From: Lachnospiraceae bacterium
Lineage (GTDB): Bacteria; Bacillota; Clostridia; Lachnospirales; Lachnospiraceae
Assembly (NCBI GenBank): GCA_017465845.1
Contig: JAFTVH010000002.1
Span: forward strand, 36,934-100,933
DNA: 64,000 nucleotides
Reading direction: 5' to 3'
In this document: positions 1-64,000 of the stretch, piece after piece
Position numbering within the stretch: position 1 is the first letter of the stretch
Layout: every line of letters begins with the position of its first letter
Made by a program: the position numbers and the translations under genes
Notes under the pieces: generated by a model
What the model saw: only the letters and a program-made list of their open reading frames with translations
Told to the model about the DNA's origin: nothing
The model's database searches: none

Positions 1-249
1 CTGGTGTTCGAATATCCCCAGTACCTGGACAGCCGTTCCCAGGATCTGGAGCCCCATTATCATGATGTTGGACAGTTTCTGTTCTTCCACACGGAGGCTT
101 TTAAGCAAAACCGCAGGCTGTTGGTAGGAAATCTTCTGCCTTATGTAGTCAGCGAGATGGAAGTACAGGATATTGATAATCAGACGGACTGGGAAATCGC
201 TGAGATGAAGTACCGCGTGATGAAAGAGAAGGAAGCACAGCAGAAGTAA
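1..249 (+). CDS. pseF: Pseudaminic acid cytidylyltransferase, C-terminal part (partial)
   Basis: The gene enters from the left edge; only the last 82 codons are present and the true start lies outside the window. The tail contains RSQDLEPHYHDVGQF and a late QDIDNQTDWEIAEMKY segment, the pattern at the end of PseF/NeuA-type CMP-sugar synthetases. These enzymes activate nonulosonic acids with CTP in the cytoplasm. The wording fits PseF better than NeuA, and the PseH-, PseI- and PseG-like genes downstream support this. A few bases further on comes the FkbH-like gene on the same strand, consistent with one operon. The catalytic N-terminal half cannot be checked here. Confidence 0.8.
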   Translation: MVFEYPQYLDSRSQDLEPHYHDVGQFLFFHTEAFKQNRRLLVGNLLPYVVSEMEVQDIDNQTDWEIAEMKYRVMKEKEAQQK

Positions 250-280
250 TAAGCAACAGGTTAAGGAGTGGAGTGGTGGA

Positions 281-1915
281 ATGAAACCCAGAATAGCCGT
301 TTTATCCAATGTAAATATGAATTATATGATCAGGCTCTTGAAGAAGGAGTATGAGGTATATGACAGCGAAGGTTACGGAAACGAGCTGGGAACCATGATG
401 AACCCTGCTTCCTCCTACCACAGCTTCGAACCGCAGATCACTTTTCTGATAATGGACCTGATGGAAGTGCTGGAGCATGAGCTGGAGCCGTCTGCAGGCG
501 TTTCTTCCATAGAACGATGGTTCGGGATGCTTGAAAGCTGTCTGGACAGCCGCTGCCTGTATTATATTTCGGATGCCTGTCTGTGGGGACCTGAGCTGGA
601 AGTAGTCTGGGACCCTGACAGAAAGCGTGCTCTGGAAGCGGTCTGGCAGGAGACGCTGAAGGAACTGAGCAAAAAGTATTCCAATGTGTTCATCTTGCCA
701 TATCGTCAGACCATAGAGAAGCTGGGAGAAGAAAATGCTTTTTCCCTGAAAATGTGGTATCTGGGCAGAATCCTGCATACCAACGAGGCTCAGAAGAGGT
801 TGGCAAGTCTGATTGGTGACAAAGCATCACTTCAGAGCAGGATACCTAAAAAGGTGCTGGCGCTGGACCTAGATAATACTTTGTGGGGAGGTCTTGCAGG
901 AGAGGCGGAGCACACACCCATAGCACTTTCCGAAGATCACGGAGGACTTGCTTATAAGAATCTGCAGAGAGTGATCCTGCAGATGCAGAAGCAGGGCGTC
1001 TTGTTAGTCATCGTATCTAAGAATAACGAGAAAGATGCCATGGATATCCTGGAAAAGCATCCTCACTGTGTCCTCAGACCGCAGTGCTTTGCAGCGCACA
1101 GAATCAATTGGAACCCTAAGCATGAAAATATTCTGGAGTTAGCCCGGGAGCTGAATCTGGGCACAGATTCCTTTGTATTTTGGGATGACAATCCCACAGA
1201 GCGTGAATTGATAAAGACCATGCTGCCTGAGGTGGCAGTTCCCGATTTCCCCCAGAAGCCGGAAGAACTGGCTCAGGCTATGATTGCCATTTACCGTGAA
1301 TATTTTGAGAAAGCTTCCGTTACACAGGAAGACCTGGTGAAGACGGAGAGCTATGCTGCCAATGCCAGACGCAGCAGACTGCAGGGGCAGGCAGCAGATT
1401 TTGAGGATTATCTGAAGCAGCTGGAGATTCAAATTATCAGGGAAGATCCCCTTGCGAATGTGGAGCGTCTTACCCAGCTTGTGAATAAAACCAATCAATT
1501 TAACTTGACTACTATCAGGTACGACCAGTCACAAATGCAGGAAATCCTGCAAAATGAAAGCAAAAAGGTATTCCTTTACCGGGTAACGGACTGCTTTGGC
1601 GATAATGGCATCGTGGCAGCGGCCATTGTGGCGTTGGATGGCATTCCTGCCATCGAAGAACTGGTCATGAGCTGCCGTGTCATGGGCAAGAACATTGAAT
1701 ATGCCATTGTGGAAGATATGGAAGATCAGCTGAGAGAAGTCGGATATACCGGGCTTGCAGCAAAGTATATTCCAACAGCCAAGAATAAGCCCGTAGAGCT
1801 GTTCTACGAGAAGCTTGGATATGAAATTGTAAGTCAGACAGATGAAGGTGTGAAAAATTACGCCATAGACTTGGCAAAACGCCCCAAACGGGTGTATTAT
1901 GCTAAGATAGGGTAG
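281..1915 (+). CDS. FkbH-like HAD-family protein (acyl transfer to carrier protein)
   Basis: This 544-residue protein has the HAD motif DLDNTLWGG at about residues 196-204, a VSKNN segment near 250 and FWDDNPTERE near 305, the signature of the FkbH family. The first 185 residues form an extra N-terminal domain, and the last 160 or so look like a GNAT-type acetyltransferase fold. In known pathways FkbH-like enzymes load a glyceryl unit from 1,3-bisphosphoglycerate onto an acyl carrier protein. A carrier protein gene follows 31 bases after the stop, so the two very probably work as a pair. Inference: they supply a three-carbon acyl group for decorating the nonulosonate made by the neighbouring genes. 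The start is an ATG preceded by a purine-rich AAGGAGTGG stretch. Confidence 0.85.
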   Translation: MKPRIAVLSNVNMNYMIRLLKKEYEVYDSEGYGNELGTMMNPASSYHSFEPQITFLIMDLMEVLEHELEPSAGVSSIERWFGMLESCLDSRCLYYISDACLWGPELEVVWDPDRKRALEAVWQETLKELSKKYSNVFILPYRQTIEKLGEENAFSLKMWYLGRILHTNEAQKRLASLIGDKASLQSRIPKKVLALDLDNTLWGGLAGEAEHTPIALSEDHGGLAYKNLQRVILQMQKQGVLLVIVSKNNEKDAMDILEKHPHCVLRPQCFAAHRINWNPKHENILELARELNLGTDSFVFWDDNPTERELIKTMLPEVAVPDFPQKPEELAQAMIAIYREYFEKASVTQEDLVKTESYAANARRSRLQGQAADFEDYLKQLEIQIIREDPLANVERLTQLVNKTNQFNLTTIRYDQSQMQEILQNESKKVFLYRVTDCFGDNGIVAAAIVALDGIPAIEELVMSCRVMGKNIEYAIVEDMEDQLREVGYTGLAAKYIPTAKNKPVELFYEKLGYEIVSQTDEGVKNYAIDLAKRPKRVYYAKIG

Positions 1916-1946
1916 TATCAATATAAGTACATGGAGAAGTAAAGGC

Positions 1947-2165
1947 ATGAAAGAAAAGATTATTGAACTGATAGAAGAAGTACTGCAGGTTCCTGCGGGA
2001 ACGGTAACCGAAGACACAGTGATGGAGGATTTGGAAGAATGGGATTCTCTGGCGCATGTGATGATCATAGGACAGCTGGAAGGACTGGGCATCAGCATTG
2101 ATCTGGAAGAGGCTGTAGAGATCACTTCCGTAAAAGAGATTCTGGAGAAAGCGGGCGTTGAGTGA
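1947..2165 (+). CDS. Acyl carrier protein
   Basis: This 72-residue acidic protein has the phosphopantetheine attachment motif EEWDSLAHV, with Ser34 as the expected attachment site. The length and the helical pattern around the motif are those of a free-standing acyl carrier protein. It lies directly behind the FkbH-like gene, and its stop overlaps the start of the next gene (TGATG), which suggests coupled translation. It is therefore more likely a dedicated carrier for a sugar-decorating acyl group than the housekeeping fatty acid ACP, which is normally in a fab cluster. Confidence 0.9.
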   Translation: MKEKIIELIEEVLQVPAGTVTEDTVMEDLEEWDSLAHVMIIGQLEGLGISIDLEEAVEITSVKEILEKAGVE

Positions 2166-2710
2166 TGAGTTTTACAGTCAGACCCATTGAGGAAAAAGAT
2201 CTGGAAGATATCATGCGGTGGCGCATGGATCCGGAGATTACGAAATATATGAATACGAACCCGAAGCTGACCCTGGAGGGGCAGAAAAAGTGGTTCGCCG
2301 CCATCAGTGCGAACAGTGATGTGAAGTACTGGATGATTGAGGTGGACGGGCAGGGAGCCGGTGTCATCAATCTGACGGGACTGAACCGGGAGGACGGCGT
2401 GCTGGGCTGGGCCTATTATGTGGGCGAGAAGAAGCTGCGCAGTATGAAGCTGGCACTTGCATTGGAGATGAGCCTGTATGATTATATTTTTGACGAGCTT
2501 CATAAGAAAAGCCTGATAGGTGATATTTTTACACTGAATAAAGGGGTCATTCAGCTCCATCTGTTGTGCGGCAGCAGAATCATAGAAGAGAAAAAGCATC
2601 ATGTCTGCAAGGAAGATATCTGGTATGATGTGACCTTTATGGAGATGACGGCAGAACACTGGAATGAAATCAGAGCCTCCAAGAAATATGAGAAAATGAA
2701 GTTTTCATAA
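2165..2710 (+). CDS. pseH: GNAT N-acetyltransferase, PseH-like
   Basis: This 181-residue GNAT-family protein begins FTVRPIEEKDLEDIMRWR and continues with DPEITKYMNT and QKKWFAAI, typical of PseH and related amino-sugar N-acetyltransferases. PseH acetylates UDP-4-amino-4,6-dideoxy-N-acetylaltrosamine before the PseG hydrolysis step. I chose the ATG at 2165, which overlaps the stop of the carrier protein gene, over a GTG one codon earlier. Its position between the ACP gene and pseI supports the role. Since it follows an FkbH/ACP pair, it might instead transfer an acyl group from the carrier protein rather than acetyl from acetyl-CoA; the sequence alone does not decide this. Confidence 0.75.
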   Translation: MSFTVRPIEEKDLEDIMRWRMDPEITKYMNTNPKLTLEGQKKWFAAISANSDVKYWMIEVDGQGAGVINLTGLNREDGVLGWAYYVGEKKLRSMKLALALEMSLYDYIFDELHKKSLIGDIFTLNKGVIQLHLLCGSRIIEEKKHHVCKEDIWYDVTFMEMTAEHWNEIRASKKYEKMKFS

Positions 2711-2770
2711 CGCTGCAGTTTGGCCTGTGGCCGAACCGTGACTTTGTGACTGTAAGGAAGGATGAGAACC

Positions 2771-3835
2771 ATGAAGAAAGAGATTATGATCGGGAACCGC
2801 CTGATCAGCGAGAATTCCCCTACTTTTATCATAGCAGAGATGTCAGCCAATCATTTGATGGATTTCGACAGGGCAGTAGCTATCATGCAGGCTGCAAAGG
2901 ATGCAGGGGCAGATGCCATTAAGGTGCAGACTTATACGCCGGATACCATTACTCTGGACTGCGATGATCCCTGTTTCCAGATCACCCAGGGAACGATCTG
3001 GGACGGTACCACACTGCATAAGCTGTATCAGACTGCTTATACTCCCTGGGAGTGGCAGCCTAAACTGAAAAAGATTGCCGAGGAAATGGGACTGATCTTC
3101 TTTTCCTCTCCTTTTGACCTGACCAGCATTGATTTCCTGGAGGAAATGGATGTGCCGGTATACAAAGTGGCAAGCTTTGAAATCAATGATATTCCTTTTA
3201 TCAGAAAGATTGCAAAGACCGGTAAACCCATTATTATGTCTACCGGTATCGCCTATATGTCCGATATTGAACTGGCGCTGAAGACCTGTAAAGAAGAAGG
3301 CAACGAGAATGTGATCCTGCTCAAATGTAGTTCTGCTTATCCTGCCCCTTACGAAGACATCAACTTAAAGACCATTCCTTCCATGAAGGAAGTCTTTGAC
3401 TGTGTGGTGGGATTATCCGATCACACCATGGGCTGCGCCGTGGCAGGAGCCGGTGTAGCACTGGGCGCAAAAGTAGTAGAGAAGCACCTGACCTTAAGAA
3501 GGGCAGACGGAGGTGTTGACGCTGCTTTTTCCATGGAACCAGAAGAGTTCAAGGAAATGGTGGACAATATCCGCATGATTGAGAAGGCACTGGGGAAAGT
3601 GACCTACGACCTGACAGCCAAGCAGAAAGCCAGCAGAGATCATGCCAGATCCCTTTTCGTGGCGCAGGATATGAAAGCAGGAGATGTGTTCACACCTGAA
3701 AATCTGAAATCCGTGCGTCCTTCCTGCGGTATGCATACAAAGCATTATGAGGAAGTACTTGGAAAGAAAATTACGAAAGATGCCAAACTGGGAACTCCGA
3801 TGTCCTGGGATTTGGTGGATTTTGAAGAAGAGTAG
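2771..3835 (+). CDS. pseI: Pseudaminic acid synthase (NeuB family)
   Basis: This 354-residue enzyme condenses a 2,4-diacetamido-trideoxyhexose with phosphoenolpyruvate to give a nonulosonic acid. The NeuB barrel occupies about residues 1-275 and includes IAEMSANH, DAIKVQTYTPDT, KVASFEI, STGIAY and SDHTMG. The last 60 or so residues form a SAF (antifreeze-like) domain beginning ARSLFVAQDMKAGD. The QTYTPDTITLD wording and overall length fit PseI rather than sialic acid synthase. The ATG at 2771 is preferred over the one at 2762, because AAGGAAG at 2755-2761 is too close to the earlier codon and well spaced from the later one. The gene ends just before a long repeat-filled gap. Confidence 0.9.
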   Translation: MKKEIMIGNRLISENSPTFIIAEMSANHLMDFDRAVAIMQAAKDAGADAIKVQTYTPDTITLDCDDPCFQITQGTIWDGTTLHKLYQTAYTPWEWQPKLKKIAEEMGLIFFSSPFDLTSIDFLEEMDVPVYKVASFEINDIPFIRKIAKTGKPIIMSTGIAYMSDIELALKTCKEEGNENVILLKCSSAYPAPYEDINLKTIPSMKEVFDCVVGLSDHTMGCAVAGAGVALGAKVVEKHLTLRRADGGVDAAFSMEPEEFKEMVDNIRMIEKALGKVTYDLTAKQKASRDHARSLFVAQDMKAGDVFTPENLKSVRPSCGMHTKHYEEVLGKKITKDAKLGTPMSWDLVDFEEE

Positions 3836-3898
3836 GCTGGTGCGATTCAGTAAATTTTTTCAACGATAGCGTGCCGGTGATATCTGTTCGACATGTCG

Positions 3899-4068
3899 TT
3901 GGATGTATGCAGAAAAACTGGCTTCCAATGTCCAAAATACGTTATCTTTTGCGGCAAAATGGAGGCTATCAGGTGGTCTTTGGACATATACAGGAAAATC
4001 GGTCTGAAATGTCCACAATTTGCTCAATTCTTGGACATTGAGAAGAATTCTTGCTTATATATGTCCAA
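3899..4068. repeat. Three imperfect hairpins with TTGGACAT/ATGTCCAA arms
   Basis: Three successive inverted repeats share the same arms: TTGGATGT with TGTCCAA (about 3899-3936), TTGGACAT with ATGTCCA (3980-4014) and TTGGACAT with ATGTCCAA (4031-4068). The loops are about 20-22 nt. The loop sequences of the first two are also related (ATGCAGAAAAACTGG against ATACAGGAAAATCGG), so these are diverged copies of one element rather than chance palindromes. Confidence 0.6.
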
Positions 4069-4117
4069 ACGCCTTATATTTTAGCATCAATTTTTTAATG
4101 CTTGTTCTGAGGAGTAG

Positions 4118-4523
4118 TTTTTATCCGCTGTCATTGCTCTGAAATGGGCGCTTTCGACGGATAAAACTGGAAAAAGTAGAGTTTTAATCCGCCGGCATTG
4201 TTCTAAAATGGGCGCTTTCGGCGGATAAAAATAGAAAAAGTGGAGTTTTAATCCGCCGGCTTTACTCTAAAATGGGCGCTTTCGACGGATAAAAATAGAA
4301 AAAATGGAGTTTTAATCCGCCGGCGTTGCTCTAAAATGGGCGTTTTCGACGGATAAAACTGGAAAAAATGAAGTTTTAATCCGTTGTCATTGCTCTGAAA
4401 CGGTAATTTTCGACAGCTAAAAATAGAAAAAATGAAGTTTTAATCCGTTGTTATCGCTCTAAAATGGGCGTTTTCGACGGATAAAACTGGAAAAAAGAAG
4501 TTTTTATCCGCTAGTATCGCTTC
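4118..4523. repeat. 64-bp tandem hairpin repeat, six copies plus a partial seventh
   Basis: Units start at 4118, 4182, 4246, 4310, 4374 and 4438 (five of 64 bp and one of 63 bp), and a truncated unit starts at 4501. Each unit begins TTTTA(A)TCCGCCG, has an internal TCTAAAATGGGCG and ends CGGCGGATAAAA, so the two ends of each unit are inverted repeats able to form a stem. The second unit has the most perfect pairing. Between stems lies an A-rich spacer such as ATAGAAAAAGTGGAG. There is no CRISPR-like repeat/spacer division. Confidence 0.85.
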
Positions 4524-4587
4524 ACAGACCAAATTATGGGTGAGACGCATAAGTACGCGGAGAAGAAAAGCTGCTTTAGGAGGACCT

Positions 4588-5748
4588 ATGTATTATTTTC
4601 GTGCAGACGGCAATGCCGTAACAGGTGCCGGACATCTGATGCGGTGTCTGACCATAGCGGATGAATTGAATAAATTGCCGGAAAGCGCGGGACAGATCAC
4701 CTTCCTCTGCGCGGATGCTTCTTCCGGGAAGCTGGCGGCGGACAGAGGGTACAAGACCATTGTTCTGCAGACGGATTATCGTAACATGGAAGAAGAATTG
4801 CCCAAGCTGCCGAAGCTGTTAGGAGAAGGCGCGGCTGCCATTTTGGTGGACAGTTATCACGTGACGGAAAGCTACTTAAAGCAGCTTAGAGAGTACGGTC
4901 GTGTTTTGCTGCTGGATGATATGGGACAAAAAGCCTGGCCTGTGGACGGCGTCATCAATTACAATGCCTTTGCCCGTGATGAGTGGTACGAGCAGCTGTA
5001 TCGGGAGCCCATGGAATCCTCGGAACCCATGGAATCCTCGGAGCCCATGGAATCCCCGGAAATCATGGAATCCCCGGAAACCATGGAATCCCCGGAAACC
5101 ATGGAATCCGGAAGACCGGGCAGCAGGCGGCCCGACCGTTATATCGGCAGTGCCTATGTCCCCATTCGTCCGCAGTTCCTGAACGTCCCGTACACCGTCC
5201 GCGATCAGGTAAAGGAAGTCCTGATCACAACAGGCGGCGGCGACAGCGAAAACATAGCGGCAGAAATTTTGAGGGCTATCGCCAATCCCAAGTGGAATTA
5301 CCATATAGTGGTTGGCCGCTTCAATAAACATTTTGAAAAGTGGAAGCAGTGGGAGCAGAATTTCCCACAGATTCATGTTCATCATGATGTACAGGATATG
5401 GCTTCTTTGATGAAACAGTGCGACCTTGCGGTGACGGCAGGGGGGACTACCATCTACGAACTGGCTGCCATCGGTGTGCCGTTTTTGTGTTTCTCCTATG
5501 CGGAGAACCAGGAGGCTTTGACGGAATATATCGGCAGAGAGCAGATTGCAGGATATTGCGGAGCATACCATCATGACAGGCAGCAGACACTGGCAGCCAT
5601 GAAAGAACTGGCGCAGAAGGTCTCAGACAGCCATGAACTTCGCTTACAGATGTATGAAGCCGAGAAAAAAATGATAGACGGGCACGGTGCAGAGCGGATT
5701 GCCCGTGTGTTGACAGAAAGGAAATCGTTGCATGAAGACACCCACTGA
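4588..5748 (+). CDS. pseG: UDP-2,4-diacetamido-2,4,6-trideoxy-altropyranose hydrolase
   Basis: This 386-residue PseG removes UDP from the trideoxyhexose so that PseI can use it. It has the family start YYFRADGNAVTGAGHLMRC with the glycine/histidine-rich N-terminal loop, VDSYHV near residue 90, and in the second half TTGGGDSENIAA and a TAGGTTIYELAA nucleotide-binding segment; it is a GT-B-like fold. The ATG at 4588 is used because TAGGAGG lies just upstream at 4577-4583. Residues 140-175 are a striking insertion of six in-frame 18-bp repeats (MESSEP/MESPET type) between the two lobes, which family members normally lack. The last 17 bases overlap the next gene. Confidence 0.88.
   Translation: MYYFRADGNAVTGAGHLMRCLTIADELNKLPESAGQITFLCADASSGKLAADRGYKTIVLQTDYRNMEEELPKLPKLLGEGAAAILVDSYHVTESYLKQLREYGRVLLLDDMGQKAWPVDGVINYNAFARDEWYEQLYREPMESSEPMESSEPMESPEIMESPETMESPETMESGRPGSRRPDRYIGSAYVPIRPQFLNVPYTVRDQVKEVLITTGGGDSENIAAEILRAIANPKWNYHIVVGRFNKHFEKWKQWEQNFPQIHVHHDVQDMASLMKQCDLAVTAGGTTIYELAAIGVPFLCFSYAENQEALTEYIGREQIAGYCGAYHHDRQQTLAAMKELAQKVSDSHELRLQMYEAEKKMIDGHGAERIARVLTERKSLHEDTH
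5005..5112 (+). repeat. Six in-frame 18-bp repeats inside pseG
   Basis: Six consecutive 18-bp units have the consensus GAAACCATGGAATCCCCG. They encode EPMESS, EPMESS, EPMESP, EIMESP, ETMESP and ETMESG. The first three and last three copies form two slightly different subtypes, as expected from stepwise duplication. The unit length is a multiple of three, so a gain or loss of copies keeps the frame. Confidence 0.95.
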
Positions 5749-7327
5749 AAGTTTGCAGATGTGGAAAAAGAAGATAAAGAGTGAGTGGAAGCTGGCTTTC
5801 CTGGCGGCTGTGGTGATCGGGCTTGTGGTGCATCTTCCCATGATGTTATCCGACATTCCCAATCATGACGGTCTTGCCAGTATGTATTTTGACCAGAATA
5901 TGATTACTTCAGGACGCTGGTTTTTGATGGTGGCCTGCGGATTTTCTTCCTATTATACGCTGCCATGGCTGATCGGACTCATTGCTATCCTGTGGCTTGG
6001 TGTTACGGCTGCACTTCTGGTGGAATTTCTGGAGGTGAAGGACCGCGTCACCATCGTGCTGATCAGCGGCCTTCTGGTGACTTTCCCGGCACTGGCATCT
6101 ACCTTTGCCTACGTATTTACCATGGATGGCTATATGCTTGCCCTGATGCTGGCAGTTGCCGCTGTCGTGTGCGTGAAGAAGTTAAAATACGGCTTTCTGC
6201 CCGGCGCAGTGTGCCTGGCCTTCAGTCTGGGAACATACCAGTCCTACCTGGCATTTACGGTAATCTTATGTATCTACGGAATTCTCATGCTTGCTATGGA
6301 AAAAGGGACTGTTGCGGATAAGTTTAAAAAGGCACTGCAGTACCTGTACATGGGTATTTTGGGCGTGGTTCTGTACTACGGAATCCTGCAGATTCTGTTA
6401 AAGATACAGGGAAAAGTGTTGGATACCTATCAGGGCATCAACAGCATGGAAAGCGGTATCTTATCAGGCGGTATCACTTCCCTTTTAGCGACCATCAAGA
6501 ATATGTACAAGGACTTCTTTGCTTTTACCTTAAACGGAAATGTATTGATTAATAATACCTGGTCCATGGCAGCAGTTACGCTTCTGGTATTGCTGACACT
6601 GTTTGTCCTGCTCTGGATGACATTGCAGAGAGGCTGGTGGAAGAAGTTCTGGTTCTGGTGCCTGTTAGGACTGGCAGCAGTGGGGCTTCCCGTTGCCACC
6701 AACATTATCCTGATGATCACGCCGAATGTGACTTATCATCTGTTGATGCGATATCAGTGGGTGCTTTACCTGATTCTGCCCATCAGCTTTATCAGCAGAT
6801 ACGGACGAAAAGAAGACGTAACCGCTTCCTGGGGAGTGCTTCTTGCCGCAGCAGTTCTTATAGGTAATTTTGCGGTAACCGACAATATTGCCTACTCCAA
6901 TCTTCAGAAGCGCTATGAAAAAACATATGCTTACTGCGTCAGATTACTGGACCGCATTGAGCAGACCCCCGGTTATTACCGGGGAATCCCCATTGCCATG
7001 ATCGGGGTGGTAGGAAATGAATCTTATCCTTTGACAGATATCACCGGTGAGGTGACATCTAACATGATCGGAATGAATGGTGATGTGCTCCTTTATACAG
7101 GAGACAATTATAAGAGCTTTATCAAGCATTATCTGGGAGCAGAGCTGAATATTTTGCCCGCAGAAGTCATGAGTGAGATTTATTATTCGGAAGAATACCG
7201 TGCCATGGACAGTTTTCCGGGGGAAAACAGCACCAAAGTGGTGGACGGTATCCTGTACGTGAAAACAGAAAATATTGACAAGACACCGTTGGAAACGGAA
7301 AGTACAAATATAACGGAAGGAAAATGA
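5732..7327 (+). CDS. Membrane glucosyltransferase-like protein (GtrII family)
   Basis: This 531-residue polytopic membrane protein has roughly ten hydrophobic segments between residues 20 and 385 and a soluble C-terminal domain. Near the start it has IPNHDGLASMYFDQNMITSG followed by RWF, the conserved extracytoplasmic motif of GtrII-type (Glucos_trans_II) proteins. Such proteins take a sugar from an undecaprenyl-phosphate carrier and transfer it to a glycan on the outer face of the membrane. The next gene is a GtrB-like enzyme that would make that carrier-linked donor. The start overlaps the end of pseG by 17 bases and has an AAGGAA binding site. Confidence 0.75.
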   Translation: MKTPTESLQMWKKKIKSEWKLAFLAAVVIGLVVHLPMMLSDIPNHDGLASMYFDQNMITSGRWFLMVACGFSSYYTLPWLIGLIAILWLGVTAALLVEFLEVKDRVTIVLISGLLVTFPALASTFAYVFTMDGYMLALMLAVAAVVCVKKLKYGFLPGAVCLAFSLGTYQSYLAFTVILCIYGILMLAMEKGTVADKFKKALQYLYMGILGVVLYYGILQILLKIQGKVLDTYQGINSMESGILSGGITSLLATIKNMYKDFFAFTLNGNVLINNTWSMAAVTLLVLLTLFVLLWMTLQRGWWKKFWFWCLLGLAAVGLPVATNIILMITPNVTYHLLMRYQWVLYLILPISFISRYGRKEDVTASWGVLLAAAVLIGNFAVTDNIAYSNLQKRYEKTYAYCVRLLDRIEQTPGYYRGIPIAMIGVVGNESYPLTDITGEVTSNMIGMNGDVLLYTGDNYKSFIKHYLGAELNILPAEVMSEIYYSEEYRAMDSFPGENSTKVVDGILYVKTENIDKTPLETESTNITEGK

Positions 7328-8277
7328 ATATGGCTTTATTATCCATCGTATTACCATCCTACAACGAAGAACAGAATATCGCCAATACAGCCCGGGTGCT
7401 GGCACAACTTCTGGAGAAAGAGCAGATTGAGTATGAGCTGATTTTTGTCAGCGACGGCTCCAAAGATGCCACTTATACGGAAATCCTGAAGGCCGCTGCC
7501 GCAAATCCCAGGATCAAAGGCACAGAATTCTCCAGAAATTTTGGAAAGGAGGCTTCCATCTTTGCCGGATTATCCCTGGCAGTGGGTGACGCCGTGATCG
7601 TTATGGATTGTGACCTGCAGCATCCGCCTCAGGTTATCCCGAGGATGTGGAAGCTGTGGCAGGAGGGCTATGAAGTAGTAGAAGGCATTAAACTCAGCCG
7701 CGGCAGGGAAAGTCTGGCTCACAAGATGTCTGCCGGTCTTTTTTACAAGATTATGAGCCGTCTGATCAAGATGGACATGAACGCTTCTTCCGACTATAAG
7801 CTTCTGGACCGCAAGGTAGTAAACGTGCTTCTGGAGCTCCCGGAGAAAAATACCTTCTTCCGTGCCCTGACTTTCTGGGCCGGTTTCAACACTACCACGG
7901 TGGAGTATGAAGTGCAGGAGAGAGCCTACGGAGAGAGCAAATGGTCTCTTTTAAGCCTGATGAAGTATGCCATCACCAATGCAACTTCTTTCAGTACTTT
8001 GCCGCTGCAGCTGGTGACATTTATGGGAATGATATCTATTCTATTCAGCGTCATTCTGGCTATTCAGACTATGTTCAAATATCTGTCCGGAACAGCAGTA
8101 GAAGGATTTACTACAGTTATACTTCTGGTATTGATCATCGGCGGTTTTATCATGCTGAGCCTGGGAATCATCGGCCATTATATTGCAAGGATTTATGAAG
8201 AAGTAAAGGGCAGACCCAGATACATCATTAGTAAAGTTACAGAGAATGTAATGGGAAATGCGACAGGAAAAGGCTGA
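7324..8277 (+). CDS. GtrB/DPM1-like polyprenyl-phosphate glycosyltransferase (GT2)
   Basis: This 317-residue GT2 enzyme starts LLSIVLPSYNEEQNI and carries VMDCDLQHPP, the metal-binding pattern of the GtrB and dolichol-phosphate-mannose synthase group. Two hydrophobic helices lie at about residues 230-255 and 262-285. It should transfer a sugar from a nucleotide donor to undecaprenyl phosphate on the cytoplasmic side. Its ATG overlaps the preceding stop (ATGA), which links it to the GtrII-like protein as a donor-maker and transferase pair. No GtrA-like flippase gene is seen next to it. Confidence 0.85.
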   Translation: MNMALLSIVLPSYNEEQNIANTARVLAQLLEKEQIEYELIFVSDGSKDATYTEILKAAAANPRIKGTEFSRNFGKEASIFAGLSLAVGDAVIVMDCDLQHPPQVIPRMWKLWQEGYEVVEGIKLSRGRESLAHKMSAGLFYKIMSRLIKMDMNASSDYKLLDRKVVNVLLELPEKNTFFRALTFWAGFNTTTVEYEVQERAYGESKWSLLSLMKYAITNATSFSTLPLQLVTFMGMISILFSVILAIQTMFKYLSGTAVEGFTTVILLVLIIGGFIMLSLGIIGHYIARIYEEVKGRPRYIISKVTENVMGNATGKG

Positions 8278-8296
8278 GCCGCGAAAGGGAATTTGT

Positions 8297-9436
8297 ATGA
8301 AAAAGAAAAGAATGGCAAATATGGAGCTTCTGCGCATCCTTGCTATGATCATGGTGGTCATGCTGCATTATCTGTCCAAGGGAGGCCTGCTTCCCAACAT
8401 GACAGACAGCCTTGACACAAACGGATATCTGGCCTGGATCCTGGAGACATTTTCCATTGTAGCCGTGAATGTATATATGCTGATCAGTGGTTTCTTCCTG
8501 ACGGAAAGCCGCTTTAAGAGCAGCCGCTTCGTGGAACTGATATGTCAGATACTGTTCTACAGCCTGCTCATTCCCTTGGTTTTGGCAGCTGTCGGGACCA
8601 TCAGTGTGAAGGATTTCACTGTTTATAAGCTTTTAAAATATATTTTCCCTGTGGAAATGGAGCATTACTGGTTTGCCACAGCATATGTGCTGCTGTATCT
8701 GATGTCGCCCATCTTTAAGACTGCGGTTCATCATATGAAGCAGTCTCAGCTGAAAGCCACGATTGTATTGCTGCTCTGTATTTTATCCTTAAATAAATCC
8801 ATTCTGCCGGTTCGTCTTGAGATGGATAAATTGGGGTATGACGCCATCTGGTTCTTCTGCGTGTTCCTGTGTGCAGCTTACTTAAGGCTGTACGGTATTC
8901 CGAAGCTGACAGACATCCGGAAAGGGATGATCGGATATCTGGTCTGCTGTGCAGGAATTCTGGGTATCACTCTGGCGATTAAAGTGGTATACTTAAAGAC
9001 AGGAAGCCTGGAGGATTTTCTCACGGCAACCTACCATTACAATCACATTTTGAACCTGCTTGCAGCAATCTGCCTCTTTGCGGCATTTTATCATATGAGA
9101 CTGCCTGAGGGAAAAATCGCAGATTTTATCTGTAAGATAGCCCCGTATACTTTTGGCGTATACCTGTTCCATGAACAGGAAGAGCTTCGCTATCTGTGGC
9201 CTACCTGGTTTGGTGCGTCCGCTCAGGGAAATCCGGCGGTGTTCGTGCTCAGATGCATGGGCAGTGTACTTATGATGTTTATTATAGGTATTTGTATCGA
9301 TATGGTGAGAGGTGCCATTTTCAAAGGAGCAGGAAAGCTCCTGTGCAGAGGATGGGTGAACAGATGTCTCACACAGATTGATATGGCGATAAATGGTGAC
9401 AGCCGGTCTGAACAGGTTCCGGCGGAAAGGAAGTAA
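8297..9436 (+). CDS. Acyltransferase family 3 membrane protein (OafA-like)
   Basis: This 379-residue membrane protein begins KKKRMANMELLRILAMIMVVMLHYLSKGG, in which the arginine and the histidine after MLH match the active-site region of acyltransferase-3 proteins. About ten hydrophobic segments follow. Family members move acetyl or other acyl groups onto surface sugars. The ATG at 8297 is used because GAAAGGGA lies just upstream; an earlier in-frame ATG at 8258 has no such site. A role in O-acylating the nonulosonate or its glycan is inferred from its neighbours. Confidence 0.8.
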   Translation: MKKKRMANMELLRILAMIMVVMLHYLSKGGLLPNMTDSLDTNGYLAWILETFSIVAVNVYMLISGFFLTESRFKSSRFVELICQILFYSLLIPLVLAAVGTISVKDFTVYKLLKYIFPVEMEHYWFATAYVLLYLMSPIFKTAVHHMKQSQLKATIVLLLCILSLNKSILPVRLEMDKLGYDAIWFFCVFLCAAYLRLYGIPKLTDIRKGMIGYLVCCAGILGITLAIKVVYLKTGSLEDFLTATYHYNHILNLLAAICLFAAFYHMRLPEGKIADFICKIAPYTFGVYLFHEQEELRYLWPTWFGASAQGNPAVFVLRCMGSVLMMFIIGICIDMVRGAIFKGAGKLLCRGWVNRCLTQIDMAINGDSRSEQVPAERK

Positions 9437-9438
9437 CT

Positions 9439-10566
9439 ATGATTAATTTTAACGTACCTCCCTATACAGGAAAAGAAATGGAGTATATCCGTCAGTGTGT
9501 GGAAGCCCAGAAAATCTGCGGTGACGGCGCTTATACCAAAAAGTGTAACGAATGGATCGAGGAGAAGACCGGCACTACAAAATGCCTGTTGACGACCTCC
9601 TGTACCCACGCCACAGAACTTGCAGCCCTGCTGGCCGGCATTCAGCCCGGCGATGAAGTGATCATGCCGGCTTATACTTTCGTATCTACCGCAGATGCTT
9701 TCGTACTGCGTGGTGCCGTTCCGGTATTCGTAGACATCCGCCCGGATACCATGAATATTGATGAGAACTTAATAGAGGCTGCTATTACTGACAAAACGAA
9801 GGCTATCGTACCGGTTCATTACGCCGGCGTATCCTGTGAAATGGATAAAATCATGGAAATCGCAGAGAAGCATCATCTCGTTGTGATTGAGGACGCTGCC
9901 CAGGGCATCATGTCGAGTTATAAGGGCAAAGCACTGGGAACCATCGGTGATTTCGGCTGCTTCAGCTTCCACGAGACCAAGAACTTCAGCATGGGAGAGG
10001 GCGGTGCGCTCTTAATCCGTGATGAAAAGTATGTGGAAGAGGCTGAGATCATCCGGGAAAAGGGAACCAACAGGAGCAAGTTCTACCGCGGACAGATTGA
10101 TAAGTATACCTGGGTAAATTATGGTTCCTCTTACCTTCCCAGTGATATGAATGCAGCTTATCTTTACGCCCAGCTGGAACTGGCTGATGAGATTACGCAG
10201 CACAGACTGGACTGCTGGGACCGCTACTATGAGAGATTGAAACCACTGGCTGACACCGGCAGAATCGAACTTCCCGTAGTACCGGAAGGCTGTGTCCACA
10301 ATGCCCATATGTTCTACATCAAAGCAAAGGATATCGAAGAAAGAAGTGCTTTCATCAGCTTCATGAAAGAAAACGGCATTATGTGTGTCTTCCACTATAT
10401 TCCGCTGCATACGGCTCCCGCAGGACAGAAGTTCGGTCGATTCCATGGGGAAGACCGTTATACCACCGGCGAGAGTGAAAGACTGGTGCGTCTGCCCATG
10501 TTCTACAATCTGACATTGGAACAGGTAGACGGAATCTGTGACAAGGTGATGGAGTTCTTTGGGTGA
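9439..10566 (+). CDS. rffA: dTDP-4-amino-4,6-dideoxygalactose transaminase
   Basis: This 375-residue DegT/DnrJ/EryC1-family PLP enzyme closely follows the WecE/RffA pattern along its whole length: FNVPPYTGKEMEYI, CGDGAYTKKC, PGDEVIMPAYTFVSTA, FVDIRPDTMNIDE, VHYAGVSCEMD and HETKNFSMGEGGA. Lys181 in the last motif is the expected PLP Schiff-base residue. The enzyme aminates dTDP-4-keto-6-deoxyglucose to the 4-amino sugar (Fuc4N precursor). The start is an ATG two bases after the previous stop. It implies a second amino-dideoxy sugar beside the nonulosonate. Confidence 0.9.
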   Translation: MINFNVPPYTGKEMEYIRQCVEAQKICGDGAYTKKCNEWIEEKTGTTKCLLTTSCTHATELAALLAGIQPGDEVIMPAYTFVSTADAFVLRGAVPVFVDIRPDTMNIDENLIEAAITDKTKAIVPVHYAGVSCEMDKIMEIAEKHHLVVIEDAAQGIMSSYKGKALGTIGDFGCFSFHETKNFSMGEGGALLIRDEKYVEEAEIIREKGTNRSKFYRGQIDKYTWVNYGSSYLPSDMNAAYLYAQLELADEITQHRLDCWDRYYERLKPLADTGRIELPVVPEGCVHNAHMFYIKAKDIEERSAFISFMKENGIMCVFHYIPLHTAPAGQKFGRFHGEDRYTTGESERLVRLPMFYNLTLEQVDGICDKVMEFFG

Positions 10567-10570
10567 CAGA

Positions 10571-12418
10571 ATGAAAAGAGAAAAATGGAAAACATCTCCA
10601 ATCTGGTTCTGGATGGGACTGGCGGCCGTGCTTGTGATGCTGGTGCCTTATCTGGTGCTGGGAGAGGAATCTATCGTGGTATACCATGACCAGCTGGATG
10701 GGGAGATGATAGCTTATATTCTGCAGGCGGAGCAGCTGACCGGCGGGGGAACCGGCAGCGGTGAAGCGGGCGGACTTGCCCGGTTTATGGGCGGTATGAG
10801 CACTACTGCATTAACACCTCCGGCGCCGCTGTTTGTCCTGTTGTTCTGCACAGGGCAGTACTTTGCAGCATATGTGTGCATGCAAATGCTGGGAAGCCTT
10901 GCCGGATATTTGGGTATGTATCTTTTGGGAAAAGAAATAACGGGGAGAAGCTGGGTAGGTATGGTGACAGGAGTACTGTTTGCTTATCTGCCTTTTCTGC
11001 CTGTATACGGATTGACACAATATGGCATTCCGCTGTTGATCTGGTGCTTTTACCGGATAGGGAAAGGAAAGAAGGTTCCCGTATGTGTTGCATATGTTCT
11101 GTTCTACACCATGGCTTCTTCTCTGGTGCTGGCAGGTTTTGCCGTACTGGGGCTTAGTGCAGTGTGCTTTTTGGGACTTTCAATGGCGGGCAGACGAGCT
11201 TCGGCGGCTGGCAGCGAAGCAGATGGTGGCAGAGGGGCAGGCTGCCGCAGACTATGGTTAACCTGGACAGGTATGCTCTTTTTCTATATATTGGAAAACA
11301 GAGCGCTTTTATATCAGATGTTCATGGGCACGGAAGAAAGTCAGGTATCTCATAAAGCAGAGTATGCGCTTGTGGCAGAACCATTTTTATCAGGCTGGAT
11401 CAATGCTTTCTTTAAAGGCGGACAGCACAGCGAAGATTATCATATGTATATACTGGCAGCGGCTGTGGCATCATTGTTTCTCTCTGTGCTGTGCAGAAAG
11501 CGTTTGGGCGAACAGAGAGTGTGTGCAAGGATTGATACTGCGGGGGGAGAAAACGTTTTGATGCGCTGCAGGAATCTGGCGATGTTGCTTCTTCTCGTCA
11601 ATCTGGCCCTTGCTATGGTGGCTGCTTTGTGGGACAGCGCTTCCGGTATTGTGCTCCGCAGTCATATGGAGGCGCTGAAAGGCTTCCAGCTGGACCGTGT
11701 ATTGTGGGTAGCGCCTGCTTTCTGGTACATGATACTGGCATGCTTGCTGGGAATCTGTGCGGAAATGGCTGAAAAATTGAGGAAAGCCGCTGCTGTAATT
11801 TTGTCCATGACTGTTCTTGCCTGTATCGGCATGATCGGTCTTACTGTACTGAAAGAAAGCAATCTGAAGCCCAACCTGCAGAAGTTGCTGAATCCGTCTT
11901 ATTCGTCCATTTCCTACAGTGATTATTATGCATTGGGCGTGATGGAACAGGTCAGGGAATACCTGGCGCAGCAAACCGGGCAACCGATATCGGACTACCG
12001 TGTAGTCAGCCTGGGAATCGATCCTGCGGCGGCCTATTATGCCGGATTTTATTGCCTGGACGGCTATTCCAACAACTATTCCCTGGAATATAAGCATGCT
12101 TTCCGCCGGGCGATTGCTCCGGAGCTTGCAAAGAGCGATTACCTGCAGGCGTATTATGACGACTGGGGAAACCGCTGTTATCTGGTGAGCGCGGAATGTC
12201 CGGGATACTATACCATTGAAAAAGGCGGCTTCTTCTTCCACAACTATGATCTGGACAGTGAAGCACTGTGGGAGCTGGGCGGCAGATACCTGCTTTCCGC
12301 AGCCTATATTCAAAACGCAGAAGAACAGGGACTTCGCCTTATGAGGGAGGAGCCCTTTGAGACTCAGGAGAGCTATTACAGAATCTTTGTGTACGAGATC
12401 GCCCCTGACAGGGAATGA
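10571..12418 (+). CDS. Polytopic membrane protein, possibly DUF6044-like
   Basis: This 615-residue protein has many hydrophobic segments from residue 10 to about 430 and a soluble C-terminal part of about 170 residues. Near the N terminus it has VVYHDQLDGEMIAY, which recalls the (H)D-containing outer loop of GT-C-like membrane glycosyltransferases and of DUF6044 proteins. I do not recognise an exact function. By position it could be a lipid-linked sugar transferase or part of glycan export. The ATG at 10571 is used; a TTG at 10559 is also possible. Two further membrane proteins follow in the same direction. Confidence 0.6.
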   Translation: MKREKWKTSPIWFWMGLAAVLVMLVPYLVLGEESIVVYHDQLDGEMIAYILQAEQLTGGGTGSGEAGGLARFMGGMSTTALTPPAPLFVLLFCTGQYFAAYVCMQMLGSLAGYLGMYLLGKEITGRSWVGMVTGVLFAYLPFLPVYGLTQYGIPLLIWCFYRIGKGKKVPVCVAYVLFYTMASSLVLAGFAVLGLSAVCFLGLSMAGRRASAAGSEADGGRGAGCRRLWLTWTGMLFFYILENRALLYQMFMGTEESQVSHKAEYALVAEPFLSGWINAFFKGGQHSEDYHMYILAAAVASLFLSVLCRKRLGEQRVCARIDTAGGENVLMRCRNLAMLLLLVNLALAMVAALWDSASGIVLRSHMEALKGFQLDRVLWVAPAFWYMILACLLGICAEMAEKLRKAAAVILSMTVLACIGMIGLTVLKESNLKPNLQKLLNPSYSSISYSDYYALGVMEQVREYLAQQTGQPISDYRVVSLGIDPAAAYYAGFYCLDGYSNNYSLEYKHAFRRAIAPELAKSDYLQAYYDDWGNRCYLVSAECPGYYTIEKGGFFFHNYDLDSEALWELGGRYLLSAAYIQNAEEQGLRLMREEPFETQESYYRIFVYEIAPDRE

Positions 12419-12453
12419 CAGAAGGGAAGTAATAGATAGAAGGGAAGAAACAG

Positions 12454-13557
12454 ATGGTTGGAGCGATTATATTATTCCTATGGCTGTTCATGATACCCAC
12501 ATTGGTGGGGAATATCGCGGCAGCAGGCGTGGATAAAAAAGAGAAAAATCTTCCTTTCCTGTGGATAACAGGACAGATGTTACTGTGGGCAGTGTTTCAG
12601 CTGATTGCAGTACCCCTGGTATTGACCGGAAAGCCTTTTTCCACTCATTTCAAAGAAGCAATCAGTCGGGAAAATCCGCTATGGACAGTAGTGACCTTGT
12701 ATCTTGCAGCGGCTGTTGTGCTGGCGGCTGCAGGAATCCTGTTTAGCTGCCGCCGTCTCAGGAAGCGCAAAATGGCATTTAAGGTCATTCGAGGCTTTGA
12801 TAACAAAGGAAAATGGTACTGCATCCTGTGGCTTTTCTTCTGGCTGCTCCTGATTTTCCAGATGGTGCAGGCGGTAAGAATGACCTATGCGGACGGTGAT
12901 GATGCATTTTATGTGGCAGTAGCCACCATTGCTGAGGAAAGCAATTATATGTATCAGAAGCTGCCTTACACGGGAGGAACCACGGGCCTGGACGGCAGAC
13001 ACGGGCTGGCTCCTTTTCCCATCTGGATTGCTTTCCTGGCAAGAATATCAGGAGTGCCTGTGGTGACCACAGCCCACGTGGCAGTACCGTTAGCCCTGAT
13101 TCCCATGACTTATGGCATATACTACCTGATTGGCCGGAAAATCTGCGCCAGAAGAAACGAGAAACTGCCCCTTTTTCTGGTTCTCACGGAAATTCTGGTA
13201 TTATTCGGAGATTATTCCTTTTATTCTGTGGAAAACTTCATGATAGCCAGAAGCAGGCAGGGAAAAGCTGCATTGGGCAGCATCATCATTCCCATGATGT
13301 TCTTCCTGTTCCTGATTATTCTGGAACGCATTCAGGAAAATAAAAAGGTGGAGCTGATCTGGTGGATGCTTCTGACAGCGGTCATCATGTCAGGCTGCCT
13401 GTGCAGTACGCTGGGGGCAATGCTGTTGTGTATGCTGACAGGTGTGGTAGGCATCTGTGCATCCGTCGTTTATCGTCGCATGAAGCTGTTGGTTCCCATG
13501 GCTCTGTGCTGCATCCCTGCGGTAGTTTATGCGGTACTGTATCTGCTGCTTGAATAA
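12454..13557 (+). CDS. Polytopic membrane protein, possibly N-terminal part of a DUF6077-like protein
   Basis: This 367-residue hydrophobic protein has about nine membrane segments. An outer loop contains YADGDDAFYVAVATIAEE and DGRHGLAPFPIWIAFLA, reminiscent of GT-C-type membrane glycosyltransferases and DUF6077 proteins, which are usually longer. The next gene starts 27 bases later in another frame and has the membrane-plus-soluble layout expected of the missing C-terminal half. The two may therefore be a naturally split pair or an old frameshift. A good ribosome binding site (AAGGGAAG) precedes this start. Confidence 0.6.
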   Translation: MVGAIILFLWLFMIPTLVGNIAAAGVDKKEKNLPFLWITGQMLLWAVFQLIAVPLVLTGKPFSTHFKEAISRENPLWTVVTLYLAAAVVLAAAGILFSCRRLRKRKMAFKVIRGFDNKGKWYCILWLFFWLLLIFQMVQAVRMTYADGDDAFYVAVATIAEESNYMYQKLPYTGGTTGLDGRHGLAPFPIWIAFLARISGVPVVTTAHVAVPLALIPMTYGIYYLIGRKICARRNEKLPLFLVLTEILVLFGDYSFYSVENFMIARSRQGKAALGSIIIPMMFFLFLIILERIQENKKVELIWWMLLTAVIMSGCLCSTLGAMLLCMLTGVVGICASVVYRRMKLLVPMALCCIPAVVYAVLYLLLE

Positions 13558-13584
13558 TCTCTGAAAAAGAAGGGGAGAAACTGT

Positions 13585-14346
13585 ATGTGGAATCAAGTGT
13601 TAACCTTATTTCAAGAATATATGGGAACCGGTCTGATTGTGGGCTGGTTCCTCATTGCGCTCATATATCTTATTTTAAAAGAAAAAAGAAAGCATATCAG
13701 AATCCTTTTCTTGTATGTGCCCATTATCCTGCTGCTGCTTTTCTTCAACCCACTGTTCGCCAAAGTCCTGTATGCTTTCGTGGGAAATGAAATCTATTAC
13801 CGTATATTGTGGCTGATTCCCATTACGGTTGTAATCGCATATGCAGCGGTGCATCTCTACGGCACGTTGAAAGGAAGGTTTCGCATCACTTTTGCATGTG
13901 TGTGCGGTGTCCTGATTGTGATTTCCGGAAGCTATATATACTCCAATCCCTACTTCAGGAAAGCGGAAAACATGTATCACATTCCTCAGGAGGTGGTGGA
14001 TATCTGCGATGCCATCGAGGTGGAGGGCAGAGAGGTCATGGCTGTTTTTCCGGCGGAAATGCTGCAGTATGTCAGGCAGTATTCCCCTGTGGTGTGCATG
14101 CCCTATGGCAGGGAACAGACTGTGTATCGCTGGTATGTGTATGATGAGCTCTATCAGGTGATGGAGGCGGAAGTGATAGATGTGCCCAGACTGGCCCAAC
14201 TTGCCAAGGAGCGGGCGTGCCACTATATTATTCTGCCAAAGGAGCAGGAAATGGAAGGGGATTTGCTTAATTATGACTACATTTTATTTGATACGATAGG
14301 CGGGTATCGTATTTATCAGGATACTACAATTTATATTGGATTATAA
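13585..14346 (+). CDS. Membrane protein with soluble C-terminal domain (partner of preceding gene)
   Basis: This 253-residue protein has four or five hydrophobic segments in the first 125 residues, then a soluble domain with REVMAVFPAEMLQYVRQYSP and CHYIILPKEQEM. It has its own binding site (AAGGGGAG) and ATG. It resembles the C-terminal part of large membrane glycosyltransferase-like proteins, and with the preceding gene would give about 620 residues. No catalytic motif is recognised. It is the last GC-rich gene before the AT-rich polysaccharide block. Confidence 0.55.
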   Translation: MWNQVLTLFQEYMGTGLIVGWFLIALIYLILKEKRKHIRILFLYVPIILLLLFFNPLFAKVLYAFVGNEIYYRILWLIPITVVIAYAAVHLYGTLKGRFRITFACVCGVLIVISGSYIYSNPYFRKAENMYHIPQEVVDICDAIEVEGREVMAVFPAEMLQYVRQYSPVVCMPYGREQTVYRWYVYDELYQVMEAEVIDVPRLAQLAKERACHYIILPKEQEMEGDLLNYDYILFDTIGGYRIYQDTTIYIGL

Positions 14347-14356
14347 AAAATGGGTA

Positions 14357-14384
14357 TTTACAAATTTTGAAAAAGTGAGATAAT
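14357..14384 (+). promoter_or_regulatory. Candidate promoter of the polysaccharide assembly block
   Basis: TTTACA at 14357-14362 and GATAAT at 14379-14384 are separated by 16 bp, with TG just before the -10 box. They lie 35 bases upstream of the fused initiating transferase gene, in an AT-rich gap where base composition changes. Confidence 0.4.
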
Positions 14385-14418
14385 ACAATAGAGGTTTTGT
14401 GAGTTAAGGGAGAAAGTT

Positions 14419-16113
14419 ATGTATAAAAAACATTTGAAGAGAGCACTTGCGGTCTTCATGTCTTCAGTGGGAATCATTTGTCTTTCTTGGTTATTTTTGT
14501 TGATTATCGTCGCGATTAAAATAGATTCACCGGGGCCGGTGCTTTTTAAGCAAAAAAGAGTAGGAATACATAAAAAATATTTTAATATTTTTAAATTCCG
14601 CACGATGCGGGTGGATACACCAAAAGATATGCCAACTCACCTGCTGGAGAATCCGGAACAGTATATTACAAAAGTTGGAAAATTCCTCAGAAAAACGTCT
14701 TTAGATGAAATTCCGCAGCTTTTTAATATTTTTAAGGGAGACATGGCAGTTGTCGGACCAAGGCCTGCATTATGGAATCAGTTTGATCTGATTGAAGAAC
14801 GGGATAAATATGGTGCGAATGATGTGCGCCCGGGACTTACCGGTTGGGCGCAGATCAACGGAAGAGATGAACTGGAAATTGATGAGAAAGCAAGACTTGA
14901 TGGTTACTATGTACAGAATATGAGTTTCTGGATGGATATCAAGTGCTTTTTTGGTACAATTAAGCCGGTAATTAAAAATGAGGGATATGCAGAAGGAAAG
15001 CAAGGCTCAGTTCCTCAGAATGAAGCAGAAAAGCATAAAAAGATTTTAGTGATTACAAATCATTCCTATATGTTTTGGCAATTTCGAAAAGAGCTGATTG
15101 CAGAACTTATGAAAGAGCATGAAGTAGTTCTTAGTATGCCATTTGTAGGTCATGAAGACGATTTCCAGGCGATGGGGCTGCGCTGCATTGAAACGAAGGT
15201 TGACCGAAGAGGCATGAATCTTAAGAAAGATTTGGAGCTTTTGAAAACGTATTATACCATGTTGAGGAATGAACGGCCGGATATGGTCATTACCTATTCC
15301 ATTAAGCCAAATGTCTATGCCGGACTGGCGTGCGGAAAATTGAGAATTCCGTTCTGTGCCAATGTGCAGGGCCTTGGAACTGCATTTGAAAAACCTATAC
15401 TGGCACAATTTGTAACAGGACTCTATAAAATGTCTTTTCGAAAAGTAAAGACTGTTTTCTTTGAAAATGAAGCTGATGCTGTAACATTTCAGAAGCATCG
15501 CATCATTCCACAGGAGAAGCAGGTTGTTCTGCGTGGTGCAGGCATCAACCTGGAGCATTATGCATTTCAGCCATATCCGGATAATGAGATAGTACATTTC
15601 CTTTATCTGGGACGCATTATGAAAGAAAAGGGGATGGACGAACTATTTTCAGCAGTGCTTCGTCTAAAGTCAGAAGGAGAAAAATTCATATTAGATCTGG
15701 TAGGATTCTTTGAAGAAGAATACAGAGAGCAGGTACTGATCTTACAAGATAAAGGGATTGTAGTGTTCCATGGTTTCCAGGAAGATTCCAGACCATACTA
15801 TGCGGCAGCAGATTGTATTGTGATGCCAAGTTACCATGAGGGTATGAGCAACGTACTTCTGGAAGCTGCGGCTATAGGCAGACCGATCATTACATGCGAT
15901 ATTCCGGGCTGCAGGGAAGCAGTAGAAAACGGAACGACAGGAACTCTGGTGCAGGTAAAGGATGAAGTAAGCCTTTATAATGCCATGAAACAAATGCTGG
16001 AAATGAAAAAAGAACAGCGACAGGAGATGGGAGTGAGCGGACGCCGGAAGATGGAACGGGAATTCCCGAAAGAAATGGTTGTGGAAGAGACCATGAAGAA
16101 GATATTTATGTAG
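14419..16113 (+). CDS. Fused initiating phosphoglycosyltransferase and GT4 glycosyltransferase
   Basis: This 564-residue protein joins two enzymes. Residues 1-195 are a monotopic sugar phosphotransferase (PglC/Bac_transf type): one membrane helix at 10-33, then DSPGPVLFKQKRVG, FKFRTM, TSLDEIPQLFN, VGPRP and RPGLTGWAQ, with the catalytic Asp-Glu in LDEIPQ. From about residue 208 there is a GT4-type glycosyltransferase with VQGLGTAFEK, YLGRIMKEKGMDELF and PSYHEGMSNVLLEAAAIG, most like PglA. The first domain would put a sugar phosphate on undecaprenyl phosphate and the second would add the next sugar. In Campylobacter these are two genes; here a short linker (EGKQGSVPQNEAEKH) joins them. A terminator follows. 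Confidence 0.9.
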   Translation: MYKKHLKRALAVFMSSVGIICLSWLFLLIIVAIKIDSPGPVLFKQKRVGIHKKYFNIFKFRTMRVDTPKDMPTHLLENPEQYITKVGKFLRKTSLDEIPQLFNIFKGDMAVVGPRPALWNQFDLIEERDKYGANDVRPGLTGWAQINGRDELEIDEKARLDGYYVQNMSFWMDIKCFFGTIKPVIKNEGYAEGKQGSVPQNEAEKHKKILVITNHSYMFWQFRKELIAELMKEHEVVLSMPFVGHEDDFQAMGLRCIETKVDRRGMNLKKDLELLKTYYTMLRNERPDMVITYSIKPNVYAGLACGKLRIPFCANVQGLGTAFEKPILAQFVTGLYKMSFRKVKTVFFENEADAVTFQKHRIIPQEKQVVLRGAGINLEHYAFQPYPDNEIVHFLYLGRIMKEKGMDELFSAVLRLKSEGEKFILDLVGFFEEEYREQVLILQDKGIVVFHGFQEDSRPYYAAADCIVMPSYHEGMSNVLLEAAAIGRPIITCDIPGCREAVENGTTGTLVQVKDEVSLYNAMKQMLEMKKEQRQEMGVSGRRKMEREFPKEMVVEETMKKIFM

Positions 16114-16150
16114 GATGTGTATATTTTTGCAGAGTATATAGTATGAAGTG

Positions 16151-16187
16151 CCCCCGTTTCTCGAGTAGGAGGAATGGGGGTTTTATT
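16151..16187 (+). terminator. Intrinsic terminator after the fused transferase
   Basis: A 12-bp stem (CCCCCGTTTCTC with GAGGAATGGGGG, two G-U pairs), a six-base loop GAGTAG and then TTTTATT. It lies 37 bases after the stop codon, which separates this gene from the epsG-led block. Confidence 0.85.
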
Positions 16188-16284
16188 GTTAATATTTACA
16201 GAAAAAACTTTTATTTTCTCTTGCGACCGGGCAAATACACATAATTTCGATTAAAAAAAGTTTCTTAATTATAGTGGAATGCGG

Positions 16285-16313
16285 TGGAATATGTAGTCGG
16301 TTCGTGGTATAAT
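16285..16313 (+). promoter_or_regulatory. Candidate extended -10 promoter for the epsG-led operon
   Basis: TGGTATAAT at 16305-16313 is an extended -10 box. The best -35 match 17 bp upstream is a poor TGGAAT. It lies between the terminator at 16151 and the EpsG-like gene, so a promoter is expected here. Confidence 0.5.
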
Positions 16314-16357
16314 AAAAAATGGTATAAATGCAAGTAAGGCAGAAAGAGGAGCAGTAC

Positions 16358-17464
16358 ATGACACTAACAAACTATTGGTGGTTATTGATTTGGCTGTTTA
16401 TTGGTGCAATCATAGCTGTAATTGTGCCGGTAACAAGGAGTGAATATGTATTAGGCAAAAAGGAGCAGCGTTGGGGGCTGATTCCGGCGGTTCTTTTAGC
16501 ATGTCCTTATGCAGTCTGGGCGGGTGTTAGGCATGATTGGTTTGGTGATACAGGAGTATATCGACGTATGTTTCAAGAGTCTCCAGCTACAATATCTCAG
16601 ATTCCATCTTACATTGCAGAACATACAAAAGATAGGGGTTTCTCTGTCCTCACAATTGTATTGAAATCAATATTAGGAAATTCTGTTATCTTATTTTTCC
16701 TCATAATTGCCATATTTCAGATTGCCTGCATTGTGTATGTGTTTAGAAAGTATTCGTCAAATTACTGGTTAAGCTTCTTTTTGTTTATTGTATCAACAGA
16801 TTATCTGTCTTGGATGCATAACGGAGTACGACAGTTTATTGCGGTAACTATTGTTTTTGCATGCTTTGGACTTATCGTGAAAAGGAAGTATGTTCCTTTG
16901 ATATGCTTGGTTCTGTTAGCATCAACAATACACGGATCGGCTTTATTAATGATTCCTATTGTGTTCATTGTTCTTGGTAAAGCATGGAATAAAAGGACAA
17001 TATTTTTTATTGCAGCGACAGTTGTAATAATGGGGTTTATTGACCAGTTTACGTCTTTGCTGGATAATTTGCTGGCAGAAACTCAGTACAGTGATTTGAT
17101 TACGAATGAAATATGGACAACAGATGATGGAACGAGTATTTTACGGGTTCTGGTTTACTCGGCGCCGGCGATATTATCCTTTATAGGAAAGAGATATGTA
17201 GATGCTGCTGATGATCCGGTAATTAATATATGTGTGAACTGTGCTTGTGTGACTATGGCATTATACTTTTTAGCAAGTGTATCTTCCGGTATTTATGTTG
17301 GGCGTCTGCCAATTTACACAACATTACAAGGATATATTGCTGTACCGTGGCTAATTGACCATATCTTTACAGAAAAATCTGCGACACTAGTGAAGACAGC
17401 AATGATAGGAGCATTTTTAGTATTCTTCTATTATCAGATGCATGTGGCGTGGGCAGTAATCTAA
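16358..17464 (+). CDS. epsG: EpsG-family polysaccharide polymerase-like membrane protein
   Basis: This 368-residue protein has about ten membrane segments. AGVRHDWFGDTGVYRRMF near residue 45 and WMHNGVRQFIAVTI near residue 150 are the hallmarks of EpsG proteins, which are thought to polymerise exopolysaccharide repeat units outside the membrane in a Wzy-like way. The ATG at 16358 is used because AGGAG lies at 16347-16351; an earlier ATG at 16328 has no binding site. It leads a run of glycosyltransferase genes. A Wzy-type polymerase next to a Wzm/Wzt exporter downstream is an unusual mix. Confidence 0.85.
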   Translation: MTLTNYWWLLIWLFIGAIIAVIVPVTRSEYVLGKKEQRWGLIPAVLLACPYAVWAGVRHDWFGDTGVYRRMFQESPATISQIPSYIAEHTKDRGFSVLTIVLKSILGNSVILFFLIIAIFQIACIVYVFRKYSSNYWLSFFLFIVSTDYLSWMHNGVRQFIAVTIVFACFGLIVKRKYVPLICLVLLASTIHGSALLMIPIVFIVLGKAWNKRTIFFIAATVVIMGFIDQFTSLLDNLLAETQYSDLITNEIWTTDDGTSILRVLVYSAPAILSFIGKRYVDAADDPVINICVNCACVTMALYFLASVSSGIYVGRLPIYTTLQGYIAVPWLIDHIFTEKSATLVKTAMIGAFLVFFYYQMHVAWAVI

Positions 17465-17475
17465 AGGAGTTTGAA

Positions 17476-18570
17476 ATGAAAGTTCGTGTTTTGCACGTTG
17501 TTACTTATATGGGACGCGGCGGCTTGGAAACTATGCTTATGAACTACTTCCGACATATTGACCGTAGTAAAGTTCAGTTTGATTTTTTGGTACACCGTGA
17601 TTTTGAGGCAGACTATGACCAGGAAATTCAAGCAATGGGAGGGCATATTTATCATGTTTCACGGCTTGTTCCGTGGAGTAAATCATATCGAACTAAACTG
17701 AAAACTTTTTTTAGAGAACATCCGGAATACAAAATTGTACATGTTCATCAAGATTGCCTCAGTTCAGTTGCTTTACAATGTGCGAAAGAATGTGGCATAC
17801 CGCTTCGGATTGCACATAGTCATAACAGCAGCCAAGATAAGAATCTGAAATATCTTATAAAACGATACTATATGAAGCAGATTCCAGTGTATGCAACAGA
17901 CTTCTTTGCTTGCAGTAAACTTGCAGGGGATTGGATGTTTGGCGGTCATTCTTTTCAAATTCTGTATAATGCAATTGATGCAAACGAATATGTGCACTTT
18001 CCTGCTATCGCGGACAGGGTTCGAGAAGAGTTAAGTTTAGGAGATAGTTTTGTTATAGGTCATGTGGGACGTTTTAATCCACAGAAGAATCATGCATTTT
18101 TGATTGATATCTTTGCAGAGTGTGTAAAAATAAATCCAAACGTGAAGCTATTGCTTGTAGGTGATGGAGAAGGAAGAATACGAATTCAGGAAAAAGTTCA
18201 TGCTTTGTGTCTCCAGGATAAGGTAATATTTGCAAGTGTTCGTGCAGATGTCAATAAATTGCTTCAAGCGATGGATGTTTTCGTATTTCCTTCATTGTAT
18301 GAGGGGCTTCCTGTTACGCTGGTTGAGGCCCAGGCATCGGGTTTATCATGTATAATTTCTGATCATGTGTCAGAAGAATGTATTGTAACTCGTGGATTGG
18401 TAACAAGTAAGCGGTTGGACGAGTCACCAACTGAGTGGGCTGAACATATTTTGAAACAGACTCGTAGACCCAGGGAAAGCCATATTGAGGAGATTAAAGC
18501 AGCAGGTTATGATGTTTTGACAGCAGCAAAACGATTGGAAACATTTTATCTTCAAAGTGCAAAGGAGTAA
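17476..18570 (+). CDS. Glycosyltransferase family 4 (EpsF-like)
   Basis: This 364-residue GT-B enzyme has VVTYMGRGGLETMLMNYFR at the N terminus, GHVGRFNPQKNHAFLI at the start of the donor domain, and FPSLYEGLPVTLVEAQASG with the paired glutamates of the GT4 nucleotide-sugar site. The GGLE motif and length match EpsF-like exopolysaccharide transferases. AAAGGAGT directly before the ATG at 17476 fixes the start. The sugar added cannot be read from the sequence. Confidence 0.9.
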   Translation: MKVRVLHVVTYMGRGGLETMLMNYFRHIDRSKVQFDFLVHRDFEADYDQEIQAMGGHIYHVSRLVPWSKSYRTKLKTFFREHPEYKIVHVHQDCLSSVALQCAKECGIPLRIAHSHNSSQDKNLKYLIKRYYMKQIPVYATDFFACSKLAGDWMFGGHSFQILYNAIDANEYVHFPAIADRVREELSLGDSFVIGHVGRFNPQKNHAFLIDIFAECVKINPNVKLLLVGDGEGRIRIQEKVHALCLQDKVIFASVRADVNKLLQAMDVFVFPSLYEGLPVTLVEAQASGLSCIISDHVSEECIVTRGLVTSKRLDESPTEWAEHILKQTRRPRESHIEEIKAAGYDVLTAAKRLETFYLQSAKE

Positions 18571-18573
18571 GTT

Positions 18574-19461
18574 ATGGCATTACTTACAGTTTTCACGCCG
18601 GCATATAATCGTGCGAATACTTTATCACGTACATATGATAGTTTATGTGTGCAGGACTGCAAGGATTTTGTTTGGCTAATTATTGATGATGGCTCTACTG
18701 ATCACACAGCCGAAATGGTTAAAAATTGGCAGAGCGAAGATAACGGATTTGAAATCCAATATATTTATAAAGATAACGGTGGTATGCACACAGCGCATAA
18801 TACTGCTTATGAAAATATTCATACCGAATTGAATGTCTGCATTGACTCAGATGATAAAATGGCATCTGGAGCTATTGGAAAGATAAAAGCAACGTGGGAA
18901 AAGATTCGGGATAAGGGATACGCAGGTATTATTGCTTTAGATTCTGATTTCGCCGGTAATATTATTGGTAAAGGATTCCCTGAGAACCTAATTGATACTA
19001 CTTTAGGCGGTTATTATGCTGCCGGAGGAGCAGGCGATAAGAAACTCATTTATCGTACTGATGTTATCAATAGTGTGCCGCCTTATCCGGTTTTTCCGGG
19101 GGAAAAGTATGTTGGCTTGGTATATAAATACACATTGATTGACCAAAAATATAAGATGTACGTTATGAATGAAGTTGTCTGTAAAGTTGAGTATCAGGCA
19201 GATGGCTCGACCGGGACTATGTGGAAGCAATATTTGAAAAATCCAAACGGTTTTGCTTTTCTTCGGAAGGTTGCAATGCAATACCCTACCAGTAAAAAGC
19301 GTTTGATACGGGATTGCATCCATTATTGTTCAAGCAGTCAGATATCCAAAAACAATAATTATATCAAGGAATCACCACGAAAATTACTTACGATTTTTTG
19401 TACGCCTTTTGGATGGGTTCTGACTTGGATAATCAGAAAAAAGGCAAATGAAAAGCATTGA
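18574..19461 (+). CDS. Glycosyltransferase family 2
   Basis: This 295-residue GT-A enzyme starts LLTVFTPAYNRANTL and has IIDDGSTDHT and a CIDSDDK metal-binding motif near residue 90, then GGYYAAGGAGDKKLIYR in the acceptor half. It lacks membrane segments, so it is probably a cytoplasmic enzyme adding one sugar to the lipid-linked repeat unit. It begins three bases after the preceding stop and its end overlaps a possible start of the next gene. Confidence 0.88.
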   Translation: MALLTVFTPAYNRANTLSRTYDSLCVQDCKDFVWLIIDDGSTDHTAEMVKNWQSEDNGFEIQYIYKDNGGMHTAHNTAYENIHTELNVCIDSDDKMASGAIGKIKATWEKIRDKGYAGIIALDSDFAGNIIGKGFPENLIDTTLGGYYAAGGAGDKKLIYRTDVINSVPPYPVFPGEKYVGLVYKYTLIDQKYKMYVMNEVVCKVEYQADGSTGTMWKQYLKNPNGFAFLRKVAMQYPTSKKRLIRDCIHYCSSSQISKNNNYIKESPRKLLTIFCTPFGWVLTWIIRKKANEKH

Positions 19462-19487
19462 CAGTGAGGAAAGGGAGATGGACTATC

Positions 19488-20027
19488 TTGAAAGATAGAA
19501 AATATTTTTTGGATTATTACCGGATGACAGGAAAACCATATAAACCAGGCCTAGAAAGCTTTTTACAGAAATGTTTGTTCCACAATTTACAATTTGTATT
19601 TTGGTATAGAAAATATCAGGAGCATCCGAGTCTATTTGCAAGAGCTATGCTTTATAGAATTTCTCGTAAATATGGATTGGAAATTTCACTAAATGCTCAG
19701 ATTGGACAAGGGTTGTATCTTGGTCATCCTTACAACATTACAGTTGGCGAAGGGGTGGTTCTTGGAAATAATGTGAATTTGCATAAAGGCTGTACGATAG
19801 GCAGAACAAACAGAGGAAATAGCGGTTCCCCATGCATTGGGAATAATGTATTTATTGGCATAAATGCAACAGTGGTTGGAAATATCTGTATAGGGAATGA
19901 TGTATTGATTGCGCCGAATAGTTATGTGAATGTTGATGTGCCGGATCACTCGGTTGTGATCGGTAATCCGGCTGTGATACATCCACGAGAAAATGCTACA
20001 GAAAATTATGTGGCTTTCATTGTTTAG
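19488..20027 (+). CDS. Serine-acetyltransferase-like hexapeptide acetyltransferase
   Basis: This protein of about 179 residues has a left-handed beta-helix of hexapeptide repeats such as IGQGLYLGHPYNITVGEG, GNNVNLHKGCTIG and IGNDVLIAPNSYV. The GHPYNITVGE stretch is the histidine-containing active-site region of the CysE-like group. In polysaccharide loci such enzymes O-acetylate a sugar. The start is uncertain: TTG at 19488 has AAGGGA upstream; TTG at 19458 would overlap the previous stop. Confidence 0.82.
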   Translation: MKDRKYFLDYYRMTGKPYKPGLESFLQKCLFHNLQFVFWYRKYQEHPSLFARAMLYRISRKYGLEISLNAQIGQGLYLGHPYNITVGEGVVLGNNVNLHKGCTIGRTNRGNSGSPCIGNNVFIGINATVVGNICIGNDVLIAPNSYVNVDVPDHSVVIGNPAVIHPRENATENYVAFIV

Positions 20028-20054
20028 ATTTACATTTGATTTTACGAGGATAAT

Positions 20055-21167
20055 ATGCGAAGAATACTTTTTCTAATACATGATCTTGGCCAGGGAGGAG
20101 CAGAGAAAGTTCTTGTGAATCTAGTCAACAACATGGATGATACAAAATTTGATATAACTGTAATGACATTATTTGATTGCGGTGAAAATCGTCAGTTCCT
20201 TAGCCCGAAAGTCAAATATAAAACATGGTGTCGGAGGATGTTTCGGGGGAATTCTCACTTGATGAAATTGTTGAGTCCGGAGACGCTTCATAGACTAATT
20301 ATTAAGGAGCATTATGATATCGAAGTGGCTTATCTGGAAGGCCCTTGCGCCAGGATTATCAGTGGATGCCCTGAACCTTCAACAAAGCTGGTTTCTTGGA
20401 TTCATATTGAGCAACATACTGCGGAACGAGCAGCGCGTTCGTTCCGCAGTGTTCAGGAAGCAAAACGGTGTTATAGTAGATTTGATAAAATTGTATGTGT
20501 TTCTGAAACCGTTGAAAAAGACTTCCAAAAAGCATTGCAAGTGGACGCTTCGTATGAGGTACTTTATAATACCAATGAAAGCAAGAAAATTTGTCAGGCA
20601 TCACAAGAAACAGTAACAGATATAGAATTCCAATCCGATGAAGTTAAATTGGTTGGTGTTGGTAAACTTCTTGACAGTAAGGGATTTGATAGAATTCTGC
20701 GTATAACAAAACAATTATTAGATGAAAAATACCCTGTTCATACTTATATACTGGGCGATGGGCCTGCACGTGCATCGTTGCAAAGATATATTAAGGATAA
20801 TAAAATGGAAAGACAGGTCACATTGTTGGGGTATCAGTTGAATCCTTATAAATATATTAAAAAATGTGATATTTTTGTTTGTGCCAGTCATGCAGAAGGA
20901 TTTTCAACTGCAGCAACAGAGGCATTGATACTAGGAGTTCCGGTTTGTACAGTAGAGGTTTCCGGTATGAAAGAAATGCTAGGTGAACATAATGAATATG
21001 GATTAGTAACAGATAATAGTGAAGAAGCCCTTTTTGCAGGGATTAAAATGCTATTGAATGATGCAACGTTGATGGACAAATATAAAGTGGCAGCAATTCA
21101 GCGAGGCGATTTTTTTAGTACAGAAAAAACAGTAAGAGCAGTGGAGAAAATGCTACTTACAATGTAA
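20055..21167 (+). CDS. Glycosyltransferase family 4
   Basis: This 370-residue GT-B enzyme begins RILFLIHDLGQGGAEKVLVN, has a LVGVGKLLDSKGFDRIL donor-domain start, LGDGPARASLQ, and CASHAEGFSTAATEALILG, in which the glutamate pair binds the nucleotide sugar. It is soluble and probably attaches peripherally to the membrane. The sugar specificity is unknown. Confidence 0.9.
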   Translation: MRRILFLIHDLGQGGAEKVLVNLVNNMDDTKFDITVMTLFDCGENRQFLSPKVKYKTWCRRMFRGNSHLMKLLSPETLHRLIIKEHYDIEVAYLEGPCARIISGCPEPSTKLVSWIHIEQHTAERAARSFRSVQEAKRCYSRFDKIVCVSETVEKDFQKALQVDASYEVLYNTNESKKICQASQETVTDIEFQSDEVKLVGVGKLLDSKGFDRILRITKQLLDEKYPVHTYILGDGPARASLQRYIKDNKMERQVTLLGYQLNPYKYIKKCDIFVCASHAEGFSTAATEALILGVPVCTVEVSGMKEMLGEHNEYGLVTDNSEEALFAGIKMLLNDATLMDKYKVAAIQRGDFFSTEKTVRAVEKMLLTM

Positions 21168-21181
21168 AAAGGGGTATGATA

Positions 21182-22114
21182 ATGAATGATTCAGAGATAA
21201 ATGTAATCTATTCTAGTGACGACAATTATGCGCAACATATGGGAGTCTCAATTTGGTCGCTAGTGGAACAGAACCAAGATTTTAAAATAATCAATATTTA
21301 TATCATTGATAATCATATCAGTATGAACAATAAGGCTAAAATCGAACAGATAGTGACGGCTTTTTCTGGAGTAAAGATAGTCTGGATTCCATTTATAAAA
21401 TATGAAGAAAAGTTGAAGTTGGATATGCCTTGGAGTATCTCAATTAGTGCATATGCACGTTTATTTATAGAACAAATGCTTCCGGAGACAATGAATAGAG
21501 TTATTTATCTGGATTGCGATACGGTTATTTGTGATTCATTGCATCAATTGTGGCAATTCAACCTTAATGGAAAGACAGTTGGAGTGGTACAGGATACCGT
21601 AGGGGCTACAGCGAAAGAAAAGCTTGGCATTCCTAATGAAGATAAGTACTTCAATTCTGGTATGTTATTGATTGATCTTGATGCTTGGAGAGTAAAGCAA
21701 GTTAGTAAAAAATGTCTTGAACTGATTGAAAACTACAATGGAAATGTGTGTCACCATGATCAAGGTGTTCTGAACGGAGTTTTTAAAGAAGATAAGTGTT
21801 TTTTGCCTATGCGATATAATACCATTACGGTGCACTATTTTTTAAATTTATACCAAATTAGAAAATATTATGAAGAATATGCCCCTTTTTATAGTGAAGA
21901 AGAAATTGAAGAGGCTAAAAGCGCCCCGGCTATTTTGCACTTTACTCCAAGTTTTACCAGCCGTCCTTGGATTAAAGGATGCCAGCACCCCTTGCGTCAG
22001 AAATATTGGGATGTGTTGAAAAAGACTCCTTGGAGTGAGGCAAAACCTCAGAAAAATACAACAAAATGGTATGTGCGTTTGCTTGAATGGAGATATCGGG
22101 TTTTACCATTTTAA
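21182..22114 (+). CDS. Glycosyltransferase family 8 (LgtC-like)
   Basis: This 310-residue enzyme has NVIYSSDDNYAQHMGVSI at the start, YLDCDTVICDSL (the DxD metal site) near residue 105, FNSGMLLIDLDAWR, HHDQGVLNGVF and a late HFTPSFTSRPW. This is the full GT8 pattern of galactosyl- or glucosyltransferases such as LgtC. The ATG at 21182 is used because the AAAGGGGT binding site abuts an earlier ATG at 21176. GT8 enzymes retain the anomeric configuration, so this linkage is probably alpha. Confidence 0.9.
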   Translation: MNDSEINVIYSSDDNYAQHMGVSIWSLVEQNQDFKIINIYIIDNHISMNNKAKIEQIVTAFSGVKIVWIPFIKYEEKLKLDMPWSISISAYARLFIEQMLPETMNRVIYLDCDTVICDSLHQLWQFNLNGKTVGVVQDTVGATAKEKLGIPNEDKYFNSGMLLIDLDAWRVKQVSKKCLELIENYNGNVCHHDQGVLNGVFKEDKCFLPMRYNTITVHYFLNLYQIRKYYEEYAPFYSEEEIEEAKSAPAILHFTPSFTSRPWIKGCQHPLRQKYWDVLKKTPWSEAKPQKNTTKWYVRLLEWRYRVLPF

Positions 22115-22133
22115 ATAAGTGAAAGGGATAAGA

Positions 22134-23156
22134 ATGCTGATTTCTATTATTGTTTCAATATATAATGGGGAGAATACACTTCGAAAATGTCTGGATTCGT
22201 TAGTTATGCAGTCGGGGAAAGAATATGAAATAATCTTAGTAGATGATGGCTCATCAGATACCTCTGGACAAATTTGTGATATATATGCAGAAAAATATGG
22301 CTTTATATCTGTAATTCACCAACAAAATGGTGGATTATCTTCAGCGCGGAAAGCAGGATACCATATTGCAAAAGGTGATTATTTAATGTTTTTCGATTGT
22401 GATGATTATGTGTCATCTGAATTAATAGAGGTACTTAAAGAAAATATCAATAGATCATATCCAGACTTAATATTATATGATTATTATTTAGTAAAAGAAA
22501 ATGGTGAAAGAGTTCGACGAAAACTTAATGTTTCTTCGGAATTAATAAATAATTATTGTGCAGATGTATTTGCAATAAATAGTATTGCAAGTGGATGGAA
22601 CCCAGAAAAAGAGCCTTATCTTACAGGATTTGTTTGGACAAGATGCATAAAACGTAAAATATTGTCTGACAAGATGTTTATTTCCGAAAGAGAGTGTTAT
22701 ACGGAAGATGTGTTGTTTAATATTGAGTTAAGTTGTAATATAAGTAGCATTGTTTACATTGAACAGCCACTCTATTATTATTGTGTCACTGATAATTCAT
22801 TGACAAATCGATATCGTAATAACATGTGGAATATGCTTCTGTTTCGACAGAAGTGGATTACGGACTATTGTGAAAAGCATCATTTGACGAGTAGAGCAAC
22901 GAGTCGCTTAGAAAGATCATGGTGGTCTGCAATTATGATGGGGTTTGATAATGCCTGCAATAGTGTGAGTGTACAGAGTTCGGTAGAGGAAATGCGACGT
23001 ATTCGACAAAATCAGTCTACAATATCTTGCATTGAAAGTGTAAAAAAACAACGTTCAATTTTGCCTCGAAATGACAAAATTAAATTAATTTTGATTGCGT
23101 TTAGACTGTATTATATATATTATTTTTTAAAACATTTTTGGAATAAATCAGTTTAG
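22134..23156 (+). CDS. Glycosyltransferase family 2
   Basis: This 340-residue enzyme begins LISIIVSIYNGENTLRKCLD, with ILVDDGSSDTS, QQNGGLSSARKAGY and FFDCDDY for the metal. After the GT-A domain, acceptor residues include YTEDVLFNIEL, the usual E-D pair of EpsJ-like GT2 proteins. GAAAGGG six bases before the ATG at 22134 sets the start. The base composition is among the most AT-rich in the window. It ends in a 72-bp gap before the next transferase. Confidence 0.88.
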   Translation: MLISIIVSIYNGENTLRKCLDSLVMQSGKEYEIILVDDGSSDTSGQICDIYAEKYGFISVIHQQNGGLSSARKAGYHIAKGDYLMFFDCDDYVSSELIEVLKENINRSYPDLILYDYYLVKENGERVRRKLNVSSELINNYCADVFAINSIASGWNPEKEPYLTGFVWTRCIKRKILSDKMFISERECYTEDVLFNIELSCNISSIVYIEQPLYYYCVTDNSLTNRYRNNMWNMLLFRQKWITDYCEKHHLTSRATSRLERSWWSAIMMGFDNACNSVSVQSSVEEMRRIRQNQSTISCIESVKKQRSILPRNDKIKLILIAFRLYYIYYFLKHFWNKSV

Positions 23157-23228
23157 TTATATAGTTAATAAAATTTTATTACAATTAAGAAAATGGTGTA
23201 AAATGCGCGTAGTTGTTAGGAGGAAAAA

Positions 23229-24140
23229 ATGTTAGCGGCAATAATTGTAACATACAATCGAAAAGAACTTCTGAGCCGGAATATTGAAATGTTGCTTTGC
23301 CAGACGAGGCCATTTGAGCGTATTTTTGTGATAGATAACTGTTCCACCGATGGTACCTATGAATATTTAAAAGGAAAGGGTTGGTTGGCTACAGAGCAGT
23401 TTGTCTATGTGAAAACAGAGTCTAACCTTGGTGGTGCAGGCGGCTTTTACACCGGTGTAAGGGCAGCGTATGAGGCTGGGGCTGACTGGATGGTTTTAAT
23501 GGATGATGACGGGCGCGCTGGGGATGAGCACACATTTCAGATTCTGTTCGATGCTGCTGACTGCTTCTATAAGGAGGGAAAAGGAGATAAAAAGTTGTTC
23601 GTCAACTCGCTTGTTCAGCAGGGTGACCAACTGTCTTTTAAAATCGGTAATATCTATACAGTAGCTGATGCAGTGGACGCTGCTAAGGATGGCTTACTGG
23701 AAGGTGAGGCAAATCCGTTCAATGGCACGCTGATTTCCAGGGAATTGGTTGGTGAGATTGGTTATCCGAATAAGGCTTTCTTCATTAAAGGTGATGAAGT
23801 CGATTTTAAGCAGCGGGCGCTGGATGCAGGCGCTTATGTTGTTACAGTTGTAGATTCTCGATATATTCATCCCAGACCAGAAACACATGAACGTAAAGTG
23901 CTGGGAATTAAGGTGCCGTTTTATGTCGAGGCTCCGTGGAAAGAATACTATGCCGCCAGAAATTTTACATATATGTATAAGGCAAAGGGGTGGTATAATG
24001 CAATTGCATTTGAATTGATATTTGTGAAACTCCTTGCGATTATGTCAATGAAGTGTCCAAAAGGCAAAGTTATCAAAATGCTGTTCAAGGGTGTCTCTGA
24101 CGGTTTGAAAGGAAAACTGGGTGCGACGGTAAAACCGTGA
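23229..24140 (+). CDS. GT2 glycosyltransferase, GlfT/rhamnosyltransferase-like
   Basis: This 303-residue enzyme begins AAIIVTYNRKELLSRNIEML, with VIDNCSTDGT, NLGGAGGFYTGVRAAYE and LMDDDGR. The GGAGGF and DDDG combination is that of the GlfT2-type galactofuranosyl and related rhamnosyl transferases rather than the EpsJ type. A strong AGGAGG binding site precedes the ATG, and a 72-bp AT-rich gap upstream could hold a weak promoter. It may add galactofuranose or a deoxy-hexose; no UDP-galactopyranose mutase gene is seen in this window. Confidence 0.85.
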   Translation: MLAAIIVTYNRKELLSRNIEMLLCQTRPFERIFVIDNCSTDGTYEYLKGKGWLATEQFVYVKTESNLGGAGGFYTGVRAAYEAGADWMVLMDDDGRAGDEHTFQILFDAADCFYKEGKGDKKLFVNSLVQQGDQLSFKIGNIYTVADAVDAAKDGLLEGEANPFNGTLISRELVGEIGYPNKAFFIKGDEVDFKQRALDAGAYVVTVVDSRYIHPRPETHERKVLGIKVPFYVEAPWKEYYAARNFTYMYKAKGWYNAIAFELIFVKLLAIMSMKCPKGKVIKMLFKGVSDGLKGKLGATVKP

Positions 24141-24153
24141 TTAGGAGAAAGGG

Positions 24154-25113
24154 ATGAAATACAATCAAAATAGATTAGTATCAGTTATTGTACCGGTTCA
24201 TAACGCAGAGGCGTTTATTGAGCGATGTGTTAAAAGCATTCTTAAACAGTCTTATCATAATCTGCAGGTAATTTTGGTTAATGATGGTTCGACAGATCGC
24301 TCCCTTCAACTGTGTCAGGGATTTGCTCAAGAGGATAAACGAATAAAAGTTATATCCCAAAAAAATTGCGGTGTGTCGAGTGCTAGAAATGCAGGGATAG
24401 CACTTGCAGTTGGCGAATTTGTTACTTTTGTAGACGCAGATGATTATTTAATAGAATCGTCTATTGACACGGCTCTTCAATATATAGACAAAGATTGTGC
24501 AGATGTTGTTGTCTACGGGTGGAAGCGAGTTTATGAAAAATCGGGCAGAGATGAAGTAATAAATGAGCCCTATGAAGTTGTTAATAATCAGGCTGTCATC
24601 GTTCAAAAAATTTTAGAGCACTATTCAGCATATGGTGGTGGGTATCCGTGGAATAAAATTTGGAGACGAAAAGCCTTTACAGATGGGAAAATACCATTAT
24701 TTGATACACAGTTATTTTTCTTTGAGGATCTGGAGTGGGTTATAAAATCCATGCTGTGTATTAAGCGCCTGGTTGTTTGCCCACATAGCCTGTACGAGTA
24801 TTCCGTACGTGAAGCAAGCGTGACTAACGATGGAAAGAATAGTGAGAAGAAAGAACTTAGTTATCATATGGCGCTGGAGAAAATTGTATTAGATCTTGAA
24901 AGCATGCCAGATTTGCAGATGTGGTTAAAGAAGAAGTATTATCCGGAAATTGTAAATGGTATAGTTCATGCAAGGCGTCAGAATTGGCCACAGCTGGAAG
25001 CCTATTTGTTGAAGCGTTTACAGAAAGTAAAAAAAGTAATAATATATTCTATTGAGATTCCTGTAAAGGTAAAAATGCGCTGTTTTTTATTGCTATTCCG
25101 GTTAAAACTATAG
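24154..25113 (+). CDS. Glycosyltransferase family 2 (EpsJ-like)
   Basis: This 319-residue enzyme has VSVIVPVHNAEAFIERCVKSIL, LVNDGSTDRS, SQKNCGVSSARNAGI and FVDADDY. FFEDLEWVIKSM near residue 190 carries the acidic base motif of this GT2 subgroup. It is cytoplasmic and probably adds one sugar of the repeat. A possible helix at the C terminus may associate with the membrane. It is followed nine bases later by a related GT2 gene, probably an old duplication. Confidence 0.88.
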   Translation: MKYNQNRLVSVIVPVHNAEAFIERCVKSILKQSYHNLQVILVNDGSTDRSLQLCQGFAQEDKRIKVISQKNCGVSSARNAGIALAVGEFVTFVDADDYLIESSIDTALQYIDKDCADVVVYGWKRVYEKSGRDEVINEPYEVVNNQAVIVQKILEHYSAYGGGYPWNKIWRRKAFTDGKIPLFDTQLFFFEDLEWVIKSMLCIKRLVVCPHSLYEYSVREASVTNDGKNSEKKELSYHMALEKIVLDLESMPDLQMWLKKKYYPEIVNGIVHARRQNWPQLEAYLLKRLQKVKKVIIYSIEIPVKVKMRCFLLLFRLKL

Positions 25114-25122
25114 GAGAAGCCT

Positions 25123-26139
25123 ATGAAAATGGTAAGTGTGATTATTCCTGTATACAAGGTAGAGAAATTTTTGGCTCGGTGTGTGGAAAGTATTTTTTCA
25201 CAGACATATATAAATATAGAGATCATTTTAGTAGATGATGGTTCTCCAGATCAATGTGGGCAAATGTGTGAAACATTCGCAAGCCGTGATAACCGGGTGA
25301 AGGTGTTGCATAAATTGAATGGAGGCCTTTCGTCAGCAAGAAATGCAGGTTTAGATATTGCAAAAGGTGATTATATCACGTTTGTAGATAGCGATGACTT
25401 TATCCATCCGCAAATGATTGAGTGGATGGTACAGCAATTGGAACAAAGTGGCGCTGATTTAGTAAGTAGTGGATTGCTCCGATTTCGGAATGAAAGACCG
25501 GAAGAGGCACCTGTGGATTGTGTACATTTTACCGAATTGGGACAAGAAGATTTCATTGAACATTTATATCCCGATAACTTTGGTAAAATTTCGGTTACTG
25601 CTTGTGGCAAACTTTATCGTAAACAGCTTTTTAGCGGATTGCGTTATCCGGAGGGGATTATTCATGAAGATTTGCAAATATACTTGAAAATTTTGCAGAA
25701 GTGCAAAAGGATTTCGGTCGCAGATCATGAGTTGTATTATTATTACTATAATCCTAATTCAATTATGCAGAGTAACTATTTAGCGTATGACCGTTTTGGT
25801 GAGTTTACCGTAAGAGAACAATATATTTCGTTTTTTCAAACTCGTGGTTTACAGGAACAAGCTTTGCGTGCTGCAAATGATTATCTTACGTTTTTTATGC
25901 GCAACTATTTTGCAGTAATGCTTCGTTATCCACAGCGCAGAACAGCATTAGAACCACACATCAAAATCTTTAAAGGGCATATAACCCTCATTCAGACAGA
26001 CCCTTATGTGTGTCGGATGAGACGCATTTGTTGCCGTTTAATGCTGATAGAACCTCATTTTGCTTACTTTATAGCAAAAAAGTGCATTCCGGATTGCCTG
26101 ATTGCTGAAATGCGGGAAGGAGAATGTAGTGAGTATTAA
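25123..26139 (+). CDS. Glycosyltransferase family 2 (EpsJ-like)
   Basis: This 338-residue enzyme has VSVIIPVYKVEKFLARCVESIF, LVDDGSPDQ, LNGGLSSARNAGL and FVDSDDF. HEDLQIYLKIL near residue 185 fits the catalytic-base region. It resembles the preceding gene in its first 100 residues but differs later, as expected for transferases with different acceptors. Its end overlaps the start of the pyruvyltransferase gene, so the two are probably co-translated. Confidence 0.88.
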   Translation: MKMVSVIIPVYKVEKFLARCVESIFSQTYINIEIILVDDGSPDQCGQMCETFASRDNRVKVLHKLNGGLSSARNAGLDIAKGDYITFVDSDDFIHPQMIEWMVQQLEQSGADLVSSGLLRFRNERPEEAPVDCVHFTELGQEDFIEHLYPDNFGKISVTACGKLYRKQLFSGLRYPEGIIHEDLQIYLKILQKCKRISVADHELYYYYYNPNSIMQSNYLAYDRFGEFTVREQYISFFQTRGLQEQALRAANDYLTFFMRNYFAVMLRYPQRRTALEPHIKIFKGHITLIQTDPYVCRMRRICCRLMLIEPHFAYFIAKKCIPDCLIAEMREGECSEY

Positions 26140-27187
26140 AAAGAGAATTGCTCATGCAATAAAATGGAGAAGTGACTTTGCAAAATTGCTGTGGCGAGTG
26201 AATGCAAGCAAACGATACGCCTCTCCTTGCGTTAAGCAAGATTTACTTATTCTGTTTGATACGGCGTTACAGTCTCAGAATATGGGAGATAATATTATCC
26301 AACAATACTGTGGAGCTTTAATTACGGAATTGTTATGCAATAAAGAGATATTGCGTGTCCCTACACATGTGTTGCCAGAGGCTCAAGAAATGCTTCAGAT
26401 ACCTATGGCTGAAACTAAAATTGTTTGCGGAACGAACCTGATGACCCCTCATTATGAAGACTATTCAATTTGGGTTATGCCACGGGATTTAGTTGGTTAT
26501 AGCGACATTATTACTATGGGTGTGGGATGGGGATGTTATTGTGAAGAAATATCCCCGGTTTCAAAGTATGTATACCAAACAATTTTGAGCAAAACGGGTT
26601 TGCATTCGGTGCGCGACAGTTATACCGAGCAGAAGTTCCATCAGATGGGCATTCACAATGTAGTTAACACCGGTTGTCCCACTCTTTGGAAATTGTCTCC
26701 GGAACATTGTTCTGCGGTTCCTGTTCAAAAGGCTGGTAGAGTTATAGCAACAATAACTGATTATGATCAATCTGTAGAACAAGACCGTAAAATGCTGGAA
26801 ATACTTTTGAAAGAATATGAAGATGTATTTGTATGGATTCAGGGTTCTAATGATCTTGAGTATTTGGAACAACTGATTTCGCTTGAAAGAGTGAACATAG
26901 TATCTCGCAGCGTGGAAGCTTTTACAGAGATATTGCGCAAGGGGAACATCGATTATGTAGGGACACGGCTTCATGCAGGGATTCATGCCCTGAACCAGGG
27001 AGTTCGAAGTTTGATCATTGCAATTGACAATCGCGCTACTGAAATCGGGCGGGATGTAAACTTGCCTATAATATTAAGGGAAGATGTTGGCGAAAAACTC
27101 GCTGCAAGGATTAATGCACCTATAAAAACAGAAATTATACTTCCGGAGGAAAATATAATTCGCTGGAAAAGCCAGTTTGAAAAATAA
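26129..27187 (+). CDS. Polysaccharide pyruvyl transferase family protein
   Basis: This 352-residue protein has QNMGDNIIQQYCGALI near the N terminus, TMGVGWGCY, VRDSYTEQKFHQMG and YVGTRLHAGIHALNQGV in the C-terminal half, the order of elements in PS_pyruv_trans enzymes, which use phosphoenolpyruvate to form ketal pyruvate on sugars. The GTG at 26129 is used because GGGAAGGAG lies at 26114-26122; it overlaps the previous stop. A pyruvate ketal would give the polymer a negative charge. Confidence 0.85.
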   Translation: MSIKKRIAHAIKWRSDFAKLLWRVNASKRYASPCVKQDLLILFDTALQSQNMGDNIIQQYCGALITELLCNKEILRVPTHVLPEAQEMLQIPMAETKIVCGTNLMTPHYEDYSIWVMPRDLVGYSDIITMGVGWGCYCEEISPVSKYVYQTILSKTGLHSVRDSYTEQKFHQMGIHNVVNTGCPTLWKLSPEHCSAVPVQKAGRVIATITDYDQSVEQDRKMLEILLKEYEDVFVWIQGSNDLEYLEQLISLERVNIVSRSVEAFTEILRKGNIDYVGTRLHAGIHALNQGVRSLIIAIDNRATEIGRDVNLPIILREDVGEKLAARINAPIKTEIILPEENIIRWKSQFEK

Positions 27188-27192
27188 GAGGA

Positions 27193-28293
27193 ATGCGAAT
27201 GAACTTTGCAAGAAAATTATTTTGGACAATTAAATTATATGGCTTAATGCAGAAAAAGGTGGAGATTTCTTGTGAGGAAGCAAGGAAGACTTTGGATGAA
27301 TTTCTCCCGAATCGCTGCTTACCGCCATCTTTTTCACAAGTGGTTGAGTATAATCCACAGGTAGATGTGATGATCGTAGTTCCCGTTTACAATGTAGCGC
27401 CTTTCTTAGAACAATGTATTCAATCGATTTTGAATCAGAAGACAAGCTTTTCGTATATAGCAGTTTTTGTAGATGATGGATCGACCGATGGTTCAAGTGA
27501 TATTTTAGATAAATATGAAGGGCAGAAATCTATTGCGATTATTCATCAGGAGAATCATGGTTATTCCGGGGCAAGAAATGCCGGATTGAGAAAAATCCTG
27601 GGAGATTATATCTGCTTTCTTGATAGCGATGATTTTATGGCAGAAAACGCTGTAGAAATAATGATGAGTGCAGCTCGAAAAAATGATGCGGATATCGTAG
27701 AGGGGAGTCATTATCTGTATGGACCTAATGGTGAATGTAAGTTGGTAGCCCATTCTGAAATGTATGGTAATACTGCCAAGGAGAATCTGTTTGGGTATCC
27801 ATGGGGGAAAGTAATTCGCAGCAGTTTCTTTCGCGATTTGTGCTTTCCTGATGGATATTTATTTGAAGACACAATTATGGGTTCAATTCTTTATCCTGAA
27901 TGTGAACGCATAGTAACTCTGTCAGATCCGATATGGTTTTATCGACAAAACTCGTCAGGAATTACTCAAACTGTGGGAGAGAAAAGAGAAACAGTTGATA
28001 CGTTCTGGCTTACAAAATACTGCATGGAGGAGGCTGACAGAAGAGGGGTCTTGGATAGTAGTCGGGATTGTCGTCGGTTCTACAATAAATTGCGCTTAAA
28101 TTATTTGAGATTGCGAAGCATGCCAGTGGAAATCAAGCAGAGTGTCTTTGTGCTAAGCTGCGAATTATATCAGCAGTATTTTGAACAAACTGGAGAATAC
28201 GTGGAAGGAAAATATAAGTGGTTGAAAAAGTGCTTGTCTGAATGCAGTTATGCAGCATACGAATACCTTATGCAGAGGTGGACTTGCCTTTGA
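27193..28293 (+). CDS. Glycosyltransferase family 2 with N-terminal extension
   Basis: This 366-residue enzyme has about 55 extra residues before the GT-A domain, which begins VMIVVPVYNVAPFLEQCI. FVDDGSTDGSSD, HGYSGARNAGL and FLDSDDF follow. The later FEDTIMGSILYPE carries the expected acidic pair. The extension is charged and has no hydrophobic helix. The gene follows the pyruvyltransferase by five bases. Confidence 0.86.
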   Translation: MRMNFARKLFWTIKLYGLMQKKVEISCEEARKTLDEFLPNRCLPPSFSQVVEYNPQVDVMIVVPVYNVAPFLEQCIQSILNQKTSFSYIAVFVDDGSTDGSSDILDKYEGQKSIAIIHQENHGYSGARNAGLRKILGDYICFLDSDDFMAENAVEIMMSAARKNDADIVEGSHYLYGPNGECKLVAHSEMYGNTAKENLFGYPWGKVIRSSFFRDLCFPDGYLFEDTIMGSILYPECERIVTLSDPIWFYRQNSSGITQTVGEKRETVDTFWLTKYCMEEADRRGVLDSSRDCRRFYNKLRLNYLRLRSMPVEIKQSVFVLSCELYQQYFEQTGEYVEGKYKWLKKCLSECSYAAYEYLMQRWTCL

Positions 28294-28318
28294 AAACTAA
28301 GGAAAAGAGGGAAAGAAA

Positions 28319-29107
28319 ATGTCAATACCTAAAGTTATTCATTACTGTTGGTTCGGAGGCAAGGAAAAGCCTGAAAGTGTAATGCGATGTATTGCCAGTT
28401 GGAGAAAGCATTGTCCGGATTATGAAATTAAGGAATGGAATGAAAGTAATCTGGATGTCACTGAAAATGCATATACAAAACAGGCTTATGATGTGAAAGC
28501 TTGGGGATTTGTTCCGGACTATTTACGGCTATGGATTATCTATAACTATGGAGGCATTTATTTAGATACTGATGTGCAAGTATTGCGTTCTTTTGACGAG
28601 TTGCTCAAGAACCATGCTTTTATGGGATTTGAGCGCGATACCGGTGATAGTAATGGAATGTTCGTAAACTGTGGGCAGGGGTTTGGTGCTGAACAGGGAA
28701 ATGATGTGATTGCTGCACATATGGCGCAGTATGTAGATTTACAGTTTGCTCTGCCGGATGGTACCTATAACCGTACTCCCAGCCCGCATTATACCACAAA
28801 TGTATTAAAACAGTTTGGCCTTGATAACAAGCGGAATGAAATTCAGGATCTTGGAGCAATAGTTATTTATTCAGATGACTATTTTTGTCCTAAAAGTTTT
28901 GCTACGGGTCTGGTTCGGAAAAGTAAAAATACTTATTCGATTCATCAATTTGACGGCTCGTGGTTTTCAGCAGAAGAACAAGAATGTCGACGTAAGTGGG
29001 AGCGAGATGCTAAAAAGGATTATTGGGTTCATCTTCCCAACCGGCTCTTAAAACACTTGTTGGGAGAAAGCGCTTATCAAAAACTGAAAAAAATCTTAGG
29101 CCGATAA
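28319..29107 (+). CDS. Glycosyltransferase with DXD motif, GT32-like
   Basis: This 262-residue protein has IPKVIHYCWFGGKEKP at the start, WNESNLDV, FVPDYLRLWIIYNYGGIYLDTDVQVL near residue 85 and a late SIHQFDGSW. This is the short GT32 pattern shared by capsular transferases and the catalytic core of some toxins; Asp-x-Asp in YLDTDV binds the metal. The acceptor is probably the lipid-linked repeat unit. Confidence 0.88.
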   Translation: MSIPKVIHYCWFGGKEKPESVMRCIASWRKHCPDYEIKEWNESNLDVTENAYTKQAYDVKAWGFVPDYLRLWIIYNYGGIYLDTDVQVLRSFDELLKNHAFMGFERDTGDSNGMFVNCGQGFGAEQGNDVIAAHMAQYVDLQFALPDGTYNRTPSPHYTTNVLKQFGLDNKRNEIQDLGAIVIYSDDYFCPKSFATGLVRKSKNTYSIHQFDGSWFSAEEQECRRKWERDAKKDYWVHLPNRLLKHLLGESAYQKLKKILGR

Positions 29108-29142
29108 GTGTACAGTGAAATGAAGACTGAAGGGAGATAAAA

Positions 29143-29997
29143 ATGAACGCTATAGAACCAAAAAGATTTCAAACATGGATTACGCCAAAAAGAAAATTAT
29201 TGGATTTTAATCTTAAAGAACTTTGGCGCTATCGCGATTTGATTCTGCTTTTTGTGCGTAGGACATTTGTTGCACAGTATAAGCAAACCATACTCGGTCC
29301 AGCCTGGGCTGTTATTCAGCCATTGTTTACTACAGTGATTTTTACCATAGTATTTGGTAATTTGGCTGGTCTTGCTCCAGAAGGAGTGCCTACATTTGTG
29401 TTTTATATGAGTGGCTCAGTTTTATGGAATTACTTCTCCGGTTGCCTTACAGGAACTTCCACAACTTTTACTGCCAATGCTGCAATATTGGGTAAGGTGT
29501 ATTTTCCAAGATTGGTTATGCCCATTTCTACGGTCATTTCCAATATGATTTCGTTTGCGATCCAGTTTTGTTTCTTTTTGTTTTTTTTCACATATTATTT
29601 GATTGCAGGGGATTCCATTCATCCAAATGGGCTTGTCTTACTTACGCCTTTATTGCTGCTACACCTGGCGTTGTTGAGCCTTGGAGTTGGTATTATCATT
29701 TCAGCGCTTACTACGAAATATCGTGATCTGGTTATGATGATTTCTTTTGGTGTTCAACTGTGGATGTATGCCACTCCTATTGCTTATGATATGGCGATTA
29801 TTCCGGAAAAATATCTATTTACCTACATGGCAAACCCGGTTACTCCTATCGTCAACATGTTTCGCTATGCGTATTTGGGTGTCGGTCAACCTTATTGGGA
29901 ACATTATGGTCTTAGTATCATAGTTACATTATGCATTTTGATTCTGGGTGTAATTCTTTTCAATCGAGTTGAAAAAACATTTATGGATACAGTCTGA
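29143..29997 (+). CDS. wzm: Polysaccharide ABC exporter, permease subunit
   Basis: This 284-residue protein has six hydrophobic segments. It starts with a short cytoplasmic part, ELWRYRDLILLFVRRTFVAQYKQTILGPAWAV, which is the ABC-2 permease signature of Wzm/TagG/RfbA proteins. It should form the channel for a lipid-linked glycan. The ATP-binding partner begins 11 bases after its stop. Confidence 0.92.
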   Translation: MNAIEPKRFQTWITPKRKLLDFNLKELWRYRDLILLFVRRTFVAQYKQTILGPAWAVIQPLFTTVIFTIVFGNLAGLAPEGVPTFVFYMSGSVLWNYFSGCLTGTSTTFTANAAILGKVYFPRLVMPISTVISNMISFAIQFCFFLFFFTYYLIAGDSIHPNGLVLLTPLLLLHLALLSLGVGIIISALTTKYRDLVMMISFGVQLWMYATPIAYDMAIIPEKYLFTYMANPVTPIVNMFRYAYLGVGQPYWEHYGLSIIVTLCILILGVILFNRVEKTFMDTV

Positions 29998-30008
29998 AAG
30001 GAAATAGA

Positions 30009-31283
30009 ATGAATAAAGAAGTAATATGTGTAAACCACGTGTATAAAGAATATAGACTGGGTACTATTGGGGGGGGAACGCTTCGTGGCGATCTGCAAAG
30101 TCTTGCCGCTCGTATTAGAGGAAAGGAGGATCCCAACTCAAAAATTGGACAGAAAAATGTTAGTAGTGGGAAATTCCTTGCACTAAATGATGTGTCTTTT
30201 TGCGTCAATAAAGGAGAAAAAGTAGGAATCATCGGACATAATGGAGCTGGTAAATCTACACTATTGAAGCTTTTATCTCGTGTTACTGCGCCCTCTCAGG
30301 GAACAATGGGTTTTAATGGACGTGTTGCAAGCATGTTGGAAGTAGGAACCGGTTTTCATCCGGAGTTAACCGGGCGGGAGAATGTCTACATGAACGGGGC
30401 AATCCTGGGGATGAATCGTAAGGAGATTTCTGCAAAGTTTGATGAAATTGTATCTTTTGCAGAAATGGAGAAATTTATTGACACGCCAGTAAAGCGCTAC
30501 TCTTCCGGCATGTATGTTAAATTGGCATTTGCGGTTGCTGCGCATCTCGATTCAGAGATTTTGGTTATGGATGAGGTGCTTGCCGTTGGTGACATGAAAT
30601 TTCAGCAAAAATGTCTGGGAAAAATGGGAAATGTGGCAGATGAAGAGGGCCGCACCATTTTATATGTCAGTCATAATATGAATACAATTCGTCAGCTTTG
30701 CGATCGCTGTATTGTATTAGATCATGGTAAGTTGATATTTGATGGAGACGTGGAAAAGGCAATCGAGCTTTATTCCGATATGGGAAATCATACCTTGTTG
30801 CCCAAAGTAAATCTCAGCAACCAAACACGTGTAAGCAATACCTTGGGTAGAGACGTTAAAATGATGCAATTCAATTTTACCGGCGACGAAAAATGCGAAA
30901 TACAAATGAAAAATATGCTGCCATTTGAACTGGTGCTGGACAGTAAAACAGAGAGAAAAGATGTTTGTTTTAGATGCATGATTTATTATAGTGATGATAC
31001 ACCGGTGTGCATGGCTGGATCATCCAGAGGAGAGATTGTTTTACAGGCAGGTGAAAATCGGATTCAGGGCGAGATCGATACCGGCATTCTTGCACCTGGA
31101 ACGTATCACATGAAATTGGCTGCGTATTGTGTCAACGACTATGGTACAGAGGAACATCTTGATGTTTTGGACAAAGCTGTATATTTTACGGTTGATGACA
31201 GTAAGATAATCAACAACATGCAGTGGTTACATCAATATTGGGGACATGCTGCAGTAAAAATGAAAATTAGCAATGTGATATAA
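30009..31283 (+). CDS. wzt: Polysaccharide ABC exporter, ATP-binding subunit with carbohydrate-binding end
   Basis: This 424-residue protein has Walker A GHNGAGKST at residues 76-84, signature YSSGMYVKLAFAVA near 163 and Walker B ILVMDEVLAVGD near 184. Residues of about 275-424 form an extra beta-rich domain of the Wzt C-terminal type, which in characterised systems recognises the non-reducing end of the finished polymer before export. The N-terminal loop between beta strands (about residues 20-55) is longer than usual. It pairs with the permease gene upstream. Confidence 0.92.
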   Translation: MNKEVICVNHVYKEYRLGTIGGGTLRGDLQSLAARIRGKEDPNSKIGQKNVSSGKFLALNDVSFCVNKGEKVGIIGHNGAGKSTLLKLLSRVTAPSQGTMGFNGRVASMLEVGTGFHPELTGRENVYMNGAILGMNRKEISAKFDEIVSFAEMEKFIDTPVKRYSSGMYVKLAFAVAAHLDSEILVMDEVLAVGDMKFQQKCLGKMGNVADEEGRTILYVSHNMNTIRQLCDRCIVLDHGKLIFDGDVEKAIELYSDMGNHTLLPKVNLSNQTRVSNTLGRDVKMMQFNFTGDEKCEIQMKNMLPFELVLDSKTERKDVCFRCMIYYSDDTPVCMAGSSRGEIVLQAGENRIQGEIDTGILAPGTYHMKLAAYCVNDYGTEEHLDVLDKAVYFTVDDSKIINNMQWLHQYWGHAAVKMKISNVI

Positions 31284-31364
31284 ACTGAAGTCCATAAAGA
31301 AAGTATATATTGCAAAAAGAAAATGCGAAGTTAGAGTAAGTTATTAAGTAGGAGGTGAACGATT

Positions 31365-32366
31365 TTGGCAGATAGACAGACGATTAATTATGCAGTCTAT
31401 ATACGAGTGATAGGAACAGTTTTGATCTTACTCTGCCATTTGACACAGCAAAATGTAAATCCTTATATTCAGAAGATGAGTCAGTTTTTTAATATTGGAG
31501 TTCCTATTTTTTTCATACTCTCCGGATTTCTTTTTGGGATAAATCCTAAAGGAATTAAAGAATGGAAAGGATGGTATGTGAGACGTATAAAACGGATTTA
31601 TATCCCATATGAAATTTTTATCGTTATATTAGCGGTAATATATTTTTTACAAGGGCTAAATGTTTTTACAAAAGACTGGTTACTTTTAATAATCGGAGCT
31701 CAGGGATCGAATGTGGGAGTATGGGGAGCAGAACAGACTTGGTTTATATCAGCTCTTTTATTATCCTATTTATTTACACCTTTGATTAGCTGGTTGATAG
31801 TAAAAAATGAATATATTAAAATTATTATGTTGGTAACAGTGATAGGATTACCGGTGCTATTGTCTTTGTTAAAACCAGTGTGGGCATTTACATTATTTAC
31901 ACCAATTGTAGAATACTTAATTGCTTTTTGGATCGGAAGAAATATTGATAAAATCAAATTTTCTTTAAAATATGTATTATGTGCAGCAAGCTTATTGGTA
32001 TTTTCTTTTAGTATCAGAATTTTGGCAAAGGTTATATGTGATGGAAGTATTCTTTATGATCGACTTATTGTTTTTTATACACATATGATTGCAGCGTTTT
32101 GTCTTTGCTATATTATCAGTAGCTTATGTCAGAACATAAAAGTCTATAAGGTTATAAACTGGTTTAGCAACATTAGTTTTGAGATTTATCTTTTTCATTA
32201 TATGTTTACAGTAGGTCCTGTGTCCTTATTTGGTTCTACGCCAAATTGGATAACGGATTGTATACTGGTTATGCTTGTAACATTGGTTGTTTCAACATTA
32301 GCACGTGCATTTGCTAATAGAATTTTATATGCAATTAAGAAAACCAAACATGTTCATGGTGTATAA
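31365..32366 (+). CDS. Acyltransferase family 3 membrane protein
   Basis: This 333-residue protein has ten or so hydrophobic segments and begins NYAVYIRVIGTVLILLCHLTQQNV, with the Arg and His of acyltransferase-3 enzymes. FFILSGFLFG and YLFHYMF also fit. The TTG start at 31365 is well supported by AGGAGGTG at 31350-31357. It probably acylates the polymer made by the preceding genes. It is very AT-rich, like them. A gap of 145 bp with no clear gene follows. Confidence 0.85.
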   Translation: MADRQTINYAVYIRVIGTVLILLCHLTQQNVNPYIQKMSQFFNIGVPIFFILSGFLFGINPKGIKEWKGWYVRRIKRIYIPYEIFIVILAVIYFLQGLNVFTKDWLLLIIGAQGSNVGVWGAEQTWFISALLLSYLFTPLISWLIVKNEYIKIIMLVTVIGLPVLLSLLKPVWAFTLFTPIVEYLIAFWIGRNIDKIKFSLKYVLCAASLLVFSFSIRILAKVICDGSILYDRLIVFYTHMIAAFCLCYIISSLCQNIKVYKVINWFSNISFEIYLFHYMFTVGPVSLFGSTPNWITDCILVMLVTLVVSTLARAFANRILYAIKKTKHVHGV

Positions 32367-32511
32367 AACAGGCTGGCGTTTATAGAAGGGTTGCGAGCAC
32401 CCAAGCAGGGATAGTTCCCTGGACGAGAATGTGGATTGTATTATTTTGATGAGCGGGAAAAGGTCATGGTGCTGCTCACAGGAATTTGTGTAGAGAAAAG
32501 GAATTTATTAG

Positions 32512-33777
32512 ATGGACAAGATAAACGAAATGTTTTTGCAGGCATTAAAAGCCTCTTTATGTAATGAAAAGGTTGATTGGGATTTTGAAATACAGCCGCA
32601 GGAGTGGACTGAGTTATTTCAGCAGGCAGAAACACACCGTATTCTGCCGATGATTTATGATGCCGTGTATCATTGCCAGGCGGCAAAGAAAGTGGGGGAC
32701 TCTTTTCTGGAACCGTTCAAGAGAAGAGCATTACAACAGATCAAGATTCAGACAATGAAGACCGGGGCGTTTTTGCAGCTTTATCAGTATCTGGGGGAAA
32801 AGGGGATCAAGCCTTTGATGGTAAAGGGTATCATTTGCAGGGAGTTGTATCCCAACCCTGATTATAGAAGCTCAGGTGATGAAGATATGCTGATACAGCC
32901 GGAGATGTATGAAATTTGTCATAAAGAACTATTGGAGTATGGCATGGTCGTTGTCGATCTCGGGCAGGATATACAGAAATCTTACGAAGTTCCTTATGGG
33001 AAGCAGGGAAGCCCGATTTATATCGAGCTGCATAAATATTTATTTCCGCCGGAGTCAGAGGCTTATGGGGAATTCAACCAATTTTTTGGAGATGTCCATG
33101 AGCAGGCAATAGAAATATTGGTTCAGGAAGTGTCCATTTCTACAATGGATTACACATCCCACTTTTTTTATCTGATCTGCCATGCATTTAAACACTTTCT
33201 GCATAGCGGATTTGGTATCCGCCAGGTTTGTGACATTGTTCTTTTTGCAAATGAATATGGTAAGGAAATTGACTGGATAAAGATTCTGGAACAGTGCAGG
33301 ACAATTCATGCGGAAAAGTTTACGACAGCCTTACTGCAGATTGGAGAAAAATATCTGACATTTTCTCCGGATAAAGCTTGCTTCCCTCCGGAATGGAGAA
33401 ATATTTCAGTGGATGAGACTGTACTGCTGGAAGATTTGTTATCCGGAGGGATTTATGGAAGCTCTAACATGAGCCGTAAGCATAGCAGTAATATTACGTT
33501 AAGTGCAGTTCAGTCGGAGAAGAAAGGTGATAAGTTCCGATATGGAGTTTTAAGAACAGGATTTCCACCAATCAAGTACATGGAGACAAGGTTCCCGTAT
33601 TTAAAAAAGTTTCCTTTCTTATTGCCGGTTGCATGGATTAGCCGCATTGTAAAATATGGGAAGGAAACCGGTCAGGGCGGAGAGAATAACGCTGCTGACA
33701 GTATTAAAATCGGTAACAGGAGAATTGAGCTGATGAAGCAGTATGGGATTATTGATAATAAAAAGGAGTTTAAATAA
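32512..33777 (+). CDS. Nucleotidyltransferase family protein (NTP_transf_5-like)
   Basis: This 421-residue protein has KPLMVKGIICRELYP, SSGDEDMLIQPEMY (the likely metal-binding acidic motif in place of GDID) and HAFKHFLHSGFGIRQVCDIVLF, the pattern of the uncharacterised NTP_transf_5 family. Members are often found in RiPP and lasso-peptide clusters together with HprK-like kinases and PqqD-like proteins, and sometimes in polysaccharide loci. The substrate is unknown. It is separated by 145 bp from the acyltransferase and by 156 bp from the following giant gene, so it may be transcribed on its own. It may belong with the RiPP operon near 53 kb. Confidence 0.75.
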   Translation: MDKINEMFLQALKASLCNEKVDWDFEIQPQEWTELFQQAETHRILPMIYDAVYHCQAAKKVGDSFLEPFKRRALQQIKIQTMKTGAFLQLYQYLGEKGIKPLMVKGIICRELYPNPDYRSSGDEDMLIQPEMYEICHKELLEYGMVVVDLGQDIQKSYEVPYGKQGSPIYIELHKYLFPPESEAYGEFNQFFGDVHEQAIEILVQEVSISTMDYTSHFFYLICHAFKHFLHSGFGIRQVCDIVLFANEYGKEIDWIKILEQCRTIHAEKFTTALLQIGEKYLTFSPDKACFPPEWRNISVDETVLLEDLLSGGIYGSSNMSRKHSSNITLSAVQSEKKGDKFRYGVLRTGFPPIKYMETRFPYLKKFPFLLPVAWISRIVKYGKETGQGGENNAADSIKIGNRRIELMKQYGIIDNKKEFK

Positions 33778-33833
33778 GGCAAGAGTATTGGAACATGATA
33801 ATATAAAGAATGCAACGGATATCGCTAAAAAAG

Positions 33834-33862
33834 TTGTATGATGACGATTAATATGATAATAT
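33834..33862 (+). promoter_or_regulatory. Candidate promoter of the three-gene cassette
   Basis: TTGTAT at 33834-33839 and TAATAT at 33857-33862 with a 17-bp spacer lie 72 bases upstream of the 2012-codon gene. The surroundings are very AT-rich, so other -10 choices such as GATAAT at 33855 are possible. Confidence 0.4.
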
Positions 33863-33902
33863 AGTAATAGCATTTTGTTGATTTAATACGTAAAAGGGGA
33901 AG

Positions 33903-33923
33903 CTTTTAGTCGGGAACTAAAAG
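33903..33923 (+). promoter_or_regulatory. 8-bp inverted repeat over the ribosome binding region
   Basis: CTTTTAGT and ACTAAAAG are perfect inverted repeats around CGGGA. The right arm contains the only purine-rich run (AAAAGAGA) before the ATG at 33934, and no AGGAGG site exists. The element could be an operator, or an RNA hairpin that limits translation of the giant protein. Confidence 0.5.
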
Positions 33924-33933
33924 AGAATGTAGT

Positions 33934-36900
33934 ATGGAAAAATATATTTATCGGTTTCAGATATCCAATAACCAACAGGAGTATTCAAAATGTCTGGAAT
34001 TCATGGATGATATTGCGTCTAAAAGAATGAAAGGAACACAATATTATCAGCTGAATGTGCAATATTGTAAGGTCAATTCACCACAACCTGTTAATAAGAA
34101 TCTTTTGCAGGGAGAGGGATTTTCAGAGTGGAACGGGGAACAGATTTGGGAAGAAAATGTTGAACGGATATATATTTTTTATGTTACCTGTTCGGATGAG
34201 GATGATGTTGTCAATTTAATTTATTTCTGTATGATAAAAGACAGATATCCGGAAAGTATGCTTTGTGTTGATTCGTCGAATCCCGGAATGGCAGCTTCTG
34301 TTATACCACATTTTCTTTTTGATGAAATATCGGAAAGTATGAAGGTACATAATGTCAGTACCACATATATACGTAAGGCAGAAAGAGAAAACTTGAACTA
34401 CAATAACTTCGAGTATTTCATTAATGATGAGCATTACGGAATGATTCCGATGACAATGCCTTGGCAGAAGATATTTATCAAGTTTTCCAGTCTCATTAAG
34501 ATTGATCAGAAGGCTAATACTGCCAGAGTCTGGGGAACACCGGTTGGAAGTTTTTTGCGTCAGTTTTATCAAAAGGTTGGTTGGCAGAATGAATCAGGAT
34601 TCACATTGCAATATGTTTGTACGAATTATTGGCCCAAAATCATACCAAAAGCCTTGCTTAGGGATCCTAAGAACGCAGAGGATCAGAATCGGCTCGCTGG
34701 ACAATACTGGGAGTATAATCTGTTCAGAATTTTTACAGAGTGCCTCTGCAAGCTTGAAGAGAGAAAGTACAGTCCGTTAACAAAGAGACGTTATGCAATC
34801 ATACAGGATGGAAAATTCTTTGAATTGATTAAGGATATACCATTGCTTGCATTATATATATTCTGCTTATTTGATTATTTCTCAAAAGATATCTCAGAGA
34901 TGGAATTAACAGATGAGGAACTTTTCGAAATATTTCAGGAAAGGATATTCAATGCGCGGGATATGGCAGAGGGCCTGTTACAAATAATCGAAAATGTGTA
35001 TCATTCAGAGTATCACAAAGGTTACTTCTATTTCAGGATACACACTCTTAATAATGGGAGCAATGAATATTTAAAGCGAAATTATTTGAATTTTATTCAA
35101 AGTGAAACATTTAAGGTTGCCTCAGGGAAACAACATATATTGGAAGTAAAGGTGGCCGATTGTTCTCAGCAGGCAATTGCTGATATGTTTTTGAACAATT
35201 ATAAAAAGAGAATGGATGTGGTGGAGGGAGAGGATAGAGAAGCCTTCAATAGACTTTATCCGTGCGCAGAAAAAGTTACCCTGAGGTCGTTTTTTAATCC
35301 GAGTGATGAGGAAAGGGATTTTTGGCAGAGTTATAATAGCATTGCAGAGAATATAGTACATCATTATGGTTTACAAGCATTTGATTCCTTTGTTTTAAAT
35401 AATCAGGGATATTTTTATGTACAGAGTAAAAAAGGTTATTGTTTGAGCAGAGAGGAAGAGTTTTATGATTCCTTGAGAGAAAAGCAGTTAAATAGCTCCC
35501 ATACAATACCAGGATCTCAATATGAGGTCCTAATCCCGTTCCAGACAGAGTTGGAGCCGAAGAATACTTCGCTAAATGTAAATATTAACTATACGAAAAA
35601 GCTGTTATTAGATTATAATGTGGTACGATCCCTACCTTTTACCAGTGAAAGATGTACAAGGTGTTTTGAGGAACAACCTGATTCTTGGTCGTATCAGGAA
35701 AAAAAGGAAGGAACCATTCACGCATTATATCAGAAGTTCCATGAAACAGTAGAAACACATGAGAATGAAAAAGAAACTGTATTATGGTGTTCTGCCAGAG
35801 AGATTGCACTTACTATGACAGAGATGTTCTGTAAGGTGATCATGCTTCATATAGTAAAACTGCCATCGGATAGGCAATGCTTTTTGCTGGTAACTGACTG
35901 TACGCAGGCACATTTTATGGAAATTACCAGAATGTTTGCATTGTTTTATGATAAACAGGGAATGTCTTCTATTATGGACAGGGTGCAGATTTATTTAGCA
36001 GGAGAAAATAATGAAGAGTTTTTGATTGCAGGAGGAAATATCGGAACGCTTGCAGTAAAATCGGAAAAACTGGTGTTTGCTAAAGGTGTGACTCCAAAAT
36101 GTGTTGGAATTCTGAAAACAATGTTGAGAAATAAACCCGTGGGCGTGCAGGACTCAGATGTTGATATTATTCCTTTTGACATGATCAGGTATAGTGAAGA
36201 TAGGGAGACTCTGTTCGAGAAGAATGTCGGAAGTGTATTGGATACTGATATTCAGTCTACAGAATTTGGCTGCAAACTACAAAATTTGCATGTCAGAATA
36301 GGAAATAAGATTCATATCACTACGTTTTATGAAGCTGAATTACTGTTTCATAATAACTATTACACGTCTCGATTTGCTTATTGGCTGGCACAGAAAATTT
36401 ATGAAGACGATAAGCTTGATAAGAGTAAAAGTATTACTTTGGTAGGATACGAAACTTATTCAGAAATGCTGCTTCGGGAACTTCAAATGATGTTAGAAGC
36501 ACAATGGAAGGAATATGCTCCCAAAATTGAAAGTATCATATATGAGCAGAAGACGATGGAAAAATTTCGTGCGTCCGGAAAGCTTTACGAATATGCAGAC
36601 AGCCAGTTCATTTTAGTGGTTCCAATTAACTCGACTACGACAACTCACAGTAAGCTGGCCGCATTTTTACAGCAGTCTATAGAAAAATCATGGAAGCAGC
36701 AATATGAAAATATTGGAGATTCGAAAATCAATATTGCTGGAAATTATGGTGTTGTGGTCATCGGCCCGGATCATGAAACGGCCAAAGAAATGCAGATAGA
36801 ATATTGGGAGGAAAAAGAAAAATACGAACTTTATTCTAAAGTTCTGGATGATAAGGTTACATATTTTATCAAGGTTGTGGGAACATGGCATGAACCGCTG

Positions 36901-39900
36901 CAATGTAGGAAGTGTTTTCCTCTGGAAGACTATACATTGGAGCAGCCATTAATAGAGACAAATAAGGAATCCATTGTGCCCATGCACGCAATACGGATCA
37001 AAAGCAGGTATGCCAAGGAGCAGTATTCACCTTTTGATTGGGCCAGCGTGGATGTATCAGAATTGAAAAAGGTAGAAAAGCTGGCTGATTATTTGGTTTA
37101 TGGACATATTGTGAGAAAGAACAACCACTTTAACTATTATTTTGATACAGATAAATATTTTCACGATAATTCGGTTCAAAAAGATGTTATTGAGTGGTTA
37201 AAACGGTGCAGGAAAGACTACGATGAGGCAAAGCGAACGGAAGGAGTTGTATATGATATAATTGTTGCACCGCTTCATTTCAGTAATGCGGCATTTGTTA
37301 ATGCAGTGAACCGATATTTTTTTAATGATGCGGCTCTAGTATTGCATTTTGATATTGAAAAGGAATTTAGAAATAATGTCAAAACAAAGTATAGCAATCT
37401 GGTTACTTTGTACGAGAATTTGTGCGCATACAATAAGAAGGCTACGATTAATTTCCACTATGCAGATGATACGATTGTGTCAGGTGGCACATATGTTCGT
37501 GCACATAGTTTGATGCAGTCTCTTTTTCCGCGTAAAAAAGGAGCAGAGAATGTAGCGGTCAATGTATTTGCCAGTGTTATGATATTATTGAATCGAATGT
37601 CCTTGGATTCACAGCGTAATTATATATCTGATATTCGTTTTTTCTTTTCTTATGTAAATCTTCAGATTTCTTCAATGCGAAATCATGAGGATGCTTGTGT
37701 GTTATGTAAGAAGGAAAGTGATTATCTTCTGTTGGCGGAACAGTCTTCATTGAATGAAGTCTCCTGGTATTGGAAAGAAAAAAGCGGAAGATATCATTAT
37801 TCTGAAATAGAGGAATATCATGTACGACATCAGGATATAATGTCACAAGAGGAGCAGGAAAAAGAACTACGCCAAAAGAAAAGAGCGGTTATGCGTATGA
37901 TATGTTCTCACAAAGCGAATCTCCTCTTGTCCAGAATCAAAAATGATTACAATGAAGAAGGCATAGAAAGGCATATTTTTGATGAGCTATTAGTAAGAGA
38001 TAAGGAAGTAGTAGATATTGAAGAAATGATCGCTTATTTAAAGGTCATTGCACGCCCGTTTATATGCTTTAATAAAGAGGTTAAGAGTGCCATATTCAGT
38101 ATCATGCTGAAGATGTTAAATTATTTACTGATGGATGCTAATGGCAGAAAACAGGCAGGAGAGGAATATGAGAATATCAGTAAATGTCTGAATGCTGTGA
38201 TAAATAGTGAAGAGGATATGTTGTTGCTGATAAGGATTCTGATAAACCGTCTGGTAGAGTTGGGGTCAAATTATATTATAAGAAAAGAGAACATGGAAGC
38301 TCTGTTGGACTATGGGGTAAAACTGAGCGATAAGCAGAGAGAAAAGTTCTTTTTCATTTATGTAAATCGGGTGAAGCAGCTGATTTATAATGGTACGGAT
38401 GAAACAAAATCTCTGTTCTTTGAACATCTACTTCTTTATGATGAGGAATATGCGGGAAAGGAATGTATTCCGGATAATTTTAAGTGTTCCTTTGAATCCG
38501 GGGAAAAGGATGCATGTCTGAGAACTATGTTCTTGGAAAATTCTAAGGTCATAGTAAATGGTATAGGATATCTTAGTTTACTGGAGAATTATGATAAAGA
38601 TCATATTGAGGAGGCTTTGAATCATAGCTATTATCTGGAGAATTATGCACAGTTTTTGCAGTTTCAGAAAGTGGTAGAACACAAGGAGGGAAGGTTTTCT
38701 TTCATTGGAAATGAATGCGATAAAATACAAGGAATGATTGGCTTAAGGAAGCAGTTGAATAAGATCTTGAAGCCTGATAAAAAAACTGCCGTTGCTTCAT
38801 CGGATAATACTTACGGATTGTTGCTGAACAATATCATAGCAGCAACGGGAGCAGCAAACGGTGAATTTATTGTTCCGTATAAGGGCTATAATAAAGAAGA
38901 GAATTATCTGCCCCTGGAATTGAAACGTCCCAGCGTGAACCGGTATCCTAAATTTGATGATAGTACTTTAGTCAGGTTAGTTGAGAAGTATAAGGAAAAG
39001 CTGAATAATGGTACATATTATATTGAATGGGATGGAGCTTGCGAAAAGGGAGGTAAAGAGGGAAATGCTTATGTTATCATCCGATATGTAGGTATGAAGA
39101 AAGAAGTTGAGCGAATATCGGAAATCTATCTGATATTACTTTTTAGGGAAATTACAAATACACAGCTGTTTATTGCTCTCAAGAATGTATTGACCTTTAG
39201 AAAGGATATTTGGACTGTTTTCAACCTTACAAGTGATACACTGCTCAAAAACTGGATGAATGACAGATATTATAAGATGCAAATGAGAAAAGCAAGATCA
39301 GTTGGGCACAGAGATTTGGATAATTTAAAAGAATGTCTTGACTATGTAGCCCAAAACTATCACAATAAGGATTGTAAAGAGGTATACGAAAAGTATCTTT
39401 CATTAGCAGTGGATAGCCTGATAGGATATTATAATACAAAAATCCTCAGTGGCGAGTTTAAGGATTCTGCCGGTAATTGTCCTGGTACTTATACTTTTGG
39501 GGAGTTCTGGAGTTCAATAGAAAAGGAGGTTAATGCAGCGGCAGAATTGTGGTCTTTGACACTATTGGATAGAGAAGGACAGTCTTTTTATAAGGAAAGT
39601 GTGACCGGCAATATTAGAAGATGTCAGATTGAGGGGAGAGATGCACTGCCTGATCCAGGTACCTGTGAAATGATGATTTTGTCAGCATTGCAGAGTATAA
39701 GAAGACATTCTAAAGAAAACGATGTAAATGTAATCATATATGAGGCAGAAGGGTTTCTGTATATTAAGAACAGACTTTCTGAAGATTGCCAGGGGATTAA
39801 GGAAAATCTGAGAAGGGCAGAAAGAAGAGAAGGTGCCGGAATATCAGTGGCTGTCATAATTGATATATGTAAGATTTGGTATAATAACGAGGATACGATT

Positions 39901-39972
39901 GTATATGTAGAGGACGAAAGCAATTATTTTGTTGTAAGATTACCTATGTTAGAGATAGCGTCAAATAAGTAA
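33934..39972 (+). CDS. Giant protein with two GHKL-like regions, phosphoribosyltransferase-like segments and a kinase-like C terminus
   Basis: I do not recognise this 2012-residue protein as a named family. Visible parts, in order: an unknown N-terminal 340 residues; a GHKL-type ATPase region (about 340-536) with LLQIIENVYHS (Asn354), HHYGLQAF and GSQYEVLIPF; C574/C577; a possible phosphoribosyltransferase-like segment (ITLVGYETYSEMLL at 834 and ILVVPINSTTTT at 893); C991/C994; a clearer phosphoribosyltransferase-like segment with DIIVAPLHFSN near 1107 and HYADDTIVSGGT at 1175-1186; C1255/C1258; a long helical stretch; a GAF-like part (about 1600-1745); a possible dimerisation helix with His1792; and a degenerate GHKL end (1910-2006). 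No membrane segment is seen. The receiver and DUF2971 genes follow. Confidence 0.7.
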   Translation: MEKYIYRFQISNNQQEYSKCLEFMDDIASKRMKGTQYYQLNVQYCKVNSPQPVNKNLLQGEGFSEWNGEQIWEENVERIYIFYVTCSDEDDVVNLIYFCMIKDRYPESMLCVDSSNPGMAASVIPHFLFDEISESMKVHNVSTTYIRKAERENLNYNNFEYFINDEHYGMIPMTMPWQKIFIKFSSLIKIDQKANTARVWGTPVGSFLRQFYQKVGWQNESGFTLQYVCTNYWPKIIPKALLRDPKNAEDQNRLAGQYWEYNLFRIFTECLCKLEERKYSPLTKRRYAIIQDGKFFELIKDIPLLALYIFCLFDYFSKDISEMELTDEELFEIFQERIFNARDMAEGLLQIIENVYHSEYHKGYFYFRIHTLNNGSNEYLKRNYLNFIQSETFKVASGKQHILEVKVADCSQQAIADMFLNNYKKRMDVVEGEDREAFNRLYPCAEKVTLRSFFNPSDEERDFWQSYNSIAENIVHHYGLQAFDSFVLNNQGYFYVQSKKGYCLSREEEFYDSLREKQLNSSHTIPGSQYEVLIPFQTELEPKNTSLNVNINYTKKLLLDYNVVRSLPFTSERCTRCFEEQPDSWSYQEKKEGTIHALYQKFHETVETHENEKETVLWCSAREIALTMTEMFCKVIMLHIVKLPSDRQCFLLVTDCTQAHFMEITRMFALFYDKQGMSSIMDRVQIYLAGENNEEFLIAGGNIGTLAVKSEKLVFAKGVTPKCVGILKTMLRNKPVGVQDSDVDIIPFDMIRYSEDRETLFEKNVGSVLDTDIQSTEFGCKLQNLHVRIGNKIHITTFYEAELLFHNNYYTSRFAYWLAQKIYEDDKLDKSKSITLVGYETYSEMLLRELQMMLEAQWKEYAPKIESIIYEQKTMEKFRASGKLYEYADSQFILVVPINSTTTTHSKLAAFLQQSIEKSWKQQYENIGDSKINIAGNYGVVVIGPDHETAKEMQIEYWEEKEKYELYSKVLDDKVTYFIKVVGTWHEPLQCRKCFPLEDYTLEQPLIETNKESIVPMHAIRIKSRYAKEQYSPFDWASVDVSELKKVEKLADYLVYGHIVRKNNHFNYYFDTDKYFHDNSVQKDVIEWLKRCRKDYDEAKRTEGVVYDIIVAPLHFSNAAFVNAVNRYFFNDAALVLHFDIEKEFRNNVKTKYSNLVTLYENLCAYNKKATINFHYADDTIVSGGTYVRAHSLMQSLFPRKKGAENVAVNVFASVMILLNRMSLDSQRNYISDIRFFFSYVNLQISSMRNHEDACVLCKKESDYLLLAEQSSLNEVSWYWKEKSGRYHYSEIEEYHVRHQDIMSQEEQEKELRQKKRAVMRMICSHKANLLLSRIKNDYNEEGIERHIFDELLVRDKEVVDIEEMIAYLKVIARPFICFNKEVKSAIFSIMLKMLNYLLMDANGRKQAGEEYENISKCLNAVINSEEDMLLLIRILINRLVELGSNYIIRKENMEALLDYGVKLSDKQREKFFFIYVNRVKQLIYNGTDETKSLFFEHLLLYDEEYAGKECIPDNFKCSFESGEKDACLRTMFLENSKVIVNGIGYLSLLENYDKDHIEEALNHSYYLENYAQFLQFQKVVEHKEGRFSFIGNECDKIQGMIGLRKQLNKILKPDKKTAVASSDNTYGLLLNNIIAATGAANGEFIVPYKGYNKEENYLPLELKRPSVNRYPKFDDSTLVRLVEKYKEKLNNGTYYIEWDGACEKGGKEGNAYVIIRYVGMKKEVERISEIYLILLFREITNTQLFIALKNVLTFRKDIWTVFNLTSDTLLKNWMNDRYYKMQMRKARSVGHRDLDNLKECLDYVAQNYHNKDCKEVYEKYLSLAVDSLIGYYNTKILSGEFKDSAGNCPGTYTFGEFWSSIEKEVNAAAELWSLTLLDREGQSFYKESVTGNIRRCQIEGRDALPDPGTCEMMILSALQSIRRHSKENDVNVIIYEAEGFLYIKNRLSEDCQGIKENLRRAERREGAGISVAVIIDICKIWYNNEDTIVYVEDESNYFVVRLPMLEIASNK

Positions 39973-40004
39973 AGCCTTGAACCATGGAAAAAGGAGGAAA
40001 TGAA

Positions 40005-40529
40005 ATGGATATTAAATTGCTTTTGATTGAAGATGATGTGAATGACGTTGGATTAATAACAGATGCAATCAACGAGTTTGAAGATGTTGATTGGATGGGA
40101 ACAGAGTATCATTTTGTTGTTGAACATTTACCGGGAATGGGTGAAAAAGAGAAGATAAGAGGCAGAGAATATCTGTTTTATGATGATCACATCCTGGATG
40201 AGATTGAGCAGAGAATACAAAAAAAGGCAAACGGAATTAATTTGGGATTGTTACTGGATGTAGTTCTGACTAAGGATGAGTTGGAGTCAAAAGATAAAAA
40301 TTTTTATCCGGAAGTAAATATGGCCAGAACGATATATGAAAGATTTCATGATAAATTACCGATTTATGTTCTTACATCAGTTCCTTCTTTTTATACGCAC
40401 AGTGAACGAATTATGGGGGCAGATCTGTCTGAACAGTTTATTCCTAAGGAGGTATTGTTAAAATATAAGATGAAATCTATGCTTGAAAAGCTTAAGAATT
40501 ATTACATTAAATGGGGACAGAATGAATAG
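40005..40529 (+). CDS. Stand-alone receiver-domain protein
   Basis: This 174-residue protein has the key receiver residues: acidic pair D10/D11 in LLLIEDDVND, phospho-acceptor Asp85 in LGLLLDVVLT, Thr124 in IYVLTS and Lys148 in QFIPKE. It has about 35 extra residues between the first and third strands and no DNA-binding domain. The ATG at 40005 follows AAAGGAGG. It starts 32 bases after the giant gene, whose C-terminal end looks like a histidine kinase, so a phosphorelay between them is the natural inference. The lack of an output domain points to a protein partner, possibly the DUF2971 product. Confidence 0.8.
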   Translation: MDIKLLLIEDDVNDVGLITDAINEFEDVDWMGTEYHFVVEHLPGMGEKEKIRGREYLFYDDHILDEIEQRIQKKANGINLGLLLDVVLTKDELESKDKNFYPEVNMARTIYERFHDKLPIYVLTSVPSFYTHSERIMGADLSEQFIPKEVLLKYKMKSMLEKLKNYYIKWGQNE

Positions 40530-40593
40530 CTTACGAATCATTATGTTGTAGATAGATTAAAGAGTATTGTATACAATGGAAGAAGGGGAAATA

Positions 40594-41850
40594 ATGATCG
40601 GAGATTATAAGGAAGTATTACCGTTAGACAATCAAAAATATGATAATGTGAAATTGGAAGAATGCGAAGCATTTAAGATCCCTGGGAAAAGTCTGTTCCA
40701 CTATACATCCAGAGAGGTGTTTTGGAAAATTGTCGAGGATGAAACTTTTCTGGCTCGTCATATACTGTTCTCAAATGATTCTGAGGAATATGAATTGGGG
40801 AAAGAAAAGATTGATAAGATTTTAAAGCAAATCGGGTCTACAGCCGATATTGAAGAACCGGAAAAGAATGAAAGATATATGATATGCTTCTGCGAAGAAA
40901 AAGATTTACTGAGTCAGTGGAGGGGATATGCACAGAATGGTATTGCTATGGAATTTGATTTTTCGTTGGGCAGATATGGATTGACTAATGCGGACGGGAC
41001 GAAGACTCAATTTTCATCATATCACTGTTTTACACTGGTCAATAATGAAGCTGCTATGAAGAAAAAAGTGTATGATAAGGATGACTCGGCGGAGTATAAT
41101 GTAGAGGAGTACGAGAAACGTTATGTTTCAAGGACGGATAAGAAGTCTGAAAAGCTTGTTACATTGTGTATTGCAGCGCCATATAAAGTGTTCTACGTTG
41201 AGAAAAATGAGAGTGAGGACAACGACTTTGATAAGATGTTACAAAGTTTACAAAGTATGGATAATACAGTGCCAAACCTTATTAAATTGATCCCTTATAT
41301 TAAGAATGAAAAATTTGGCGAAGAAATGGAATATAGGCTGGTCTTTGACTTGTGGGGATTAATAGGTGACAAACGGGAATGGATTAGAGGCGAAAAGAAT
41401 ATCTATCTGGATGTAGATGGAGTAAAGAAACCGAATATTCGTGTTGAATTTGGTAATGCATTGGAGCGATTAAAAGAGAAAACAATTCGCTTATATTATT
41501 CAAACAATATGTATAAAGATGCATTAGAGAAATTTGTCGCCAGTGAAAAAATGGATATAGAATTGGTGATGGTCAGTGACCCTGCATTAAAAGAAAACGA
41601 GATTTTACTGGGAAATGGCCAGAAGCAGGAAATGGTAATGAGGGTGTTATCTGCATTTATTCAATCACAAAAGGATATATTTGTGAATACCAAAATATGG
41701 TGTGATGGGCATTTACCTATGAGACGGATAATGGTAGGGCCGAGTAAAGACGCTGAACTTATGAAAAAGAGTATTATTCAGTATAAACATAATAAGTACT
41801 GGATGAAATATATTGATGTGGTAATTTCAGATATTCCGTTCAGAAATTAG
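40594..41850 (+). CDS. DUF2971 domain protein
   Basis: This 418-residue protein has LFHYTSREVFWKIVEDE, FSNDSEEYELG, MICFCEEKDLLSQWRGYAQN with GIAMEFDF, and MEYRLVF, the order of conserved elements in DUF2971. The biochemical activity of DUF2971 is not established to my knowledge; members are frequent in variable and defence-rich regions. AAGGGG lies just before the ATG at 40594. As the last gene of the cassette, 64 bases after the receiver gene, it is a candidate effector. A very strong terminator follows. Confidence 0.8.
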   Translation: MIGDYKEVLPLDNQKYDNVKLEECEAFKIPGKSLFHYTSREVFWKIVEDETFLARHILFSNDSEEYELGKEKIDKILKQIGSTADIEEPEKNERYMICFCEEKDLLSQWRGYAQNGIAMEFDFSLGRYGLTNADGTKTQFSSYHCFTLVNNEAAMKKKVYDKDDSAEYNVEEYEKRYVSRTDKKSEKLVTLCIAAPYKVFYVEKNESEDNDFDKMLQSLQSMDNTVPNLIKLIPYIKNEKFGEEMEYRLVFDLWGLIGDKREWIRGEKNIYLDVDGVKKPNIRVEFGNALERLKEKTIRLYYSNNMYKDALEKFVASEKMDIELVMVSDPALKENEILLGNGQKQEMVMRVLSAFIQSQKDIFVNTKIWCDGHLPMRRIMVGPSKDAELMKKSIIQYKHNKYWMKYIDVVISDIPFRN

Positions 41851-41865
41851 TATTATAAATCATGG

Positions 41866-41928
41866 TTGGTTTGTACCTATTAAAACAAATAATAAAGTTG
41901 TTTTAATAGGTATAAACCAAATTTTTTG
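41866..41928 (+). terminator. Strong intrinsic terminator of the cassette
   Basis: A 23-bp stem with only one G-U pair: the left arm starts TTGGTTTGTACCTATT at 41866, and the right arm ends ATAGGTATAAACCAA at 41920. The loop is about nine bases and TTTTTTG follows. The stem is unusually long and AT-rich. Confidence 0.9.
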
Positions 41929-42029
41929 TTATCCATCCTTGCAACTGCAGTTCATTTTTGATATAGTATATAGTTGACATAGAATTATTTGCTTTGTTAG
42001 CAGCAGATAGAAAAGGGGATTAGTCGTAG

Positions 42030-42827
42030 ATGAAGAAGTTAAGGATGTTCAGCATAGCGTTATTATTCATGTCAGTTGTTGCATTTTTGCTGTTTAAGGT
42101 ATATCAGCGTATGACAACGGACAATATCCCACCGGTAATTACCTGTGAAACGGACGAACTGGTTATTTCAGTGTACGCAGATACAAAAGATCTGCTCCGG
42201 GGCGTAACCGTGCAGGACGATGTGTCCGGAGATGTAACTGACAGTCTGGTAGTTGAGAGTCTGTCTTCTTTTACAGAAGAAGGAATAGGCATTATTACTT
42301 ATGCAGCAGTAGATGAATCTCTGAATGTAGCACGATGTGAGAGAACAATCGTATACAAGGGATATAGGCCTCCTGTTTTTGAACTGAGTGCGCCATTGTC
42401 CTTTACAGTGGGAGAAAAAGCGGATATTCTGTCCTGCATAACGGCAGAAAGTGTACTGGATGGTAATCTTACCTCCAATATCAAATACTCTATGGAAAGT
42501 ACGCTCAATAACATGGTTCCGGGCAGTTATCCGGTAGAATTCCGCGTAATGGACAGCTGTGGAAATACCGTTTATCTGGATGCTGAGATTGAAATTTACG
42601 AAAGAGCATATGCCGGTATTGATGTTAAACTGAGTCAGTATCTGGTATACATACCGGCAGGAGAGACTTTCGACCCTGGGGAATATTATGTAGGTGCCAG
42701 CCAGGAGGGAATCCTGACAATTCAGTCAGATGTGGATACACGCAATCCGGGAACTTATTATGTAGATTATTTTGTAGAGGGAGAGCGATTAAGCGGAAAG
42801 AGCCGATTAATTGTAGTTGTACAGTAA
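42030..42827 (+). CDS. Exported protein with bacterial Ig-like domains
   Basis: This 265-residue protein has one N-terminal hydrophobic helix (residues 5-23) that serves as signal or anchor. Repeated Ig-like units follow: IPPVITCETDEL with VQDDVSGDVTDS and GIGIITYAAVDESLNVA; then RPPVFELSAPLSF with GSYPVEFRVMDSCGN; and a third unit ending GTYYVDYFVEGERL. The pattern is that of DUF5011/HYR-type domains. It heads the export and regulation genes and may bind the polysaccharide or the wall. A binding site AAAAGGGGA precedes the ATG. Confidence 0.75.
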   Translation: MKKLRMFSIALLFMSVVAFLLFKVYQRMTTDNIPPVITCETDELVISVYADTKDLLRGVTVQDDVSGDVTDSLVVESLSSFTEEGIGIITYAAVDESLNVARCERTIVYKGYRPPVFELSAPLSFTVGEKADILSCITAESVLDGNLTSNIKYSMESTLNNMVPGSYPVEFRVMDSCGNTVYLDAEIEIYERAYAGIDVKLSQYLVYIPAGETFDPGEYYVGASQEGILTIQSDVDTRNPGTYYVDYFVEGERLSGKSRLIVVVQ

Positions 42828-42860
42828 TTCGGGCTGCATGAACCAGAGAGGTAAAATGTA

Positions 42861-44324
42861 ATGGAAAATGAATTTCAGAAGAAACAAATGGAGCACATTT
42901 ACAATATTATCCGGGATGTTTTGAAAGATTGGTGGGTTGCTTTATTTATTGCGGTATCAATCTCTTTGTTATCCTATATTTTGGCATCTGTCACTTATCA
43001 TCCCACATATACGTCCAGTACCACCTTTGTTGTTTCTGCAAAAAGCAGTACCATGGGCACCTATGCCAATATCAGCAAAACGAATAAACTGACAAGCACC
43101 TTTCAGTCCGTTTTGGACAGTCAGGTCTTAAAAAAGAAAGTGGCAGAATCTTTGGAAATGGACTCTTTTGACGGAACGATTTCCATTTATGTAGTTCCGG
43201 AAACGAATCTTCTCACAGTATCGGTGACAAGTGATTCGCCGGAGATTTCTTTCCGCCTGTTAAAAGGAATATTAGACAACTATCAGACTATTTCTGCCAA
43301 TGTGCTTGGAGAGGTAGTTATGGAGATATTTGAGGAGCCCAATTATCCTTCTTATCCTAATCAATACTTCAATGGAAAGAATATCATGAAGAGAGTGTTC
43401 TTATATACCGGACTTTTAATGGTCTGTGTGTTGGGGCTTTTGTCATATTTTAAAGATACGGTGAAGTCGGAAGAAGAGATTTCGGAAAAACTGGATACCA
43501 ATGCTTTTGGTGTCTTAAAGTATGAGCCTGCTTATCGCAATCTCAAAGCTTTTTTGCGGGGGAATAAGAAGAAAATGTTGATTACGGAGCCGGCAGTCAG
43601 CTTTGGATATGTGGAAAATATCAAGAAGATGCGGACAAAATTATTTTATCAGAACGCGGATAGTCAGGCAAAAGTATTGTTGGTGACAAGTGCCATGCCC
43701 AAAGAAGGAAAAACTACTGTCGCTGTCAATCTGGCTCTGGCCATTGCACAGAGAGGGAAGAAAGTACTTCTGTTAAACGGAAATCTGAAGCAAGGTACGT
43801 TGGAAGAACTTCTGGGTGTCGCAGCACCGGAGAAAGAGGTCTTGGAGCTTGCAGGACAGGTAAGACAGACCAAGCATATGTCTCTGTATTTATGGACTAA
43901 TTATGGAAAGAAGATGAAGTCCACAGAATTTTTGGGTTCCAGACGTTTCGGCGAGTTCTTGAATCAAATGAGAGCAGAGATGGATTTTATTATTATCGAT
44001 GGACCGGCTGCCATAGGCAATGCAGACACGGAAATCCTGGCCAGAAGATCCGATTTTTCATTGCTGGTTGTGAAGCAGAATGATGCAAAGGTGTCAAGTA
44101 TTAATGATACCATTGATATGCTCAGCGGATATGGCAAGGGAGTCATAGGATGCGTGCTGAACAATGTTTTCCATCCGGGAACAGTGCTTGGTTACGGTTA
44201 CGGATATGGCTACGGATATGGATATGGCAAATATCGCTATGGCAAGTATCGTTATGGCAAGTACGGCTCCTATTATGGACATTATCATAGATCATCGCAA
44301 AAGGATGTGAAGGAAGAGGAGTAA
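42861..44324 (+). CDS. Wzz/BY-kinase-type protein with degenerate Walker A' and tyrosine-rich tail
   Basis: This 487-residue protein joins a Wzz-type chain-length domain (membrane helices near residues 28-48 and 175-195) to a BY-kinase-like ATPase. Walker A is SAMPKEGKTT (277-286) and Walker B FIIIDGPA (376-383). Walker A', normally with the pattern DxDxR, reads LLLNGNLKQG (303-312), so both aspartates are asparagines and the arginine is a lysine. The tail (about 441-474) holds some 14 tyrosines in GYGY and KYRYG units. It may be a poor kinase but a good phosphorylation target for the next gene product. Confidence 0.85.
   Translation: MENEFQKKQMEHIYNIIRDVLKDWWVALFIAVSISLLSYILASVTYHPTYTSSTTFVVSAKSSTMGTYANISKTNKLTSTFQSVLDSQVLKKKVAESLEMDSFDGTISIYVVPETNLLTVSVTSDSPEISFRLLKGILDNYQTISANVLGEVVMEIFEEPNYPSYPNQYFNGKNIMKRVFLYTGLLMVCVLGLLSYFKDTVKSEEEISEKLDTNAFGVLKYEPAYRNLKAFLRGNKKKMLITEPAVSFGYVENIKKMRTKLFYQNADSQAKVLLVTSAMPKEGKTTVAVNLALAIAQRGKKVLLLNGNLKQGTLEELLGVAAPEKEVLELAGQVRQTKHMSLYLWTNYGKKMKSTEFLGSRRFGEFLNQMRAEMDFIIIDGPAAIGNADTEILARRSDFSLLVVKQNDAKVSSINDTIDMLSGYGKGVIGCVLNNVFHPGTVLGYGYGYGYGYGYGKYRYGKYRYGKYGSYYGHYHRSSQKDVKEEE
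44173..44283 (+). repeat. Tyrosine-codon repeat in the kinase tail
   Basis: Short tandem units of GGTTACGGATATGGC type encode GYGYG, followed by three copies of AAATATCGCTATGGC type encoding KYRYG/KYG. All are in frame and give the tyrosine cluster of the kinase-like protein. Confidence 0.8.
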
Positions 44325-44327
44325 GAG

Positions 44328-45695
44328 ATGGGGCATCAGGAAAGAGAAAACAACGCAGAATTGGAGCGTATCGACATTATAGAGTTTTTGCAGGAGTATG
44401 TTAAGAAGCTTTGCAGAATGTGGGTATGGCTGGTGATTTTCAGTCTGCTTGGTGCAGGACTGTTTTACGCAAGGGTACAAAGGCAATATGTTCCGGTCTA
44501 TACGGCATCGGCGACCTTTGCCATTAGTATTTGGGACAATCAACAGAGTAGTAGTTCCGCTTATTACGATAATGCCGCGGCAGAGCAGATGGCTACCACT
44601 TTTCCATATATTCTGACAAGTGGAGTATTGCGCAGACAGGTGGAGGCGGATGTTGGTGAATCAGTGGCTACCGGAAGTATCAAGGCAGTGGTAGCCAATA
44701 ATACGAATCTGCTGACATTATCCGTAACAAGCGTGGATCCGGAAAGCGCTTATGAGGTGCTTCAGTCTGTGATAAAAAATTATCCGTCCCTGTCAGAAGT
44801 TATTGTTGGCAGGGTGAATATGGCGCTTCTGGATGAAACCGGAATTCCCACAGTACCGGATAACCCAAGAAATTTTACGCGGCAGATTATAAAGGGAGCG
44901 CTTTGTGGTGTGATCCTGGTGGCTGGCTGGGCGGCACTGAAGCTTTTCACCAGAAGGACCATTCGTAAGGAATCGGATGTGCAGGAGCGGATGCATATCA
45001 AATGCTTCGGAGCAGTTCCTCAGATTACCGCCAAGAAGCGTTCCAATTCTCTCAAATGGCGCATTGTCCTTACAGAGCCGCGAATAGAAGGTGTCTTGCG
45101 GGAACCATTGCGCATCATACGTAACAAAGTAGAGCGGTACGTAAATGAGAGCGGAAAAAAAGTATTTTTGGTCACCAGCGCCCTTGCCGGTGAAGGAAAG
45201 AGTACGGTTGCAGTGAATCTGGCTCTGTCCCTGGCACAGGCAGGTCATAAGGTGGTTCTGATTGACTGCGACCTGCGTCACCCCTCGGGAAGGGAAATTC
45301 TTGGAATAAAAGATGGTAACGGACTGGGCGAAGTGCTCACAGGCAAAGCCGAGATCAATGACTGTATGCTTAGGGCTAATGAACTGGGTCTGGGTAAAGA
45401 TATGAATGTGATGATCATTCCGGGAGGAAAGCCTGTTGAAGGAGGATCCGAGCTGTTGGAATCCAAAAAAATGGGAGCTCTGGTGGAGATAGTGAAAAAG
45501 TGGGCAGACTATGTTATTCTTGACAGTGCTCCGGCAGGGCTTTTGACTGATGCCGTTGTATTGGCCCAGTATGCGGATGCTGCCATTTTCGTTGTGCGAA
45601 AGGACTATGCTAAGGTGGATTATATCATGGATGGTATGGAACAACTGGCGGAAAGCGGAATCTCCATCATTGGCGGCGTATTGAATGGAGTGTAA
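44328..45695 (+). CDS. Wzz/BY-kinase-type protein with intact kinase motifs and no tyrosine tail
   Basis: This 455-residue protein has the same layout as the preceding one: a Wzz domain with helices near residues 35-53 and 190-210, then a tyrosine kinase domain. Here Walker A is SALAGEGKST (284-293), Walker A' is the canonical LIDCDLRHP (311-319) and Walker B is YVILDSAPAG near residue 395. It ends SIIGGVLNGV with no tyrosine cluster. It should be the active kinase, acting on itself poorly and perhaps on its neighbour's tail. The two genes are three bases apart and most likely arose by duplication. Confidence 0.87.
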   Translation: MGHQERENNAELERIDIIEFLQEYVKKLCRMWVWLVIFSLLGAGLFYARVQRQYVPVYTASATFAISIWDNQQSSSSAYYDNAAAEQMATTFPYILTSGVLRRQVEADVGESVATGSIKAVVANNTNLLTLSVTSVDPESAYEVLQSVIKNYPSLSEVIVGRVNMALLDETGIPTVPDNPRNFTRQIIKGALCGVILVAGWAALKLFTRRTIRKESDVQERMHIKCFGAVPQITAKKRSNSLKWRIVLTEPRIEGVLREPLRIIRNKVERYVNESGKKVFLVTSALAGEGKSTVAVNLALSLAQAGHKVVLIDCDLRHPSGREILGIKDGNGLGEVLTGKAEINDCMLRANELGLGKDMNVMIIPGGKPVEGGSELLESKKMGALVEIVKKWADYVILDSAPAGLLTDAVVLAQYADAAIFVVRKDYAKVDYIMDGMEQLAESGISIIGGVLNGV

Positions 45696-45723
45696 GAAGA
45701 ATTGGCACAGTAAGGAAACAAGA

Positions 45724-46173
45724 GTGAAGAGAGTATTAGATACGACGGAGTATGTAACTGTTTTAAAAGAGCTGGTCAATGAAGGGAAAGAACTCAACGT
45801 GGTGGTCGCCGGTAACAGCATGTCACCATTTCTTGTTCATGAGCGGGATGTCATTTACTTCAAAAAGCCGGATAGAACGCTGAAACGTGGAGATATTGTT
45901 TTTTTTCAAAGAAAGAACGGTTTTTATGTAATGCATCGAATCTGGAAAAAGAAGCCGGAGGGATATTATATTGTTGGTGATGGTCAGTTTGAGATAGAAG
46001 GACCGGTGCAGGAAGAACAGATTTTTGCTTTGATCACAGGTGTGTGCAGAAAAGGAAAAGAGCTGGGACCGGGTAATCTCCGGTGGGAATTTTTTGAACA
46101 TATTTGGATTCGGATTGTTCCGTTTCGAAAATATTTGCTTAGATTTTATGGAAAGATTGTGAAGAGGAAATGA
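45724..46173 (+). CDS. S26/S24-type signal-peptidase-like protein
   Basis: This 149-residue protein has VVVAGNSMSPFL with the probable nucleophile Ser32, RGDIVFF, and YVMHRIW with His71, followed by VGDG. Serine plus histidine is the catalytic pair of the SipW-like signal peptidase group, as opposed to the serine-lysine pair. There is no N-terminal anchor helix. The GTG at 45724 (AAGGA upstream) is preferred over an ATG at 45685 that would overlap the preceding gene. It overlaps the start of an ABC exporter gene, so it may cut an exported peptide rather than serve general secretion. Confidence 0.75.
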   Translation: MKRVLDTTEYVTVLKELVNEGKELNVVVAGNSMSPFLVHERDVIYFKKPDRTLKRGDIVFFQRKNGFYVMHRIWKKKPEGYYIVGDGQFEIEGPVQEEQIFALITGVCRKGKELGPGNLRWEFFEHIWIRIVPFRKYLLRFYGKIVKRK

Positions 46174-47966
46174 AAGATAGGGATAAAAAAGAAGGGAACA
46201 AAAAAATCCTGTCATCGGAATCGTTGAATATCCTGATCAGTAAATGGAAAGACGGTACTTTTTATGAGATTCTGGATGACTGGAAGTGGATCTTTCATTA
46301 TAGTGCGAGATACAGAGCAGGGATTGTGCTGTATGTGTTCCTTGGGATTTTGAGCACATCTCTTTCTCTGATCAGCAGTGTAGCCGGTAAGTATATGATT
46401 GATATCATTGTAGGGTACAAGATATCGAAATTACCCGTTGTTGCTGTAATTATGGTAGGCGGAGCAGTAGTAAGTCTTGTACTTAACAGTGTAGTCAACA
46501 GAATAAGTGCAAAGTTAAACATATTAATAAATAATGATATTCAGGCGGATATTTTTGATAAGATTATAGATGCAGAATGGCTTGAAATCAGCAAATATTC
46601 CAATGGGGATATTTTAAACCGGTTTAATAGTGATGTTGGGACGGTCAGTGGGAATGCCATTACGTGGCTGCCCTCAATCATTATTACCGGATATAGTTTT
46701 GTAGCAAGCTTTGCTGTTATTTGGTATTATGATTGGATTATGGCGTTGATTGCTCTGGGGAGTACTCCCGTACTGTTGGTTTTATCCAGGGGGATTCTAC
46801 GAAAACAACGTGATTATAATCTCAAGATCCGTGAGATGGGTAGTCAGATGATGGCTTTTGAGGTGGAGACTTTTGGAAATTTTGATACCATTAAGTCCTT
46901 TGGAATTGCGCCGGATTATAGTCAGAAAATGCGCTCACAGCAGGAAAAATACAAGGATGTCAGCTTAAAATACAATATGTTCAGCATAAAAATAAATATT
47001 TTGATGTCTTGTATGGGCTATCTGGTGCAGTTTCTGGCATTTGGATATTGTTTGTTCCGTTTGTGGACAGGGGATATCACATATGGAACAATGACTTTAT
47101 TCTTACAGCAAAGAAGCAGCCTCTCTAGTGCGTTCCAAAATCTGATATCAGTTGCACCGGCATTTTTACTTAGCTCTGTAGCAGCCGGACGTATTCGGGA
47201 ACTTACAGAACTTTCTAAGGAAATACACATTCCGGTAAGTAATGAGGTGAAAGAGCTTGCAAATGAGGGAATGGAAGTACGTATGAAACGTGTTGCCTTT
47301 TCTTATACGGAAGATGCGGCTGTAGTGTATGATTCTTCCTTTAAGGTGCAGCCAGGTGAAATAGTTGCTTTTGTAGGCCCCTCAGGAGAAGGCAAGACTA
47401 CGGTGCTTCGTATGCTTCTGGGATTGATTCATCCGGAAAGAGGCGAGGTGTTTCTAAGAGGAAAAGATGGACAGCCCATACCGGTGAATGCTGAGACGAG
47501 ATGCTTTTTTGCCTATGTTCCCCAGGGAAATACAATTCTCTCCGGGACGATTGCAGATAATATGAGAATGGCTAAGCAGGATGCCACGGATGAAGAAATT
47601 ATAGAGGCCCTGAAGACGGCCTGCGCATGGGAGTTTGTGAATAAAATGCCGGGAACGATTGACAGCAGCGTGGGAGAACGTGGCCGTGGTCTGTCGGAAG
47701 GTCAGGCGCAGAGACTCGCAATTGCCAGAGCAATTCTACGAGATGCGCCGATCCTTCTTCTGGATGAAGCTACTTCAGCGTTGGATGTAGCTACGGAACG
47801 CAGGGTTCTTCAGAGTATCGTCAGCCGGGATCCAAATAAATCATGTATTGTTACGACCCACCGCCCCAGTGTTCTGAATATGTGCCACCGGGTGTACGAG
47901 GTAAGGGATTCCAGAATTACGGAATTGGATGAGGAAACGGCAAGCAAGCTTGCGATGGATTTTTAG
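46170..47966 (+). CDS. ABC transporter, fused permease and ATPase
   Basis: This 598-residue exporter has a charged N-terminal 45 residues, six membrane helices between about 50 and 330, and an ATPase domain with Walker A GPSGEGKTT (about 407-415), signature LSEGQAQRLAIARA near 508 and Walker B ILLLDEATSALD. It lacks an N-terminal C39 peptidase domain. Its ATG overlaps the stop of the S26-type peptidase gene (ATGA). The pairing of peptidase and exporter suggests secretion of a peptide, though a lipid or glycan substrate is also possible at this locus. Confidence 0.88.
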   Translation: MKDRDKKEGNKKILSSESLNILISKWKDGTFYEILDDWKWIFHYSARYRAGIVLYVFLGILSTSLSLISSVAGKYMIDIIVGYKISKLPVVAVIMVGGAVVSLVLNSVVNRISAKLNILINNDIQADIFDKIIDAEWLEISKYSNGDILNRFNSDVGTVSGNAITWLPSIIITGYSFVASFAVIWYYDWIMALIALGSTPVLLVLSRGILRKQRDYNLKIREMGSQMMAFEVETFGNFDTIKSFGIAPDYSQKMRSQQEKYKDVSLKYNMFSIKINILMSCMGYLVQFLAFGYCLFRLWTGDITYGTMTLFLQQRSSLSSAFQNLISVAPAFLLSSVAAGRIRELTELSKEIHIPVSNEVKELANEGMEVRMKRVAFSYTEDAAVVYDSSFKVQPGEIVAFVGPSGEGKTTVLRMLLGLIHPERGEVFLRGKDGQPIPVNAETRCFFAYVPQGNTILSGTIADNMRMAKQDATDEEIIEALKTACAWEFVNKMPGTIDSSVGERGRGLSEGQAQRLAIARAILRDAPILLLDEATSALDVATERRVLQSIVSRDPNKSCIVTTHRPSVLNMCHRVYEVRDSRITELDEETASKLAMDF

Positions 47967-47982
47967 TGTAAGGGATGATGCG

Positions 47983-48735
47983 ATGACAGATATACATGCA
48001 CATATACTTCCGGGGATTGACGATGGTGCTGCGGATATATATGACACACTGGAAATGGCAGAAATTGCCGCCAGAAGCGGGATAAGAGCAATTATTGCCA
48101 CGCCGCATTGTAATATCCCCGGTTATTATGATAATTATTTTAGCAATCACTACAAGGAAGTATTTGTAAATACTCATCGGGCAATCGAAAGGGAGAAGAT
48201 ACCGGTTAAGTTATATCCGGGAATGGAGGTCTTTGCAACGGAAGATCTTCCCAGACTTTATCAGAACGGGGATATTATCACGTTATCCCACAGTAAATAT
48301 CTGCTGGTGGAATTTGCCGTTACAGAAGAACCCCTGTTTGCAGTACGAATCCTTGATCAGTTAAAAGAACTGGGGGTAAAACCGGTGGTCGCCCATGCGG
48401 AAAGGTATGAGTTTGTTCAGGACAATCCCCAGATTGTTTATCAATGGAGAAAAAAAGGATATGTCATTCAGGCTAATAAAGGAAGCTTTCTGGGGCGTTT
48501 CGGAAAAGATGCCCGGGAAACGGTATACCAACTGCTGGATCATAATCTGATTTCGATTGTGGCCAGTGATGCGCACAGTCCAAAATATAGAACTCCCTAT
48601 CTGCTGGAGGCCTATGACATATTGCACGAGGAATGTGCCAAAGAGTACAGAGATGTTCTGTTTTATCAAAATCCGGCCAGGATATGCAAAAATAAGCCGA
48701 TTCTGATGCCGGAGCCGGTTTCTTTTGAAGAATGA
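47983..48735 (+). CDS. cpsB: CpsB/YwqE-type tyrosine-protein phosphatase (PHP family)
   Basis: This 250-residue enzyme has TDIHAHILPGIDDGA, ATPHCNIPGYY, YPGMEVFA, VVAHAERYEFVQ and VASDAHSP, the metal-binding histidine and aspartate motifs of PHP phosphatases that dephosphorylate BY-kinases. The ATG at 47983 follows AAGGG. It would reset the tyrosine-phosphorylated tail of the kinase pair upstream and so cycle polymer export and chain length. Confidence 0.92.
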   Translation: MTDIHAHILPGIDDGAADIYDTLEMAEIAARSGIRAIIATPHCNIPGYYDNYFSNHYKEVFVNTHRAIEREKIPVKLYPGMEVFATEDLPRLYQNGDIITLSHSKYLLVEFAVTEEPLFAVRILDQLKELGVKPVVAHAERYEFVQDNPQIVYQWRKKGYVIQANKGSFLGRFGKDARETVYQLLDHNLISIVASDAHSPKYRTPYLLEAYDILHEECAKEYRDVLFYQNPARICKNKPILMPEPVSFEE

Positions 48736-48777
48736 ATTTGGGGGAATGAATCTGAAAGCGGAAGTAAGGAGTGAAAA

Positions 48778-50280
48778 ATGAGTATGAAAAGCAAGAAAGT
48801 ATTTCAATGGAAATACGTTGTCTGGGGAATTTCAGCATTGCAGTGTATTGTTTCTGCTATTTTAGGTTGGCGATTGATTTCCATGGGGATGTTGCCGGAT
48901 GCTTATATGGTGGTTTATGTATTGTTAGTCCTGGGTTTGGACGGTCTGACAATCTTGATGGCCGGAAAGAAAGTGCCTGCGTTCTTACTGTGCATTATTT
49001 GTATCCTGGTTTCCTGTGTGATGGGCTATGGCGTATATGCCTTGAATCAGGTCAATACTACGGTTGAAAATGTTACCCGACCTCAGGAGGAAGTGAAGTC
49101 GGAAATGGCAATTCTGGTTATGGCGAATAGTGAGGCTAAGGAGATTACAGACTTATCTCAGTTTCATATCGGTTATGTGACGGAAGAAACGACTACCGGC
49201 GCGAAACAGGTAATGGAGGAAATTCATCAGTACGTTGGAGGCGATGTTACCTATCTGGAATATTCCAATGTACTTGATATGGTAGATGCTCTTTATGATG
49301 GTACGGTTAGTGCCATTATTCTTGATACAGCATTTGTGGATATGATTCAGGAAATGGATGGTTACACAGACTTTTTGACAGAGACAAAAGTTATTCATTC
49401 ATTTCAAGTGGTGGACTATATTAAAATTGTGAAGAAAGAAGAACCTGCTGCAGAAACAGAACCTAACGATGAGGCGGCTGTGGATACAGAAACAAATAAG
49501 CGAGATAAATCGAAGCAATTTATAGTGTATATCAGCGGAATCGATACCGAGGGTGATGTCAGCAAAAAGAGCAGAAGTGATGTGAATATCCTTGCAATTG
49601 TAAATACAGAGACAAGACAGGTACAGCTGATCAATACGCCGCGTGATTATTTTGTTGAGCTGCCCAATAGTAAAGGGGTTAAGGATAAGCTGACACATGC
49701 AGGAATTTATGGAATCGAAAGTTCCATTGGTGCACTGGAGATGCTGTATGACATTGATGTGGATTATTATGTGCGAATGAATTTCAGCGGTTTTGAGAAA
49801 ATTATTGATGCTGTTGGTGGAATTGATGTATATTCGGAGTGCGAATTTCATGTAGGTACTAAATATAAATATGTAGAAGGAATGAATCATTTGAATGGAG
49901 ACCAGGCATTGATGTTCGCCAGAATAAGAGAGGTGTTCTCGGATGGCGATGTGCAGCGTGGCAGGAATCAGATGGCTGTAATCACGGGTATGATAAAGAA
50001 GGTCGTGTCTTCAGATATTTTAGCAGGTTATACTGAGGTATTGGATGCTGTCAGCTCTTCGTTCCAGACCAATATGAGTTCGGAAGAAATTTATGCATTG
50101 GTAAAAACGCAGTTATCCGATCCGGCACCATGGACGGTTGGTTCTTATACTGTGGCAGGTTCCGGCGCTTCCAGTACTACATTTTCCATGCCTAACAGGA
50201 AGGCATATGTTATGATACCGAATGAGAACATGGTAGAAACGGCTAAGGAATTGATACAGGCGGTATTTTCTGAGGAATAA
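48778..50280 (+). CDS. LytR-CpsA-Psr (LCP) family glycopolymer ligase
   Basis: This 500-residue protein has three N-terminal membrane helices within residues 10-90, an extracellular accessory region (about 105-215, with a solute-binding-like HIGYVTEETTTGAKQ), an acidic linker and the LCP catalytic domain (about 245-430). The latter has SRSDVNILAIVN, INTPRDYFVEL, GGIDVYSE and FARIREVFSDGDVQRG with the conserved arginines and aspartates. LCP proteins move a glycopolymer from its lipid carrier to peptidoglycan. It closes the plus-strand export block. Confidence 0.92.
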   Translation: MSMKSKKVFQWKYVVWGISALQCIVSAILGWRLISMGMLPDAYMVVYVLLVLGLDGLTILMAGKKVPAFLLCIICILVSCVMGYGVYALNQVNTTVENVTRPQEEVKSEMAILVMANSEAKEITDLSQFHIGYVTEETTTGAKQVMEEIHQYVGGDVTYLEYSNVLDMVDALYDGTVSAIILDTAFVDMIQEMDGYTDFLTETKVIHSFQVVDYIKIVKKEEPAAETEPNDEAAVDTETNKRDKSKQFIVYISGIDTEGDVSKKSRSDVNILAIVNTETRQVQLINTPRDYFVELPNSKGVKDKLTHAGIYGIESSIGALEMLYDIDVDYYVRMNFSGFEKIIDAVGGIDVYSECEFHVGTKYKYVEGMNHLNGDQALMFARIREVFSDGDVQRGRNQMAVITGMIKKVVSSDILAGYTEVLDAVSSSFQTNMSSEEIYALVKTQLSDPAPWTVGSYTVAGSGASSTTFSMPNRKAYVMIPNENMVETAKELIQAVFSEE

Positions 50281-50308
50281 TTGAAAAAGTTAAAACATTT
50301 GTATAAAT

Positions 50309-50352
50309 CAGCCCTGCAAACTGTCTTCAGTAAAAGTCAGTCTGCAGGGCTG
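50309..50352. terminator. Bidirectional terminator between convergent genes
   Basis: A 15-bp stem with one mismatch (CAGCCCTGCAAACTG with CAGTCTGCAGGGCTG) and a 14-base loop sits between the end of the LCP gene and the end of the minus-strand SGNH-like gene. T-rich stretches follow on both strands. Confidence 0.75.
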
Positions 50353-50366
50353 TCCTTGTCTATATC

Positions 50367-51506
50367 TTATTCAGCCTCATCATAATAAGTCAAAGCATAC
50401 ACAAATCGTTCTGCAACTTTCCTGCGTCCCTCTACATTAAGGTGGATATTATCCGTCAGGTATTCTTTCGCGTTGTCCTCAGTAATCGTTCCATAGATGT
50501 TATCGATAAAAGTAACTTCTCTGTCATAAGAATATCCAAACTGTTTGATGACGTAAGTAGAAAGGACATCCTGATCATTATATCTGACCTGATCGCTGCT
50601 CACATACTCACCTTCATCATTGATCGCAAAAGCGTACGTAGGTGACATGACAATGATTCGGATGTGTGGGTAAAATTCCTGGATCAAATCAATTCCCGCA
50701 CACATATTACCGGTGAATGTCTGAATGTCAGTATCGTTCTCGTCGCGGTACATACCGTGACCGGCAAGATAATCGCTTCCGTCGTACATCAGTACGATGA
50801 CATCGACTGTGTTGAAATCGATATTCATCAATGTCTCGTAAGATTCAAGGCCATCAGCCGGCAGCTGTCCTTCCAGTTCATCGAAGATCCACTCATACAG
50901 ATAATCATTATTGCGCAGACAAAAAGCCGTGGTGAGCCAGTAAAAATTAAAGGCATCTTTATGAGCAGTTTCGATGGCAAGTGTAGGATTCTCGGCTGCC
51001 AGAAAAGAATCACCTACCGAACAGTTATAGACAGTAGCGCCCGTCATCTCCTCAATCATATTCAACAGGTTGTTTTCGGAGTCTCTGTCATCTGCAAATG
51101 GGGAATTGCCGAAAGCTACAATAGTCGTCTGACCATCATCGACAACTTCAACGCCGTCTTTGGGAATCAGCGGCAGTATATGATCCAGTACTTCTAAGTC
51201 TTTATTGCCTTCGTAATCGGACAGATTTTGTACATTACCGAAATTACGGATGCGGTTGACGGCAAGGAAGACGATCAGCACAAGGATAGCTGCGAAACCG
51301 ATGTGAATCAGAAATGACAGCTGTGGACGCTGCTTTCCCGATTCCTCCTCATCTTCCTCCTCGCAATCCGGGGCTTCTTCTTTCCGGTCAGGGACGGCTC
51401 CTTCGTTCCAGGTTTCAAAGGAATCCTTGTCCAAATCAATAATATCCAGGTCCGGGATATTGCGTGTGTTGTGTTTTGTATTATCTGGATTATTCGTTTG
51501 TTTCAT
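50367..51506 (-). CDS. Membrane-anchored SGNH-like hydrolase
   Basis: This 379-residue protein has an acidic cytoplasmic 60-residue head, one membrane helix at about 66-84 and an extracellular domain. TIVAFGNSPFADDRDSENN near residue 130 and DNIHLNVEGRRKVAERF near the C terminus resemble blocks I and V of SGNH/GDSL esterases, with the Ser135 nucleophile and the Asp-His pair. Such enzymes remove or transfer acyl groups on surface glycans. It runs opposite to the export genes and converges on the LCP gene. Confidence 0.65.
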   Translation of the reverse strand: MKQTNNPDNTKHNTRNIPDLDIIDLDKDSFETWNEGAVPDRKEEAPDCEEEDEEESGKQRPQLSFLIHIGFAAILVLIVFLAVNRIRNFGNVQNLSDYEGNKDLEVLDHILPLIPKDGVEVVDDGQTTIVAFGNSPFADDRDSENNLLNMIEEMTGATVYNCSVGDSFLAAENPTLAIETAHKDAFNFYWLTTAFCLRNNDYLYEWIFDELEGQLPADGLESYETLMNIDFNTVDVIVLMYDGSDYLAGHGMYRDENDTDIQTFTGNMCAGIDLIQEFYPHIRIIVMSPTYAFAINDEGEYVSSDQVRYNDQDVLSTYVIKQFGYSYDREVTFIDNIYGTITEDNAKEYLTDNIHLNVEGRRKVAERFVYALTYYDEAE

Positions 51507-51653
51507 TAATGTCCTCGCTATAATTTTTGAGTAATTGGTAAACTATAATTATTTTACTATTATATGACCGCGTTGTCCAGAATATTAGAAAGATTTAAGA
51601 AATTTCGATTGCATTTCTTGTTGCCTGAACTGTTACCATTTCTTAAACCGGCG

Positions 51654-52757
51654 TTATCCCTCATAATGTTCCCCTGCATACTTCTTCAGCGCCTGCCTAT
51701 AAGCCCGGTTCATCCGGCAGGCATATTCCGGCTTACCGTCGAAACGCCCGGTCTCTGTAAAGGTAACGGCTGCGCAGTTCATACAGCTGTTGCGTTCTTC
51801 ACATCCCGTACAGTCAGGACAAAGGCGGATTGCAGAGGTTTCTTCTTTTAATATCTGCCAGGTGGTCAGGAAACCATTCTCAAATGGACGAACTACCGGT
51901 TCACTTAACATACCGCACGGAACCATACGCCCATCCCAGGTTATCCAGAACTGTGACTTGGCGGCCATACACTGAATCGGATCCCCTAAGTCCAATTTAC
52001 AACTGCTAAGCGGTCGTTCAAGATTTGCGGCACGTTTTCGAATCACTTCTATCCCCTCACGGTAAAGAACATCCTTGACCGAAAGCTCGCCGGCTTCTTC
52101 CGGTGAGAGCCTGGAAAATCCCTTACACTCACAGCGCCTTGCAGGCGGGAAGCAATAGGTTGTCATACGAAGCTCCAGATCTCTTGCAGGAGCAAATTCT
52201 TCAAAAAGTTCCCAACGGTTCAGATTATCCGGTATCATCGTGCAGTTCAGGTGTACAAGTATCCCTTCGCTGCGAAACCACTGCAGCGCATCCAACATCC
52301 GGTCATACGCCTCCGGGCTGCCGCACAGGGCTGCGTAGTCTTCGCTGCAGACACCATAGAGCGTAATATTTACCTGTGCCGGGGGCAGACGGTGGAACAA
52401 TTCCTTAAGTTCGGGACTAAGAAGAGTACCGTTTGTATTGATACTGATGGACAGGCCCATCTGTGCCAATCCTTCATAAATCATCGGAAAATCAGACCGT
52501 AGCATCGGCTCACCGCCGGTAAGCAGTAAAAAGGTCATGCCGGCATCTGTGGCTTCTCTTGCCAGGGCCAGCCATTCTTCTGCAGTCTGTTCCCGTCCTA
52601 TCGGTGCCATCTGTTCCGGGGTCAGACGGACATAACACATTGTGCAGCGCAGATTGCACCTGGGCGTTAGTTCAAAGGTGCCGCTGACCGGAACACCTGC
52701 AGCAGCTCCTTTTTGTGTTAATGCGCGGCGAATCTGAGCACTTGCTTCCCATGCCAT
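51654..52757 (-). CDS. Radical SAM/SPASM RiPP maturase-like enzyme
   Basis: This 367-residue protein has the radical SAM cluster motif CNLRCTMC (Cys34, 38, 41), LLTGGEPML, and a cysteine-rich SPASM end (CGML, CPDCTGCEERNSC and a final CRM) that would hold extra iron-sulfur clusters. This layout is common in enzymes that make crosslinks or other changes in ribosomal peptides. The ATG at 52757 is used: AAGGAGGC lies just before it and it follows the kinase gene stop by one base. With the PqqD-like protein, precursor and kinase upstream it forms a complete small operon. Confidence 0.88.
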   Translation of the reverse strand: MAWEASAQIRRALTQKGAAAGVPVSGTFELTPRCNLRCTMCYVRLTPEQMAPIGREQTAEEWLALAREATDAGMTFLLLTGGEPMLRSDFPMIYEGLAQMGLSISINTNGTLLSPELKELFHRLPPAQVNITLYGVCSEDYAALCGSPEAYDRMLDALQWFRSEGILVHLNCTMIPDNLNRWELFEEFAPARDLELRMTTYCFPPARRCECKGFSRLSPEEAGELSVKDVLYREGIEVIRKRAANLERPLSSCKLDLGDPIQCMAAKSQFWITWDGRMVPCGMLSEPVVRPFENGFLTTWQILKEETSAIRLCPDCTGCEERNSCMNCAAVTFTETGRFDGKPEYACRMNRAYRQALKKYAGEHYEG

Positions 52758-52758
52758 A

Positions 52759-53628
52759 TCAAATGCCTCCTTCAAATAATGTATGATAAGCCAGCCTGAC
52801 TGCTTCTTCGTCCGGCCGGCACGATAATTCATAAACAGGTATCTGTTCCATAAGTTCTGCAATCATATTGCTAAGCTTTGACACAAAGTCGGAATTCCAT
52901 GTGTTTACAATGGACTGATTGAACAGACGCCCAAAACCCTCGGCGCCTACTCTTCGAATAGAGTTTTCCTCAGCCTGTTTCAAAAGAAAAATACCTTTTA
53001 ACGGAGCCTTCTCCCTGCGGTAGATTTTGGAAGTACCTGCCCATGGAGAGCCGCAGCCGTAGAAACCATCCGGCATTTTGCGGATAATACAGCGGTCACC
53101 GTTTAAAATGTCAGCTTCTAAATGTTGCTGCCAAAGAGAGGCCTGGGTAGATTTCCCGATGCCGGAGGGACCTGAAAATAGTACGGCCTGCCCATTCAGC
53201 TGAACCAGAGAACTGTGCAAAAGAAAGGCATTGTGGCGCATCAGAACTTCTTCGATGCCGATTAAGTGCAGAAGATGAAGCTCACCGGAGTAAAAATCCC
53301 AGCGGGAGGCAGGGTAGTATAGAACATTCTTACCATCCGGACACAAAAAACAAGCCACCTGGCATCTATCTTCCGCTGTTAAAGCGGAATAGACGCGCAG
53401 CCAACTCTCTTTATAGGGATATATTCTCATACCGTTACAACTTGCAGCAGGTTCCTGCCCTAAAGGTAACGGTGTCTTCAGTAATTGGACTTTGTATTCT
53501 ACATCCGGAAAAGATACATCTTCACAGAGAAATGGTGTAATCTCTGACGGAAGATATACGGGATTCGGAAAGTTAAAACGTACAGTAAGTCCGGCAAAGG
53601 TTATTGCGGCAAAAGATTTTTGTGACAT
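52759..53628 (-). CDS. HprK-like kinase of the RiPP operon
   Basis: This 289-residue protein has LLHSSLVQLNGQAVLFSGPS followed by GIGKST (Walker A at 153-161), and NGDRC near 176-180, the core of the HPr kinase family, but lacks the full HprK C-terminal signature. Short HprK homologues of this kind occur in RiPP clusters; in lasso clusters such as paeninodin they phosphorylate a C-terminal serine. Its start overlaps the precursor stop (TAATG), so the two are translationally coupled. The precursor ends in two serines, which makes a similar reaction plausible here. Confidence 0.78.
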   Translation of the reverse strand: MSQKSFAAITFAGLTVRFNFPNPVYLPSEITPFLCEDVSFPDVEYKVQLLKTPLPLGQEPAASCNGMRIYPYKESWLRVYSALTAEDRCQVACFLCPDGKNVLYYPASRWDFYSGELHLLHLIGIEEVLMRHNAFLLHSSLVQLNGQAVLFSGPSGIGKSTQASLWQQHLEADILNGDRCIIRKMPDGFYGCGSPWAGTSKIYRREKAPLKGIFLLKQAEENSIRRVGAEGFGRLFNQSIVNTWNSDFVSKLSNMIAELMEQIPVYELSCRPDEEAVRLAYHTLFEGGI

Positions 53629-53885
53629 TATGAGCTAAATGCAGCACTGGCATTGGTGTGGTAGCAAATCTTGTCATAACCATCCATGCCAACGGCAGCC
53701 TCATTACAATTACCACTGGTAAACCATCCGGCGTATGCAAAATCCTTCATCTGATTTGTAGCGTCAGGGTCATTCTTTACACATTCACTGTTTACCAAAC
53801 CAATCTTAGTTACACAAGCTGCAATTGCCTGCGTCAATTCATAATGTTCAATCGTAACGACCGGAGTCACATAAGCTTTCTTCAT
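53628..53885 (-). CDS. Putative RiPP precursor peptide
   Basis: This 85-residue peptide has a leader-like start, MKKAYVTPVVTIEHYELTQA, matching the KxY-x-P-x-V-x-x-E-x-(F/Y)-E-L pattern of many precursor leaders, then a core region with Cys24, Cys35, Cys60 and Cys74 and a C-terminal CYHTNASAAFSS. It lies between a PqqD-like recognition protein and a HprK-like kinase, with a radical SAM/SPASM enzyme downstream. No double-glycine cleavage site is obvious. The peptide could be modified at cysteine, aromatic or C-terminal serine residues; which, if any, is unknown. Confidence 0.75.
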   Translation of the reverse strand: MKKAYVTPVVTIEHYELTQAIAACVTKIGLVNSECVKNDPDATNQMKDFAYAGWFTSGNCNEAAVGMDGYDKICYHTNASAAFSS

Positions 53886-53947
53886 AATTATTCCCCACTT
53901 TCTAACAAAAAAGTAATCTACATAGGTTCCATCAGTAGGATGGATTG

Positions 53948-54214
53948 CTATTCAACCAATAAATTATTCTCCCGCAATGCCTGAATAAAAGCATGTACAT
54001 CTGCGGTGGCTGTCTGGACATCTATCTCATAGTTCTCTGTCAAGGCTTCAACGAGAGTCTGTTCGGTCTGATCAGTCTCGAGCTGACGGAAAAGGAATTC
54101 TCCTGTCTCATTTAAAGAAGCCAGACCGGAAAGGCGTCGTGCTGCTTCCTGCGAAGGAATGGCAATCGTCTCGCCTAAAATATTACGAACACAGAATCCT
54201 GTAATCAGGCGCAT
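53948..54214 (-). CDS. PqqD-like peptide-recognition protein
   Basis: This 88-residue protein has FCVRNILGETIAIPSQEA, LNETGEFLFRQLETDQT, LVEALTENYEID and VHAFIQALRENNLL, the complete PqqD (RRE) pattern of a small winged-helix fold that binds precursor leaders and hands them to a maturase. It is the first gene of the minus-strand operon, 62 bases before the precursor. AGAAGGGGT precedes its ATG. Confidence 0.88.
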   Translation of the reverse strand: MRLITGFCVRNILGETIAIPSQEAARRLSGLASLNETGEFLFRQLETDQTEQTLVEALTENYEIDVQTATADVHAFIQALRENNLLVE

Positions 54215-54253
54215 ACATACCCCTTCTTTCCTGAAATCTATTATGTTGAGTAA

Positions 54254-54282
54254 ATTATAGCAGTAGTTTTATGATTTGGCAA
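54254..54282 (-). promoter_or_regulatory. Promoter of the RiPP operon
   Basis: On the minus strand TTGCCA (54282-54277) and TATAAT (54259-54254) are 17 bp apart, 40 bases before the PqqD-like start. It faces away from the promoter at 54334. Confidence 0.75.
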
Positions 54283-54333
54283 GAGGTTTTCATAAATACT
54301 TATACGAAAATACAAATAAATTCAAGGACAGCA

Positions 54334-54362
54334 TTGACTCGAAGGTGTGACGGTGGTATAAT
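54334..54362 (+). promoter_or_regulatory. Promoter of the exported-protein genes
   Basis: TTGACT at 54334-54339, a 17-bp spacer and TATAAT at 54357-54362 with TGG before it (extended -10). It lies 73 bases upstream of the gene at 54436 and is one of the best sigma-A type matches in the window. Confidence 0.8.
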
Positions 54363-54435
54363 TTTCAATGTATACCTTTTATGATTGGGTATAGTATGTG
54401 TTGAATAATACAACTTAAGGAGGAGTGAGAGTGTC

Positions 54436-55593
54436 GTGAGGGCAGAGAAAAGAAGAATAGTTATAGTAGCGACCGCTGCTATTGCTCTTGTTCTTATCTT
54501 GGTATTGATTGCTGCTGTCGTTGGTAAAGATGGTAATCCGCCGGAAGATTTATCTGTTGATATTGCACGCTTAAGTGAAGAGTTGGAGGTATCGGAAGAG
54601 GATAATGTGTCGCAGGAAGATGACCGGAAACAGGAAACGGTTGCATCTGAAAGTCACGAACAAGGCTCAGATACTGAGACAGACAAGAGTAGCGTAGAAA
54701 GTTCCGAAACCATCAAAAATGCGAATGATTCCCAAACAGCTCAGATTGAAGCTGAGGGGAGCAGCTCGGAAAGTTCCGCAACTCAGAAGGAGTCTGCAAG
54801 CACTGATAGCAGTGTCCCTTCATCAGAAAATGAAGAGGTCGGAGAGCCGGAAGCTTCACCATCAGAAGAGGAAGAATCCAAAGAACCTGAAGGATCAGAA
54901 GGACCGGAAGAACCCGTAGAGCCGGAGTCTTCACCGGCTGGGGAAGGAGAATCAAGAGAACCGGAGTCTTCGCCATCCGAAGACCGGGAAAACAGTTCAT
55001 CCGAAGCAGATACACCTGTACAGGAGCCGGAAGAACAGTACGCGCAGATTGCAGGTGGGAAAATTACCTGTGATTCTTTCGGGAGATTTTCCGGGCAGTA
55101 TGTGGAGGACGGACGAGACGAACTGGTAGAGAGTGTAGCGGCTGTCTTGATTACGAATCGTTCCAATGAATATTTGGAATATGCCACCTTGACTTTTGAT
55201 ATCGATGGAGCAGGAGCTAACTTCATTGTGACAGGTTTGCCGGCAGGAGCATCCGCCTGGGTATTGGAAGCCGGTAAACTGGTAATCGTGTCCGGAGCCG
55301 ATTTTATATATCAGGATTGCGTGAGTTCTTTCCGCGATGATATCATAGTGTCATCGGACAAGATTGCTTTAAAAGCAGATGGGAACATGCTGACAGCAAC
55401 AAACACATCAAGTGAAACGTTGAAAAATGTAGTAGTATATTATCGCGTATTACATACGGATGGTAATTATCTGGGTGGTATCACTTATACTGCTAATTTT
55501 GACACCCTGGAGCCGGGGGCGTCAACCGAAGTGCTGGCAGGACATTATTCTGCTGACGACTGTGAGGTCGTTCGTGTCAGTTGGGAGAACTGA
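54436..55593 (+). CDS. Anchored extracellular protein with long acidic Ser/Glu linker
   Basis: This 385-residue protein has one N-terminal membrane helix (about residues 8-29), a linker of about 165 residues rich in Ser, Glu and Pro (for example SSESSATQKESAS), and a C-terminal domain from about 200. The last part, ALKADGNMLTATNTSSETLKNVVVYYRVLH, resembles an FxLYD-type beta domain. The linker probably spans the cell wall to expose the domain. The GTG at 54436 is used with AAGGAGGAG ten bases upstream. Its partner is unknown. Confidence 0.7.
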   Translation: MRAEKRRIVIVATAAIALVLILVLIAAVVGKDGNPPEDLSVDIARLSEELEVSEEDNVSQEDDRKQETVASESHEQGSDTETDKSSVESSETIKNANDSQTAQIEAEGSSSESSATQKESASTDSSVPSSENEEVGEPEASPSEEEESKEPEGSEGPEEPVEPESSPAGEGESREPESSPSEDRENSSSEADTPVQEPEEQYAQIAGGKITCDSFGRFSGQYVEDGRDELVESVAAVLITNRSNEYLEYATLTFDIDGAGANFIVTGLPAGASAWVLEAGKLVIVSGADFIYQDCVSSFRDDIIVSSDKIALKADGNMLTATNTSSETLKNVVVYYRVLHTDGNYLGGITYTANFDTLEPGASTEVLAGHYSADDCEVVRVSWEN

Positions 55594-55663
55594 TATGAAA
55601 CCGTGATTACGCCAAGGCTGAAGCCCTGGCAATCAATAAAATAAATGTAAAGGAGAATGACTT

Positions 55664-58600
55664 ATGAAGAAACGAAGCACAGGCAAGAAACTTCTGGGAA
55701 TGGCGTTAACATTCATGACGGTATTTTCATTGTCATTAATGGATGTATCTGCTGCTGTTGGCGACCTGTCAAATGTATCTACTGGGTTAACGGGGAATAT
55801 TGATACCAGTGATACCATTAGCTTGCCTATTAGAATTTTGGATTATGAAGCAGATGGTATGCTCTTTGAGTATGCGGAAGCGAATGGTGTTAAAAGTGCA
55901 GCTGATTTCGGTGCGACATGGTACGAAGATTACACGGCCAGAACAGCTGTGGGCGGCACCATTAATACGGGGAACTATTGGTCGGATGTTACACTGGCGT
56001 TAAAGACCGGAACGTATGCAAATTATACAAGAGCGACATGGGCGGGGAATACAACCGCGAATTGGACCGGAAATCGTGCAGGTGTAGTACTTGCTGACTT
56101 TAGTACAAGCAGTACATACACAACAGACCAGGTTCGATACATGGTTATAGTATTCCGCTCTAATGTAAGAAGCGGTAATTTTACAGTTGGCCTTAACCGT
56201 GCTAATTTAAATGGAGCAGGCACTAGTGGTAACTATACCGGCAATATAGCGGTTACTACAGAAAACAATACTAATTGGACGTATGCAGTTTTAGATCTGA
56301 AGACTGGTACGCTTGGCTCTAATTGGAGTAAGGGTGCTGTTCAAGGAGTCTATGTAGGTCTTCCTATTGATGGATCCGGCGAGTGGATGGATATTGCCCA
56401 TGTTGCTTTTTTCAGTAATAAAGATATGGCAACAAAGTTCGGCGAATATGCATTGACAGACGGCAGTGACAGAGGTGATAACCGAGCATTTGGCTTGCTT
56501 CGCCACTCAAGAACACAGTCCGGTGGAACTGGTTATACGGGAATTATTGATGAGACAACAACAGTTGAACAGTTAAATACATATGGCGACACGACATCCG
56601 TTGATTTCAGCACATTAACTACTCTTGGCTATAAATTGCTTGGAACTTTTAAGCAGAGTGGTATTGCGAATGTAGGATTATTAGAATCAAGCCTGAGTAG
56701 TGAAGGGTATCCTGTTTATAAAAAAGAGGTAGTTACATATGTGGCTAATCTTTTAAAGAACTCTCTTTCAATCACGGAAAGAACTTCTGACGGCTGGAAG
56801 AACTACAGATATGTAAAAGGTACGGCAAGTTCTATATATGGCGGCACTGATCTGGCAACAGCATTACGCAATAAAATCAATGGAACTATGGGAACCTATG
56901 CTGCTGCAACAGAAAAAGATTTGGTCGGTACCTGGGAAGAATGCGGAGGAAATATTGCATCCTACTATGATGCAGCGTATTTCCTGTTGAATAGTATTTT
57001 TGTAAGCGGTTCTTATAATGAGTTGCAGGATGATTACGATTATCTTGTATTGTCTGCCGGAACTGACAGCACAACGGGCGATAAAGTATACATTTTTGAC
57101 GGCGGTTTTACAACATCTGCCACTCCTGCGTCAGCAAGAATTGCTATTAATTACGATAGCACAAAGCGAATAATCCAAAACAGCACTGCTGCAGGAAAAA
57201 CACATTTCGTATATGAAGGAAACAGTACAACTACATTAAATCCGTTCTTGCCTGTTACTGAAGATAACAATGCTACAGGACAGACAAAGAGCGTATACTA
57301 TCAGGATCCTGGTGTTTTAAGTACAGTTGCAACAAAGGATACCTATGTGGAGCGTGACTTCAACTTTGCAATGGTAAGCGAAGGGGAATTCGTTTATCAT
57401 GAGGATGAGAACTTATTCTTCGAGTTTGAAGGCGATGACGATGTTTACCTGTTTATCGATGGCGAACTTGTAATGGATATCGGTAGTGCACATAGTATTG
57501 ATGGTGTGCGCTTTGAACTAAATGATTATGTGGAAGCTGCAAAAGCGGGAACGCTTGGCAGTGCCGAACGTAATAAAAAGCTGACTTTGGAAGAAGGCGA
57601 TACATATTCTTTCAAGTTCTATTACATGGAGCGTCATGGATATGGTTCCAATATTCGAATCAACACCAATATTAAAGTAACTGACCCGAGTATGGTGACA
57701 GAGAAGACTGCTTATCAGAATGGAAGTCAGATTGAATATGGTAACATTATCAACAAAGATGAAGTTGTAGAATATGGATTTGCAATAACAAACAACGGAA
57801 GTGAAAATTTATATAATTTATCATTTACAGACAACGATATCGGAGTGATAATTGATGGTGTCAATGGTCTGCAGGTTACCGGATCCAGGGTATATGACGT
57901 AAATGGCGGAACATTAGAGGCAACCGATCTGGTAGCAGTTGTTTCGGGCCCCGGCTATGACGATATTACTGTTACTTTTGCAAATAATGAAGAATTAAAA
58001 GCCTTTATGGCATCTCTTACAGATGACGCAGTAATAGAAAATGGTGGCGGGCTTTGGAAAGAGAGTAAGGTTTTAATTCGTGGAATCGGATATAGATTGA
58101 CTGATGCACAGGTTAAAGCAGGAGTATTTGATAATACGGTCTTTTCTGCATCAACAAATTTGACAAAATCAAAAACATTACAGGGTCAGGCTACCATGCG
58201 TGTGTTTGTTCCCTCAGACCCGATGTATTATCAGTGGGCCAGCCATGATTTGGTAGTTACCAAATCAGATTTGATTACAGATATTCTGGCGGCTGCAAGT
58301 CAGGAGGATAATGTTTTATATGGTAAGGTTCCGAATCTTACAACTGGTAATGTAAATAAAATTGTGTTCTGTAAATCAAACGGAACTGAAATTACATCCG
58401 AGAATGCGACAATTAGCAGCAGCTATGATTTAACAATCAATTACAGCACAACGGGTTCCTATGTTTTCTATATAAAGATTACATATAATTCAAATGCTAA
58501 TAATGCGGTTGTTCCGGTGCTTGTGAATGTTACAGACGTAAAAGACAGTGTATATGTCCTTGACTATGGCTTGACTGCAGATTTGACGGATGATTTACAT

Positions 58601-60673
58601 GAGAATGATACCTTGACAGTCCCTGGACGTAATACAGATTACAAGCTGGAAGGTGTGACAGCAGATACACATTCTTATAAGCCCAACAATATTACTTTTA
58701 CAAATGCACAAAATTCTTCTTTAACCGGAGAATTTGGTAAGTACAGTTTGAGCGATAAAGCATTGTCTTATACGCCACAAGATTTCATGGAGGGATACGA
58801 CGAAATCTATACTGCAGTCCGTGTTTATGAGGGAACAGCTTCATCAGGAATAGGAAATGTTAACATCAACAGAGAAGTTGAAATGTTCAAAAAGGTAACA
58901 GTGTTACCGGCTACTGTAGTATATTACGAGGATGACTTCCCGGCAATCAAATATGAGGAAGCTCAGAACATAATCACAACAGATGGTAAATCTACCAACC
59001 TTGAACAGAATGTAGACAATAATGAAAATTACGGACATGATAATGTATATCAGGTTGCAGGAAATGTTAACTCCAGTGCAGGAACATTGACAACGATCAC
59101 CATCAAAGATACGAATACCTTTGCAAGTTTTGAATTTAAGGGTACCGGATTTGAAATTATTGGTCGTACAGATGCTAATAATGCGGGAATTATGATAGTA
59201 AGTGTCTACGAAAAAGGTGGCGAAAACCCTGTAAAACGCATCCCGGTTATTACGGAATATGATAACGGTGCTAATGGCGGAAATGATAGAATTCACCAGG
59301 TACCTGTTGTAAGAGTAAAGGGTCTTGACTCGGAGAAGACATATGAAGTTAAGATTTCCGGTATCCCGAAACGTGATTATGAGAATTGGGATGGAACGGG
59401 TTCACCTGAAGTGATAAATTCTTTCTTGTATATTGACGGATTACGTATTTATCAGCCTTTAGGTGACAGCGATGATAATTATACTGCAGAGGAAAATGGC
59501 GCAACATTTGCTGAAATCAGAAATCTGATTGCAGGTGGTTCAGTTGCCGTAGCGGAATACGAAGAAGTATATGACGAGTCCGATGAATTCAGGGTTGTTT
59601 CAGTTTCTGTCTCATCAGGAACAAGAACTAATACACAGACCTGGGTAGAAAACAGAAATGGTGATGCCTATGTTGAGGTAGAGGGCGAGGAAGAACCGGA
59701 AGTTGTAGAGAATGTTGTAGGTTCCGTTGATGATTATTTGAGATATGGACCAAACAATGAAGTGTATTTGGAAGGTACCTATTCTTACGAAGCGCTCGTA
59801 TTCTATGTGAAAGAAGACGCTGAGGCTGATGCACACAATCTTCAGGTTGCGATGCGGGCAATCGATGCAGGATTATTTAAGGGAGCTTTAGAAGAGGGTG
59901 AAGAAGCGGGTGTAGAAGCTCGTGTTAAATATGCTATTGAAACTGAAAATGGTATTGAATGGCAAACCATTACAGAATTAGGCAGCTCTACAGAGCAGTA
60001 TTACACCATTGATTATACACAGTGCCCGTATGATGCTGAAACGGGATACTATCAGGTTGTAATTACTGTGGGTGATCCTGATGAAGATGAGGATGAATAT
60101 GATGCTGTTGACAGTATGGTATCATTTTCAACTCTGAAATATAATGGACTTGAAATTGTTGCAGAAGATACATCAGGGAATGCTATGTTCAATGACACAG
60201 CAACAATATCTTATGTAGGCGGTGTTTTACCGTTAAGTAAGGCAAGAATGCTTGTAAGATCAGTGCTAAAAGCGCCGGTAACGCAGGCATCAACATCTAA
60301 GGAATCAACAACCGAAGAATCCACAACAAAAGAGTCGGAAACTGAGGAATCAACAACGGAGGAGGCGATAACAGAAGAGTCAACAACCGAAAAGTCAGAA
60401 ACTGAGGAATCATCAACCGAGGAGTCGACAACAGAAGAATCAACAACAGAAGAATCAACAACCGATGAATCAGAAACCGAGGAATCAGAAACTGAGGAAT
60501 CTGAAACCGAGGAATCGGAAACCGAGGAATCGGAAACTGAGGAATCTGAAACTGAGGAATCAACATCTGAAGAGTCAGAAACTGAGGAATCAGTCGAAGA
60601 GTCTACAACTGAAGAATCAACATCCGAAGAGGTGCCAAATGGGGAGGCAACATCTGAGGAATCAACAGTTTAA
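55664..60673 (+). CDS. Large secreted fibro-slime-domain surface protein
   Basis: This 1669-residue protein has a signal peptide with likely cleavage after VSA (residue 30). A fibro-slime-type domain lies at about 560-670: RDFNFAMVSEGEFVYHEDENLF is followed by a DDDVYLFIDGELVMDIG metal-binding-like loop, as in PA14-related modules. Several beta domains follow. Residues 1545-1669 are a repeat of (S/T)TEES units. It ends ATSEESTV, with no LPXTG motif and no C-terminal membrane helix, so it is either released or held by non-covalent contacts. It is the largest surface protein in the window. Confidence 0.8.
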   Translation: MKKRSTGKKLLGMALTFMTVFSLSLMDVSAAVGDLSNVSTGLTGNIDTSDTISLPIRILDYEADGMLFEYAEANGVKSAADFGATWYEDYTARTAVGGTINTGNYWSDVTLALKTGTYANYTRATWAGNTTANWTGNRAGVVLADFSTSSTYTTDQVRYMVIVFRSNVRSGNFTVGLNRANLNGAGTSGNYTGNIAVTTENNTNWTYAVLDLKTGTLGSNWSKGAVQGVYVGLPIDGSGEWMDIAHVAFFSNKDMATKFGEYALTDGSDRGDNRAFGLLRHSRTQSGGTGYTGIIDETTTVEQLNTYGDTTSVDFSTLTTLGYKLLGTFKQSGIANVGLLESSLSSEGYPVYKKEVVTYVANLLKNSLSITERTSDGWKNYRYVKGTASSIYGGTDLATALRNKINGTMGTYAAATEKDLVGTWEECGGNIASYYDAAYFLLNSIFVSGSYNELQDDYDYLVLSAGTDSTTGDKVYIFDGGFTTSATPASARIAINYDSTKRIIQNSTAAGKTHFVYEGNSTTTLNPFLPVTEDNNATGQTKSVYYQDPGVLSTVATKDTYVERDFNFAMVSEGEFVYHEDENLFFEFEGDDDVYLFIDGELVMDIGSAHSIDGVRFELNDYVEAAKAGTLGSAERNKKLTLEEGDTYSFKFYYMERHGYGSNIRINTNIKVTDPSMVTEKTAYQNGSQIEYGNIINKDEVVEYGFAITNNGSENLYNLSFTDNDIGVIIDGVNGLQVTGSRVYDVNGGTLEATDLVAVVSGPGYDDITVTFANNEELKAFMASLTDDAVIENGGGLWKESKVLIRGIGYRLTDAQVKAGVFDNTVFSASTNLTKSKTLQGQATMRVFVPSDPMYYQWASHDLVVTKSDLITDILAAASQEDNVLYGKVPNLTTGNVNKIVFCKSNGTEITSENATISSSYDLTINYSTTGSYVFYIKITYNSNANNAVVPVLVNVTDVKDSVYVLDYGLTADLTDDLHENDTLTVPGRNTDYKLEGVTADTHSYKPNNITFTNAQNSSLTGEFGKYSLSDKALSYTPQDFMEGYDEIYTAVRVYEGTASSGIGNVNINREVEMFKKVTVLPATVVYYEDDFPAIKYEEAQNIITTDGKSTNLEQNVDNNENYGHDNVYQVAGNVNSSAGTLTTITIKDTNTFASFEFKGTGFEIIGRTDANNAGIMIVSVYEKGGENPVKRIPVITEYDNGANGGNDRIHQVPVVRVKGLDSEKTYEVKISGIPKRDYENWDGTGSPEVINSFLYIDGLRIYQPLGDSDDNYTAEENGATFAEIRNLIAGGSVAVAEYEEVYDESDEFRVVSVSVSSGTRTNTQTWVENRNGDAYVEVEGEEEPEVVENVVGSVDDYLRYGPNNEVYLEGTYSYEALVFYVKEDAEADAHNLQVAMRAIDAGLFKGALEEGEEAGVEARVKYAIETENGIEWQTITELGSSTEQYYTIDYTQCPYDAETGYYQVVITVGDPDEDEDEYDAVDSMVSFSTLKYNGLEIVAEDTSGNAMFNDTATISYVGGVLPLSKARMLVRSVLKAPVTQASTSKESTTEESTTKESETEESTTEEAITEESTTEKSETEESSTEESTTEESTTEESTTDESETEESETEESETEESETEESETEESETEESTSEESETEESVEESTTEESTSEEVPNGEATSEESTV
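60291..60670 (+). repeat. Glu/Ser/Thr repeat at the end of the fibro-slime protein
   Basis: About 25 in-frame 15-bp units of GAAACTGAGGAATCA type encode (E/T)TEES. They are variable in sequence but keep the frame. The region is strongly acidic and could be a wall-spanning or cation-binding stalk. Confidence 0.85.
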
Positions 60674-60713
60674 GAATTAATAGCAAATTGTATTTGGGGT
60701 GTTACAGAATAAT

Positions 60714-60747
60714 GGGAAGAACTGTCGCAAATGCGACAGCTCTTCCC
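60714..60747 (+). terminator. Stem-loop between surface genes
   Basis: A 15-bp stem with one mismatch (GGGAAGAACTGTCGC with GCGACAGCTCTTCCC) and an AAAT loop lies 41 bases after the fibro-slime gene. Only GGTTT follows, so it is a weak terminator or a processing hairpin that protects the upstream message. Confidence 0.55.
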
Positions 60748-60796
60748 GGTTTAGCGAAAAAACAAAAAAATCCAAGAAGAGAAGAGTATTTTATTT

Positions 60797-63685
60797 ATGA
60801 GAACAATAGGAAAAAAAATAATAGCATTTTTATTGGTTGTAACAACATTGGTCAGTGTAAACATTACTGTATCTGCATCAGCAACGGATGCATCTAATTA
60901 TGGCAAATTGTTAGATTCTTATACATCTAATAGCAGCAAATTCACCCTTACAACTTCCAGCAGGCTTTTCGTAGTGTCTGATTCTGAACCTACAGGAGAT
61001 CTGCTTCAGACAGTACAGCTTGTTAACAGTCAGCTTGCATCAAAAGGACTTCCAAGTTCCTCTGCACTGGATATTGCATGGGGACCTGAAAGCTATGCAA
61101 AAGCAGGAGATATCGTTATTGTAAAAGATAGCTCTTTAGCAACAGAAGCATACAAGTTGGAGGTTACTGAGAAAGCGGTTGTTTCTTATGCAGACGTGGA
61201 TGGTCTGATTTACGGAGTTAACAGCTTAATTAAATTTTTCATAGCTGACGGTGATTGTAGTTTATCCGGATTTACAGCGGCCGATGCCCCTGATACAAAA
61301 GAGCGTACCGTTATGTTAGATACCGGACGTAAGTATTACACTGCTGAGTGGATTAAAAATTTCATCAAACAAATTTCATGGATGGGTTATAATACCCTTG
61401 AACTGCACTTTTCAGAAGATGGTGGTTTCCGTGCTGATTTCTGGGATCCGGCTTATTATACAGATAATTATAGCCCTGATAACGATTTTACATGGCTTTG
61501 CGGAAGCCATGTGCAGTCATGGGTAAAGGATCCATATAGAACAGATCCCGATGCAGGCAAATATCTGACAACTGCAGAGCTTGTTGATATTCTTAAAACT
61601 GCTAAAGAGTATCATATTGATGTGATCCCTTCTTTCGATAGTCCGGCGCACATGGATTATATCACATGGAAGTTTGAACAGAATTATAAGAGTAATAAAA
61701 GTTACAGTTTTACTTATGATGGAACAACTTACAAAGCATCATCAACAAGTGGATGCATTAACTATACCGGTAAAACCGGAGCATCTACTCCTACATGGCC
61801 ATATTATACAACCATCGATATTACAGATGGAACAATGGCAAAAGCATTTGTTTTTGCACTGTATGAAGATATTGCAGATTTCTTTAAAGAATATGCAGGA
61901 AGTACAGATTTTTCCATTGGCGCAGATGAAGTAAATTTGAGTTCAGGTTATGGCATTAAATGGAGTTACAGTGCTTTCCCAGGTTATGTCAATGAACTGA
62001 ACAGAATGTTAAATGATAAGGGCTATACCTGCCGTATGTTCAATGACTTTATTGGTTCTACTACATATAATCAGAGCAGTTCAGCAAAAGCTATATATGA
62101 TTTTGATGACAACATTGAAATTATGTACTGGAACTCTGATTTTAATCCCACAACAGGTAAATGGGATGAACCTATCTGGCATGTGAAATTCTTCTGGGAA
62201 AACAATACCGGAAGCACAGACAACTGGGGTGATGGCGGAAGAACGCTTTACAACTGTATTCAGACAAACTGTTATTATGTATTGCGTGTAGCAGCAAGTA
62301 CGACAAGTTATCCAAATATGGATGCACGAAATCCTGAAAATTATAACTGGACATTCTATCACAGCAACGAAGAGGATATTTACAATGAATGGTATCCTGC
62401 GGATATCAGTGAAAAAGGTCTTTATACAGAGTATGCCACAGATGTACCGGCAGATCAGTTGGGCGGTGCTTACTTCCTGATTTGGAACGACTATGCATCA
62501 CTGAACACAGAAGCTGAAGTCTGGAATGGTGTGAAAGATAATACCGGGACAAGCAGCTATACATACAGCTTGTTTAATCGTATGTGGTCTAACACCATGA
62601 AAATGTGGAATTCAGACATCAATGACACTGTGACTTATAGCAATTTTGCAACGATTCGTGATGAGTTCGGATACTTCCCGGGCTTCACAAGTTGTTCAAA
62701 GTCAGCTTCTTTACCCACAGCAAGCACTCCTTATCAGGCAAGAATGGCAGATAATTCTGAGCTGGAAGCAGCTTTAGCAAACAAAATCTCAAACGAAAAC
62801 AGCTTATATACAGCAGAAAGCTACGCAGCTTATGAAAATGCTTACAAAGCTGCAGTAAGTGTAAATGATAACTATGCTTCAACAGCAGACAGCATTGCAG
62901 CTGCAATCACAGCACTTAAGAATGCAGAAGCAGCCCTGACTGTAAATAAGTTAACTGTATATTATAAAGCAACGGTGGATAGCAGTGAAACAACTGTTCA
63001 GACGGCAACGACACATACACCGGATGGTTCAGGAAATTATAGTATTACACTTGGAGAAATGGAAGGTTATAAGATTGTAAATGTTGATGGCACGACAACA
63101 TTTACTCCGAACGATACTAACACTGCAGGTACGCTCGCAGGAAATATCCAAAATGGTGCGACAGTTGTTACGGTATGGTATGAAAAGACTGCTCCGTCAC
63201 TGGATGCGCTGAACGCTTTATTAGAAGATGCAATTACAGAACAGGGAAAATATACAGATGAATCCTGGGCTGCATATGAAGCTGTCAGAGATGAAGCATT
63301 GTCAGTCAGTGCACAGTTGCCGGATGGTTATACACAAGAAGATGTTGATGATTTGGCTCAGAGATATGAAGCGGCGAAAAAAGCATTAGTTGTTGAAGGG
63401 GCTGAAACAGCGATTGAATCTATTAAGAGAATGTCAACTACGGTACGTGTGAAAAAACCGATTGGCCTTAAAATTACAACAACTGCAGATGTGACATCTA
63501 TTGAAGTCAACGGTGCAGCACCTTCCAGTGCTACCAGCAGTACTACAACATTGGAAGATGGCAGCGAAGGAAAGCTTTGGATAATTAACTTCAAAGCACC
63601 TTCAACCAAAGGAAAATATACCTTTACAATTGGTGCAGTTGGTGATGCTACGGTTACTGAAGATATCACAATTACAGTAAAATAA
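60797..63685 (+). CDS. Secreted GH20 beta-N-acetylhexosaminidase-like enzyme
   Basis: This 962-residue protein has a signal peptide (cleavage near VSASA, residue 28), an N-terminal GH20b-like domain, and a GH20 barrel with VMLDTGRKYYTAEWIKNFI, NTLELHFSEDGG, VIPSFDSPAHM and the catalytic pair Asp377-Glu378 in IGADEV. Later parts include two FIVAR-like helical modules (near 650-720 and 810-870), a beta module and a final FTIGAVGDATVTEDITITV domain. It should cleave terminal GlcNAc or GalNAc (or lacto-N-biose) from host or bacterial glycans. No LPXTG signal is present. Confidence 0.87.
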   Translation: MRTIGKKIIAFLLVVTTLVSVNITVSASATDASNYGKLLDSYTSNSSKFTLTTSSRLFVVSDSEPTGDLLQTVQLVNSQLASKGLPSSSALDIAWGPESYAKAGDIVIVKDSSLATEAYKLEVTEKAVVSYADVDGLIYGVNSLIKFFIADGDCSLSGFTAADAPDTKERTVMLDTGRKYYTAEWIKNFIKQISWMGYNTLELHFSEDGGFRADFWDPAYYTDNYSPDNDFTWLCGSHVQSWVKDPYRTDPDAGKYLTTAELVDILKTAKEYHIDVIPSFDSPAHMDYITWKFEQNYKSNKSYSFTYDGTTYKASSTSGCINYTGKTGASTPTWPYYTTIDITDGTMAKAFVFALYEDIADFFKEYAGSTDFSIGADEVNLSSGYGIKWSYSAFPGYVNELNRMLNDKGYTCRMFNDFIGSTTYNQSSSAKAIYDFDDNIEIMYWNSDFNPTTGKWDEPIWHVKFFWENNTGSTDNWGDGGRTLYNCIQTNCYYVLRVAASTTSYPNMDARNPENYNWTFYHSNEEDIYNEWYPADISEKGLYTEYATDVPADQLGGAYFLIWNDYASLNTEAEVWNGVKDNTGTSSYTYSLFNRMWSNTMKMWNSDINDTVTYSNFATIRDEFGYFPGFTSCSKSASLPTASTPYQARMADNSELEAALANKISNENSLYTAESYAAYENAYKAAVSVNDNYASTADSIAAAITALKNAEAALTVNKLTVYYKATVDSSETTVQTATTHTPDGSGNYSITLGEMEGYKIVNVDGTTTFTPNDTNTAGTLAGNIQNGATVVTVWYEKTAPSLDALNALLEDAITEQGKYTDESWAAYEAVRDEALSVSAQLPDGYTQEDVDDLAQRYEAAKKALVVEGAETAIESIKRMSTTVRVKKPIGLKITTTADVTSIEVNGAAPSSATSSTTTLEDGSEGKLWIINFKAPSTKGKYTFTIGAVGDATVTEDITITVK

Positions 63686-63737
63686 GAGCATGGTAACTAA
63701 AAGGAGCAACATCTCATAATTTAAAGGATAATCAAAG

Positions 63738-63847
63738 TTTTTGAGGGTTTGCCAAACTTTTTGAGGGTCTTTCGTGAGGGCTTCATTGATTTTTGATATG
63801 AGTTAATGAGGGTTTTTCGTGAGGGGCTGGTTTGAGGGTCTTTTATG
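63738..63847. repeat. Short TGAGGG-containing direct repeats
   Basis: TTTTTGAGGGT occurs at 63737 and 63757, and looser copies (TGAGGGTTTTTCGTGAGGGG and TTGAGGGTCTTTTATGAGGGG) follow from 63806 to 63852. They lie between the GH20 gene and its terminator and have no open frame. Confidence 0.5.
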
Positions 63848-63884
63848 AGGGGCTGATGTTGTGAAAAACATCAGCTCCTATTTT
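63848..63884 (+). terminator. Intrinsic terminator after the GH20 gene
   Basis: A 13-bp stem (AGGGGCTGATGTT with AACATCAGCTCCT, one G-U pair), a six-base loop and ATTTTAAT. It closes the plus-strand run of surface genes. Confidence 0.75.
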
Positions 63885-63893
63885 AATGAACAT

Positions 63894-64000
63894 TTATTCC
63901 GGTAATTCGTCAGGAATAGAGATACCTGCATCTTTGAGCAATGCTTCTAATGCATCAATTCTGGCGTATAGTCGTTGGATTTCGATCCAGTTTCCGTGAC
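63894..64000 (-). CDS. C-terminal end of an unidentified protein (partial)
   Basis: A minus-strand frame entering from the right edge ends at 63894 and reads HGNWIEIQRLYARIDALEAL, followed by LKDAGISIPDELPE. The helical heptad-like pattern suggests a short coiled-coil end. The family is not recognised; a transposon accessory protein is possible, but nothing in these 35 residues proves it. The gene converges on the surface genes. Confidence 0.5.
   Translation of the reverse strand, partial: HGNWIEIQRLYARIDALEALLKDAGISIPDELPE

What the first reader, a model, noticed from the sequence alone, without database searches (positions are those of the whole stretch)
33778..41928. Undescribed-looking three-gene cassette: giant GHKL/PRTase-like protein, receiver and DUF2971
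Seen: one 2012-codon gene, a receiver gene with all key residues, and a DUF2971 gene, in that order, with a candidate promoter ahead and a very strong terminator behind, inserted within a surface-polysaccharide region. Known: GHKL ATPases and receivers form phosphorelays; DUF2971 proteins are frequent in variable and defence-rich DNA. Inference: a self-contained sensing system, perhaps anti-phage or anti-plasmid, in which the giant protein senses and signals by phosphorylation and DUF2971 acts as effector.
Basis: partly seen in the sequence, partly recalled or inferred. Interest (0 to 1): 0.92.

Follow-up and report, generated by a model that had tools for sequence, protein, structure and literature searches.

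The report
Three-gene sensor-kinase, receiver, effector operon
A gut-type bacterium carries a three-gene operon, conserved in scattered relatives and not named by the libraries searched here, in which a giant sensor-like protein is probably wired through a phosphate-relay receiver to an enzyme-like effector; it looks like a self-contained alarm-and-response system, possibly against phages.

Summary
The cassette is real and conserved. ORFs of 2012, 181 and 418-427 aa lie head to tail before a strong hairpin terminator. Of 44 homologous loci, 41 have DNA downstream: 38 carry a receiver-size ORF and a DUF2971 gene after the giant; the other 3 instead show a calcineurin-like phosphoesterase on, or next to, the giant and lack its C-terminal His/GHKL segment. 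Profile comparison supports two GHKL domains (94% each) and a receiver (66%). A PRTase-like PRPP loop and an ART-like start of DUF2971 are weak hints. A His before the C-terminal GHKL is invariant (39 of 39); both receiver Asp are kept in 38 of 39. No Pfam, NCBIfam or PADLOC model convincingly matches the giant. Best reading: a cytosolic sensor-kinase-like protein signalling to a stand-alone receiver that gates DUF2971. Closest published kind: HEF_HK/Response_reg_2, whose Pfam models do not match. A defence role is plausible but undemonstrated: no clear defence-gene enrichment, no phage or plasmid copies found. Polysaccharide genes are modestly enriched nearby (14 of 42 loci versus 4 of 51 controls).

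The parts
33934..39972 (+). giant sensor/kinase-like protein, 2012 aa
   Evidence: homologues in 8 of 397 family genomes including its own and at 44 loci
34831..35568 (+). GHKL-1 (residues 300-545): Asn354, Asp409, His477-x-Gly479
   Evidence: hhalign to own-genome histidine kinases 93.7%, E 1.9e-7, 0 of 60 column shuffles as good; Asn354 41/41, Asp409 41/41, His477 and Gly479 42/42 of the rows with a letter, 51 rows in all
36376..36933 (+). conserved domain, residues 815-1000 (called PRTase-1 by eye; NOT supported), with CxxC 991-994
   Evidence: hhalign to PRTases 0.2%, 3 of 60 shuffles as good; Cys 44/44 rows with a letter
37051..37719 (+). PRTase-like domain (residues 1040-1262) with DD(x)4G PRPP-loop-like motif at 1178-1184 and CxxC 1255-1258
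   Evidence: Asp1178 44/45, Asp1179 43/45, Gly1184 45/45 rows with a letter; hhalign 5.9%, 0 of 60 shuffles; amidophosphoribosyltransferase 6lbp E 0.082
39307..39309 (+). His1792, H-box-like [RK]xxxH[TS] (Arg after the His in the window), presumed phospho-acceptor
   Evidence: 39/39 giants that have the C-terminal segment, window included; one of them, L033, has no downstream DNA
39646..39957 (+). GHKL-2 (residues 1905-2008), ATP-site motifs partly degenerate
   Evidence: hhalign 94.1%, E 1.3e-7, 0 of 60 shuffles; N-box Asn only 20/39
39984..40529 (+). stand-alone receiver-like protein; Asp17 at 40032-40034, Asp92 at 40257-40259
   Evidence: hhalign to own-genome receivers 65.7%, E 5.8e-5, 0 of 60 shuffles; Asp17 and Asp92 each 38/39
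40594..41850 (+). DUF2971 protein, presumed effector (ORF can start at TTG 40567)
   Evidence: PF11185 at E<=1 in 36 of 37 module proteins over 300 aa; hhalign to other DUF2971 99.4%
41866..41920 (+). hairpin terminator followed by T-run

Best explanation
A cytosolic, two-component-like switch with an enzyme-like effector as output. The giant senses an intracellular cue through its GHKL-1 ATPase and PRTase-like core (a nucleotide or PRPP-type ligand is my guess), and changes the state of its C-terminal His1792/GHKL-2 module. That module exchanges phosphate with Asp92 of the separate receiver, and the receiver releases or activates the DUF2971 protein, which acts on the cell or an invader. In a minority variant the relay is dispensed with and a calcineurin-like phosphoesterase is attached to or placed beside the same core. 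Shown: the three-gene unit, its conservation, the domain similarities, the conserved residues and the output swap. Inferred: ligand, phosphotransfer, direction of control, effector chemistry, cytosolic location. Role: most likely an accessory conflict (anti-phage or stress) system.
For: 38 of 41 testable loci keep a receiver-size ORF + DUF2971 after the giant; gaps under 120 nt on both sides in 37 of 38. Distances of core, receiver and DUF2971 correlate, r 0.82-0.92, 0 of 500 shuffles (not corrected for shared organism phylogeny). GHKL-1, C-terminus and receiver each outscore 60 of 60 column-shuffled references. His1792 39/39; receiver Asp17 and Asp92 38/39 each. All 3 loci lacking receiver and DUF2971 carry calcineurin-like phosphoesterase motifs (by eye; Pfam Metallophos matches 2 of 23 giants scanned, best 8.9e-15, members not named, L063's piece not scanned) and have no match to the C-terminal profile, while GHKL-1 is kept in 3 of 3, as a separate ORF in L062. 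Sporadic: 8 of 397 family genomes; none of the 10 other same-genus genomes listed.
Against: No biochemical or structural evidence. GHKL-2 is degenerate: N-box Asn in 20 of 39, Ser in 15 including the window; Gly at the start of the G2-like GIS motif in 26 of 39, so it may not bind ATP. It does not match a 3-sequence HATPase_c_5 reference (0.4%), against my AgrC-like reading of the motifs. The segment around His1792 has no profile match of its own. His to N-box distance 125-178 aa is longer than I recall for ordinary kinases (about 100-110). One system (L046) has lost both receiver Asp yet keeps the module. DUF2971 is not specific to this module: in 10 of the 11 hit genomes no giant was found. 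Defence role: no usable PADLOC difference from controls; nothing in phages, plasmids or viral contigs. The hhalign match of GHKL-1 covers only the G2-and-after part (42 columns).
Confidence: 0.55

Rival explanations
1. Same three proteins, but no phosphotransfer: GHKL-2 and receiver are binding modules, the giant and receiver hold DUF2971 inactive as a complex, and ATP or ligand binding at GHKL-1 or the PRTase-like domain releases it (toxin with a giant two-part inhibitor-sensor).
For: GHKL-2 ATP motifs degenerate while GHKL-1 motifs are invariant; one receiver lacks both Asp.
Against: His1792 39/39 and Asp92 38/39 are hard to explain without phosphate chemistry.
Confidence: 0.22
2. A regulator or modifier of surface polysaccharide: the module acts on, or controls, the capsule/exopolysaccharide genes beside it.
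For: The window module lies between polysaccharide genes; 14 of 42 loci have a polysaccharide-type ORF within 5.5 kb against 4 of 51 control regions, Fisher p 0.003.
Against: 28 of 42 loci have none by that test; at two or more such ORFs 5 of 42 versus 2 of 51, p 0.24; an earlier version with window genes only gave 10 of 42 versus 3 of 14. The reference set was partly taken from case loci. Such regions are, from general knowledge, recombination-prone.
Confidence: 0.15
3. A nucleotide-salvage or other metabolic enzyme complex built around the PRTase-like domain.
For: PRPP-loop-like motif conserved; weak PDB hit to amidophosphoribosyltransferase.
Against: Sporadic distribution, linkage to receiver and DUF2971, no salvage family among the top 25 Pfam families of the flanks; one or both Asp of the motif lost in 2 of 3 phosphoesterase variants.
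Confidence: 0.05

Closest known systems
HEF_HK (PF19191) + Response_reg_2 (PF19192) two-component-like pairs (PMC8011034: abstract, section 7 and passages read)
   Same: Protein with an N-terminal and a C-terminal GHKL domain and a His-bearing part, next to a stand-alone divergent receiver gene; predicted cytosolic relay.
   Different: Here the Pfam models do not match; a PRTase-like core and four conserved Cys are added; a DUF2971 gene follows; 27 of 44 loci are Lachnospiraceae by title, whereas the paper gives Proteobacteria for 69.8% of its sequences; a phosphoesterase variant exists; an R-M association was not demonstrated.
VcSduA, GHKL-Shedu / paraMORC3 (PMC12137116, passages read)
   Same: N-terminal GHKL ATPase thought to control an effector; anti-phage activity shown there.
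   Different: The effector there is a fused DUF4263 nuclease; no receiver, PRTase or DUF2971 in the passages read.
Ter-type systems with nucleobase PRTases (PMC7824862, passages read)
   Same: PRTases proposed to make a nucleotide-type signal in conflict systems.
   Different: The Ter passage read names no GHKL, receiver or DUF2971; no Ter family was matched by the giant.
DefensePredictor predicted systems (PMC13092281, passages and legends read)
   Same: A figure legend lists HATPase and REC domains among predicted defence systems.
   Different: Architecture not visible to me (figure not held); relation unknown.
DUF2971 family PF11185
   Same: The third gene belongs to it.
   Different: Function unknown; one paper in the library holds the word (listing only).

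Membership tests
HEF_HK / Response_reg_2 pair | HEF_HK (PF19191) match in the kinase | tested here: not met
   not among the 20 families matched by any of 23 giants at E<=1; none in 398 Bacillota genomes, but no control genome rang either, so that search shows little
HEF_HK / Response_reg_2 pair | Response_reg_2 (PF19192) match in the receiver | tested here: not met
   not among the 25 of 42 families shown for 39 receivers; the shown single-member families run to E 0.091, so any unshown match is weaker
HEF_HK / Response_reg_2 pair | GHKL at both ends of the kinase | tested here: met
   hhalign 93.7% and 94.1%; Pfam is weaker: HATPase_c in 1 of 23 at E 0.078, HATPase_c_3 none
HEF_HK / Response_reg_2 pair | R-M genes overrepresented nearby | tested here: inconclusive
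   each MTase_II model shown hits 1 of 130 flanking ORFs; only 25 of 112 families are shown
Two-component system | receiver with acidic pair and phospho-Asp | tested here: met
   Asp17 and Asp92 38/39, neighbouring acid at 16 in 37/39; hhalign 66%; no PF00072 hit for the window protein
Two-component system | phospho-acceptor His in the kinase | tested here: inconclusive
   His1792 39/39, but the match to kinases starts after it
Two-component system | ATP-binding catalytic domain next to the His | tested here: inconclusive
   profile similarity 94% but N-box Asn only 20/39
Two-component system | phosphotransfer | not testable with these tools
   -
DUF2971 (PF11185) | score over the curated cut-off | tested here: met
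   23.4 against 22 bits; PF11185 at E<=1 in 36 of 37
PRTase | PRPP loop DDxxxxG | tested here: met
PRTase | overall profile similarity | tested here: inconclusive
   5.9%, 25 columns, 0 of 60 shuffles; no Pfam PRTase hit
ADP-ribosyltransferase (DarT-like) for DUF2971 | profile similarity | tested here: inconclusive
   14% with 5 DarT rows (32 columns), 7.7% with 10 rows (26 columns, 0 of 60 shuffles)
Known defence systems (PADLOC) | model match | tested here: not met
   only JetB at E 0.0066 over 46 residues, taken as chance

The most novel reading that the evidence does not exclude
An undescribed immune-type system in which a giant nucleotide-sensing GHKL/PRTase protein uses a phosphorelay, rather than transcription, to fire a DUF2971 enzyme (possibly an ADP-ribosyltransferase-like fold), with a sister type that fires a phosphoesterase attached to the same sensor.
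Probability: 0.3. Interest if true: 0.9.

Novelty: new variant of a known kind. Interest (0 to 1): 0.75.

Why it matters
It would be a two-component-like relay whose output is an effector protein instead of a DNA-binding regulator, with a sensor that swaps outputs. It gives a testable partner set for DUF2971, a family named as of unknown function, and an anatomy with named residues (His1792, Asp92, Asn354, Asp1178) for direct tests.

Tried and rejected
The scan of genome contigs with the single protein found nothing; the alignment scan found 44 loci. hmmsearch against the PDB with GHKL-1, C-terminal, receiver, DUF2971 and whole-giant profiles gave only hits that I take as chance. A first PRTase assignment (residues 815-1000) is rejected: 3 of 60 shuffles score as well. 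Defence-island claim: PADLOC at E<=1e-10 matched 112 families over 130 flanking ORFs and 64 over 139 control ORFs; the commonest (mad3, mad8, pVip, AriA) occur in both, and only the top 25 are shown, so members with any hit could not be counted. From the 135 flanking ORFs drawn I dropped 5: four that are pieces of the system and one beside it (L062:16539-17438). G621 (32 residues, E 1.5e-4, a stop inside) was treated as chance. The apparent His1792 in L055 and L062 is the phosphoesterase DxH motif lying in the same column; those loci are left out of the 39. Global mapping of gene breaks was uninformative and redone by BLAST. output was cut; counts come. A PRTase-CE hit in one receiver (E 0.0012) and a Tox-ART-HYD1 hit in one DUF2971 protein (E 0.06) were not followed.

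Full report
WHAT IS THERE. The three genes are present as described: a 2012-codon gene at 33934-39972, a 181-codon gene at 39984-40529 and a DUF2971 gene at 40567-41850, probably starting at the ATG at 40594. A 23-nt-arm hairpin with a T-run follows at 41866-41920 (z -6.0). No sigma-70-like site is listed on the + strand between 33778 and 33933. The module is among the most A+T-rich parts of the window (G+C 0.34-0.37; polysaccharide genes before it 0.36-0.41, outer parts up to 0.50). It is the only match of the giant in its genome, which is 85% complete. No DUF2971 match was reported for that genome at E<=0.001; the window's own copy did not reach that threshold either.

LIBRARIES. The giant matches no Pfam or NCBIfam model at E<=1 and only a 46-residue PADLOC stretch at E 0.0066. 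The receiver matches none of the three libraries. The third protein is DUF2971 (23.4 bits, cut-off 22).

RELATIVES. The giant is sparse: 8 of 397 genomes of its family including its own; 4 of 392 in an order-wide sample, one of them a 32-residue match that I discount; 2 of 398 in a phylum-wide sample. The window's own genome is counted in each. None of the 10 other same-genus genomes listed has it. The family is Lachnospiraceae, judged from contigs of identical length in named records. A scan of one genome per species with a profile gave 44 loci, 7 of which are L010-L016 again. By title 27 of 44 are Lachnospiraceae or genera that I recall as belonging there; single records are labelled Treponema, Spirochaetaceae, Cloacimonadota, Bifidobacteriaceae, Bacteroides or Gastranaerophilales, all six marked MAG, so misbinning is possible. 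The scan is pattern-based and a lower bound. Nothing was found in plasmids, phages or viral contigs. The 45 PRTase-domain sequences fall into 43, 34 and 16 clusters at 90, 70 and 50% identity, so the conservation is not that of near-copies.

A CONSERVED UNIT. Of the 44 loci, 3 end within 264 bases of the giant (L032, L033, L049). Of the 41 left, 38 have a receiver-size ORF and a DUF2971 gene downstream in that order; in two of them (L044, L048) the DUF2971 frame is broken. Both gaps are under 120 nt in 37 of 38; the exception, L057, has its giant in two pieces. DUF2971 is recognised by Pfam at E<=1 in 36 of 37 proteins over 300 aa. Pairwise distances of core, C-terminus, receiver and DUF2971 correlate at 0.82-0.92; shared organism history contributes to this. 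In G783 the DUF2971 match lies about 2.7 kb downstream of the giant's match on the same strand. DUF2971 itself is not confined to the module: of the 11 hit genomes among 199, only G783 had the giant. A hairpin with T-run was found behind 11 of 37 DUF2971 genes, so the terminator is not a conserved part.

THE OUTPUT SWAP. The 3 exceptions, L055, L062 and L063, all carry calcineurin-like phosphoesterase motifs, in the giant's C-terminal part (L055, L062) or in the next ORF (L063) (by eye). Pfam Metallophos matches 2 of the 23 giants scanned; the tool does not name them, L055 and L062 were in that set, and the L063 piece was not. The C-terminal His/GHKL-2 profile finds no match in them, while GHKL-1 is kept in all three, in L062 as a separate 472-aa gene. 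Thus the His/GHKL-2 segment comes and goes with the receiver and DUF2971. I take this as the strongest sign that the C-terminus talks to the receiver, and that the front of the giant is a sensor that can be fitted with another output. It rests on three loci.

ANATOMY OF THE GIANT. Profile-profile comparison with 28 histidine-kinase domains from the same genome gives 93.7% (E 1.9e-7) for residues 300-545 and 94.1% (E 1.3e-7) for the C-terminus; with response regulators or PRTases of the same genome these stay under 1%. In an earlier round the highest unrelated or cross comparison was 6.9% (GHKL-1 with the C-terminus), and a 3-sequence HATPase_c_5 reference gave 4.7% and 0.4%. No column-shuffled kinase reference scores as high in 60 trials. 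In GHKL-1 Asn354, Asp409 and the HxG at 477-479 are invariant in every row with a letter (41, 41 and 42 of 51 rows). In GHKL-2 the N-box Asn is kept in only 20 of 39 and is Ser in the window, so its ATP binding is doubtful. His1792, about 130 residues before it, is invariant in 39 of 39, in an [RK]xxxH[TS]-like setting that I compare from memory with AgrC-type H-boxes. Between the GHKL domains lies a PRTase-like domain with a PRPP-loop-like motif (Asp1178 44/45, Asp1179 43/45, Gly1184 45/45); two of the three phosphoesterase variants have lost one or both Asp. Its overall similarity to PRTases is weak (5.9%, 25 columns, 0 of 60 shuffles), helped only by a PDB hit at E 0.082. A second PRTase-like domain that I first saw by eye is not supported. 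Four Cys (991, 994, 1255, 1258) are invariant in the 44 rows with letters and may bind zinc. In L049, L050, L061 and L062 the giant is encoded in two ORFs that meet at about window residues 620-790, between GHKL-1 and the PRTase-like part; breaks in L057, L060, L064 and L065 lie elsewhere. Whether these are natural splits or damage I cannot tell.

RECEIVER AND EFFECTOR. The receiver matches response regulators at 65.7% (E 5.8e-5; kinases and PRTases at most 1.1%; 0 of 60 shuffles). Both key Asp are kept in 38 of 39; the outlier for both is L046. The usual Thr/Ser and Lys were not counted. DUF2971 in the module is homologous to other DUF2971 (99.4%, E 1.5e-21). Part of its N-terminus (LYHYTS...IL) resembles the start of DarT-type ADP-ribosyltransferases: 14% with 5 DarT rows, other profiles at most 0.32%; 7.7% with 10 rows, 0 of 60 shuffles. 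That is a hint only; the first His is not conserved.

SURROUNDINGS. Within 5.5 kb, 24 of 301 flanking ORFs are polysaccharide-type against 9 of 488 in control regions from genomes that have the module (p 6e-5), and 14 of 42 loci have at least one against 4 of 51 (p 0.003); at two or more, 5 of 42 against 2 of 51, p 0.24 (2 of the 44 loci had no flanking ORF to test). Part of the reference set came from case loci (self-hits removed). An earlier test with window genes only, a wider flank and 14 controls showed no difference by locus (10 of 42 versus 3 of 14). Controls are starts of numbered contigs, not random draws. Pfam on 130 flanking ORFs found Glycos_transf_2 in 7; it is not among the top 25 families of 139 control ORFs. 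PADLOC gives no usable difference.

HOW IT PROBABLY WORKS. Cue, then GHKL-1/PRTase-like core, then His1792 module, then Asp92 of the receiver, then DUF2971. The order is inferred from co-occurrence, residue conservation and the output swap. Because GHKL-2 is degenerate, ATP may be used at GHKL-1, with the C-terminus as a phosphotransfer module as in ChpT or Spo0B (recalled), or the chain may work by binding alone. An accessory conflict role is favoured by sporadic spread, output exchange and the company of similar published systems; it is not demonstrated.

WHAT IS KNOWN. HEF_HK/Response_reg_2 (PMC8011034) is the same idea: soluble protein, GHKL at both ends, adjacent divergent receiver. The Pfam models for it do not match here, so this is not filed as a member. 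VcSduA (PMC12137116) shows that an N-terminal GHKL domain can serve phage defence. DefensePredictor (PMC13092281) lists HATPase and REC among predicted systems, but its figure was not visible. Searches of the held library turned up no description of this set; that covers open-licence papers only, and apart from passages of four papers I saw listings, not texts.

Noticed in passing
window 42861-44324: Chain-length/tyrosine-kinase-like polysaccharide protein (named by eye) with an unusual Gly/Tyr-rich repeat (GYGYGYGYGYGKYRYGKYRYGKYG) near its C-terminus.
   Followed up: no
window 55664-63685: Two very large neighbouring ORFs (1669 and 962 aa) starting with signal-peptide-like sequence, probably surface proteins.
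   Followed up: no
L062:9167-10585 and L062:10598-16555: GHKL part and PRTase-phosphoesterase part of the giant encoded as two adjacent genes.
   Followed up: partly
L046:15320-15811: Receiver that has lost both conserved Asp while the giant keeps its His: a pseudo-receiver version.
   Followed up: no
L062:16539-17441: A probable membrane protein of 300 aa overlaps the end of the phosphoesterase-type giant; possibly part of that variant.
   Followed up: no
L046, L053, L058, L061, L065, L068: Modules in metagenome-assembled records labelled with distant phyla; transfer or misbinning.
   Followed up: no
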